Assembly (NCBI GenBank): GCA_944989445.1
Contig: CALYLW010000124.1
Coordinates: forward strand, 126,501-190,500
Source of the DNA: Ampullaceana balthica
Lineage: Eukaryota; Mollusca; Gastropoda; Lymnaeidae
Length of the DNA stretch: 64,000 nucleotides
Reading direction: 5' to 3'
The stretch's first letter is position 1. Each line of letters begins with the position of its first letter. This document shows positions 1 through 64,000 of the stretch, in pieces. Both the position numbers and the translations under genes were made by a program. The notes under the pieces were generated by a model. It had not been told where the DNA came from, made no database searches, and was given only the letters and a program-made list of their open reading frames with translations.

Positions 1-984
1 ATGTGTGCTCCTTTCTAAAGTATTACTAGCATAATGATTTATTCTATCATTTGATTCATCATATTCCACTCGTATGACTTTCTCTACAACTCCGATTCCT
101 CCAGTCTTCTCATCACAGTCATTCTGAATTTCTATTTCTTCCGATTTAATTTCACCCTTTGTCCCAGCTGTTAATGCGTCTATAACTGAATGATCATCTC
201 TCTTCTCTGGCTCAGGAATGTTTTCCTTGGTCTCTTTTCCTACCGCCTCCATCCTAATTTCGTCTCCGACTTGTTCGGCATAATTCTTTTCAGGTTCTAC
301 CACTTTATTGTCTGTTTCTTTAACATTATTTTCAGGTTTTATAGGGTTCTTGTCTGTTTCTCCACCATTGTTGACATTTTCAACAACTTTCTTGTCCGAT
401 TGCGTAATCGTTTTCACTCTTGCTAATTCTTTCCTGACTTTTCTACTTCCTTTCTTTTTGCTAGCGACAGCAGTGTCTACCGAAATTTTCCTAGTAGTGG
501 ACTTCGAATCGCTTTTGAAAAACTTTTTATTCTCAATTTCGGCTACCTCTTTTTGACATTTCAACTCCGGTTTCTCAGTCACGTGTTTGTTTCTCGATTT
601 ATATCTTTTCTTTGGTCCCGAAGTGGTTTGAGTAGTTAGAACGTTATTATTTGTACCTATCTTGTCTGCCTCTTTAACTCTATAGATTTCGTCGGCCATT
701 TCAAGTTCTCTTTGTCTCACCATTTCTAACCTTCTTGACTCCTCCGCTCTTTTTAAAGCCCTTTCTTCTTTTCGCTTATCTCTTTCCTCATCTTCCTCCA
801 TCTTCTTTCTACCTCTTTCCTCATCTTCCTCCATCTTCTTTCTACCTCTTTCCTCATCTTCCTCCTTATCGTTCTTTTCCCGAGCTATCCTGTACTCCTC
901 TATTAGCCATTTCTTTGATTCCTCCCCTTCCAATCCTAGCTCCCGGGCCTTTTGTTTAAGTTCCTCTACATTAGGCAACCCCAT
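1..984 (-). CDS. Gag-like ORF of an LTR retroelement, 3'-truncated by window edge
   Basis: An uninterrupted minus-strand frame of 328 codons runs from ATG at 984-982 to base 1, with no stop in the window. It opens with the pattern KARELGLEGEE followed by a very charged coiled coil (two exact copies of a 12-residue E/D/R/K-rich unit), then a Lys/Glu/Asn-rich low-complexity region. The same layout (A-x-E-I/L-G-L-x-G, then a charged coiled coil) begins the gag of the retroelement at 51485-57932. Together with the probable primer-binding site and LTR on its 5' side, this suggests a retrotransposon gag. No capsid or zinc knuckle is visible; these would lie beyond the left edge. It could instead be an unrelated charged protein. 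The plus-strand frames here are shadows. Confidence 0.5.
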   Translation of the reverse strand, partial: MGLPNVEELKQKARELGLEGEESKKWLIEEYRIAREKNDKEEDEERGRKKMEEDEERGRKKMEEDEERDKRKEERALKRAEESRRLEMVRQRELEMADEIYRVKEADKIGTNNNVLTTQTTSGPKKRYKSRNKHVTEKPELKCQKEVAEIENKKFFKSDSKSTTRKISVDTAVASKKKGSRKVRKELARVKTITQSDKKVVENVNNGGETDKNPIKPENNVKETDNKVVEPEKNYAEQVGDEIRMEAVGKETKENIPEPEKRDDHSVIDALTAGTKGEIKSEEIEIQNDCDEKTGGIGVVEKVIRVEYDESNDRINHYASNTLERSTH

Positions 985-1720
985 CTCTCTGTCACTCGTC
1001 ACTCTACGGTCACAATCTCAAATTCGTCTACCGTCTTCCTATCGTTTTGTATTAGGGACCCAATATAACAATTACTATCTCAATAATACAATTTGGGGAT
1101 TCATCATATACAAATATATAATATATAATATCTAAACATACTAATTTAATATTAGAAATTAAGTTGTACTTGCCTGTACGATAGAAATTACCACACAAAT
1201 AGTACTCATACATAAGAAAAACACATTATACCAGGGCAGTATCAATATCCATAGGCGAGAGAGTCACAAAGTCACCGCCTTCACTGTCACGTATTACTGA
1301 GGTTGTAACCTCGAAGTTGTCCAGGCTGTAGTCAGCTTCTGTGTTACTGTCTAAGTTAGTGTTCGTTATTCCTCCGATGCTCTTCCGGGTGTAGTCTGTA
1401 TGGCCTCCCTTTCTGCGTCTGTCTGCAATTCCACTACTACGGCTGTCTACAACACCACTGCAACGGCTGTCTGTAACACCACTGCTACGACTGTCTGTAA
1501 CATCACTGCTACGGCTGTCTGTAACATCACTGCTACGGCTGTCTTCAACATCACTGCTACGGCTGTCTTCAACACCCCTGGTCTCGTCGTTACGAGGTGT
1601 AAGCCCTACGCTCTCGTGATGATCTTGCTATCGGGATGGCTAGTACGGCCAGTTCGTTGATGTGTTTTTCGTCGTTTCTCCTTTAGTGACGTGTCTTGAT
1701 GCACTGCGTCTTGGCTCGGT
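985..1720 (-). other. Untranslated leader of the left-edge retroelement
   Basis: Lies between the gag-like ATG and the probable primer-binding site. It contains a 24-bp tandem repeat but no convincing coding frame. Assignment as a retroelement leader is inference from its position. Confidence 0.35.
1425..1590. repeat. 24-bp minisatellite (about 6-7 copies)
   Basis: Repeated unit resembling CTGCTACGGCTGTCTGTAAC plus four bases. Because 24 is a multiple of 3, the array leaves an 86-codon Thr/Ala/Val-rich plus-strand frame (1400-1660), which I regard as spurious. Confidence 0.8.
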
Positions 1721-1738
1721 TTTTCGACGGGGCCCCCA
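1721..1738 (-). other. Probable retroelement primer-binding site (tRNA-Pro type)
   Basis: The minus strand reads TGGGGGCCCCGTCG directly after a CA-containing LTR-like end (CCACAG). This resembles the complement of the tRNA-Pro 3' end used by many LTR retroelements (TGGGGGCTCGTC), with a mismatch in the middle. Confidence 0.4.
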
Positions 1739-1739
1739 C

Positions 1740-2330
1740 TGTGGCGGAGTCGTTGTCTAGGGGTTGAGGTCCCCCCTTGGCCACAGATATTTACCACGTA
1801 GACGGGTAAAAGACTTAGCAACGCTGGGTTGTTTTCTTCTTCATAAGTTTAATGACATCCAGAAGCTTTGAACATATTTATGGTACAGTACAATTGGCAG
1901 TTTACAGTTGATGGTCATACCATCTAGAGTCCTCGGCCCAGCTCGACCGGATTGGACCACGTTCACAAAACTCCACACTCTATCGTACGTCTTTCACCTG
2001 CCTGCTACTTGGCAACTTAACACTCTCCCCGCGACACACAATGTGACCCCTATTATACCCCCGTCTTGTCCGACTGGTTTTGACTGGCCCCTGGGTCAAT
2101 CACCATGTCTCCCTTTGACCGTGGTCCTGTCAATTCATTACAACTTGCACGTACCTTGAGTTCACTTGCCCCCGTTCCACAAGGACAAGTGTTCACCACC
2201 CCATTTATGCGTAGTCATCCCCACACCACAACATCTGACCGTAACACTCAGGATCTTGACAATATTGAACTTACCGGTATTTCAGATCTTGCAGCCGCCA
2301 AAGCTCGCAAGATTTGCTTGTAAGTTGTAA
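1740..2330 (-). mobile_element. Probable 5' LTR of the left-edge retroelement (right boundary unresolved)
   Basis: Read on the minus strand, this non-coding, relatively GC-rich block lies just 5' of the primer-binding site. It has a TATA-like stretch and an ATTAAA signal at about 1845-1850. No second copy is in the window, so the outer end cannot be fixed by comparison. The plus-strand frames at 1908-2323 show no recognisable protein. Confidence 0.3.
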
Positions 2331-2832
2331 AAGCAAGGTGGAAGTAGAAGATACAACTAAACCAACTCTAGTACTAGTGTATATAGTTTATATTGTTAAT
2401 TATATAATACATATTATATGAACCGTCTATTAGCGTACACAAACAAAACATTTTAATTTTATTTATTTACAATTAATTTACATCTTTTTTAGTTTTAGGA
2501 TATTCAATTAAATGAATAAAACTGCAATTATTGATGATTCAATGCTGTTATAGAGTAAAAGTTTAAGTAATTTAATTTTTTATTTCCAAGTATTTTAATA
2601 TATTTAGAAATTCAAATTTTTGCATGAGTCTCGCTCCTCATATGCTGCCTTGGGCCCCGCATACTTAATAAGGGCCGGCCTTGATGGTAAGATACTTCAT
2701 CAGAAAATCACTTTATACTAGATGTTCTGTTTGGTTCGAGCGTGATCAAGCTTATTACCAGATATAGCTAATTTAGTCAACTGACAGCTTTGGGTATTCG
2801 GTACTTTTATACTATAAAGTTTATAGTATAGG
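2331..2832. other. AT-rich intergenic DNA
   Basis: No coding frame, RNA gene or clear repeat seen. Confidence 0.5.
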
Positions 2833-3345
2833 CCAGAGGTGGGCAAACTACGGTCCGCGAGCCGCATGCGGTCCGCCAGAGCATACTATGTGGCCCATAG
2901 GCATGTACATGTTGCGATCATATGTCGACGTTAATTTCTTTGTTTAGAATTTTTGTTACATTTTTAGAATTTTATTTCGAGTAATTGATTCGAATCAAGG
3001 GATATTAAATCGTTTTTATAGCTCCAGAATTGATTAGAAATTATTAATCATTAATTATTAACATCCTTATTCGAAACTGCATTACAGCTCAACCGAAAGT
3101 GGCATACGTTTACGATTTTCATATTGACGGTTTTTTTAAAATTGTAAATTAAACGCGAATAGAGGTTGATTTAGGCTAGCCATTAGTGCTGCAAAAAATA
3201 GAAAGATTGAAGACGAATGTCCTGTTTTTAATGACGAATGGACCGCTAAATATTGCTTTACGAGCGTTGGCAGCAAAGCAGTCTGCTTGCTATGCCGTGA
3301 GTTTGTGAGCGTCTTTAACCAACAACACAAACAGACAAATGTATT
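2833..3345 (+). mobile_element. Left end of a hAT transposon with BED-type finger relic
   Basis: Begins CAGAGGTGGGCAAACT, a typical hAT terminal inverted repeat, followed by GGTCCGCGAGCCGCATGCGG, a sequence type common just inside such ends. A plus-strand fragment at about 3188-3322 reads as the N-terminus of a GTF2IRD2/ZBED5-type hAT transposase: it has the F-N-x-E-W-T-x-K-Y core and a C-L-L-C zinc pair. No ATG, downstream catalytic region or matching right end is present, so this is a truncated relic. Confidence 0.65.
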
Positions 3346-4460
3346 GACATTATTTGGTTCATGTGATGAGCGGGTCTTATTGACAATATATAGCCGAGCT
3401 TTGGATTGTCTCAGCTGAAGTTTCCGATACTGTAGTGACTATAGTCAGTAGTAGTGGATGTTTGGTTTGCATGTGATATTCAAGCGAAGTGCTAGAACCA
3501 TGGTAGCAATGTTCCCTTTAAGCACCGCGGCTGCGCAGATATTTGACCGACGCCCCACATGAGTTTAGAATCCACGCGCAGCAAATTTTGTAAAATATTG
3601 CACACAAAAATGGACGTTGTGCAACTTTGAACACGAGTTGTTTTTTTATAACTTTGAACACGGACCAACTAAGCTTAGAATTAGAGGGAACATTGCATGG
3701 TAGGCAAACAAATTTCTCTCAATGGACACCATAACCATTATCAACATTTTGAACATTCACGTCAGTCAATAGTTTAAAACCAAAATGTTCGTGTAATCGT
3801 CCGGAAATTATTTTATATTTATCGGCCGAAATATTTTACTTTTTGACTTCCAGTACATTTATAAGTGGTGGGTCGATTAATGATTTAATCGTTAAAAAAT
3901 AATAATATATACATAACAAAAGAGAAAACGGTGGCACAAAAAGGAGAGGCACATTTGTTAAAATTTGTAATTGTGTACAAAAAATTTGTTGGTACTGCAA
4001 TTGTAATTTTGATCACAGAGTGAATATGAAAGTAATTATTAAAAAAAATAAGTTTAACTTAAAGTAAAAGGGCAAAACAAATTGATACAATGAGATAAGA
4101 TGTTGTTTTTATTACACCTGAATTTTTTATTTAAAAAATATGACTCAAGTTGTTGTTATTTTCTTTAATTTACCAGCTCAAAATGCAAAATTGAACGTAC
4201 TCCACTAAACCGCTATTTTAAAATTTTAACAACTAGAATCTAGAAGTAGAAGTTAATGGAAGAATAAAAAACACAACAGTTAAAAAACATAAAATAACAC
4301 TGAGATGTTTACAAAATATTCACAACTTTTTACAATTTTATAAAAAATTAAGTTTGCAATGCAGATGGCCCCCAGATACCCGTAAACGCTAGAATAATAA
4401 TATAATATTGATAGATATAAATATTATTGTAGTTGTAGTGCAATGTCTCCATGGAATACT
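3346..4460. other. AT-rich region 3' of the alpha-tubulin gene
   Basis: Very AT-rich. I saw no coding frame and no canonical AATAAA in the minus orientation close to the tubulin stop, so the polyadenylation site was not placed. Confidence 0.4.
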
Positions 4461-12856
<8,396 letters not shown>

Positions 12857-13922
12857 CTAGGGAAAAAATAATGTCACTGGAATCAGTGCGTGAAAGCTCA
12901 GCAAACAGATCGATCATTCAAACTAGATGATAGCGTCACAAAACATGGAGAAACTTATTCATAGTAAAGACACCCCCACAAAAAAAAGTAATAATAAAAG
13001 GCTATGTCACCCGTCTCAAGATTTCATTGGAGTTCCTTTTACCTTATAGTGCAAGTTGCAAGTCCTTATATGAATGATATATATTTTAAAGTGCTTGATA
13101 AATTCTTTCTTTTTTCCTTGCATTAAAAAGAGCTACCTATGCCTATGACATTAAACTACAGGTGAAATATATATTTGTGTTATTCTTAACTAAAAAATAT
13201 CAGTAATAAACATTGAAAATATTGAAGTACCATGCCGAGCTTCAAAATTAAAATATAATTTTTTCAGAAATTTTAGGTGGTTTAAATTTACGTTTATTAA
13301 AAATAATGAGCTTGTGTATTATTTTATTAATTCTAAAATTAAAAGTCTGGAAATAAATACTCCGAACGTGAATCACCCCTTTTTTGGGAATATGACACTG
13401 GACAAAATGTGATAGATGAATATGTCTTTGAATACTTAATGATAATAAAATTGGTTGTGGTTTCAGTTCATGAATTATTAATTACAGTATTGGCACCATG
13501 CTGTTGTTGAAGGGCATGTCAGCTGGCTTCTATCCTCCCCTGAGTATTGGAAGCTAAACTCAATAATCTCTCTGTGAGTTTGGTCACTACTGCAGGGTAA
13601 TTCATACAAGAGTTCACTGAAATTATGGTAAAAAATCTACAGGGCCAAAATTGTTTAAACATTGTTGACATTTTTCTTTTTCAAATAAGAAACTGAAAGA
13701 AAAAAATCAGGAAAGTAAAAGCTCGTTAATTTAAAAGGAAATAAATTAAATAAAGCTTCTTGAAATTATAAAACAATAATGTGTTTTAGTTTGAAGCTGC
13801 GTACCCTCAAGCGGTCGGTCCACTTTGAAACGTTTGTACTGAATGAGAATATTAATATCAACAAACTTACCATTTTGAAAAGAAAAAATCTGAACACAGA
13901 TAATTTGTGGAATGTTGTATGT

Positions 13923-14018
13923 CGTGAGATCTGGTGGGTCTCATCCAACACTGGCCACTGGCTCAAACCTCGTGAGATCTGGTGGGTCTCATCCAACTCT
14001 GGCCACTGGCTCAAACCA
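13923..14018. repeat. 48-bp tandem duplication (2 copies)
   Basis: Two adjacent copies beginning CGTGAGATCTGGTGGGTCTC, at 13923 and 13971, differing by about one base. Confidence 0.85.
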
Positions 14019-14693
14019 TGAGCTCGTCTGCTTCAAGCCTGGAGCTCCAAGTGTACCCAACCTTGTTACCCCCAGCGTATGAATACAGCATCATCGGGAG
14101 ATATGTTGGTGTATTTAAATATTCCAGTACAAACCCGTAGGGAATTGCTACAATAAACGGAGTTATACGACTGTCATTTTTGTCAACATTAGTAAACACA
14201 GATAGCTGTGGGTTAAGTTTGGGGTGGGGGTGGCGGAGATGAGTGGTACTGGATTATGAAGGAATTTTAAAATGTCAAAAGTTGGGAAAGGAAATTATCT
14301 ACAATCCCATTATCATCATTTTACTTTCTGGTAAAAGGATGAATACAATAATAAAAGTGAAACTTGCTAAGATATGGCTTGATGCCTACCATCCCATCTT
14401 CCTCACAACTAACCACCGCCAAAGATAGTCAACACCTGAAAATGTGAGACCATCATGGAACTGTGTTCTTATTATCTTAGTAGGATTTTTATCTAATGTT
14501 TACAGTATGATACCCCCCCCCTACATGAGCCCCTTCAGTGAATGTTATTGGAGCACACATTCAGTAGTGTCTTCTCCCTAACGACACGACTCTCTCCTCC
14601 CTCACCCACACCCCACCCCTCTCCAAGCTGGTCCAACAACCCCCTCCCTCCTCCCGCAAATGGGCAAATGGGGAACCAGCTATTGATCTTCTC

Positions 14694-14707
14694 GTTACCA
14701 TGGTAAC
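14694..14707. promoter_or_regulatory. Perfect palindromic RFX X-box
   Basis: GTTACCATGGTAAC fits the RFX consensus GTNRCC/NRGYAAC and is a perfect palindrome. It also contains a minus-strand ATG followed by GT, one candidate for the missing tubulin start exon. X-boxes typically mark ciliary genes; function here is inference. Confidence 0.5.
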
Positions 14708-15082
14708 CATGTAGTTTCATTTTCATAAAGTAGTGCCGACCCATTTAGGATATTGGAGCATTGTGTTGCAAGGCCACACTGTATGCATGTGAAAATGTAA
14801 AAAAAAAGGCTGAAAGTCATAATTCTACATTTATATTATTTATATGTGTATGCATATTATATTTATCGTTAAACACTAGTTAATTTCAATTTAAAACTAA
14901 AACTTTCCATACATTGATAAAATGATTCAAAAGAAATTATGATTGGCACAATGCCACTTGCTTCTCGTTTACACTTAGATTTATTTACTAATAAGCAAAT
15001 TGACTTGGAAAACAAATGCGACCAGACATAACCATTATAGAATTTATGGATCGCCGTGGACAAAATCTTCAAGAGCCTGGGT

Positions 15083-15300
15083 GAAAGAGAGAGAGAGAGA
15101 GAGAAAGAAAGAGAGAAGATAAGAGAGAGAGAGAGAGAGAGAAAGAAAGAGAGAGAGAGAGAAAGAAAGAGAGAAGATAAGATAGAAAAGAGAGAGAGAG
15201 AGAAAAGAGAAGAGAAGAAGAAGAAGAGAGAGAGAGAAAGAGCGAGAAAGAAACAGAGATAGAGAGAAAGAGAGTTAGAGAGAGAGAGAGTCAGAAAGAT
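15083..15300. repeat. GA-rich microsatellite tract
   Basis: Interrupted (GA)n/(GAAA)n on the plus strand. The charged reading frame across it is low complexity and not a gene. Confidence 0.9.
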
Positions 15301-16276
15301 GGGGAAGAGTTAGAGTTAGAAAAAATACATAGAAAGGAGTGAGACATTTGAGACATAATGAAAAATATTTAAAGAGAAAAAGGGGGAAGAGAAAGGAAAG
15401 GAAGAGATAAAAGATTAACATAGAGATTGTACAGCCAAAAAATAAAAAAATGAAGGACATTTTAAGAGAAATTCTAAGAGTGAATGACAGTAAAATATAC
15501 GAAGTGTAATGGACATTTTTAAAAATATTTAAATTTAAGTCGGGAGAGGGAAATTTAAAGAGTAGGAGAGCGTGATGAATAGAAAGAGGGATGGGGGGGC
15601 GGATTGAGGATAATTTCTATTGCTCTGGTATCAATTCATTATAAAATGTTTATAGCGTATAAAACACTAAAAATAGGAAGAAAAAGAGCTTAGATAAATG
15701 AAGAGGGAGAAAGGGAAGCGAAAAGAGAGTTCAAGGGTTAATCAAGAGAAAGCGAGACAATGGAGGAGAAAGTGATAGCGGATCAAATATAAACTGAATT
15801 CGTATCAAACTTCTATGTATGGATAATTGTTTATTCCATAATATATTGAAAGAAGTGATCATTTTTTAAAAATTGTGTTCAGAAATGTACGTACAAGTAC
15901 AAGTATAACTAATTTGAACGTAATGAATTGTACAGAGCATTTTCATGGTATGTTTTATAATATTAATGAGTAAAAACAAAAAATAATAGAATATGAAAGG
16001 ATAGGTTAAATAATTTATTAAAATATTTTAATAAATATAATTCTTTTCAAACTGAATAAAAAGAAGCAAATGCAAAAAAGAACTAATTTTTTCATCATCA
16101 ATTAAAAAAAACACTTTAAAAAAACTTGCTTCCGTTGGCTACAGCCTTAAAAACCCTCAAGTGACTGCATGTATTTGTATATAAATAAAGAGTTGTAATC
16201 TAAAGACTATAATTAGACCTAGGTTGTCTGCTCTTGACCGCTGCACGTGAGTCGGAGATCTGAATGAACCACTCAC

Positions 16277-16490
16277 CTTGTCTCTAACGGCTTTTTAACC
16301 GCCACGTCGCATGCTGGCGCCATCGATTTTTCTGGTTGCCATAGCAACAAGAATCAATGCCGTTCCCTGAATGGCCGCCCACGTTAAAACCCCAAACTGT
16401 TCATCGATTTGTTTCACATCACACGTCAAGACACAACACACGCCATATTTTTTTTTGTGTATTGTTAACTGCTCACCTATACAAACTTTG
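16277..16490 (-). promoter_or_regulatory. Candidate first exon and promoter on the tubulin side
   Basis: On the minus strand the block ends in a strong splice donor, ACAAG/GTGAGT at 16277/16276. It is richer in CpG than its surroundings. Its position and orientation fit a leader exon for the alpha-tubulin gene, but a short in-frame ATG in it ends out of phase with exon 2, so the leader would need to be non-coding or joined through another exon. Confidence 0.35.
16335..16348. promoter_or_regulatory. Perfect RFX X-box between two divergent transcription units
   Basis: GTTGCCATAGCAAC (minus strand GTTGCTATGGCAAC) matches all constrained positions of the RFX X-box. It lies between the minus-strand donor at 16277 and the plus-strand donor at 16524, i.e. 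in a likely shared promoter. Confidence 0.55.
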
Positions 16491-16524
16491 GCCGCAATTT
16501 AGAGACCTGTTTGCCACACATAAG
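16491..16524 (+). promoter_or_regulatory. Candidate 5' untranslated exon end of PAL-A
   Basis: CACATAAG/GTAAGC is a strong donor at 16524/16525 on the plus strand. An acceptor TCTCAGCAG lies at 16991-16999, only a few bases before the PAL-A ATG at 17007, so a spliced leader is likely. The 5' limit of this exon is not visible. Confidence 0.4.
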
Positions 16525-17006
16525 GTAAGCTAGCCTCTCGTACTATCCAATTCATGACAGTGATAGTGCATAGCATGACGAGGTGAATATAAGTCTGTAT
16601 GTTTTTGAATTTCTTATCTTTTAGAAATACATTATTATCTGAGAGATTCAAGAACAGGTTGGTTGTCAAACTTAACTTAAATTATCTGAAGTAGTTAGCA
16701 ACATTCTACTTTGATTGTAACATCTTCAACGGAAAGCTAAATAATTGACGTCAATAATTTACCGTGAAGACATAGTTTAAAACCTTTATTATGATAATAC
16801 GTGTGAAGTAAAAGCAGCGTTATGTGTCGAATATTGCCAGTTGCCAACAATAACTAAGTAAGAATTTGAGAGAATTATGTGTTTTTTTTTAAAGTTTGTT
16901 TTAATTACACTGTTCGTTTAATTGCACCATACAGGAACCTCGATCCGTTTCAAATTCTTTTAAAAAAAATTAAGTTTGGATTAAATGTTCTCTCAGCAGA
17001 AGTAAA

Positions 17007-20000
17007 ATGGCGGCAGTGAAGTTCTCTTGTCTACTCATTCTGACTCTGCTGTCCAGTATACATGGTCTCCCTTACTTCGACGAGGACTGGTCGCCCCTAG
17101 AAATCAGAGAATATTTCATGCAACGGGCAGCTGAGCAGGTACGTCATCGGACCATTTGGTTGACGTAAATATCTCACATGACCCCGAGTCATGTGATCAA
17201 TACAAGTATACACAACACTGCAGCCACCAAACAATTAATACACGACCAGCCCAATTACTTGACCGGGAAACGTTGCCTGAACGAATTGGATTAATTGTTC
17301 TTGTTATTGATTAAATGCCATTGTTATTGATTAGCTGAAATTATTTACGCTTTTAGTAATAAAAGGATTTCCCATAAACTACAACGATGGAGTAACAGGA
17401 AAATAAAAACATTTACCTAAAGCTTTAAACTTCAGATTTCTTTGGTAAAAAAAAAGTCGTTTGGCAAGTGCTATGGTAGCAATTAGACTGATAAGGCTAT
17501 GGTAGCAATTAGACTGATAAGGCTATGGCAAGTAGTTTTATGGTCGTAGTTTAGCTGGTCAGTGGTTCAATCGTTGTTTGTCTCAATTCTGTCTTAAGTA
17601 AAATAATAGGACGCCAAGTTATGGTGACGTCATCCTACATTAACCGTATCTGGTTCATGGTTTTCTAATCATGCTCATAAATTCGAATGTCAATATGACA
17701 ATATGTAAGTCAAATAAAATTAAACACATAAACATAAGAACACCATCAAGTTCATATCTGATTGATTAGTTGATTGTATAATCTATTGTATATTAAAATT
17801 TTTAATTTCAAATACGTTCTAACAGTTGCTTAATATGAATAATTTAATAATGGAGCTCTATCACTTTCGAGCAACTTATTATAATGATGTTATGTTGTCA
17901 AATATTATTATTACCAGCTGACCTGTTGTACAGCATTAGGAGATTACTAACAGTAGGAGATTACTAACATTAGGAGATTACTAACATTAGGAGATTACTA
18001 ACATTAGGAGATTACTAACATTAAGAGATTACTAACATTAGGAGATTACTAATATTAGGAGATTACTAACATTAAGAGATTACTAACATTAGGAGATTAA
18101 CTCCACAACTTGCCAAAATAATTTCCCAACATAGTGTCCACTGTCTCCGCAATTATATGTATTTACAACAACATTTTAACAATTTCAGTATCGGCTGAAA
18201 AATGTCTGTGTCAATTGCATATAGGGGCCGTCCATAAATGACGTCACGCGATTTTGGCCGATTTTTACCCCCCCCCCTTTTCCCCCTCGTCACTAAAAAT
18301 AGACCCCCTCCTCCAATATGACGACAGTTTTGACCACACCCTCAAAAAAGCTGTATTTTCTAATTGAAAATTAGCATGTTTCAAATCATAATTATGTATT
18401 TAGTGTACGGCTGCACTCTAATATCATAACACGTGTGAAGCCATGGAAAACGTCATTAAATAAATTGCAAGCAATCAAATGTTTAAGTGGAACTTTTATT
18501 TAAAGTTGAGCGTTTTTTGATGTGACGTCATGTTTCTTAAACACCCCCTCCTTCTCGTCATACATCGTCACAAATGCGTGACCCCCCACCCTCTAGGCGC
18601 ATGACGTCATTTATGGACGGCCACTTACACAGACTCGACTGAACGAAGTCATCGTATTTCATTATATTCTCTATGAATGAAATTGTGGTGTGGGAAATAG
18701 AATGTGTTGGATTATAGATTGATATATAGTTTGAATGTCCTGTTGGATTATAGATTGATATATAGTTTGAATGTCGTGTTGGATTATAGATTGATATATA
18801 GTTTGAATGTCCTGTTGGATTATAGATTGATATATAGTTTGAATGTCGTGTTGGATTATAGATTGATATATAGTTTGAATGTCCTGTTGGATTATAGATT
18901 GATATATAGTTTGAATGTCGTGTTGGATTATAGATTGATATATAGTTTGAATGTCGTGTTGGATTATAGACTGATATATAGTTTGAATGTCCTGTTGGAT
19001 TATAGATTGATATATAGTTTGAATGTCGTGTTGGATTATAGATTGATATATAGTTTGAATGTCCTGTTGGATTATAGATTGATATATAGTTTGAATGTCG
19101 TGTTGGATTATAGATTGATATATAGTTTGAATGTCCTGTTGGATTATAGATTGATATATAGTTTGAATGTCGTGTTGGATTATAGATTGATATATAGTTT
19201 GAATGTCGTGTTGGATTATAGATTGATATATAGTTTGAATGTCCTGTTGGATTATAGATTGATATATAGTTTGAATGTCGTGTTGGATTATAGATTGATA
19301 TATAGTTTGAATGTCGTGTTGGATTATAGATTGATATATAGTTTGAATGTCGTGTTGGATTATACTGGGATGTGGTGTTAAACTTGAATAGAGCTGAATA
19401 TGGTAGCATAACTTTATAACACATAAAACGGACAATCTCCTGTTGCCCTCCGTAGGCCAGGCCACGGCTCGAATTGAGCTTCAATATCTACGGTCAGGAC
19501 ATCGGCCAGGTGTCCGGTGTGGATGTGGACTCTAACGGTTACCTCTATGTGTTCCATCGAGCGGACAGACCGTGGACAGCTGAGTAAGCTCTTTACAACT
19601 CCCCACTCCCCATTAATTCCACATAAATCCGATCTGTTACATGTCTCTTGTACTCACAGTTGTAGATTACTCAGACCAATAGCTGTTGTCAATTTTATTA
19701 GTGTTGACCGGTGACTCTCAAAAGAGGCTGCTCACTATTTATTATTATTTTGTTTTTAAAAATTTGGGGGGGGGATGCGGGTTAGGGGTTGGTTGGGGGT
19801 TAAATTGAAAGTTATAGTTAATTATATAATGTTCTAACAAGAGATGAACTTTGAAGATTATATTATTTTAAAAATTCTTTCTGCATATATTTTCTAAGAA
19901 ATAACATTTCTTGCATATAAACACATCTGTAAAAACAACAACAACAACAACAAGAAAACAACACACAAAAAAAAATACGAAAATTGAAACTAAAACCCAA

Positions 20001-21455
20001 ATCTGAATAAGCATAAAAAGATCTTATAAAATGTGTTGCTTAAAAATAAATTGTTGACGCTTCTTTTCAGGACATACGTCTCGTTCAGTAACGTTCTGTC
20101 AGAAAGTGCCAAAGTTCCCATCAGCAGTGACGTCATTGACATCATTGATCCGAAGACAGGCAGACGTACTGTCAGTTTCGGAAAAGACTTGTAAGTGACT
20201 ATCTCAGCTTGTCTATTTTAAATATAGTCTCACTAGGCCAGGGGTCGGGAAACTTTTTGTCTAAGAGAGCCATCCACACACACCACATATTTTGAAAAGT
20301 AATTATGTGGGAGCCATACATTACGTTTAAAGCTAAAAATTCAAGTAAATGTGTGGATCTTGTGTTATTTCAACACTAAAAGTACAATAATTATGCCTCT
20401 GAATTCTTTTTGAAAACATTTTCATGTTGTTTTTATTTAAACATGCAATTAATATGTAGATCAAAGGAGTCTGAATAAACTGTTTTTTTTAGTAATCGAA
20501 CATTTGTCTGAGAGCCAGATGCAGCCATCAATAGAGCCACATCTGGCTCGCGAGCCATGGTTTCACGACCCCTGCACTAAGGGATAAACTTGCTAATCAA
20601 CAATATCATCAATGTTTACGACGATGAACTAACAAACAATAGGTTTCTTTTATGAAATGTAAAATAAACTCATACATAGCTTTGGTTTTATGTGGGCTTC
20701 TTTGTTAAAACATGTATTCCAACACTCATACATAGCTTTGGTTTTATGTGGGCTTCTTTGTTAAAACATGTATGCCAACATTTTTTCATTCACCAATGCA
20801 CAATAATGTATATTGTTGACAAAAAGCTTCATTAATCAAATATGTTTCTGTTTCTTGTACGCCCTATGTTTTTTTGGTTCTATTCGTAGCTTCAATGTGC
20901 CTCATGGACTTACGATCGATCAACATGACAACATCTGGGTCACTGATGTCGGCAGACACCAGGTACATTCAGTAATAATTAACATTTAACACATAGCACG
21001 CGATCTGTCAATCATAAGGGAAGCTTTATTTTATGGAAACGTATACCAATAGGAGCTTAAATGGAGAAAATATGCTTATACCTATAGGCCCGCAATGGGA
21101 GAAAATGTTCTTATAGCTAGCTATAAGTTCTTTAAGACCGCAATGGGAGAAAAGATGCTTAAACCAATAGGAGCTCTGTTGGAGAAAGAAGAAGTTTTAC
21201 CAATAGAAGCTCCAATGGTAGAAAATCTTTGGCCTTTATGAAAGGCAACAATTTAAGTATGCTTTGTCAGGAAATATGTGTACGTGGGAGGTTTACAGAT
21301 TACCTTCGCCATTGTTGGGCGGGATAAATTCAAATAGGAAAAAATAGGAAAACAGACATTTTGTAAACAAAACGTATCCTCTTATTTTTACATTTTAAAA
21401 TGGTAAACATGGCTTTTAAAACCTTATTTATTTATATTATTATCATTTCTATTAC

Positions 21456-21501
<46 letters not shown>

Positions 21502-24500
21502 CCATAAAAATGGTAGTCTCACACACACACGGGCTAAAGTACATTTATTTATTTTAAAACGATTATTGTCACAGGTTTTCAGATTCCCCAAAGGCGCCAC
21601 TAAACCTGACCTTGAACTTGGTGAAAAGTTTGTTCCAGGCAGCGATGAGAAGCATTTCTGCAAACCTACAGATGTCGCTGTAGCCAGCAACGGAGATTTC
21701 TTTGTCTCTGATGGGTAAACAATTGACTTAACGTAAACTTGTACTTCAACATTATTGTGTTTTAAAATCTGTTTCATGTCAGTTATTTTAAAACAAAGGC
21801 ATCATCATCTCATCAAGTTCATTTTTACTCCACTTGTTCTCAGATATTGTAACAACCGAATCCTCAAGTTTTCAAGTGAAGGAAAGATCATTGCCCTGTG
21901 GGGAGACAAAGAGGGAAGCTGTGAGTTAAAACTTTACAAAATATTTATGGAAATATTTACATTGATTAGAAATGCGACCTTTACACAGATGAATTAAAAA
22001 AACGGGGGGGGGGTAAATCCAGGCGATCACCGGAAACAATCGGTAATAAAATGTGCTTTACCGGTTGACCATGATATTTTTAAAGAAATTTCAACTAGAT
22101 CAAGATGATGAAATACTGAATACCAGAGTGTAGCCACGCTTTAATTAAATACCAGAGTGTAGCCATGACGCTTTAACTATCCAGAGCATCAGTTTAAATG
22201 TGATCCTATGATTTGTTCCGGTACGCAAACAAATTTTTAAATATATTTTTTAATTCGTATAACAAATCTCCAATTATCTTTCGATCCAAATGTCTCATGA
22301 CTCTTCTGTATTCTGTCTCAGACACATTGACCCCATCCAGCCTGAATGTCCCCCACAGTATCACACTGATTGAGGAGTTGGACCTCGTGTGTGTGGCTGA
22401 CAGGGAGAACAGCAGGTGAGTGTACCTCGTCCACACGCATCTTGCTGAATGGACAATAAGGGGCCAGAGACCTAGGGGATCTGACCGATGGATATTTAAA
22501 TTAGTTGTTTTGAAGCTAATAATTCATAATTAAATTGCAGACCATCTTTGTACTCCATTGAAATATTTGAATTTTAAAAGTTATAAATGTCATAGAAAAT
22601 CAAAAGAATTTTTTCCAAAACACACTAGTAATTGCGTGTAGTTTTACATCTTTCAGCTCTCACTTTATAGTCAGCACAGGTTCACTTTATAGTCAGCACA
22701 GGTTCACTTTATAGTCAGCACAGGTTCACTTTATAGTCAGCACAGGTTCACTTTATAGTCAGCACAGGTTCACTTTATAGTCAGCACAGGTTCACTTTGT
22801 AGTCAGCACAGGTTCACTTTATAGTCAGCACAGGTTCACTTTACAATGTTTCCACGATGTTAAAAATATTTACCTTGTGTAAACAACCCCTTAAAATGCT
22901 AAATTCTCTTGCACAAAATAATAACATTAAGCAGCATCAATAAAAAAAATAATTAAGACGATTAAGTTAAGCCAAAATATTAATATCCTCAGAGCTTTGT
23001 GCTACAACGCTGGTTTAAACAACAAGACTTCTATAGGAGCCTTCAACCGCACTCTGATACCACAGGGAGATATGGGGAAAGTCTATGCTATTTACTATAA
23101 CAAAGCCGGTAATACTCCTTGTAAAAACATTTCTCTGCTATTAACTATGGGTATAATTACTATGAAAAAGCCGGTAAAATTGGTTAAAGAGTATACTGTT
23201 ATAAAATAATTAATGACAAATGTGTTGCCTTTAGGGTGTCCTCGGTTTTTTTGTTACTCTCATTTCCATCATTATGTGAGGTCGATGGTATAGTGACGTA
23301 TAACGCAGGATGGAGTGACAGGGATTAATTAATGGATCCCTTCATTTGGGGATATAAGCTGCTTCTCTGTAGAGTTAACCCTAGTTCGCTGTCTCAGATA
23401 TAACTAGGTGTACGTGAGTGACATACACACTAAGTATGATATACCAGCCAATTAGAGAAAACTATGAGATGCATATGGAAGCTAGAGACATACACAGAAG
23501 TATGATATATACATTAGGGGCCGTCCATAAACGACGTCACACGATTTTTGCCAATTTTTGACCCCCTCCCTCCCCCTCGTCACGCGTCGTCACAAAAACT
23601 TAGACCCCCCCTCTAAAATACGTCACAAATCTTTGACCTCCCCCCCCAAAAAAAAACAAACAAAAAAAAACAAACTTATTTCCTAATTGAAAATAAGAAT
23701 GTTTCAAATCACTTTTATTGTCATTTAAGTATTTATTATTTATTTAGTGAAGGACTACATTGTAATATAGTAACCCGCGTGAAGCATTTTTTAAATACGT
23801 TTAACCGGCCTTCAGAAAAAGAAATGTGTTAACATCCTTAGATTATATTTTATTTTAATGCATACAAATTTAACATTGATTATTAATCATCACGGTTAAC
23901 GTCTTTGTTTAGAAAAAAAAGTTATTTAAAAATAAAATATAAAAAAATGTATTTTTTTTAAATCCCTCAATTGACTGACGGGCATCCAGTAAGTCAGACG
24001 ATGGCGATCAGAGGTAAATAACCTCATCTGGGGTCAAAAAGTGAATTCTTGGAGGTAATGCAGACTCATTTGGCACATATAACATCCACTACAATCCTCT
24101 AGATATATTAAAATACGTCATGTGTACGTGTACGCTTGGAACATATGCTCATTATTGAACCGGTTCCTTCCAGAAAATGCATTTTTAAAAAATTTGATAA
24201 CTATGTAGATTTCTTACCTATGTACTATACGAAGACACCTAAATCTACCCTACTTTCATTTATATTGACACGAGTGACAATAATCTTAATCCACATGACC
24301 TGTCTGTATCACGTATCATTTCTGTGATGCCTTAAAAACTGAGCTAAGAAGAAAAAATGTTTTGTGCTCCTCTCGAATTGCGATGTCAAGAATTTGATGC
24401 ATTCAATAAAGTTAATGAATACTTGACTAATTTTAAATGGGCTCATTTACCATTATATCTAGAACAGTGCTATTCAAACTTTTTAGTATGGCGGACCGGC

Positions 24501-27500
24501 AGGAATTTTTTCCATTGCACCAGGGACCGGTGCACTATTTTCCCTGCACTGACAATTTTTTCTGTCCTTTTTTTGAGAACATCTGCGGACCGGCAGCGGA
24601 TGGCCCACGGATCGGCACTGGTCCGCGGACCATCACTTTGAGAAGCACTGATCTAGAAGACTAGAATGGCCAGGGGCGTTTGACCAAAAACCAATCGAAC
24701 ATATCAACAAAAAAAACGTTTTTAATTCTATCAAATAGATTCCCTCCCCCCTCCCCTTTTAAAGAAAAAGGATATTCCGTGTCGTTTTGACTTAAAATAT
24801 CTACACATAATCCTATTCAGATAATTTTTAGACACTTGTCATGCATGTAAAACTCACCAGCAGCATTTCCGGGGGGGGCGCTAAAGACGCTCCCCCAAAT
24901 CCCCTAGTCAGATGAGCAGGATCTAGAGTCTGGGGGTTGGGGGGGGGGTAACGCACACATAAACTTGTATATTTTGGGGTAACGGGCAAAAAAGTTCGAG
25001 AGAACCAAACGGAGCTGCGGTTACATCACAAATGCTTTGATGTCAACATCAAACGACGCAGTGTAACAATTTCATATGTTATCTTGTGGATTCTCAAACT
25101 TAAGGATTATAATTAGATTTAATTTTCGTATCTTGATAACTTACGCCTACCAGCGTCTGATGGCCTACCGACCGGCACATTGATAAGCACTGATTTTTTT
25201 TTAAAGTCATTAAATAAATTGTAAGGGACCAAATATTGCAGTAGAAGTTTTATTTCAAGTTACCCTTTGGATGTGACGTCACATTTCTTCAACCCCCCTC
25301 CCTCCCCCTCGTCACACATCGTCACAAAAGTGTGACCCCCCTCCCCCCTAGGTGCGTGACGTCATTTATGGACGGCCCCTTACCTCGAGTTAGAGGCAGA
25401 CACTCGAAGTATGAGATTCACCTCGAAGCTAGAGGTAGACACACACAGTATGATATATACCTCGAAGCTAGAGGCAGACACACAAAGTATGATATATACC
25501 TCGAGTTAGAGGCAGACACTCGACGTATGAGATTCACCTCGAAGCTAGAGGCAGACACACAAAGTATGATATATACCGTATATACTCGTTCGTTCGTTCA
25601 TAAGCCGACCCCCCCCCCACACACACACTTTTGGAAGAGAAAAGTATTAAAAGTGTATAACCCGATCGCCAGCCGACCCCCCAAAAATAATAGGACAGCT
25701 TTAAAAAAATTGTACACATTTTTTTTTAAAACTACAAGCTAAAGCGGTCATTATGATTGTTTACTTTGTACTTCCTATCTTTGTCTTTGTGCTCTTTGTT
25801 AGGCAAGAGTTACCGGTATTTAAAAAAAATATCTTTGGTAAACAGTAACGAAAGCGCGTACATTAAAATTCGTTGTTGAAAAATAAAATTGTAAATCAAT
25901 TTATTAAAACGTTCACAAAAAATAAATAAAATGATTAAATAAGGTAGGTGCAGATGTTTAATAATACATTATAGCTTCTGGTAGAACAGTCGAATCTTGT
26001 AGAACGTAGAAAAGGAGCTTGATGATCTACAATAACAACACCGATATTCAATATCCATGCAGAAATACGTTAATGACCCGTTCGTAAGCCGACCCCCCCC
26101 CCAACTTTTCCCCCTAGATTTTGTCTAAAAAAGGTCGGCTTGCGAACGAGTATATACGGTACCTCGAAGTTGTAGGCAGACACTCGAAGTATGGGATACA
26201 CCAGAAAATAATTGTGTCGTTGACTTTGAACACATCAATGTGGAAATGAGAACTTTTGGGCCATTTCAAATCATTGATGAAATTGAGATTTCGTGTATAT
26301 AAATAAACATTCATGAGACCTAGCGGCGGTAGCTTTAGTTAGTTAAGCAACATAAATAATGTTTACGAAACAGTCAAGATTATTCCAATAATACAATAGT
26401 ATCTTTGCCTGACAGTTGAGTCCGATAATATTCCCATTTCTTTACCCGACAGACAAGGAGGTTGTTGCCGCTGGACTTCTGTCCGAGTACCCTATCAGTA
26501 ATCAAGATGGCACCGATATTTACCCAGCAAGGGCTTTCACCTACAACCTGGAGGGCAAACAGCTACTAGCCTGGGCCTTCATCACACAGGTAAAACAGCA
26601 CATATTACCTTAAGCTTTCTTCCCTCAAGCAGAGTTTTCTTATTTTGCTTTCTTACTTTTTTAAACGTAGAAGAATAAACTTAAACTTAATTATTCGTAC
26701 TGTACGAATTACAACAAAAAATTTTTTAAATAAAAATTAGGTAGAAGAGGATGGGCTGAATTAAATTGCATGTACATTATAACTATAAAAGCAGTTCATC
26801 ATCATCATCAGTCCCGTGACCGTTGCGGTCGTGGGGGGGGGCGCATGGACACATCAACAGATAACGATCTCCACATATGCCTATTTTGAGCGGCGACAAA
26901 TAATTCATGCAATTTCATCCCTGTCCATTCCTTTATGTTGTCCAGTCAGATTTTCCGTTATCGACCTATTCGCTGGCCCCCTTCTACAGTGCCTTGAAGG
27001 ATAATATTTGTCAGAGTATCATGTCGCAGTACATGACCGAACCATGCCATCTTGCGTCTCTTAATTGTTGTTATGATGGTTTCTTGATTACCCGCAATAG
27101 AGTTTATTCTGTACCCGACATATTCATCTGTCTTGTGTTCTAAAAAGGGAACATGAAAACACAACAAATAAAGAATAAAAGCAGTTACGTAATTCCAAAA
27201 GCTTTTAAGTTAAATTGATGATTATATTTTGGAATAATAAAACTGTGTTGCACATCTCAATTGTTGATATCGATATCTCTGCGCCATGTTTCTAAAACTG
27301 GATATAGGAAATCATAAGCGGCTCACGTTTGATTCAAAGGAAGGCATTGAGCCTCTAATCTCACAGATAACACGAATTATTAAGACATAACAAATCAATA
27401 AAGTGATCGATATTCAAAGGGGTGGGGGCGGGGGGGGGGTATTCACACAAATTGGCTTCAACATTGTTTTTTTTTAATGCCCAGGATGTTGCCCGGAATG

Positions 27501-27628
27501 GACCCTCTTTGATCCACGACATTTGCGCCTCTAAGGATGGCCGCGACTTTTACCTGGCTGACCTTGACCAGAGGACAGTTTACAAGTATACGAAAAGTTG
27601 GACTGGCGCCGAACCTCAACGAGAATGA
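17007..27628 (+). CDS. PAL: Peptidyl-alpha-hydroxyglycine alpha-amidating lyase, PAL-A
   Basis: Ten exons: 17007-17138, 19456-19583, 20071-20190, 20890-20962, 21575-21714, 21844-21920, 22322-22415, 22993-23108, 26453-26589, 27485-27628 (stop TGA). All junctions are GT-AG and the joined frame is 386 codons. Residues 1-20 form a signal peptide; no membrane anchor or PHM domain is attached, so this is a soluble secreted PAL. The enzyme cleaves peptidyl-alpha-hydroxyglycine to amidated peptide plus glyoxylate in secretory granules. The NHL-type six-bladed propeller motifs are present. Zinc ligands of the family are kept in NVPHGL, NVPHSI and SLIHDI, the FHR arginine and GYC tyrosine are kept, and cysteine pairs sit in FCKP/GYCN and CVADRENSRALC. 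An ATTAAA signal follows at 27682. Confidence 0.95.
17468..17527. repeat. Short tandem duplication in PAL-A intron 1
   Basis: GCTATGGTAGCAATTAGACT plus GATAAG occurs twice in direct succession, with a partial third start. Confidence 0.7.
17940..18100. repeat. 17-bp minisatellite in PAL-A intron 1
   Basis: About nine copies of ATTAGGAGATTACTAAC with a few A/G variants. Confidence 0.9.
18224..18624. mobile_element. PIF/Harbinger-like MITE in PAL-A intron 1
   Basis: Terminal inverted repeats GGGGCCGTCCATAAATGACG and TGACGTCATTTATGGACGGC. No transposase. Each end contains the octamer TGACGTCA. Flanking triplets here are ATA and TTA, an imperfect form of the 3-bp TWA duplication seen in sister copies. 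Confidence 0.8.
18706..19371. repeat. 36-bp minisatellite, about 18 copies, ending just before PAL-A exon 2
   Basis: Unit GTTGGATTATAGATTGATAT plus sixteen more bases, ending alternately CCT or CGT, so the array is partly a 72-bp dimer. 36 is a multiple of 3, and three long frames (225-308 codons on both strands) stay open, but all are repeat artefacts. Confidence 0.95.
20239..20574. mobile_element. hAT MITE in PAL-A intron 3
   Basis: Ends CAGGGGTCGGGAAAC and GTTTCACGACCCCTG, with an imperfect 8-bp duplication CACTAGGC/CACTAAGG. The sub-terminal CTGGCTCGCGAGCC sequence is typical of hAT non-autonomous elements. No coding capacity. Confidence 0.85.
20668..20780. repeat. 56-bp tandem duplication in PAL-A intron 3
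   Basis: Two adjacent near-identical copies beginning ACTCATACATAGCTTTGG. Confidence 0.85.
21428..21502. repeat. (TTA)n microsatellite
   Basis: About 20 triplets in PAL-A intron 4. They cause an Asn-run in a spurious minus-strand frame. Confidence 0.9.
22655..22845. repeat. 22-bp minisatellite in PAL-A intron 7
   Basis: Eight to nine copies of TCACTTTATAGTCAGCACAG plus GT, about 240 bp after the exon 7 donor. Confidence 0.9.
23517..25379. mobile_element. PIF/Harbinger-like MITE interrupted by 1.4 kb, PAL-A intron 8
   Basis: Ends GGGGCCGTCCATAAACGACG and TGACGTCATTTATGGACGGC, flanked by TTA on both sides (23514-23516, 25380-25382). The two halves match the left and right parts of the intact copy at 46356. 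The join point falls at about 23795 and 25195, so roughly 1.4 kb, including a hAT MITE, entered the middle. The TWA duplication and GGG ends fit PIF/Harbinger. Confidence 0.75.
24465..24650. mobile_element. 186-bp hAT MITE with perfect target duplication
   Basis: Ends CAGTGCTATTCAAAC and TTTGAGAAGCACTG, flanked by the perfect 8-bp duplication ATCTAGAA (24457-24464 and 24651-24658). Internal GGTCCGCGGACC palindrome. Confidence 0.93.
25383..25575. repeat. About 39-bp minisatellite, left part
   Basis: Around five copies of a unit containing CTCGAAGCTAGAGGCAGACA. The array resumes at 26160 beyond an inserted MITE. Confidence 0.85.
25576..26159. mobile_element. TA-flanked MITE inserted in the 39-bp array
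   Basis: Ends CCGTATATACTCGTTCG and CGAACGAGTATATACGG, each followed inward by a GGTCGGCTT/AAGCCGACC block. Both ends are flanked by TA, as for Tc1/mariner-type or similar transposons. No transposase. Confidence 0.8.
26160..26205. repeat. 39-bp minisatellite, right part
   Basis: TACCTCGAAGTTGTAGGCAG... continues the unit broken at 25575, placing the MITE insertion inside one unit. Confidence 0.7.
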
Positions 27629-27749
27629 ATTCGCGCTAATTTTGCACACCTATTGTTGGTGTGGGTGGGGAAAAAATTCTAATTAAAGTTTTAAGTTTCT
27701 AAGAGACAAGTCTGCACATCATTTTAACACTGCAGTTAATATTTTTACA

Positions 27750-28417
27750 CTAGACGCCCCGCGGCGTAGCATACGCCGCAGACTTGCTCATAGATAGTGC
27801 AAGAAAAAAAGGGAGGGGGAGAACGGACACAAACAGTAGCACAAACAAATGGGAACAACGCGGGTGAACGATGGGGGACCACCGAAGCATTTCTGGTAAG
27901 TATTTAGGACATCGCCACAATATATAAACAAATATTACCGCCATGAAGCTAAGTTGGAGAGCAACAACTTCGTCCATGAACGAAATATGCGACCAATAGA
28001 AACAGACAGGTACCTGGTGAAGGAATTGATATTACATTGAACAAAGCTTTTTTCCGTGACATGCGAAGCGGTGTTTATGTTTGCTAAGAAAGGGGGGAAA
28101 AGAATAGGCATTGACATTTTTAAAAATTAAAAAAAACATATATTGCCACTTGGGCTTGAACCTAAGACCTTCCGCGTGTCAGGCGGATGTATTAACCAAT
28201 ATACTACGAAATACATACACACTGTGCAGGAACTTCGAAAGTGAATGTAAAAAACATTGCTGTCTCAAGACATGCCCCACCCCTCCACTACCTTCGCTTG
28301 CCAACCGTTAACTGTGTTTAGTTGACCCGAGCGAGGGTCATTCGTCATGCTCGGTTGCACATATTTTTGCTACTTACTTGCCTGGCATGGTCCCATGAAG
28401 AGAATTATATATATAGA
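27750..28417 (-). mobile_element. Non-autonomous Helitron 3' of PAL-A
   Basis: On the minus strand it starts TCTATATATATAATTC after an A and ends in hairpin GCGGCGTATGCTACGCCGC, short spacer, CTAG followed by T. TC start, hairpin, CTRR end and A/T insertion are the Helitron signature. No Rep/helicase. It begins about 120 bp after the PAL-A stop. Confidence 0.85.
28145..28217 (-). pseudogene. tRNA-Val-like relic inside the Helitron
   Basis: The minus strand has the layout of tRNA-Val: D-arm region GTATATTGGTTAATAC, a perfect 5-bp anticodon stem TCCGC/GCGGA with loop CTGACAC (anticodon GAC), and a B-box-like GGTTCAAGCC. The acceptor stem does not pair, so it is not a working tRNA gene. Confidence 0.55.
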
Positions 28418-28737
28418 TAGATTAATTAAGTGAGCTGAATAGATTATATACATCATTATACGACTTAATACACCAACAAACTAAACAAGAAACAGAGAGA
28501 ATTCTACTATATTTCAAATATTCTAAGATTTGAAACGAAACTTCCAAGTGCAGTACAAATGTTTGATATTTGGCCGGAGGACCAATGATTAGAATGTCGT
28601 TTGGACAACAAGTTTTTTGGTTTTTTTTCAATAAAAAAAGTGTAATTTTTTTAAATTTTGACAGCAGCTAAGCCACTATATGTGTATCGAGACTAACACA
28701 GTTTCTCACTCTCGTAAACACTCCTGATAGTATAATT

Positions 28738-29672
28738 CAGGGGTTCCTCAACCTTTTTGTACTCAAGAGCACATTCTAAAATATCGGTAGGGTGGCGGGC
28801 ACCACCTTTTTTAATCGACAAATTCCTTCTATAACTTCTCATTTTCTCATAATTTATGTTCTTATATTCATAATTTATTAATAAACACGAATGTTTCAAA
28901 ATAATAAAATAATTATTCTAATTGCATACATACACACATAGAGGACTTTGTTTACAAAACGTAAACAAAGTAAACAAAAAAAACAAATACAAAGAAAACA
29001 TTTTAAAAAAAGATATATATCAATATGTGAATGTGTTCTTTGGCATTGCATATCATTGGCCAGTGCCTCATAATTAGGAGAGTATGACGATAATCCTGTT
29101 AGCAAACAATCATAAAGATGCTCATCTGTGAGTCGAGATCTATATCTTGATTTTGATTAATTTCATGTTTGAAAACAATTATTCGCATAAATATCTCGAA
29201 CCAAAAAAATGATTCAATTTTATATGTCGCTTTTTTTAAAAAATGGGAACTTTTATCTGTCCAATGTATTCCAAAAGTCATCTGATATTAAGGATTTTAG
29301 CAAAAATATAATTCTTAAGGTCCAAAATTTCTAACTCTAGTTCTTCTGTCTTACCTTGAACAAAATATGCAATACATGCGGCCATTTTCATTACATTTAT
29401 TTGGCAAGTAAAAGGATTGATACAAAAGGAAACAATAGGCTCGATATGTGTAAACTGCAAAAATGTCTCTTCAAACTGTTTTTTTAACACTTGAAGATGC
29501 TTAGAAAGTGATGACCCGTTTAATTCATTGTTAACTAGCATTTTCTTCACATGTGGGAAATGCACGAGAGAATGCTTATGAAAAAATTCTGTCTCTGTCG
29601 AATAGTGACGGGTACATACGAATCGTTCCGCGGGCGCCATGGTGCCCGCGGGCACGGGGTTGGGAACCCCTG
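28738..29672 (-). mobile_element. hAT element with transposase relic
   Basis: Ends CAGGGGTTCCTCAACC and GGTTGGGAACCCCTG, with perfect 8-bp duplication GTATAATT (28730-28737, 29673-29680). A 125-codon minus-strand frame (29655-29278) contains an F-E-E-T-F-x-x-F...INPFTC stretch typical of GTF2IRD2/ZBED-like hAT transposases. It lacks the zinc finger, catalytic residues and C-terminal dimerisation domain, so it is an internal-deletion derivative. Confidence 0.88.
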
Positions 29673-29680
29673 GTATAATT

Positions 29681-30389
29681 ACTTACAGAACACAGAACAC
29701 CAGTACGATTTCTTGATAGTTATTATTCAAACTTGAAATGCTGCCCACACTTTTTGTTGTTGTTTTATAAATAATATATTACGATCACCTTTTTGTCGTC
29801 ACATCATGTCTCCTAATCTAGTATTAGCAACGCGTTGATACTTTCATGAAGATTAAATTAACAGTTTAGACTTGATTCTTAGCAAATATCCAAGTTTTTG
29901 TTTGAAATAAAAAAGTGATTATTTTTAGGTTAAGAATCACCTGGAAACGAAAATTGAAAAGAAAATGATAATAGCATTTTATTTGTAACGAGTGTTAGCG
30001 GCAAAGTGTTTATAAATTGTAAAAAATTGAGGGGCTACACGTTTTAAAATTTATTCATTTTGAAAAAAAAAGAGTTTTCTTGAAATTATCTATACAATAC
30101 ATCGATTTTGATGATAAGATTTTCCAAATCTTAAGAGCAGCTTTGTCTTTATTGACGTATAAACACTAACCTGGTCACTTTACAATGGGCCCAGGTATGG
30201 AGGATAGCAATATGTCGTCTTCAAACGAGGGACACAATGTATTCAATGTGGTGTTGTCTTGTGCTGTGTCGTCTTGTCGTGACCCGTGTAGTCACTTGCT
30301 ATCAATAGGAAACATCGTGTCAAACTGGTTCTGTGATGGTCTTTTTATCCCTACCCCCCTTCCCCAATAAGGCACAACACTCGCCCTTA
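29681..30389. other. Intergenic DNA between PAL-A and PAL-B
   Basis: AT-rich, no gene or repeat recognised. Confidence 0.45.
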
Positions 30390-30510
30390 CAACCACACAA
30401 CACTGACCCACACAACCACACAACACTGACCCACGCAACCACACAACACTGACCCACGCAACCACACAACACTGACCCACACAACCACACAACACTGACT
30501 CATACAACCA
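30390..30510. repeat. 23-bp minisatellite
   Basis: Five copies of CAACCACACAACACTGACCC plus three bases, followed by other C/A-rich sequence to about 30580. Confidence 0.9.
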
Positions 30511-30580
30511 CACACCCTCACCCCACACCCTCACCCCACTTACCCCCAAACCACTCACACCCACAACCACACAAAACCAA

Positions 30581-31795
30581 CGACATTTCTTGTATTAATT
30601 GCTGTAACACGAGACACTCAAATCATACCAACCATAATTCTATCTTATCACGTGATCCACAGTGTGGCGCTGGAAAAAGTTCGGTGGTTTAATTTGAACT
30701 ATTGTCAGAATCGATTGTTAAAGTTTAACTACTGTCCAAACCTTTTGTTTCATATTACTATATGTAAGGTAGTAAAATGTAACCTATTCTACCTAACCGG
30801 TTCGTTTAAAACATGAATGATACATTAATGGAAGGTTTTCATTGACCGCACAAGCTTTGTCACTTGAGCTAACATCACTACGCTGTAAAGAACCCCTTCT
30901 CCCCACCGCCCCTTAAACTTAACGTTAAACCACATACTCGGTCAAATTTGGATCATGACATCTGTATATGACATATGGTATTCTTATCCTGATATATAAA
31001 CTAGATTCGTAGTTCATGTATTTATCGTTGAAACATGTTATGATACTCTGATATATAATCACATCATTTTGTCCATTTAACTCTTCGGATTAAAATTCTT
31101 ATTTTTTAAACTGGCCATGATGAAATTGTAGGTTACGTGAATTATATTTTTTTCAAAAATCAAATTAGTTAATGACCTACTTTCTGTCATTTATGTTTTT
31201 TTTTAATTGCTAAAAACGTGTGATTTTTGTGATACTATGTTGAAAATGTTATTAAAGATTGTGGTAGTTTTAACGAGTTGTTAACTTTTGCATAATAAAT
31301 AGTTTATCAAATCAATCTGGAGCTTCTTTACAATCTAATTATAAATCTGTTAATTTAAAGTCATTTTTATTAAATAAAGACCGTCTTAAAAAAGATTTAC
31401 TATGTAACTGTGACCAAGTAATTCATTCAACTATTTCTAACATAAACTAAATACATTAAGTACATATGCTGAGGAAAAAACTTAAACAAAAATACAACAA
31501 ACTATCAAGTTAATGTGATTGATCACAGCCTGCGTTAAGTAAAATATGTTTATTTCCTTATAGTTTTAATCAAATCAGTCTCTGTAGGAAATCCTACAAC
31601 TGAGTCAGAAATTGCATGGAAGTTCTGAAATACAGTCAACTCTGTAAAGTCACAATTTACTGAAGATTGTCATTATTTTATTCTATTTGATTTCAGTGGG
31701 GTTTATTTTCTTGTATTTTTTCCCTTTAATTTTCTTTTTGTTTGTCAACTGCTTTATTAAATGAATACCAAATCCCAAGCTGAACTTTCAGTTTA
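30581..31795. other. Intergenic DNA
   Basis: AT-rich; nothing recognisable on either strand. Confidence 0.45.
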
Positions 31796-31838
31796 GGGGC
31801 CGTCCATAAGTTACGTCACGCTCCAGAGGGGGGGGAGG

Positions 31839-32415
31839 CAGGGGCGGATTAAGACTGCACGGGGCCCATGGCTGCAATTCAAACTGGGGCCCTATCCAGC
31901 CAGTGTACCTTTAGATAAAATGATTGCTAGCAGGTAATATAAGACTGTAACTTGTAAATATTCATCCAAAATGATTATTCATGAAAAAATCGAATTCGAA
32001 GAAATAACTTTTTGCCGGTATCCTAAAATGGAGTGAAAAAGACAATTTATAAAATTAAAAAACCCATGAAAAAAAATTCACACCCCAACCGGACCGGGGA
32101 TCGAACCCGCCACCGCTTGCACCATAAGACTTAGTACTTCTCATTCGGCCACGAGATGCACAAGTAGGGCTTGTCAATTTAAAAAATATATATAATATTC
32201 TTTAATAAATTCTGTTATGGAGCCAATCAAATCAGGTTTTTTGACTGCTAAGAGATCATTTTAATAGATGAGATTTTATTAATTTATCATATTTTCAGCA
32301 ATTCATGTATACATTTGTCCACATTTATTATAAAATATGCTAAGTTTGGGGGCCCTAAATCATCGGGGGCCCCTGGCTTTAGCCCGTTCAGCCCCCCCCC
32401 CTTAATCCGCCATAG
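31839..32415. mobile_element. hAT-like element nested in the MITE
   Basis: Ends CAGGGGCGGATTAAG and CTTAATCCGCCATAG, with perfect 8-bp duplication GGGGGAGG (31831-31838 and 32416-32423). No transposase; inner ends are rich in GGGGCCC. Confidence 0.85.
32084..32170 (-). pseudogene. tRNA-Ser/Leu-like (SINE-like) relic in the nested element
   Basis: Minus strand reads an A-box-like GTGGCCGAATGAG and a B-box GGTTCGATCCC with a nearly complete T-stem (GCGGG/CCCGG). The remainder does not fold into a full cloverleaf. Confidence 0.4.
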
Positions 32416-33054
32416 GGGGGAGGGTGTAAGAAAGTGTGACAGTTTGTGACAGAAGGGAGGGGGGTGTCCGGCCATGTGTGACGTCACGCTGTTTTATATT
32501 AAATTTTGATTATTTTGTTAATAAAAAGCAACATATTTGTTCGAAAGTGTGACGTACTTTAGTCCGAGATGTGTGAGAGTTTGTGATAGGCGGGAGGGGG
32601 GAGTTAAAAATTGTCAAAAATAGCGTGACATACTTTATGGACGGCCCCTTACCGCCAATCTGTTATAGCAAGGGGAGAATTTTCTGGTTTAAACATCGTT
32701 TTCAAACTAAAATATACCCTAACAAAAGCCATTGCTTACTTCTTCGTGTTTAAATCAATAGTCTGAAGGCAACTCACCGCAACTTTACCGTTAACTGAGA
32801 AAGACAATCTATTGAAGCACGTCACGTTTTTATCAAGTACCTTATTAGCACAGAGCAGACCCTCCCCCAGCCCCCACTCACTTGGGTAACTGACGTCAAG
32901 ACGGAGAGTCCAGGTCTTACCTGCTTCTATAGGTGTGAGGTGTATATTTTTTTCTTGATGACTAAAAGATAAAACTGCATGGTGGAAGAAAGACGAGCAT
33001 CCAACACACTAGAACTTAAAACGCTGATAAGCGGACATAAAATTAACGTTAAAA

Positions 33055-36000
33055 ATGTATCAGATTTTATGTTTCCTATTCTTGTTCTCGTGTTTCCTCT
33101 GCTCCGCAAACTCACATGTTGGTAAACTTTCCGGGAACGTAAAAGTTACGAGGGCTACTGGTCAGGTGAGTCAACTACTTACTAAACTTAATTACCATAC
33201 CATCTAAATAAACTTGTAAATCTGACGATGTGTCAAATCTGTTAAACTAGGTTGTGCTGCGGCGCCGTGCCGCCTGTGGTGACCACTTTTTTTTAGGGCG
33301 CCTGTGGCGCCCACCTTTTTCAAAAGCCCAAGTAACTTATCTTTGTATGATAAATACGAAAAATACCTGAAATGTACACAAAGTATTTTATAATTAACAA
33401 TCCTCAAATCATCTGTTTATATCGTTCCCTTTTCCAAAATTAATATATGAGCTAAAACAATGACGTCATTTAATATCTTTTTACGGCGAGAAATTTTAGA
33501 AAGCAGCGCACCAAATTACTGTACCAAAAAATAACTCATGAAATTGTTCAATTTTTATTAATTTTTAATAAATGTGTGGAGGGTGTTTAATGTTAATCTG
33601 TAAACCAAAATGATTATGATTTTTAAGTCTGTATATTTAAAAAAAAGCAGAGTGATGTCCCTTAGCATTAGGCGTCAGCCATAATTGAGGGTAAATATAA
33701 TATATATATGATTCTTTGTTAAAAAGGAGCACGTGACGTTAAATTACTGTATATCGTTAAACTAACTTTCTACCTTGTCATATAACAAGAAATGAAAGTA
33801 GTTATTTTTAAAAATTGCTGTTAAATCAATCTGTTATTTATACATTATGAAAGAACATCTGAATTTATTTTCGTCAGTCAGTGTTTAATTAAAAATATAT
33901 CTACATGTTGTATTCACGTTAAAAGAAGCTTTGATCAATTAGCGCGAAAAATAAAATGGGCCCGAATAATATAATGCTAAGTAGAAATCTTTAAAAGACT
34001 GAGAGCTTGGTGCGTAAAATTAGGTTCAACATAATTAACAAATTAAATATATGATGTAAAAGAGCGTTGGACAAGAGTATTTATAGTATTAAATGGCGTA
34101 CTAAGAGAATTTTTTAAAAAAACGTAAAAAACAAGTTTTTGACTATAAATCCTTTATGTAAGAGACGCAACTAAAAGAATGTTCATTATAATACACAGCG
34201 CAAGACCATCCAAAAATACAAAATTGTAGTTGTGTCGTAAAACATGTTTAATATAATGAGCACTGATCAGGAATATGTTTATAAAAAGTGTTGTCAATAA
34301 AATAGTCACCTTATTGCGCGACAGGAAAGGTTGTTCAATAAAATACGCACCGCGACACCCTATCTCAAAAATTTACCATCCATGATACATAGAGACAAAT
34401 AAAATAATCTAAAAATTAAATAATTTAATTACAGTACATGCGATCGATCTGAAATATTGATACTTCATTTTTATCATCGGCACGAGTCTGCTTGCAAAAT
34501 TTTAGCTCGCTAGCTTACGAGGAAGTGGGTTAAAAATCGATCCAAAGTTTTTTCGATAAGCAAGCAAACAAGCAAGCAATCAACCAGACACCACGAGTTA
34601 ATATAAAGGATTTAAAAAGAATACTATTAGTATGGCAGTAGTTAGAAAATTAACGCCTAGAGCTAGCCGTTGTTTATTAGTCCATGGAACTATATAAATT
34701 AGATTGGTATAATTATCAAAATTTTCAAAAAATTTAAAATTAAAATTCTTGTTAGATCGTAAAGATTTATTCAGTTTTAATTTTTTATGTAAAAAAACAA
34801 CAACAACATACCTTGACAATATTGGTAATATGATTTAGCTTACTTTATTTTAACATTTGAAAAGTGCTTTATTAGTTTAACAGTTACGATTCCGAGTCTA
34901 GTCCTGAACAGCGATCTATAAGGGTGCAATTAAAAAAAACTTCAAGTCTATGGTATAGTTAACACAATAAATAAATCTAACGTTTTCATGACTTAGGAAC
35001 ATGTACTTGACCCTCTCTTCAAAACAGACGGACAAGGACTTGGTCAAGTGTCTGGGATTGACCTAGATTCTAAAGGTGACATTTTTGTGTTTCATAGAGC
35101 CAACAGACTATGGACTGCAACATCCGGGTAAGGTGGTTCCAGAAAATAAACATTGAAAACACGTCAATAATAATTGTCTAAACACAGAATCACACTGAAT
35201 AACAATGAAAAATAAATTTATTTTCTTATTTAAAAATTCAAACACCAAAACATAAAAATAATCTCTTATCAGAGATTTATGCTCGGTAACGTGATTTATC
35301 ATATTTCGATAAAATATTCATAAAACATATACAATCAATAGATAAATTTTAAAAAAATATATAATTATAAAGGTGGTTGCCAGACCCTACACTCTTCTAC
35401 ATTTACATTGTCTAAAACTATTACAATGAGGAAATCTGTCTTTTCAGAACTTTCCAACGAGTAGGAAATCTTCTGTCTCCAGCAGCTCGGGTGCCGATAA
35501 CTGAGGACACAATTTTCAAGCTGGACCCTATCACAGGAGGAAAAGTTTCAAGTTTTGGTGGAAATATGTAACTGAGTAGAATAATCTGTGGACATTGTTT
35601 ATTTGATTATGATAGTTAGCTAAAAAGTGTATTGAAGTGTGAAAAGAAACTTGTCTTTGAGGAATCCATGTCATGGGGAATATACTAAGACCACCCCACT
35701 TACTCGATATGACCAATTTAATGCTATAAAAAAATCTAAATACTAATTTTAGTTCTTACATAAAAAGTGGATGACGTCAATTAAAAGTATTATTTTTTCC
35801 TAACAGTTTTAATGTCCCGCATGGACTGACTGTGGATAAAGATGACAATATTTGGGTCACTGACGCTGGCAGACATCAGGTGAGACAGGTGCACATACGA
35901 GGTGTTATTTTAGAAGTGTCCAGTAACGAGCATATTTGGGTCACAGGCACAGGGTAACTTCAGGTTAAACGAGTGAACATCTATGATGATATACTGGAAG

Positions 36001-39000
36001 ATTTTAGTAACGACAATATTCAAAGTCAAAGTCACGAGCAAAAACAGGTTGGTGTTTAGTGGTAGACAACATACGAAATAGGCAGAGATCACGGGTGGTA
36101 AGCCACACTCAGATGAGAGATTAACCTTGCGACAGTTAAAGCTCAATATATGTACGTGTTCGCTGTTATGTTACGTCCAGTCAGGCTCACTCATACCATG
36201 TTTACATGTTATGTTACGTCCAGTCAGGCTCACTCATACCATGTTTACATGTTATGTTACGTCCAGTCAGGCTCACTCATACCATGTTTACATGTTATGT
36301 TACGTCCAGTCAGGCTCACTCATACCATGTTTACATGTTATGTTACGTCCTGTCAGGCTCACTCATACCATGTTTACATGTTATGTTACGTCCTGTCAGG
36401 CTCACTCATACCATGTTTACATGTTATGTTACGTCCTGTCAGGCTCACTCATACCATGTTTACATGTTATGTTACGTCCTGTCAGGCTCACTCATACCAT
36501 GTTTACATGTTATGTTACGTCCTGTCAGGCTCACTCATACCATGTTTACATGTTATGTTACGTCCTGTCAGGCTCACTCATACCATGTTTACATGTTATG
36601 TTACGTCCTGTCAGGCTCACTCATACCATGTTTACATGTTATGTTACGTCCTGTCAGGCTCACTCATACCATGTTTACATGTTATGTTACGTCCTGTCAG
36701 GCTCACTCATACCATGTTTACATATTATCCATCTACTAATCTATAAGCCTGATGACAGTCTCATCTACATTTTGTTCACATATATGTACCTGTCAGACTG
36801 AGTGGTGCGTCTTTAGCTTTTTTACTCACTTCAATGACATGATTCTTTCAGCTCTTACGTTTCCCCAAGAACGCCACTCAGCCTGACCTTGAACTCGGAG
36901 AGAAGTTCGTCCCTGGCAGTGACACCAGACATTTCTGCAAACCAGCTGACGTGGCTGTCGCAAGTACTGGAGAGTTTTTTGTCGCCGACGGGTGAGGAAA
37001 GAGGCAACACCAGTTAAATATCCCATCGCATGATGTAACATATAATTATTTTTGAGCTCGTCTTTAACAGCTTGGATACATGTAAACACCAATATGAGGG
37101 TTTTAAGATGTGGAACGAATTTACATGACAAATTTGAACATATTCATATTAAAAGTCATTGCTCTCTGATCATATTTTATTTATTACAGCTGCACCTCCA
37201 ACCGAGAATAAAATTGCGTTTTTCACGTATCCAAGGTTTATTTCTAGTCTTTCAATTTTATTAGAGTTTTAAATGTTGATAGTATGTTGGCTTTCCTGGT
37301 TTCATCAGGCAACCATTCCTCCCCCGAATTTTAGACGAGAAGAACGATAATATGTGTTTGTTCTTGTATACGGAATAAGAATTTTTTATCCCAATGTCTA
37401 TCTGAGGGTTGCATTACATTATCATTGTGTTGTATTTCCAAGCTAGAATTAATGCCTTTTGTATCATTACTACTTTGCTCTTTGTTCTTCTATTCACTAG
37501 TGTTTCAAGGTTTAATAATTTACCTGATGGTGTTGCTGTTTCCATTTTATAAATTTCTCTCTTGTAACTCTAAAGCATGTTTAAACTACATCAATGATAA
37601 GTCGTATGGATGGTAGATAAATATGTTAATACAAAATTTAACCACAAAATTTAAATTCGTGCACCCATGAACATTTTTCATTTTGGTTAAAATATAAATT
37701 TCCCTTTAGTATATGAATTTTTCTCCCACTATATCTTCAGCTATTGCAACAGTCGCATTATCAAATTTTCCAGTGATGCTCAAGTTCTTGCCCAATGGGG
37801 TACCTCAACAGGAAGATGTAAGTTTAAAACATCAAATTATTCAAATACCACCGAGCCCTTAACATCGTTACTCTCAAAAAATAATTATCTGAACTGTAAG
37901 ATTTATCATATCTGCTACAGATCCGCCTTCTATACATAATATTATTGCGTCCTACGCTTATCCATGGTTTATGTCTAGCTTTGAATTTTAATCGATTTTT
38001 TAATGTTGATAGTATGTTGGTTTTTCTGGTTTCCTCAGGCAAACCATACCACGTCTGAATTCCAGACGGGAAGAACCAGAATTTGTATGTGTTTGATCTT
38101 GCATACGGAATAAGAAGTGTTTTATCTGTATGTCTTTCTGAGGGTTGTATTTGATTACATTTGTGTTGTATTTTCAAAGTATATTTAATTGCCTTTTGAA
38201 CTTGCAGGGTTTAATGGCGTATATTTGTTTTGTTTTTATCCAGCTGTTTATTTGTATATCACTCAAACCATCTTCCAAATGTCCATTATTGTCCATGCCT
38301 ACATTTGTGAATATTAAAATTAATCTTTTATGTTATTTTAAAAAGGAAGCAATAACTACGGAACAAAAGATTTAAAATTTTGTTCTAAATGTTTATATTA
38401 GCACTGAATGTCTCTATTAACAACTAACTGAATGACTCATTAAGCAACAAACTAAATGTCTATGAGCTGTAAATGATTTTAAAACGGTTTTAATTGTCAC
38501 CACTTGCAGATGGTCTGACGCCCTTCACATTAAACATCGTCCATAGCATTACACTCATAGAGGATCTGGACCTGGTCTGTGTTGCTGACAGAGAAAACGG
38601 CAGGTTTGTTTGGTGTGTAGGTTTGTTTGGTGTGGAGGTTTGTTTGGTGTGGAGGTTTGTTTGGTGTGGAGGCTCGCTTAGGGTGTAAGTTTGTTTGGTG
38701 TGTAGGTTTGCTTGGTGTGTAGGTTTGTTTAGTGTGGAGGTTTGTTTGGTGTGGAGGCTCGCTTAGGGTGTAAGTTTGTTTGGTGTGTAGGTTTGCTTGG
38801 TGTGTAGGTTTGTTTGGTGTGTAGGTTTGTTTGGTGTGGAGGTTTGCTTGGTGTGTAGGTTTGTTTGGTGTGGAGGTTTGTTTGGTGTGGAGGTTTGCTT
38901 GGTGTGTAGGTTTGTTTGGTGTGGAGGTTTGTTTGGTGTGGAGGCTCGCTTAGGGTGTAAGTTTGTTTGGTGTGTAGGTTTGCTTGGTGTGTAGGTTTGT

Positions 39001-39979
39001 TTAGTGTGTAGGTTCGTTTGGTTTGTTGGTTGGTTTAATTTCATTGTTTAAATAGTTTGTAACTGGTAAACAAGGTGCCAATATAACACAACTCTAGTAG
39101 CGCTCTATATACGTGGCTGAGATTATTGGCATGTACTTTCAGAGCGCTGTGCTACAACGCGGGCTTAAAGAATTCGACGTCTATAGGAATCTTCAACAGA
39201 ACTATTGTACGGCAGGGCGAGATAGGGAAAGTGTATGTTGTACATTACAACAAGGCTGGTACGATACTTAATCAAAATCAAAAACATAATGACAGCGACA
39301 TAAATTTTAGAATCCTAAATGATAAAGTAAATACAGTGTCTATAAAAACCAAGGGAGGAAATATTTTAGTCTTGACATGATATTTGAAACATAAAATATT
39401 GAATTATGAACCATTAAATAAATTATAGGAATTTCGTGCAAATGACCATAACAACAATCATTCCAGACATGATGTTGTGTTCACAGAGAAAACTGTGTTG
39501 GCTGCTGGTCTTATATCACGCGTCCCTTACTTGAACTCACGACATGTGACTTACCCACCTCGAGCTTTTACCTACAACACTGATGGGCTTAAGTTAGAAT
39601 CATGGGCCTACATTACGCAGGTATGATCTATTATACATAGTTATTAACATGTGCAACCATTCTCACATGTCACCAGTCAAATATCAGCAATAAAATTTAA
39701 AAATTGAAGTGTCACCTATCGCATCTCGCCAATGAAATTTCACTAATCAAAACTTGTTTATAAACTCTCAATAATAAGCCCCCAGAATCATATATTAGTT
39801 CTCATTATTACTCCCCATCTTAACAACACAAACTATGTTTGTATTACAAATCTCTGATTCAGGACACCTCCAAGCTCGGCCCATCATTAATCCATGATTT
39901 GTGCTCGTCCAGTGACGGAAGTGACGTATTCCTGGCCGACCAAGATCAACACAGAATACTCAAGTACACGAGGAGTTGA
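33055..39979 (+). CDS. PAL: Peptidyl-alpha-hydroxyglycine alpha-amidating lyase, PAL-B
   Basis: Ten exons: 33055-33165, 34997-35127, 35448-35567, 35807-35879, 36852-36991, 37741-37817, 38510-38603, 39143-39258, 39487-39620, 39863-39979 (TGA). GT-AG throughout; 370 codons. Exon sizes and phases copy PAL-A (exons 3-8 identical in length). A hydrophobic 20-residue signal peptide is followed directly by the lyase domain. Zinc-ligand contexts read NVPHGL, NIVHSI (Pro replaced by Val before the His) and SLIHDL; the FHR arginine, GYC tyrosine and both cysteine pairs are present. The C-terminus stops at YTRS, about nine residues shorter than PAL-A. AATAAA follows at 40038-40043. Probably an active secreted PAL, from tandem duplication. 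Confidence 0.95.
33247..33705 (-). mobile_element. Helitron-like 3' end and body in PAL-B intron 1
   Basis: CTAG at 33247-33250 followed on the minus strand by T and preceded by GGCGCC-rich hairpin sequence and CAGCACAACCTAG. The body matches 57938-59700 (AAAGCCCAAGTAACTTAT, GTGTGGAGGGTGTTTAATG). Its 5' end was not fixed. Confidence 0.6.
34116..34614 (+). mobile_element. Family B hairpin/inverted-repeat element
   Basis: GTAAAAAACAAGTTTTTGAC hairpin, TATAAATCCTTTATG near the start, TTAATATAAAGGATTTA at the end. It shares the GATCGATCTGAAA block with family A. A sister pair lies at 58109-59084. Confidence 0.6.
36165..36724. repeat. 43-bp minisatellite, 13 copies, PAL-B intron 4
   Basis: Unit GTTATGTTACGTCCAGTCAG plus 23 bases; the first four copies have CCAGTC, the rest CCTGTC, a clean subfamily switch. 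43 is not a multiple of 3, so the open frames of 177-224 codons cycle through all three readings and are artefacts. Confidence 0.95.
38604..39035. repeat. 17-bp minisatellite starting at the PAL-B exon 7 splice donor
   Basis: About 25 copies of GTTTGTTTGGTGTGGAG and variants, beginning at the GT of intron 7 (exon ends GGCAG at 38603). Each unit recreates an AG/GTTTGT junction. Confidence 0.92.
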
Positions 39980-40375
39980 CGCCTGATCGAATCTTATATT
40001 TATTGACGATAACGATACTCTCAAATTATTGTTTCAAAATAAATATCTACGCCAATGTCAACTAGTTTTTTCTTGTATTTTAACTGAGTTTTTAACATTA
40101 TTTTTTGGGGTACTCTTTTAAACAAGAAAGAGTAAGTATAGAGTATTAACGGTTTGATTCTCATAAGCCACCTTAAGGCCACCGTGATTCAGCTATATTA
40201 TGATAAGACAATAAAAAAAAGAGTCAGCTTAGAAAGATTCTTATCTTTAAGAGAATCAACAACTAAAAATAAGATTACATTTTTAAAATACTGATAACAA
40301 AATACTACAGCTACTAAAACCGTGATTCAAAGAAGCATTTACACATTTCTATGTTGTGTCTGCATCAAATTAGAA

Positions 40376-43300
40376 ATGGCTTCCACAATTCAATCTTTGA
40401 TTTCACTGCACCTCTTCGTGTCTATTTGTAAAATGTTTGCAAGCTCTCAGGTTAGTTTTATGCAATAAACATCATAAAAACTTGTAATTTCACTTGCGTG
40501 ATAATGGTTCTAACGTGTTAGCACATTTTTCAAATCATGTTAAATACCAGCTAGAGATTCATCTTTTATAAAGTATAAAGACATAATGTTGAACAATAAT
40601 TAATTGTAAGATATATAAATAAGATATATCAACCATCCTGTAAGTCAAGTTAAATATCATTTATTTACTGGTTGAGGTTAGGATATACAATTTACCAGAG
40701 TAGTTTTATTTTGTTCTATATTTAACCACCAATGAGTGACAGCGCGTGCAATTATTTCTGTGTAAAAAATAAACATTACTTTGTACATATCAAATAAAAT
40801 ATATACCTTATATTTGTTACGGAAGAGCCCAAAATATGGGAAGTAATCCTGGTTGTTGAAATTACAATTCAGCTGAAATTCTCTGACCATCTCGAGTTTA
40901 TATACTTTTTTTATATGTCGCCCTCAGATTGTTCCCGTTGAAGATCCTGTCTTTAGCACAGACGGCCAGGAGATAGGGATGATTTCAGCAGTGGACGTTA
41001 ACTCTAAAGGCGACCTGTACGTCTTCCACAGAGCTGACAAGCCGTGGACCGATGAGTGAGAAGAAAATTCTCTAACGTGAACTCACAACTCACAGCTCAC
41101 AGCTCACAACTCACAAATCTTCGAAATACCCTAGTGAAACCATTGTGTGTTTTGACGTAGATATTTTCGATTCTTTAAATTCCTTTTTGGAATAACGTAT
41201 TCTAAATACATATTTTTCAGCCAGTCTTTCACTGCTACAGATGTATCATGAAGTTAGAACATACAAGCTAAATTTTAAAGGCATACTGCTCAAAACCACA
41301 TCGAAAAATAATTTCTAAAAACTAAGAGAATGCTACTGAGAAATTGCTCTGACATCTAATAAGTAATGTTATATGACGTGTGGGTAATTTTCCTCTCTCA
41401 ACGCCACCAGCACATTCCTGCCCAACAGTAATGTACTTTCGGCTGTCGGACAGGTGCCTATCTCTAAAGACCCAATTTTCATTGTTGACCCAACAACTGG
41501 AAGAAAAAAGTCTAGCTTCGGAAAAAACATGTGAGTAGCAAATACACCAGAAATGGTTTTAAGGTTTCGTTTTGTTCATTTAATTGTTAACTCAAACACA
41601 ACTTTGTTCATTTCCAAAGGTACTACGAAGAATAAAAACTGAGAATGGTCTCAGTGCTTTTAAAGTTTAGGAGACCATGACCAAGGACGACAATAACCAT
41701 AACTCCCTCATTTAGATAACATGTCCCTCTACGCTGAAGAGGAATTAATCGATCATTAATGATTTTCATGAATTGTTAGGAGGATTTCAATTTTAGCAAA
41801 ACGTTTTCCAAAAAATATATCCGTATATTTCAAAGTCATGTTTCTTGACGATAAAACATTAATAATAATAATAAATTGGTAATTTTTATAGCGCTGTTTT
41901 CCAGGAACGAGCCGGGCTCACAAAGCATTACATGGAGATAATAGCATACATATAATAATTTAAATATACATTATTTTTCATAATAACCTCATAAATAACA
42001 GTACAATAAACATAAGCAACGTTAATCATTAAAAAGAAATGGTGTTTCTTTAATTTTGAAAATAAATTTTGAAAAGATGCGTCTTAAGTGCAGTCTTGAA
42101 GGACTTGGTAGATGAAATACTTCGGATGTGTAATGGTAGAGAATTCCATTGTTTGGGTGCACAAAAAGACAATGACCTTTCACCAAATGTTCTAGTTCGT
42201 GTCCTAGGAACACAGAGAATGCGCGTGTCTGCAGAAGAGCGTAGCTGACGACTTGGTGAGTAGACCAACATAAGCTCAGTAAGATAGGAAGGGCATGAGT
42301 CAGAAAAGAAGTTGTGACAGAGAATGGCCAGTTTGTAATCAATTCGGGCTTGTATTGGTAGCCAATGAAGTGAGTAAAGTAGCGGAGTAACCTGTTTTTT
42401 TTTGTTTGCCTTTAGAACTAATCTGGCAGCTGAATTTTGAATTTTCTGTAGTTTTTCAAGGCATTGTTTTGGCGCACTTGACAGAAGAGAATTGCAGTAA
42501 TCCATACGAGCTAGTACAAGAGCACAGACTAGAGTTTTTGTTGCACTAACTGTTAAGTAATGACGGATTGAGATGATCTGACGAATGGCAATGTAGGCAG
42601 AGCGACAGATGGGATTGATGAAGCTGTTGGTAGACATATTGTCAGAAATAAGGAGTCAAGATTCCTAGTCGATGTTTTGAACAGTATATCAGAACTAGCC
42701 ACCTGAATAGAATTCGGAAAGACAAAGTACTGCGTGATATATTGTTGCAGAATAGGAGTGCTTCTGTCTTGTCATCATTCAGTTTGAGCTTTTTGTTGCA
42801 TAAACATAACAACAATCATATTCTCAGTGGAGAAGCATTAATAAATTTGCACTGATGAATTTGAAATTTTGAAGCTTTCATTAGCCCCTCACTCGGATGG
42901 TATTTTTATTTTTTAAAATATGTTATTCCGTTTAAATCACTGTGTTTTAACCGCCATCCCTTACAAATTTCCTTTATAATGAAAAAAGTTAGACGTTTGG
43001 ACATCTTTAGGCTCTTTAATGTTCTTGTTCGCTCACTTACAGCATTGGTTTCATTTATATTATATTGTAAACCAAGTATTTGCCACAATAAATTTTCATC
43101 ATTTCCATTTGACACCATATTTCTGTATTTATAAATAAAGTATCGTGTTGTGGGATACCCTCTAGGGTGAGGCATCAAAATCTGATTTTGATCCAGCCAT
43201 TAAAAACACACTAAAGTCGTCGCCTGAATCAGACAAAACACTACCTTTACGTTGTTAAACGATGTCTGACGTCTTCGGTTTGCTTATATTTCATGCACAG

Positions 43301-46300
43301 CTTCAACATTCCGCATGGACTAAAAATAGATGCTAACGACACAGTGTGGACGACAGATGTTGGAAGACACCAGGTAGATAAAATAGGTGTGTTGGTCACT
43401 TCACTTTTGTTGGTGAATTGTGTAAAACAATCTTTTTTACTTAATGAGTATCAGCAGTTTATGAGAGGGAACATAAAATGAATGACGTCATCTACTGTTA
43501 TCGCAAAAAAGTAGTTCGATTATTGATTTGTATATCTGCAATGTTGGCGCTAGTAAAGTTAAAAGTAGTTACTTTAGTCCCAGTGGCCCAAATCAATAAT
43601 GTTAATTATTGTAGTGATATTAATAGAGCTGTTATTATTAAAAGTAATGTTGGTCACAGTATTGCAAATAGTAGTGATACAAACAGTAATGGTATCAGCA
43701 CCATTATTAATATTTTCAGAAGAATTTTTACAGCCTGTTATTTTATCGGCAGTGATGTTAGCCCAAGTAATGCTAACAGAAGTAATGTTAGTCACAGTAA
43801 TGCTAACAGAAGTAATGTTAGCCCCAGTAATGTTAACAGAAGTAATGTTAGCCACAGTAATGCTAACAGAAGTAATTTTAGCCACAGTAATGCTAACAGA
43901 AGTAATGTTAGCCCCAGTAATGCTAGCCCCAGTTATATTAAAAGTAGAGGTGATGGGTCTAGTTTTGTCCTGTACCATCAAGATCCCACCAAAGCTCCTG
44001 AACCTCCCAGGTTTTGAGATTCCCGAAAGGCGCCACCCAGCCTGACCTAGTTCTTGGGGAGAAGTTTGTCCCTGGTGACGACGATCAACACTTCTGCAAA
44101 CCTGCTGACGTCACTTTCGGCAGAAATGGTGACTTTTTCGTGGCAGATGGGTAGGATTCAAGTTTTATATACAAAACAAAAAAAATAATTTTTAAAAAAT
44201 AAATAATAATAATAATTGTCATAGTAATTTATTCGGTAGTCAATTTTAAACCCCTAATTTCGCATTCCTTTTTTAAAAAGTTCAAACGCTAAGTTTTTGG
44301 AAATAAATATGAATATATTTTTTTCCCCCCCACCCAGCTACTGTAACAGTCGAATTTTGAAGTTTTCTCGAGATGGACAGCTGCTCTTCAAATGGGGAGT
44401 CAAGTTGGCGAGTGGTATGGCAAAACACGAATGATAATAAGCATATATATATTATTAGTATTGTTATTATTTTAAATTGTATTGTTAAAGACTTGACTGA
44501 ATAAATACAATAACAATAAACCAAAAATTAATCTTATCACCACGGATGGGGTAGATAATTGATCAGCCAACATTATTTAAACGATAACTTTACTTTCTCG
44601 GTCTACCATCTACAGTTACTCACATTCAGATGACATGATTCTTTAATGAATCAAACACAGTAAAACGTTATACATCCTAAACTTTAATAATTTTTTTGTA
44701 GCTACGAATGCATTGGACAATTTCACACTAGACACCCCTCACAGTTTAACATACATAGAGAAAGAGGACCTCATATGTGTGGCAGATAGAGAACATAGCA
44801 GGTAAAGTGTACGGTATGTGTGGCAGATAAAGAACATAGGTAAAGTGTAAAGAACCTCGCGAATAAAGAAAATAACAGATTTTGTGTTCAGAGCCCGCTG
44901 ATAAAGAGAGACAATATAATTTTAAGTATACTGAACATAGCAGATTAACAACATAACAGAGAAAGTGTACAGAACAAGACGAATAGAGAACATAGTAAGT
45001 AAATTGTACGGAACATGCAGATAAAGAACATAGCAGGTAAAGTGAACGAATTTCGGATTAAAGAGAAAAAGCTCATTAAAGATAATATTAATAATAATAA
45101 TAATTGACAATTTATATAGCGCTGTATCCCAGTAAGGAACCGGGCTTACAGCGCTTTACATGGAGATCATAAGATACATATAATAATTAGATAACCATTC
45201 ATACCATAATAACAAAATAAAGGACAGTACATTACACATAAGCTACGCTAATCATTACAAACAAATGTTTAATTAATTTTGTAAATACATTTTGAAAAGT
45301 TGCGTCTTAAGTGCAGTCTTGAAGGACTTGGTAGTTGGAATAATACGGATGTGTAATGGTAGAGAATTCCATTGTTTGGCTGCACAAAAAGAGAATGACC
45401 TTTCACCAAAAGTTTTAGTTCGTGTCATAGGAACACAGTGAATATATGTGTCTGCAGAAGAGCGTAGCTGACGACTGGGTCAGTAGACCGACAGAAGTTC
45501 AGTAAGATAAGTAGGAGATGAGTCAGAAAAGAAGTTGTGACAGAGAACAGCCAGTTTGTAATCAATTCGAGCTTGTATAGGTAGCCAATGAAGTGAGTAA
45601 AGTAGCGGAGTAACATGGTCATGTTTTTTTGCCTTAAGAACTAGTCTGGCAGCTGAATTTTGAACTTTCTGTAGTTTTTCAATGCATTGTTTTGGCGCAC
45701 CTGACAGAAGAGAATTGCAATAATCAATGCGAGCTAGAACAAGAGCACAGACTAGAGTTTTTGTTGCACTAACTGTTAAGTAATGACGGAATGAGCTGAT
45801 CTGACGAATGGCGGTGTAGGCAGAGCGACAGATGTGATTGATGAAGCTGTTGGTAGACATGTTGTCAGAAATAATGTAGCCGAGATTCCTAGTCGATGTT
45901 TTGAACAGTATATCAGAACTAGCCACCTGAAAAGAATTAGGAAGAGACAAAGTACTGCGTGATTTATTGTTGCAAAATAGGAGTGCTTCTGTCTTATCGT
46001 CATTCAGCTAAAGCTTGCTGAAAGTCATCCAAGACTTTACCTCACCAATGCACTCCTGCATCAATTGGACAGTGGAGTCACTATCAGAGGGATCAGTGTG
46101 AGTGTATAGCTGAGTATCATCTGCAAATGATTGGCTTTTAACTGAATGCTTTTCAAGCAGTAGAAGTAGTGGCCTTGTATACATTACGAAAAGAACCGGA
46201 CCCAAAACGGAGCCTTGAGGCACACCATAAACCAAGTCAGCTCTGTGAGAGATACGAAGAAGTGACCTGCTTGTAACACCAAAGAAAACCTGCACATTGA

Positions 46301-49300
46301 TACAGATGAGGTTTCAGAAATATTCTAAAGTGAACAACAGCACATTTAGTTTTAAGGGGCCGTCCATAATTAACGTCAAGCGATTTTTGCCGGTTTTTCT
46401 TACTCTGCCCACTCGGCACACATCTTCACAAAACTTAGACCCCCCCTCTCTTCCAATATGACGTCACAAAAATTTGCTCGCCCCCCCTCCCCATAAAAGC
46501 TGTATTTTCTATATGAAAATGAGCATGTTTCAAATCTCTTTCTTGTCATTTAAGTATGTATTTAGTGTAAGGCTGCACTCTAATATCGTAACACGCGTGA
46601 AGCCATGTAAAAGGTCATTAAATACGTTAAAAACAATCAAATATTTAAGAGGAACTTTTATTTAAAATTGTGCATTTTGATGTTACGTCACATTTCTTAA
46701 ACACTCCCTCCCCCTCGTCACACATCGTCACAAATGTGTAAACCACCCCACCCCACCCCTTTTTTAGTTGCCTGACGTCATTTATGGAAGGCCCCTAATA
46801 CCAAAAATTCAGCTGCTATTACGGCGTAAAAATTGTAAATCTTACTGATTCACGTCTTGCTTTGTAATGTATTATGCGGTCATTTATTCTGTAAGTCCAA
46901 GAAATAGATAGCCAAGTTCGTAGAAAATCTTATAATCGTATAAAGTAGGTTTGTGCTGTATGGTATAGTACACATGACAATCTAAAGTAACTGCATACAG
47001 ATTTAAATTGAACACACCAGGCTGTCATTTCAGAGCTCTCTGCTACAACGCCGGATACACAAATGGACTGTCTCTGAGCAGCTACAATAGAACGTTGGTT
47101 GGTGTCAATGAGACGGGAAAGGTGTTTGCTATATACTACAACAAGGCAGGTCAGTGGAGCAATGTTATTATATACTACAACAAGGTAGGTCAGTGGAGTA
47201 ATGTTATTATATACTACAACAAGGTAGGTCAGTGGAGTAATGTTATTATATACTACAACATGGCAGGTCAGTGGAGTAATGTTATTATATACTACAACAA
47301 GGTAGGTCAGTGGAGTAATGTTATTATATACTACAACATGGCAGGTCAGTGGAGTAATGTTATTATATACTACAACATGGCAGGTCAGTGGAGTAATGTT
47401 ATTATATACTACAACATGGCAGGTCAGTGGAGTAATGTTATTATATACTACAACATGGCAGGTCAGTGGAGTAATGTTATTATATACTACAACAAGGTAG
47501 GTCAGTGGAGTAATGTTATTATATACTACAACATGGCAGGTCAGTGGAGTAATGTTATTATATACTACAACATGGCAGGTCAGTGGAGTAATGTTATTAT
47601 ATACTAGAACAAGGTAGGTCAGTGGAGTAATGTTATTATATACTACAACAAGGTAGGTCAGTGGAGTAATGTTATTATATACTACAACATGGCAGGTCAG
47701 TGGACTAATGTTATTATATACTACGACATGGCAGGTCAGTGGAGTAATGTTATTAATTATATACTACAACAAGGTAGGTCAGTGGAGTAATGTTATTATA
47801 TACTACAACATGGCAGGTCAGTGGAGTAATGTTATTATATACTACAACAAGGTAGGTCAGTGGAGTAATGTTATTAATTATATACTACAACAAGGTAGGT
47901 CAGTGGAGTAATGTTATTATATACTACAACATGGCAGTTCAGTGGAGTAATGTTATTATATACTACAACATGGCAGGTCAGTGGAGTAATGTTATTAATT
48001 ATATACTACAACAAGGTAGGTCAGTGGAGTAATGTTATTATATACTACAACATGGCAGGTCAGTGGAGTAATGTTATTAATTATATACTACAACAAGGTA
48101 GGTCAGTGGAGTAATGTTATTATATACTACAACATGGCAGGTCAGTGGAGTAATGTTATTAATTATATACTACAACAAGGTAGGTCATTGGAGTAATGTT
48201 ATTATATACTACAACATGGCAGGTCAGTGGAGTAATGTTATTATATACTACAACATGGCAGGTCAGTGGAGTAATGTTATTATATACTACAACATGGCAG
48301 GTCAGTGGAGTAATGTTATTATATACTACAACAAGGTAGGTCAGTGGAGTAATGTTATTATATACTACAACATGGCAGGTCAGTGGAGTAATGTTATTAT
48401 ATACTACAACATGGCAGGTCAGTGGAGTAATGTTATTATATACTAGAACAAGGTAGGTCAGTGGAGTAATGTTATTATATACTACAACAAGGTAGGTCAG
48501 TGGAGTAATGTTATTATATACTACAACATGGCAGGTCAGTGGACTAATGTTATTATATACTACGACATGGCAGGTCAGTGGAGTAATGTTATTAATTATA
48601 TACTACAACAAGGTAGGTCAGTGGAGTAATGTTATTATATACTACAACATGGCAGGTCAGTGGAGTAATGTTATTATATACTACAACAAGGTAGGTCAGT
48701 GGAGTAATGTTATTAATTATATACTACAACAAGGTAGGTCAGTGGAGTAATGTTATTATATACTACAACATGGCAGTTCAGTGGAGTAATGTTATTATAT
48801 ACTACAACATGGCAGGTCAGTGGAGTAATGTTATTAATTATATACTACAACAAGGTAGGTCAGTGGAGTAATGTTATTATATACTACAACATGGCAGGTC
48901 AGTGGAGTAATGTTATTAATTATATACTACAACAAGGTAGGTCATTGGAGTAATGTTATTATATACTACAACATGGCAGGTCAGTGGAGTAATGTTATTA
49001 ATTATATACTACAACAAGGTAGGTCATTGGAGTAATGTTATTATATACTACAACATGGCAGGTCAGTGGAGTAATGTTATTATATACTACAACAAGGCAG
49101 GTCAGTGGAGTAATGTTATTATATACTACAACAAGGCAGGTCAGTGGAGTAATGTTATTATATACTACAACAAGGCAGGTCAGTGGAGTAATGTTATTAT
49201 ATACTACAACATGGCAGGTCAGTGGAGTAATGTTATTATATACTACAACAAGGTATGCCAGTGGAGTAATGTTATTATATACTACAACAAGGTAGGTCAG

Positions 49301-50870
49301 TGGAGTAATGTTATTCTATACTACAACAAGGCAGGTCAGTGGAGTAATGTTATTATATACTAAAACAAGGCAGGTCAGTGGAGTAATGTTATTATATACT
49401 ACAACATGGCAGGTCAGTGGAGTATTGTTATTATATACTACAACATGGCAGGTCAGTGGAGTAATGTTATTATATACTACAACAAGTAGGTCAGTGGAGT
49501 TATGTTATTATATACTACAACATGGCAGGTCAGTGGAGTAATGTTATTATATACTACAACATGGCAGGTCAGTGGAGTAATGTTATTATATACTACAACA
49601 AGGCAGGTCAGTGGAGTAATGTTATTATATACTACAACATGGCAGGTCAGGGGAGTAATGTTATTATATACTACAACATGGCAGGTCAGTGGAGTAATGT
49701 TATTATATACTACAACAAGGCAGGTCAGTGGAGTAATGTTATTATATACTACAACATGGCAGGTCAGTGGAGTAATGTTATTATATACTACAACATGGCA
49801 GGTCAGTGGAGTAATGTTATTATATACTACAACAAGGCAGGTCAGTGGAGTAATGTTATTATATACTACAACATGGCAGGTCAGTGGAGTAATGTTATTA
49901 TATACTACAACATGGCAGGTCAGTGGAGTAATGTTATTATATACTACAACATGGCAGGTCAGTGGAGTAATGTTATTATATACTACAACAAGGCAGGTCA
50001 GTGGAGTAATGTTATTATATACTACAACATGGCAGGTCAGTGGAGTAATGTTATTATATACTACAACATGGCAGGTCAGTGGAGTTATGTTATTATATAC
50101 TACAACAAGGTAGGTCAGTGGAGTAATGTTATTATATACTACAACATGGCAGGTCAGTGGAGTAATGTTATTATATACTACAACAAGGTAGGTCAGTGGA
50201 GTAATGTTATTATATACTACAACAAGGTAGGTCAGTGGAGTATTGTAATTATATACTACAACAAGGTAGGTCAGTGGAATAATATTATTATATACTACAA
50301 CAAGGCAGGTCAGTGGAGTAATATTATTATATACTACAACAAGGCAGGTCAGTGGAGTAATGTTATTATATACTACAACAAGGTAGGTCAGTGGAGTATT
50401 GTTATTATATACTACAACAAGGTAGGTCAGTGGAGTAATGTTATTATATACTACAACAAGGTTGGTCAGTGGAGTAATGTTATTAATTATATACTACAAC
50501 AAGGCAGGTCAGTGGAGTATTAATTAATGTCCTGTTACTGACTGCTGTGTGACTCGCTTGCAAACCAGAAGAGACACTCTATCCTATGAAAAAAATTAGC
50601 CACAGTATAAACTTGATGAAATATTAGCAAGCAGAGACCCTGTATGAAAGCTCTGAATCATTGGTGTTAAGACTCAAAGCTCTGTTAAAACTTTCTCAAA
50701 ACCCGAAAAACCCTTATAACTTGTTGATTGTTCCAGCCAACGAAGTCGTCACAGCTGGAGAAATTTCCCGCGAGCCTTTCTCCGTAAATGGTCAATTAGT
50801 TTATCCAGCACGGGCCTTCAGCTACAGCCTGAGTGGTCAGAAATTAATTTCCTGGGCTTTCATTACACAG
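40376..50870 (+). CDS. PAL: Peptidyl-alpha-hydroxyglycine alpha-amidating lyase, PAL-C (last exon not in window)
   Basis: Nine exons: 40376-40450, 40928-41055, 41411-41530, 43301-43373, 44011-44150, 44338-44414, 44702-44801, 47034-47149, 50737-50870. All junctions are GT-AG, phases identical to PAL-A and PAL-B; 321 codons are visible. The signal peptide is residues 1 to about 24. NIPHGL and DTPHSL keep two zinc His residues; the FHR Arg, GYC Tyr and both Cys pairs are present. The tenth exon, with the third zinc His (SLIHD in the paralogues), was not found between 50871 and 64000. Either it lies beyond the edge after an intron of more than 13 kb swollen by transposons, or the gene lost its 3' end. 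PAL-B's polyadenylation signal is only 333 bp upstream of this ATG. Confidence 0.9.
41865..42850 (-). mobile_element. 5'-truncated CR1/L2-like LINE in PAL-C intron 3
   Basis: A 195-codon minus-strand frame (42637-42050) matches the C-terminal part of LINE reverse transcriptases (DYCNSLL, QNSAARLV, LHWLPI, WNSLPL motifs). The element ends 3' in an ATT microsatellite (41865-41880), as CR1/L2 elements do. No endonuclease or catalytic palm; inactive. Confidence 0.88.
43745..43935. repeat. 18/36-bp minisatellite, PAL-C intron 4
   Basis: Alternating AGTAATGTTAGCCACAGTAATGC-type units, read in 18-bp steps. Open frames on both strands (135-179 codons) are repeat artefacts and end within exon 5. Confidence 0.85.
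45085..46330 (-). mobile_element. Second CR1/L2-like LINE copy, PAL-C intron 7
   Basis: Same family, orientation and 3' end as the copy at 41865 (ATAGCGCTGT motif, ATT tail). It extends further 5' and keeps GVPQGSVLGPVLF and the FADD catalytic motif of reverse transcriptase. A frameshift near 46010 separates the two RT frames. It ends about 25 bp from the MITE at 46356. Confidence 0.9.
46356..46795. mobile_element. Intact PIF/Harbinger-like MITE, PAL-C intron 7
   Basis: 440 bp; ends GGGGCCGTCCATAATTAACG and TGACGTCATTTATGGAAGGC, flanked by TAA on both sides (46353-46355, 46796-46798). This is the best copy for defining the family length. Confidence 0.9.
47130..50522. repeat. 39-bp minisatellite built from the PAL-C exon 8 splice donor, about 86 copies
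   Basis: Unit ATATACTACAACAAGGCAG/GTCAGTGGAGTAATGTTATT, where the slash marks the real exon 8/intron 8 junction in the first copy (47149/47150). Variants: AAGGTAG, ATGGCAG, and a +4 form with AATT. The in-frame reading continues exon 8 as repeats of a 13-residue unit QWSNVIIYYNKAG until a TAG at 47605. A segment of several hundred bp is duplicated at a spacing of 839 bp (for example TACTAG at 47602 and 48441), showing later block duplication. Confidence 0.97.
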
Positions 50871-51228
50871 GTAGGTAGCCAGCCCATGTGGGAATAATTA
50901 TTTTTTTTAAATCTTTCGGCGCTTAATGTTGAAACACAATACAAACTTTAAATGAGAATGAGCATAATTTACACCAAAAAAAAACAAAACAACAATATAC
51001 AGACTTCAGAAAAGCGGTTTAAATTTGATTGACCCAGGGGAAGGAGGGCTGTAGACAGTGATGGGGCATTGATATAAATAACTGATATTAAATATCCGTC
51101 TCATTTGAAATTCTATTCAAATGCGTTTTTATTGTTGTTTTTTAAATAAAATATTTTGTGTTTAATATAGTTTTAAAATATTTTGTAAAGACTAACATTT
51201 TTTGTGAATATAGACTAACGATTTAAAC

Positions 51229-51431
51229 CAGTGGTTCTGAACCGTGTTGGAGGTTTTGAACCCCAGCAGTTTTATGTGCACATTAACCGAATCCTTCTTA
51301 ATGATGGTCAAGCGGGCCGTGTCATAAACGAATCATATGGGCCGCGTGTGTGTGTCTTGACCTCCGCTGCACCCCTCAGACTGACTCACCGTTCCCCTGG
51401 GGTTCGATCGAAAACAGGTTAAGAACCACTG
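51229..51431. mobile_element. 203-bp hAT MITE in PAL-C intron 9
   Basis: Ends CAGTGGTTCTGAACC and GGTTAAGAACCACTG, flanked by a near-match 8-bp duplication ATTTAAAC/ATTCAAAT. Confidence 0.88.
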
Positions 51432-51484
51432 ATTCAAATTGAGTTTAATTAAAATGTAAATATAATTAACTAGGTTGTGCTGCG

Positions 51485-51811
51485 TGTAACAGTGGCTGGT
51501 TTTACTTATTTATATGTAACTCTCTTGTAGGCGTTCTCTCAATACATAATCTTGTATACAATAATCCACTGAAGAACTTGTTTCAATAAAACAACTTTAA
51601 TATGTATACTATGTACAAGAATTATTATTTGAGGTTATACAACGTGGAATTCTCAAGCACACACATCACGTCCTTCCCTCACGGAAGTTATCTGACAACT
51701 GATCTCCCAACCTTCTCAGCCAATGGGAAGGCTCCTCTCTTCCCGCGCTTAACACTCACATGACCTCTCCATCATGCAATCACGCAATATACATGTGATG
51801 TATACGTGACA
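51485..51811 (-). repeat. 3' LTR
   Basis: 327 bp; on the plus strand begins TGTAAC and ends GTGACA. About 98% identical to the LTR at 57606 by eye. Confidence 0.95.
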
Positions 51812-51829
51812 TTCACCCCCATCCTTCAA
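51812..51829 (-). other. Polypurine tract
   Basis: Minus strand AAGGATGGGGGTGAAT abuts the LTR, the normal plus-strand primer position. Confidence 0.75.
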
Positions 51830-52284
51830 AAAAAATGTTTATGAAATACAGCATTTTTGGTCTTCATAAAATCAAATCAATCTATATCTATATTCAAATT
51901 TCAAATATTTATCATCAATGAACATTCATTGCCTTGCACACAACATCTAGACATAAAATCAATAAGAAAAAATCTGTAGGACTGTAACAGTCTACCTGTG
52001 TTGAAAAAATGAAAATAGAATTTTAAACACATCTGTAAATTTGTGTAATTAAAATATTTTTAACAATCAATATTATTAAAATTAACTAATACTCCAGTGG
52101 AATTTAAACACTGTTCCTTGTCCATTGTTCAACGAATAAAAATATTAATATTATTACAGTCTCTGGTTGTATCCTTTAGAAATTCACAGACTAATGTTAA
52201 TTATTAATACAGTCTCTGGTTTTATTATTTAGTAATTCACAGAATGTCTTTTTAATACCGTCTCTGGTTTTATCATTGAGGAAT

Positions 52285-53118
52285 TCACAGAATGTCTTTA
52301 TTTATTGTCATTCTACTCAATATGTCTGCAACCACATTGTCCTTTCCCTTCACAGGTTTAATGTCAAATTTGTAGTCGGCTAATAGCATAGCCCATCGAT
52401 TCACTTTTGCATTGCTGATCTTCTTCTTTTTGAATGCCACAAGTGGTTTGTGTTCTGTTAGAAGAGTGAGTGTTCTACCTAGAAGGTATTTTTGAAGTTT
52501 TTGTAGAGCCCACACTATGGCTAGACATTCTCTCTCTATGGTGCTGTAGTTACACTCTGTTTTGGTCAAATTTCTGCTAAGATACTGTATAGGATGAAGG
52601 ATACCATCATGTTCTTGCATGAGGCACGCTCCTAATGCAATGGACGATGCATCAGTAGAAACAATGAAAGGTTTGTCCCATTGAGGTGTAACTAAGATGG
52701 GTTTCTTCCTAAATGCTTCCTGAATATTCTCTAATGCGTTGAGGCAATCTCCTGGAAACTGAAATTTTCGAATATCTTTGGTTTTTGTAACTTCTGTTAG
52801 TGGGTGAACAATTTCTGCATAATTTGCAATAAAATGTCTGTAAAAGTTACATAGTCCCAGCAGGGCTTGCACTTGTTTCTTAGATTTTGGGACTGACAGA
52901 TTAAATATCTTGTTTTCATTCTCTGCAGTAGGAGTGACTGCACCACCTCCTATTCTGTATCCCAAAAAATCTATATACTTCTTTCCAATGTTGATCTTTT
53001 CTGGTGAGATTGTCACATTATGTTTCTTGAGTCTAATCCAGTACAGCTTCAAGTGTATGGATATGTGATTCCCAATCTTTAGTGTGGATACATATGTCGT
53101 CGACATAATGTACCACAT
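52285..53118 (-). pseudogene. RT C-terminal part and RNase H of the retroelement
   Basis: 278-codon frame. The FLGYRI...LLGLCNFYRHFI thumb/connection is followed by RNase H with STDASS, ERECLA and a final NVVADILSR. The usual TDHKPL reads TEHKPL, a change at an acidic site residue. The YVDD palm motif of RT lies at about 53097-53108 in another frame, so a frameshift near 53040 separates it from this ORF. Confidence 0.9.
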
Positions 53119-53128
53119 TTGGAATTCC

Positions 53129-53725
53129 TCATAACATCACTTTCATAAATCTGCTAAAAGTGGCTGTACTGTTGACCAGTCCAAATGGCATTACTAACCA
53201 TTCAAACACCTCATCCATGGCTATGAATGCAGTGTATTTGACAGAATCAGGATCCATATGTATCTGCCAAAAACCTCTGTTTAAGTCAAATGTAATGAAT
53301 ATTTTGGAATTATCAATTCTGTCTATAATATCTGTTGGGTCTCCAATAGGTTCATCGTCCAATTTTGTAATATTATTCAACTGTCTGTAATCACAGCATA
53401 GTCGAATCTTTCCATTCTTCTTTTTTACTATGACAGTTGGTGAGGTATAGTTAGCTTCAACTGCTTTTCTTATTTTGTTTTCCTTAAGTAGGTAATCAAT
53501 TTCTTGCTTTACTGTGTCTCTATATGCCATCGGAATGGGGTATACTTTAGTCTTGAAAGGTTCATGCTCCAATACTTGTATCTTGTGAGTCACAGTTTTT
53601 GTGTTTCCTGTTTCTTTTGTTATGACACATTTGTATTTTTGAAAAATGTTCCTCACTCTGTGTTTCATATTATCTGGTATGTCAGATGATATTTTTTCAC
53701 TGTCAGGAATGTTCTTTTTCATCAT
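53129..53725 (-). pseudogene. Reverse transcriptase N-terminal part
   Basis: Gypsy-type RT: IRLCCDYRQLN, FITFDLNRGFWQI (first catalytic Asp), WLVMPFGLVNS. It ends at an in-frame TGA a few codons before the YVDD motif. Confidence 0.92.
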
Positions 53726-53807
53726 ATTGTCATTTTCATCATTTACTCTGCTGATGATATTAACAGTTTGCTTTTCTTCTTTATTGTCATCATATGCTCT
53801 TAGTTTG

Positions 53808-54844
53808 TCAATATGTAATTTTATTTACCTGTCCTTTGATATTGACACTATATGTGACATCACTAAGTTTCTCTTCAATCTTGTATGGACCTTCCCATGT
53901 TATTTCATTCTTTGCGTTTGGTAACCATACTAAGACTTGTTGTTCAGGCTCAAATGTTCTCAAATGTCTGTGTTTATTTTTGATTTCTCTATGTCTTGTA
54001 CTTTGTTTGATTATTCTTTGTTTTGCTGCTTCCATACTGTAAAGTATTTTATCTCTAGTATCTGACATCAGCTGATATCTGTCCTGTATGGCGTCTTGTT
54101 TGCTTATAAGCCTTTCTTTGAAATTCTTCAAGGGACTTGCAGGGTTTTGGCCAAACATTAACTCAAAAGGACTAAAACCAGTGCTTTCATGCTTGTTGCT
54201 GTTGTATGCAAAAAGTACTTAAGGTAAATAATCATGCCATCTGTCTTCATGGTCTACTGTCACCTTTAATAGCATATTATTGATGGTTTTGTTTAGTCTT
54301 TCAATCACTCCATATGATTGTGGATGGTAAATTGTGCTGTGCACTTGTGTAATGTTTAACATTTTCATAATGGCTTGTGTCATCTGTCCCTTGAATTGGC
54401 TGCCATTGTCCAACAGAAGTGTTTGAGGAAAACCATATCTGCTAAAAACATTGAGTAATGCATTGCATATATTTTCTGCATCTATTCGCTTCAGTGGGAT
54501 AGCTTCACCCCATCTGGTGGCTATGGCCACTATGGTTAGAGCATACATATGTTTCTTCTTTGACATCTTTTTGAATGGTCCTATCAGGTCTATGGCAATT
54601 TTCTCAATAAGAAGTTTGCCTTGTCAGATGATTGTATGGGTGCTGTGTGCCTCCCATCTTTGGGATTATGTCGTAGACACACTGTACACCCCTTGATGTA
54701 TTCTTTTATCTGCCTTGCCATGTTAGGCCAGTAAAAGTTTTCTGCTATTGTAGCAATTGTTTTCTTGGCGCCCATATGTCCACCTAAAGGACTGTCATGT
54801 GTCATTTTAACAATGGTTTCCTGTAACTTTTTGGGAAGAACCAC
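53808..54844 (-). pseudogene. Integrase of the retroelement, broken
   Basis: Three frames in order: 54844-54590 with the HHCC zinc domain (H...H...CTVC), 54566-54219 with the DDE core (LLLDNGSQF and GVIERLNKT), and 54158-53808 with a GPY/F-like C-terminal module (WEGPYKIEEKL). The first catalytic Asp lies in AIDLIGP just upstream of 54566. A frameshift at about 54597 and a TAA at about 54218 break it. Confidence 0.92.
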
Positions 54845-54946
54845 TCTTTTGCACGTACCTTCCTGTGCAATGTTTATTAATATGCCTTTTATCTAGCTTG
54901 TAATTTTTGTTGTGGCCTGTTTCATTGTCTTTGATAAGTTTCATTT

Positions 54947-55693
54947 TTATTTCCCTGATTGTGTTATCTTCTCCTTGTAGTGTTTGAACTCTTGTTTGGA
55001 CATCAGTTGGCTTCCTATTTCAAGTTTCTGATCAACTTCAATGTCTATGTTCTCTTTTCTTTTAGTGGTGGCTCTTGTTTGTACAGTAGCTAATAATTGA
55101 TGGCTGTTGTCATGCCAAGCCTTGAATACTTCATCAGTATTGTCCACTACTCCTTCAATGTTCCCTATGATAAGATCACAAATGGCCTCATTTAAAACTC
55201 TGGCTCTAACTTCACCTTGAAGCCAGGGTGAGTTGATGGTAAAAATTGCAGTTGGGCACTCTCTCTTTGTGCCATCAGCCATTATCAGTGTGTCTTTTTG
55301 CCCATCATACTCTTCTTCTTTCACCATCTTACTATGGACCACAATTGTTGTGCATCCAGTGTCACGAAGACACATACACTTTCTATTATTGATGTACACT
55401 GGGTAAAATTTCAGTGTTCCATGATCCTTTATAGTGGCCACAGTATTACTAGATTGTGATTCTTCTTGTTTCATTTTTCCTTTATTATCTCCATCTTGGT
55501 AGTTATTCCTTCTCCAGGGCTGATCATGATTTCTGTATCTGGAGTCATGATTATATCTGCCTCTCCATGATCTTCTACCTTTGCTTTCAAAATGACCTTG
55601 TCTTGATCTTTCTTCTGTTTTCTTTCTTATGAGGCTGCCATTAGGTGATACCCTATTTGGTTGTCCTTTATTGTGGTAACACTGCTTCGCCAT
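54947..55693 (-). pseudogene. Zinc-knuckle remainder and aspartic protease
   Basis: Begins within the CCHC knuckle, then a basic linker, then a retropepsin-like domain with active site RDTGCTTIVV and a downstream DLIIGN. It lies 5' of integrase. Confidence 0.88.
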
Positions 55694-55714
55694 ATGTCCT
55701 GGCTTGTTACAGTA

Positions 55715-56755
55715 CTAGCAAATAGTTTGTCTATTGCCTTGGTTTGGCAGACTCTGGTTTTTCATAACTTGTCTTTTTTCTTGACTTTTAATTTGTATTG
55801 CTGCAAATATATCTTGTCTCTTATCCATTTCCACATTCGGATGAGAGTCTTTGAATGTTCGTAATGCATTTGTTAGCTCTGCTTGAGTACGAACTTTCTT
55901 GTCAGTTAAATATGTGAATAGAGTTGGTGTTGCATTCTCTAAAAAACTGTCAATTAACACCATGTCTAGTATGGCCTTTGGATTACTTGTATCTACTGCT
56001 ATAAGTTCCAGACATTTTGTTAATTTAACTTGTGCTTCATGCACTATGATCTGTGGATCTTTATTCATCTTGATTCTCATGAAATTCTTTTCTATAATCA
56101 TTTTCTGACTTTCCAAAATGACATAGAAGTGCCTTCTTGACATTTTTATAAATGCTTTTGTCTTCTTTGGCTATACTGTTGTAAGCTTCAAATGCTTCTC
56201 CAGTTAACTGAGTCATCAATTGTGCTGGCCAATCTTCTTCATCATAACCTTTCATGGCCATTATGGATTCGAAATAATCCAGATAAACATCCATTTTTTT
56301 TCTTTCTGACTATCATATTTTCTAACTTTGATATTGTCCTTTGATGCTGGCTTTCTATTTGTGTCATTACCAGGATTGTGGCCTCTGCTCTCTAGCTCAA
56401 TCTGTAGTTTTAAGTTGTCATTTTTAATTTGTTCAAGTTCTCTTTTTGCAGCTCTTTCTTCTCTTTCAATTATTAGTCTTTGCCTCTCTTTTTCTTCGGC
56501 CTCTTTTTTATTTTCTTTTTCTTCAGCTTTTCTTAGCTTTTCTTCTTCTTTAGCAATTCTTTGATTTTCTTTTTCTTCAGCTATTCTTAGCTTTTCTTTT
56601 TCTTCAGCTATTCTTTGATTTTCTTCAACAATTCTTACTTTTTCTTCAATGAAATCTCTCATTTCTTTTCCCTTTAGTCCGATCTCTTTAGCTATGGCAG
56701 TGAATTCTTTGTAGTAATCCAGGTTTTGTTTGATTGAATAATATGAGTCCAGCAA
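55715..56755 (-). pseudogene. Gag of the retroelement, broken
   Basis: Three overlapping frames: 56755-56261 (coiled coil of E/K/R-rich repeats after AKEIGLKGKE), 56294-56061 (capsid-like start VYLDYFESI) and 56143-55715 (capsid end and first Cys of the zinc knuckle). One frameshift falls at an A8 run at about 56294-56301, another at about 56090. The knuckle is interrupted by TAG at about 55715. Confidence 0.85.
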
Positions 56756-57589
56756 TTCGATAAGGAATGTAGGTATATATTGATAAAGTTATACATCTTC
56801 CAAATGAAAAATCTTGAATTCAAAATGTTAAGTTAAAATAAGTGACACGTCTAAACCATGCAATTTATTATTGGCAAGGTGAGACAACAAAGAATCCTCA
56901 CACGGGATCTTTAGTATGCTTTATATATACGCTCCCTCAGATTGACAAAATATATCTAACGGTCCAATCGTTTTGAATAAAAGTCACTTGATTAAATTTT
57001 CAATTTTCGAGTAGTTTTTAAACAATTTAGTTCAGTCCATTAATCCAAAATTGCAATTATCAAACTTTTCACACAATGAATGGATAAAAATTCCGTTTCT
57101 TTTTTTTATAATTCACACTGACACTGTTGTTAATAGTCCATAGCTTTCAAGTTCACTGTTATGTTTAAAAATATTTCCTGGAATCAACTAGCAGTGAGCT
57201 TGTTGACGTCACGACCTATATATGTTCACCGTGTGTCACCATACAGTAAGCCTGCACGACCCATATTCCAGCACTGTTTATTTTTAGAACCAACTTGCTT
57301 GTTGACGTAACGACCTACCCAACTAGGTGGCCTAGTTTTATATACCGCACGCTGTGGACACGAGCAGTTATGCCGCCATCTTGAAATATTCTTGTATTTT
57401 CATTGAACCACAAACATTTATTCACAGCTTCTTACGAACTTGAATATTCACAAAATACGAGAGCTGCTAATATTTCTTCTTTTAATGAATACTTTCCTTT
57501 TTGAAATATCCAATACTTGTCACTTCCACGAAACCTCTTTCATGTACTGTGTTCACTTAGTACTAATGCCTGATGATAATGGTAATCAC
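56756..57589 (-). other. Retroelement 5' leader
   Basis: About 830 bp between PBS and gag, no coding frame seen. Confidence 0.6.
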
Positions 57590-57605
57590 TTTTACTTCGA
57601 CACCA
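57586..57605 (-). other. Primer-binding site, probably tRNA-Leu
   Basis: Minus strand TGGTGTCGAAGT follows the LTR end directly. It differs from the complement of a typical tRNA-Leu 3' end (TGGTGTCAGAAGT) by one missing base. Confidence 0.6.
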
Positions 57606-57932
57606 TGTAACTGTGACTGGTTTTACTTATTTATATGTAATTCTCTTGTAGGCGTTCTCTCAATACATAATCTTGTATACAATAATCCACTGAAGAACTT
57701 GTTTCAATAAAACAACTTTAATATGTATACTATGTACAAGAATTATTATTTGAGGTTATACAAGGTGGAATTCTCAAGCACACACATCACGTCCTTCCCT
57801 CACGGAAATTATCTGACAACTGATCTCCCAACCTTCTCAGCCAATGGGAAGGCTCCTCTCTTCCCACGCTTAACACTCACATGACCTCTCCATCATGCAA
57901 TCACGCAATATACATGTGATGCATACGTGACA
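57606..57932 (-). repeat. 5' LTR
   Basis: 327 bp, TG...CA on the plus strand. Seven mismatches to the partner LTR by eye. Confidence 0.95.
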
Positions 57933-58108
57933 CTGCGGCGCCGTGGCGCTTGCGGCGCCCACTTTTTTTAGGGCGCTTGCGGCGCCCACCTTTTTCAAAA
58001 GCCCAAGTAACTTATATTTGTATGATAAATAAGAAATATTCCTGAAATGTACACAAAGTATTTTATAATTAACAATCCTTAAATCCTCTTTTTACATCGT
58101 TCCCTTTT

Positions 58109-58608
58109 TAAATCCTTTATATTAACTCGTGGTGTCTGCGGCGGACCTTGCTTGCTTGCTTGCTTGCTTGTCGCCAAAACTTTTGATCGATTTTTAACCC
58201 ACTTGCTCGCAAGATAGCGAGCTGAAATTTTGCAGGCAGTTTCGTACCGATGATAAAAACAATGTATCAAAATTTCAGATCGATCGCATGTACCGTAATT
58301 AAATTATTGATTTTTTAGATTATTTTTTTTTCCTATGTATCATGCTATTTTTTGAGATAGAGCGTCGCGGTGCGTATTATATTGAACAACCTTTCTGTCG
58401 CGCAATAAGGTGCGTATTTTACTGACAGCTCTTTTTATAAACATATTCCTGATCGGTGCGTATTATATTAAACATGTTTTACGACACAACTTCAATTTTG
58501 TATTTCTGGATGGTCTGGCGCTGCGTATTATAATGAACATTCTTTTAGTTACTTCTCGTACATAAAGGATTTATAGTCAAAAACTTGGTTTTTTACGGGT
58601 TGTTTTTT
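58109..58608 (-). mobile_element. Family B element, copy 2
   Basis: TAAATCCTTTATATTAACTC start, AAAAACTTGGTTTTTTAC hairpin end. Followed head-to-tail by another copy. Confidence 0.6.
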
Positions 58609-59084
58609 TAAATCCTTTATTTTAACTCGTGGTTTCTGTTTGGTTGATTGTTTGTTTGCTTGTCGCCAAAACTTTGGATCGATTTTCTGGTAAGCTAGCG
58701 AGCTGAAATTTTGCAGGCAGTTTTGTACAGATGATAAAAACGATGTATCAAAATTTCAGATCGATCGCTTGTACCGTAATTAAATTATTGAATTTTTAGA
58801 TTATTTTTTTTTCTCTATGTATCATGTTATTTTTTGAGATAGTGTCGCGGTGCGTATTATATTGAACGACCTTTCTGTCGCGCAATAAGGTGCGTATTTT
58901 ATTGACAACACTTTTTTATAAACATATTCCTGATCGGTGCGCATTATATTAAACACGTTTTATGACACAACTGCAATTTTGTATTTTTGGATGGTCTTGC
59001 ACTGCGTATTATAATGAACATTCTTTTAGTTAGTCTCGTACATTAAGGATTTATAGTCAAAAACTTGTTTTTTACGGGTTTTTT
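58609..59084 (-). mobile_element. Family B element, copy 3
   Basis: Same ends and internal GATCGATCGCTTGTACCG block as copy 2. The tandem arrangement repeats what family A does at 4939-6007. Confidence 0.6.
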
Positions 59085-59564
59085 AAAATTCAAAATTAAA
59101 ATATGAGCTAAAAAAATAACGTCATATAATATCTTATTACTGCGAGAAATTTTAGAAAGCAGCGCACAAAATTACTGCACCAAAAATAGCTCTTTTGGAA
59201 CGTCCGCATGAAATTGTTCAAGTATTAATAACGAGCAACCATGCCCGTCCAATGACGTTCCGCTACCGTTCGTTGGCATGTTGTAACTCCCCTTCAACAG
59301 CCGTCTCGACCGGCATACATGTGCATCACGTCAAAAATACTATTCATTATAGTTAAAATAAATAACTCGTAAAAACAGAGCTTTTGACCATAAATCCCAA
59401 CGCGCATAACTCAAAATAAAATCTTGGAAGAAATACTGCACCAAAAATAACTCGTTTTGAACGTCCGCGTAAACTTGATATGATTGGCTGTAGGAGTCAT
59501 GTGTGTTTGAGAGACCAATCGCTATAAATGACGGGACAGAACTTAGCCTTTTATTATATAAGGA

Positions 59565-60159
59565 TAGTGTGGAGGGTGTTTAATGTTAATCTGGAAACCA
59601 AAATGATTATGATTTATAAATCTATATATTTAACAAAAAAAAAGCAGAGTGATGTCCCCCAGCGTTATGGCAGGATAAATGAGCGTAAATATATATAATA
59701 CTAGTTTGTGCTGCGGCGCCGTGGCGCCTGCGGCGCCCCCTTTTTTATGGGCGCCTACGGCGCCCACTTTTTTCAAAAGCCCAACAAACTTGTCCTTGTA
59801 TGATAGCTAAGTAATATTAAACTACCTTAAAATGTACACAAAGTAATTTTAAATTGAGGTTGTAGGGCGCATAAGGCGCCAACTTTTTTTGGGGGGGTCA
59901 AAAGCCCAAGTAACTTATCCTTGTATGATAAACACGCAATATTCCTGAAAATTAAACAAAGCATTTATATAATAATTTTTTACAGTGCTAATCACTACAC
60001 GGTTTTTAAACTAATTTTCGAAAGCAGCGCACCAAATTACTGCACCAAAAAATAACTATTTGCGTCAATCAGCACTGCTTACAACGCAAACTTTAAAAAA
60101 AGCAGAGTGATTTCCCTCAACGTTAGGCGGCAGTGACAAATGAGCGTAAATATATAATA
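59565..60159 (-). mobile_element. Fragmented Helitron-like sequence
   Basis: A CTAG-bearing 3' end at about 59701 (CAGCACAAACTAG on the minus strand) with GGCGCC hairpins, then degraded copies of the same body. Boundaries are uncertain. Confidence 0.5.
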
Positions 60160-61310
60160 CTAGACGCCCCGCTGCGTAGCATACGCCGCAGATTTGCTCA
60201 TGGAGAGTGCAAAGAAATTGGAGAATTAATTGGACACAAACTACAGCACGAAGAAATCAAAACAACGCGAGTGAACGTCGGTTGACTACCAACTCATTGT
60301 TGGTTTCGAGATGTTTGCAGGCGAAATTCGGTACACCCCTAACTTCTATGAAGTCAGCTATAAAACGATAATCGGTTTAAAATCAGAGTTACATAATCGA
60401 TAATCGGTTTTAAAAAACAACTAAAAACAACAACACGCAATTAACAACCCTAAATATGACTCACCCTCGCTAGGGTCGGCCAATCACAGTTTATGTTTAA
60501 GGGATGGTAGTATTAAATGGAAGGCGGGTAACAGCAACCTCAGTGTGCATGTAATCGATAATCGGTTTCCAAAAAAAACACAAAACAACAACGCGCAATT
60601 AACAAACCTAAATATGACTAACCCTCGATAGGGGTGGCCAATCACAGTTTATGTTTAAGGGATGGTATTATTAAATGGGAGGCGGGTAACAACAACCTCA
60701 GTGTGCTTGTCTCCATCTTTACCCGCTATTTTTTTACTTAGTTTGTGCTGCTTTTTGTGTCTGTACTCTCACCCCCCATCCGTTCTTTGAACTGTCTATT
60801 ATGAGCAAATCTGCGGCGTATGCTACGCCGTGGTCTCTCCAGAGTTCCTTCTTTTCATTCACTCACTGTCGTTTGCCCAAACCCATCCCATTTTGACAAC
60901 TGTGTCTTTCAGGAAGTCTTCACCCCTAACTAAATCATTAGCGCGTATGCTACGCCGCGGGTTCTGCTAGTGTTGGCAATAAAGGGGTAAAAGAACGGGC
61001 ACATACAAACATTTTTTAAATTAAAAAAAAACAATGTTTTCGCTGGGGCTTGAACCCAGGACCATCGATGTATGAGGCTGAAATGATAACCAGTACACTA
61101 CGAACCTCACATTTACTGTGAAGGACCAATGCAAGTGAACGCAAGTGCATTGTTTCCACCCACTCTCACCCCCTTTTTTTTCATTTCATCCCACCACGCT
61201 TGCCAACAGTGTTTAGTTGACCCGAGCGAGGGTCATTCGTCACGCTCTGTTGCACATACTTGCAGCCTACTTGCCTCTCATGGTCCCATGAAGAGAATTA
61301 TATATATAGA
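60160..61310 (-). mobile_element. Helitron with nested inverted copy
   Basis: Minus 5' end TCTATATATATAATTC after A at 61310, and 3' hairpin plus CTAG before T at 60160, same family as 27750-28417. A plus-oriented 3' end (GTATGCTACGCCGC...CTAG at about 60945-60970) lies inside. Two near-identical ~200-bp blocks (about 60350-60530 and 60550-60720, both with TTTATGTTTAAGGGATGGTA) are present. Confidence 0.6.
61036..61110 (-). pseudogene. Second tRNA-Val-like relic in a Helitron
   Basis: Minus strand GTAGTGTACTGGTTATCAT (A box region) and a perfect T-stem CTGGG/CCCAG around TTCAAGC. Here the anticodon stem is decayed (loop CTCATAC), the opposite of the copy at 28145. Confidence 0.5.
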
Positions 61311-61489
61311 TATGATTTTCATTTATTTTATTTTCAAAGACATTTCTTGTGTTATATAAAATTTGTATATTTAAATTATTGTCACAACTGAATTATTTTA
61401 CATTAAAAAACCGGAATATTTAAAATACTGGGCAAAACAAAAATTAACTTTAAAACTCTATCTCCCTTATCCGTTATTCTCTCCAAAGC

Positions 61490-61835
61490 AGGCAACTGCG
61501 ACACTGTGAACGTAGTCAACACCCTGATAATTGTCAAGGCAATCTGCAGATGGAACTCATAGAGTTACAAAGTGATAATGAAATTCGCAGCTGACAACAA
61601 CAGCTTTCTCTCAACGACTTTTACCTACAGCTGGATGAAGAGAGATATAAAGATATTCACAATTTGCTAAGAAAATGCTCAGATTTTTTAGCTCGACTTA
61701 CATGTGTGAGCAGACATTTTCAGTTATGAATTTTAAAAAGAGCCGTGTGAGGACGAGAATAAGTGACTCTCACCAACGTGATATCACACGTATCAAAATC
61801 AGTGGCATTGAACGGACCTCACCTATTTACTGCAT
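61490..61835 (+). pseudogene. hAT transposase C-terminal relic
   Basis: Plus-strand fragment with the M-E-L-I-E-L-Q-S-D motif, then, after a frameshift and stop, STYMCEQTFSVMNF...RTRISD, the hAT dimerisation domain of the GTF2IRD2/ZBED5 type. Probably part of the element ending at 62535. Confidence 0.75.
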
Positions 61836-62399
61836 TCAAGATCTCAGTTTCAACCTTCACATTAAAATTTTGCGATACAAACGTCTCAACCTATGTCATC
61901 ATATATATATATATTTACGCTCAATTATCGCTGACTGCCTCACGCCTAACGCTAAGGGACATCACTCTGCTTTTTTTAAAAATTCAAAATATGGACTTAA
62001 AAATCATAATCATTTTGGTTTTCAGATTAACATTAACCAAACAACGCACGAACCTTTGACGTCAGCATTTGTGTTGTAAACAGTGCTGACTGACTCAAAA
62101 AGTTGTTTTTTGGTGCAGTAATTTGGTGCGCTGCTTTCTAAAATTAGTTTTAAAAAATCGTGTTGTGATTAGCACTGTAAAAAATTATTTAAATACTTTG
62201 TGTACATTTGAGGAATATTTCGGATTTATCATACAAGGATAAGTTACTTGGGCTTTTCACCCAATAAAAAAATGGGCGCCGTAGGCGCCCATTCAACCCC
62301 CATTATAAAATATTTTGTGTACATTTAAGGAACTTTAATATTACGTATTTATCATACAAGGACAAGTTAGTTGGGCTTTTGAAAAAGGTGGGTGCCTTA

Positions 62400-62452
62400 G
62401 CGCCCTAAAAAAGTGGATGCCGCTGGCGCCACGGCGCGCAGCACAAACTAAT
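62400..62452 (+). mobile_element. Plus-oriented Helitron-like 3' end
   Basis: GGCGCCACGGCGCGCAGCAC...CTAA followed by T, the inverse of the CTAG ends at 33247, 51470 and 59701. Confidence 0.5.
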
Positions 62453-62535
62453 TTTTATATAATTTTAATCCGGCCCGCGAGGGTCTTTATTTCAAGGAAT
62501 TTGGCCCGCCATTCAAAAAGGTTTGGACACCCCTG
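62453..62535 (+). mobile_element. Right end of a hAT element
   Basis: CGGCCCGCGAGGGTC...GGTTTGGACACCCCTG matches the ends of hAT elements elsewhere in the window. A matching left end was not found. Confidence 0.6.
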
Positions 62536-62543
62536 CACTAGGG

Positions 62544-62600
62544 CAGTGCTACTCTAAGTGGTGGTCCGCTGACCGGTGACGGTCCGCGGACCTTCAGAAA
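62544..62600 (+). mobile_element. Left end of another hAT-like element
   Basis: CAGTGCTACTCTAAGTGGTG and GGTCCGCGGACC, like the MITE at 24465. No right end in the window. Confidence 0.5.
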
Positions 62601-63398
62601 TTATCAAGAATGGAAATAAAAAATATAACTATAATCTTCCATTTGCAACCATTAATACTAACCCTAAAATATTTTAATTTTTCAACAAGTACATACAATA
62701 AAATAATAAAATAAAATAAATTATATTAAATTCAATAATTATTAATAAACTAATGTATTACCTGTCAAAAATGACGGAAGTTTTCAAAATGGATATATTT
62801 CAGTTTTTGTAATTGTCCTTTTTGCCTGAATGCCGCATAGTAAATAATCAGAATATGTAGAGACCAGAGAGAAACATTAAATCTCTTTTCCATATTGAAC
62901 AATTTTATGCGGACGTTTGAAAATAGCGTTGTTGTTTTTTTGTTGTTGTTTTTTTCAGTATTTTTTTTCAAAGCCATTTTTTTAGAGGTGCGCTTTCTAA
63001 AATCCAGCGTTACGAACGGACATAGTAGAGTATGTATTTTGATTATATAAAGCGAGTGTTATGAGAAAACCTCCAAGCTTAGCTTAGCGTTATATAAGTT
63101 TGCATGAATAATAATGATATAATCATTATAATAGTAAATGCATAGTGAATTACACACAGCATAAAGTGATACTGCAGCAAAGAAGTTTGAAGTTCAAATT
63201 ATCAATTTATATTAATATTATTATTAACAAATATTGCTGAGGAGTCAGCCGGACATTAACTTGCGGCATTGAATAGTGCGCATCAATTATGAGTGCACCA
63301 ATAATACAGCACAGTGCGTTAAAAAATAAAGTATGTGAATGTTATGTGATCCACATCAAGCACATCTGTGATTTGAAGCCGTTTAAGCTTCATTGATG
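62601..63398. other. AT-rich DNA
   Basis: No gene recognised. The Lys/Asn-rich frame at 62765-62977 is low complexity. Confidence 0.45.
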
Positions 63399-63932
63399 AT
63401 TATGACTTGTCAGTTTATGCGCCCATTTGTCCATACGTTATTGCTACAACATTACCAAAACATGTAAAAAATAAAATGTAATTTTTACACATGTTAATAA
63501 CAAAGAACTATTTATTTTGAATGAAACTTAGTCGGCAAAGTTTGTTACAGGATAACAGAAAAGATTAAATTATCAACAGTTAATCAAATTTACAATTTAA
63601 TATACACGTGTTAGTAATTCACATAAAAGTTTTTATTACTGTCAAGTCAGCACCTTTTCAATATCTATTATGACTTGTCAGTTTAAGCACCCATTGGTCA
63701 ATACATTATTACCTTTACATTATCAAAATCATGTAAACAAAAAATTGTAACTATTTACAAATATGAATAACAACGAACTATTTATTTTGCATGAAACCTT
63801 TGAGGTAAAGTTTATAACTGGATAAAAGAAAATATTAAAGTATCAACAGTTAATCGTATATATAAATTTAATATACACGTCTTAGGAATTTAAAAAAAAA
63901 CGCTTTCATTATTGTCAAGTCAGCACCCCTTT
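63399..63932. repeat. 268-bp direct tandem duplication
   Basis: Two diverged copies starting TTATGACTTGTCAGTTTA at about 63400 and 63668, sharing AACTATTTATTTTG, ATCAACAGTTAATC and GTCAAGTCAGCACC in the same order. Possibly the start of a longer satellite array. Confidence 0.8.
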
Positions 63933-64000
63933 CCAGTTCTATATAAAATGCAAAGATTTATAATTCAAAATAAGTCTAAGACTCATTAAAATATTACATG

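Follow-up and report, generated by a model that had tools for sequence, protein, structure and literature searches.

A splice-donor minisatellite in a snail PAL gene and junction arrays elsewhere in the genome

In the window, the whole 64,000-nucleotide stretch that we analysed, which comes from a pond snail close to Lymnaea stagnalis, the 5′ splice junction of exon 8 in PAL-C, a gene for the peptide-processing enzyme peptidylamidoglycolate lyase (PAL), has been amplified into a long minisatellite. A preliminary description had proposed about 86 copies of this junction, each repeating the last ~20 coding bases and the 5′ splice site, and both TRF and our own parsing of the units agree with it. 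Such junction arrays are not special to PAL-C exon 8; they also occur at PAL-C exon 7, in PAL-B and in six unrelated genes, and they look like a recurring mode of repeat birth in the snail genome rather than a one-off. The kind is already known from amphioxus 'mirage' minisatellites and human IFI6, and it is the recurrence across one molluscan genome that is the interesting part, the PAL-C array by itself being a large but ordinary example.

Structure of the PAL-C exon 8 array

TRF delimits the 39-bp minisatellite at 47130-50519, with 85.8 copies and 93% matches. Parsing gives 86 units that fall in 24 sequence types; among their 85 spacings, 73 measure 39 bp, 11 measure 43 bp and one measures 38 bp. 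The array starts 20 nt inside exon 8, so that the final 20 coding nt are part of it, and the native donor (AAGGCAG/GTCAGT, phase 1) lies between 47149 and 47150. As in a mirage, the unit spans the exon-intron boundary and AG/GT signals are found in many, not all, of the units (112 AG/GT sites from the native donor onward, 86 units), the main donor site having been lost in unit types j and l. Without the array excess, intron 8 of PAL-C would be 233 bp long; its PAL-B counterpart has 228 bp. Within the block copy (Table 1) 18 successive unit types recur; the 839-bp spacing between block copies, previously read as a sign of growth, corresponds to an exact 756-bp self-match, and growth by blocks is borne out in this assembly. 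Exons are numbered from the signal-peptide exon (about 40376-40453) as exon 1, so e6, e7 and e8 in our scripts are exons 7, 8 and 9.

Table 1. Coordinates of the PAL features discussed, in window positions
Feature	Position	Strand	Detail
PAL-A, degenerate second copy of exon 8 end and donor	23157..23177	+	19/21 nt, 65 bp into intron
PAL-B, 17-bp array	38602..39036	+	25.6 copies; occupies most of intron 7
PAL-C exon 7	44702..44801	+	
PAL-C exon 7/intron 7, degenerate junction array	44782..45048	+	period 39, 6.8 copies, 63% matches
PAL-C exon 8	47034..47149	+	paralogue alignment; orthologues P0012, P0015
PAL-C 39-bp junction minisatellite	47130..50522	+	86 units, exon end and donor in each (TRF, unit parsing)
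756-bp block	47350..48105	+	exact second copy 839 bp downstream, 48189-48944
In-frame TAG	47605..47607	+	in unit 13; ends open frame
PAL-C exon 9	50737..50870	+	acceptor 214 bp past exon 8 array

The exons of PAL-C are open and, judged from its sequence, the gene looks intact. PAL-A shows homology to rat PAL (3fvz) across the catalytic propeller (E 1e-58), which PAL-C shares, and identity to the L. stagnalis orthologues is 87.8% for PAL-C and 88.5% for PAL-A. We rejected a pseudogene without its last exon, since that exon, absent in the window, was found within the next 10 kb, just beyond the window (L009, from 6109), with 87% identity to P0012 over 47 aa. The exon 8 end reads YNKA in PAL-A, PAL-B and PAL-C and YYNKA in the L. 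stagnalis orthologue P0012, whose annotated junction is without repeat. Because this end is common to three paralogues and P0012 it is ancestral, and thus exonic sequence was recruited into the PAL-C array, as had been suggested; an intronic repeat spreading into exon 8 was rejected on account of the same exon end. On the P0012 model the array insertion point maps to the turn that joins strands 267-274 and 279-285 (pLDDT 95).

Junction arrays at the PAL locus and elsewhere in the genome

The PAL-C exon 7/intron 7 array, which is older, copies the end of exon 7 together with a GTAAAG donor, and an in-frame TAA stands directly past that donor. In PAL-B, the intron 7 array starts 2 nt within exon 7 and is made of AG/GTTTGT-like units. 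The earlier statement that PAL-A and PAL-B have no array at the exon 8 junction is right: PAL-B has nothing at the equivalent position and PAL-A has one degenerate second copy 65 bp downstream (18/24 nt, a match that none of 3000 shuffles equalled). What it implies more widely fails, because of the PAL-B intron 7 array. At the locus as a whole, arrays take in 3 of the 24 PAL donors and none of the 23 acceptors, with an expectation of 0.3 (P about 0.004), while the contrast between donors and acceptors is weak alone (Fisher p=0.125).

Donor-junction arrays with homology-supported exons were found in six unrelated genes (B4GALT, ABCA, DEG/ENaC (ASC), RCC1-repeat, nicotinic-receptor and ankyrin), that of B4GALT running into a stop soon past the donor. 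Of the 50 arrays in a 284-kb sample, at least 5 begin at supported coding donors, and no array was found at an acceptor in the 44 of 100 edges scanned; 5 donors vs 0 acceptors gives a one-sided p=0.031, weak alone. Copies past the first donor fall in the intron, whereas acceptor copies would be met first by the scanning spliceosome, and for this reason a donor-side bias, if real, would be expected.

Ten of 17 donor-word arrays start at a coding-exon end by eye, three of them homology-confirmed. Upstream open-frame length was discarded as proof of an exon, since none of the 17 donor arrays is individually <0.05 (Fisher 0.0098) and length alone is weak; a RhoGEF-like exon by the array in L015 gave no match, and at a NEK7-like open frame (L011) the array lies past the stop codon and is therefore not at a coding junction. 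Genome-wide, place counts show no enrichment of donor-word triplets over those of the reversed word (1538 vs 1447), although most of the reversed-word control places listed belong to one satellite. On contigs C1-C4, complete for both words, there are 6 donor-word vs 2 control arrays, too few to conclude.

We consider it an even call whether minisatellites are systematically born at 5′ splice junctions across this snail genome, with a sizeable share of all arrays starting where a coding exon ends, introns lengthening from their 5′ ends as the donor is copied, and hundreds of genes carrying strings of spare donors. If so, the process would drive the lengthening of introns throughout the genome and supply raw material from which new splice isoforms could arise, and mirage-type repeats would be no cephalochordate curiosity, offering hundreds of natural experiments. 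The donor-junction arrays are many natural cases of varied ages in a living animal, and it would be interesting to ask with them how the spliceosome picks among tens of near-identical donors, whether a duplication spanning a donor is more often tolerated than one spanning an acceptor, and how introns lengthen.

Origin of the PAL-C array and alternative readings

The PAL-C array is probably a mirage minisatellite that arose by tandem duplication across the donor and was tolerated since the first donor still works. A 39-bp segment across the exon 8 5′ splice site would first have been tandemly duplicated, and ordinary minisatellite turnover, including block duplication, would then have amplified it. 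In most transcripts the first donor would still end exon 8 and the remaining array would be spliced out with the intron. Low-level splicing at donors 2-12 may insert 13-residue units into a propeller beta-turn. The array would persist because a duplication across a donor leaves the first donor working, not because extra donors are needed. The idea that recursive or new introns arise from the array was discarded, since by eye the units have no pyrimidine tract before AG.

Several of the first 12 donors might instead be used, yielding PAL-C proteins that carry anything from 0 to 11 units of 13 residues in frame, but we regard such a generator of isoforms as unlikely. It agrees with the reading frame: 12 of the 112 sites, the native donor and 11 beyond it, give an open in-frame product, much as the preliminary description had predicted (roughly eleven donors adding whole 13-residue repeats before a TAG closes the frame, which we located). 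Donors are also similar in strength according to a weight matrix, in which CAG/GTCAGT scores 4.66 and ranks 7 of 24 PAL donors; the insertion is predicted to fall in a beta-turn, and in human IFI6 two downstream repeat units are stated to serve as donors (PMC4526556). However, in b-type units AAG/GTAGGT, 4 nt upstream, scores above the in-frame site; among the first 14 units this holds for 5, 4 of them preceding the TAG, and its use would shift the frame. The unit motif was present in 0 of 130 fetched proteins, and a search with exon 8 and its units found no carrier among 778 candidates (E 0.001), in a database that may omit same-species proteins. Moreover, among nine homology-supported junction arrays the unit length is out of frame in six and a multiple of 3 in three. 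From these lengths and the early stops in other arrays, the in-frame 13-codon unit of PAL-C looks like chance, and selection for 13-codon units was rejected, only 3/9 lengths being divisible by 3. Of 19 distinct variants, 6 lie in the 8-nt donor core, which makes up 8 of the 39 positions (p=0.25); given the unit lengths and a donor-base variation that roughly matches the rest of the unit, there is no sign of selection for isoforms. Counted per cell, variation is 9/672 in the donor core vs 89/2604 at other positions, counts which alone resemble donor constraint, yet 72 of those 89 cells are two common polymorphisms.

Slightly more doubtful still is a brake on PAL-C output, through which the 112 donor-like sites would compete for U1 or yield stop-containing transcripts. 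Indeed, 96 of these sites lead to a stop before the junction (4 others cause a frameshift with a stop after it), but amphioxus mirages with splice signals are reported not to disturb splicing (PMC3087553, PMC3902484). Finally, it is very improbable that part of the copy number stems from a block falsely duplicated in the assembly, for although 756 bp are exactly identical at offset 839, the 24 unit types with edge-specific variants (k first; t, u, v, w and x last) point to a real evolved array, and the copying of the junction is independent of that block.

Comparison with known systems

A minisatellite of human IFI6 (G1P3, 6-16) is reportedly the subject of Turri et al. 1995. According to PMC4526556, it resembles PAL-C in that several donors are provided by a minisatellite located where an exon ends, and its downstream repeat units are used; use of later donors has been shown for IFI6, whereas in PAL-C it is putative. 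Amphioxus mirages have been described in Adh3, the globins BflGb6 and BflGb9, troponin C and PGBD5, where they are called length-unstable (PMC3087553, PMC3902484). They are like the snail arrays in being tandem duplications across an exon/intron boundary, with AG/GT in many units and several genes per genome; they differ in host (amphioxus, not a mollusc), in size (6 and 3 units in BflGb6 haplotypes vs 86 copies in PAL-C) and in lying at both boundaries, while the snail cases found are donor-side only. Our literature search for junction minisatellites in molluscs found none. In human duplicated genes, minisatellites of about 30 bp at exon-intron boundaries of recent paralogues alter splicing; according to PMC2812944, these repeats form novel introns within exons, in contrast to PAL-C, where an existing intron has been lengthened from its 5′ end.

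The junction array of PAL-C and its origin

The three peptidylamidoglycolate lyase genes of the window (PAL-A, PAL-B and PAL-C) are tandem paralogues, all on the + strand and with identical exon phases. PAL-A matches the PAL domain of rat, whose structure is solved, with an E value of 1e-58. The top protein matches come from Lymnaea stagnalis, with 88.5% identity over 329 aa between PAL-A and P0011 and 87.8% over 288 aa between PAL-C and P0012, and these values suggest that the species, whose assembly totals 1.10 Gb and places the window at C124:126501-190500, is a close relative of L. stagnalis and not identical to it. When the signal-peptide exon is counted as exon 1 and followed by exons 2-10, exons 2-9 of PAL-C translate free of stop codons. 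Exon 10 falls outside the window, in the adjoining 10 kb, where it begins at base 6109 of L009, keeps the phase and has a stop. The long intron 9 houses an LTR retrotransposon (Table).

The preliminary description claimed that an exon/intron junction of PAL-C had been amplified about 86 times, and this is borne out by TRF (47130-50519, period 39, 85.8 copies) and by unit parsing, which gave 86 units of 24 types. The phase-1 end of exon 8 is at 47149, and each unit is a copy of the last 20 coding nucleotides together with the beginning of the intron. Eighteen unit types form a block that is present twice, and the spacing of 839 bp proposed for the block copies holds, with an exact match of 756 bp at that offset. 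Types found nowhere else in the array form the first unit and several of those at its far end. The paralogues had been said to have no array at this junction, which stands for PAL-B, where the equivalent donor (B7) showed no copy (13/24 nt); in PAL-A, one degenerate second copy of the junction follows exon 8. Since the exon-end residues YNKA are common to the three paralogues and YYNKA is present also in P0012, the end of exon 8 is ancestral, and the array grew out of it. Once the array excess is subtracted, the PAL-C intron would measure 233 bp vs 228 bp in PAL-B.

Two additional arrays lie over donors in the window, at PAL-C exon 7/intron 7 and in PAL-B intron 7. One copy in the former equals the junction at 23/24 nt, a level reached by 0/3000 shuffles. 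Arrays thus include 3/24 PAL donors and 0/23 PAL acceptors. With an array edge in the last 30 exon nucleotides as the definition, 0.3 donors were expected (P about 0.004, Poisson and random placement), while the donor versus acceptor contrast alone is not significant (p=0.125). A 22-bp array with CAGCACAGGT in its unit lies in PAL-A intron 7 (22660-22843), about 245 bp past the donor, and as far as seen does not derive from the exon. A repeated element is shared by the PAL-B/C region (41856-42792) and PAL-C intron 7 (45084-46016), with 88.6% identity over 939 bp; by eye it has a reverse-transcriptase-like frame on the - strand, and a Pfam scan of the one copy tested gave no match.

Coordinates and properties of arrays and associated features
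Feature	Position	Strand	Remarks
17-bp array opening PAL-B intron 7	38602-39036	+	last two exon bases only inside array
Degenerate array, PAL-C exon 7/intron 7	44782-45048	+	TRF; period 39
LTR retrotransposon, PAL-C intron 9	51485-57932	-	327-bp LTRs 97.9% identical; reverse transcriptase, RNase H, integrase frames
Ankyrin-repeat exon, then 20-bp array, 15.9 copies, GTGAGTAC per unit	C124:225617-225934 (outside window)	+	2.2e-9
Nicotinic-receptor ligand-binding exon end and donor, 49-bp units, 9.5 copies	C124:297875-298341 (outside window)	-	7.2e-10
42-bp array with CAGGTCAGT (L011)	C1:1530500-1533000	-	directly 3' of stop codon of NEK7-like frame
B4GALT exon with junction array (L012)	C1:2032500-2035000	-	last 23 nt and donor repeated about five times

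Junction arrays in other genes

Five CAGGTCAGT clusters were examined on contig C1 (L011-L015). The L012 exon matches beta-1,4-galactosyltransferase (Pfam PF02709, 2.2e-16), and its two flanking exon peptides, when joined, match B4GALT1 (2.6e-12). The L015 array begins a short distance inside an intron, downstream of an open frame to which homology searches gave no identity, and no exon was recognised beside the L013 and L014 arrays.

A genome-wide pattern of three CAGGTAAGT words spaced 21-51 bp apart occurred at 1538 places vs 1447 for the reversed word used as control, which is no excess. However, one 27-bp satellite accounts for all but five of the control places among the matches listed, so that place counts are a poor measure; a large 27-bp satellite, met through the control pattern, occupies C1:2878537-2897813. 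Counted as arrays, contigs C1-C4 hold 6 with the donor word vs 2 with the control. We inspected the left edges of all 17 donor-word arrays among the matches listed, and in ten (L040, L041, L045, L046, L048-L052 and L054) a coding-looking open exon ends by eye at the array start. Open-frame length is insufficient alone as proof of exons. Homology support is clear for 3/17, at exons encoding an ABCA transporter (2.7e-21), a DEG/ENaC channel (1e-7) and RCC1 repeats (9.9e-24). Two more fell under the curated cut-off (EB module, 0.0074; FAM234, 0.055) and the remainder had no supporting match, three peptides being below scannable length.

An unselected sample of 284 kb around the window contains 106 arrays with a unit of at least 12 bp (8.8% of the sequence), and 50 with units of 12-100 bp and at least three copies. 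A first random draw, planned as a control (20/34 arrays, 16 peptides of scannable length), yielded two cellular exons at array edges, of a nicotinic receptor, where the last 30 nt or so of the exon are copied in the units, and of an ankyrin-repeat protein, where the array starts exactly at the donor. For a comparison of both sides, edge peptides of some 30 aa or more were cut by eye, slightly more loosely on the acceptor side; the donor side (53/100 scanned) returned these same two cellular exons and the acceptor side (44/100) none. An RNase H frame on the donor side was set aside, as it lies inside the LTR element and marks no splice junction. Pfam at the threshold used missed all three PAL exons, and both sides are therefore undercounted. 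With the PAL arrays included, 5/50 arrays start at supported donors, for which the chance probability is 2e-5, 0.005 or 0.06 if 60, 200 or 400 coding donors are assumed in the 284 kb. This genome seems to give rise to junction arrays again and again, in the cases seen on the donor side, and it is this recurrence within one genome that lifts the interest of the phenomenon. A sixth candidate, with a fibronectin-like exon at the array start, was noted by eye only at C124:218722.

Known systems and a possible role of the extra donors

The PAL-C junction array is real, of a kind already known, and unusual in its copy number. The original paper on the human IFI6 repeat is that of Turri et al. (1995). 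In IFI6, two downstream repeat units are reported to serve as donors (PMC4526556), and human paralogues with repeats at boundaries are also described (PMC2812944). The nearest kind is the amphioxus 'mirage', which two reports present as minisatellite-like tandem duplications of exon/intron boundaries with AG/GT signals in several genes, unstable in length and not interfering with regular splicing (PMC3087553, PMC3902484). The edges of amphioxus clusters are described as unhomogenised (PMC3087553), and the PAL-C array likewise has unique edge units. Searches of the open-access literature turned up no account of junction arrays from a mollusc; an abalone gene carries an intronic 27-bp minisatellite, which by its description does not lie at a junction (PMC6905558).

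A tandem duplication over a donor would leave the complete first donor in place, and all sequence past it would be removable as intron; an intact first donor would be all that junction arrays need in order to expand and be tolerated. This is probably how they work, and nothing among our results demands a role for the extra donors. Donor-like sites in the PAL-C array comprise CAG/GTCAGT (52), AAG/GTAGGT (28), TAG/GTCAGT (26) and a few variants. Among the 112 AG/GT sites counted from the native donor onward, 12 preserve an open frame into exon 9, four cause a frameshift and a later stop, and 96 meet a stop ahead of the junction. Distinct variants fall in the donor core as frequently as expected (6/19, p=0.25). 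Per cell the core looks quieter (9/672 vs 89/2604 elsewhere), with two common polymorphisms accounting for 72 of the 89 variant cells outside it. Unit length is divisible by 3 in 3/9 supported junction arrays, as chance predicts. In the b-type units, AAG/GTAGGT, which shifts the frame, scores 5.96 vs 3.04 for the in-frame site on a donor weight matrix. If later PAL-C donors were sometimes used, the 13 added residues would fall between propeller strands 267-274 and 279-285, in a turn of the P0012 model that may tolerate insertion.
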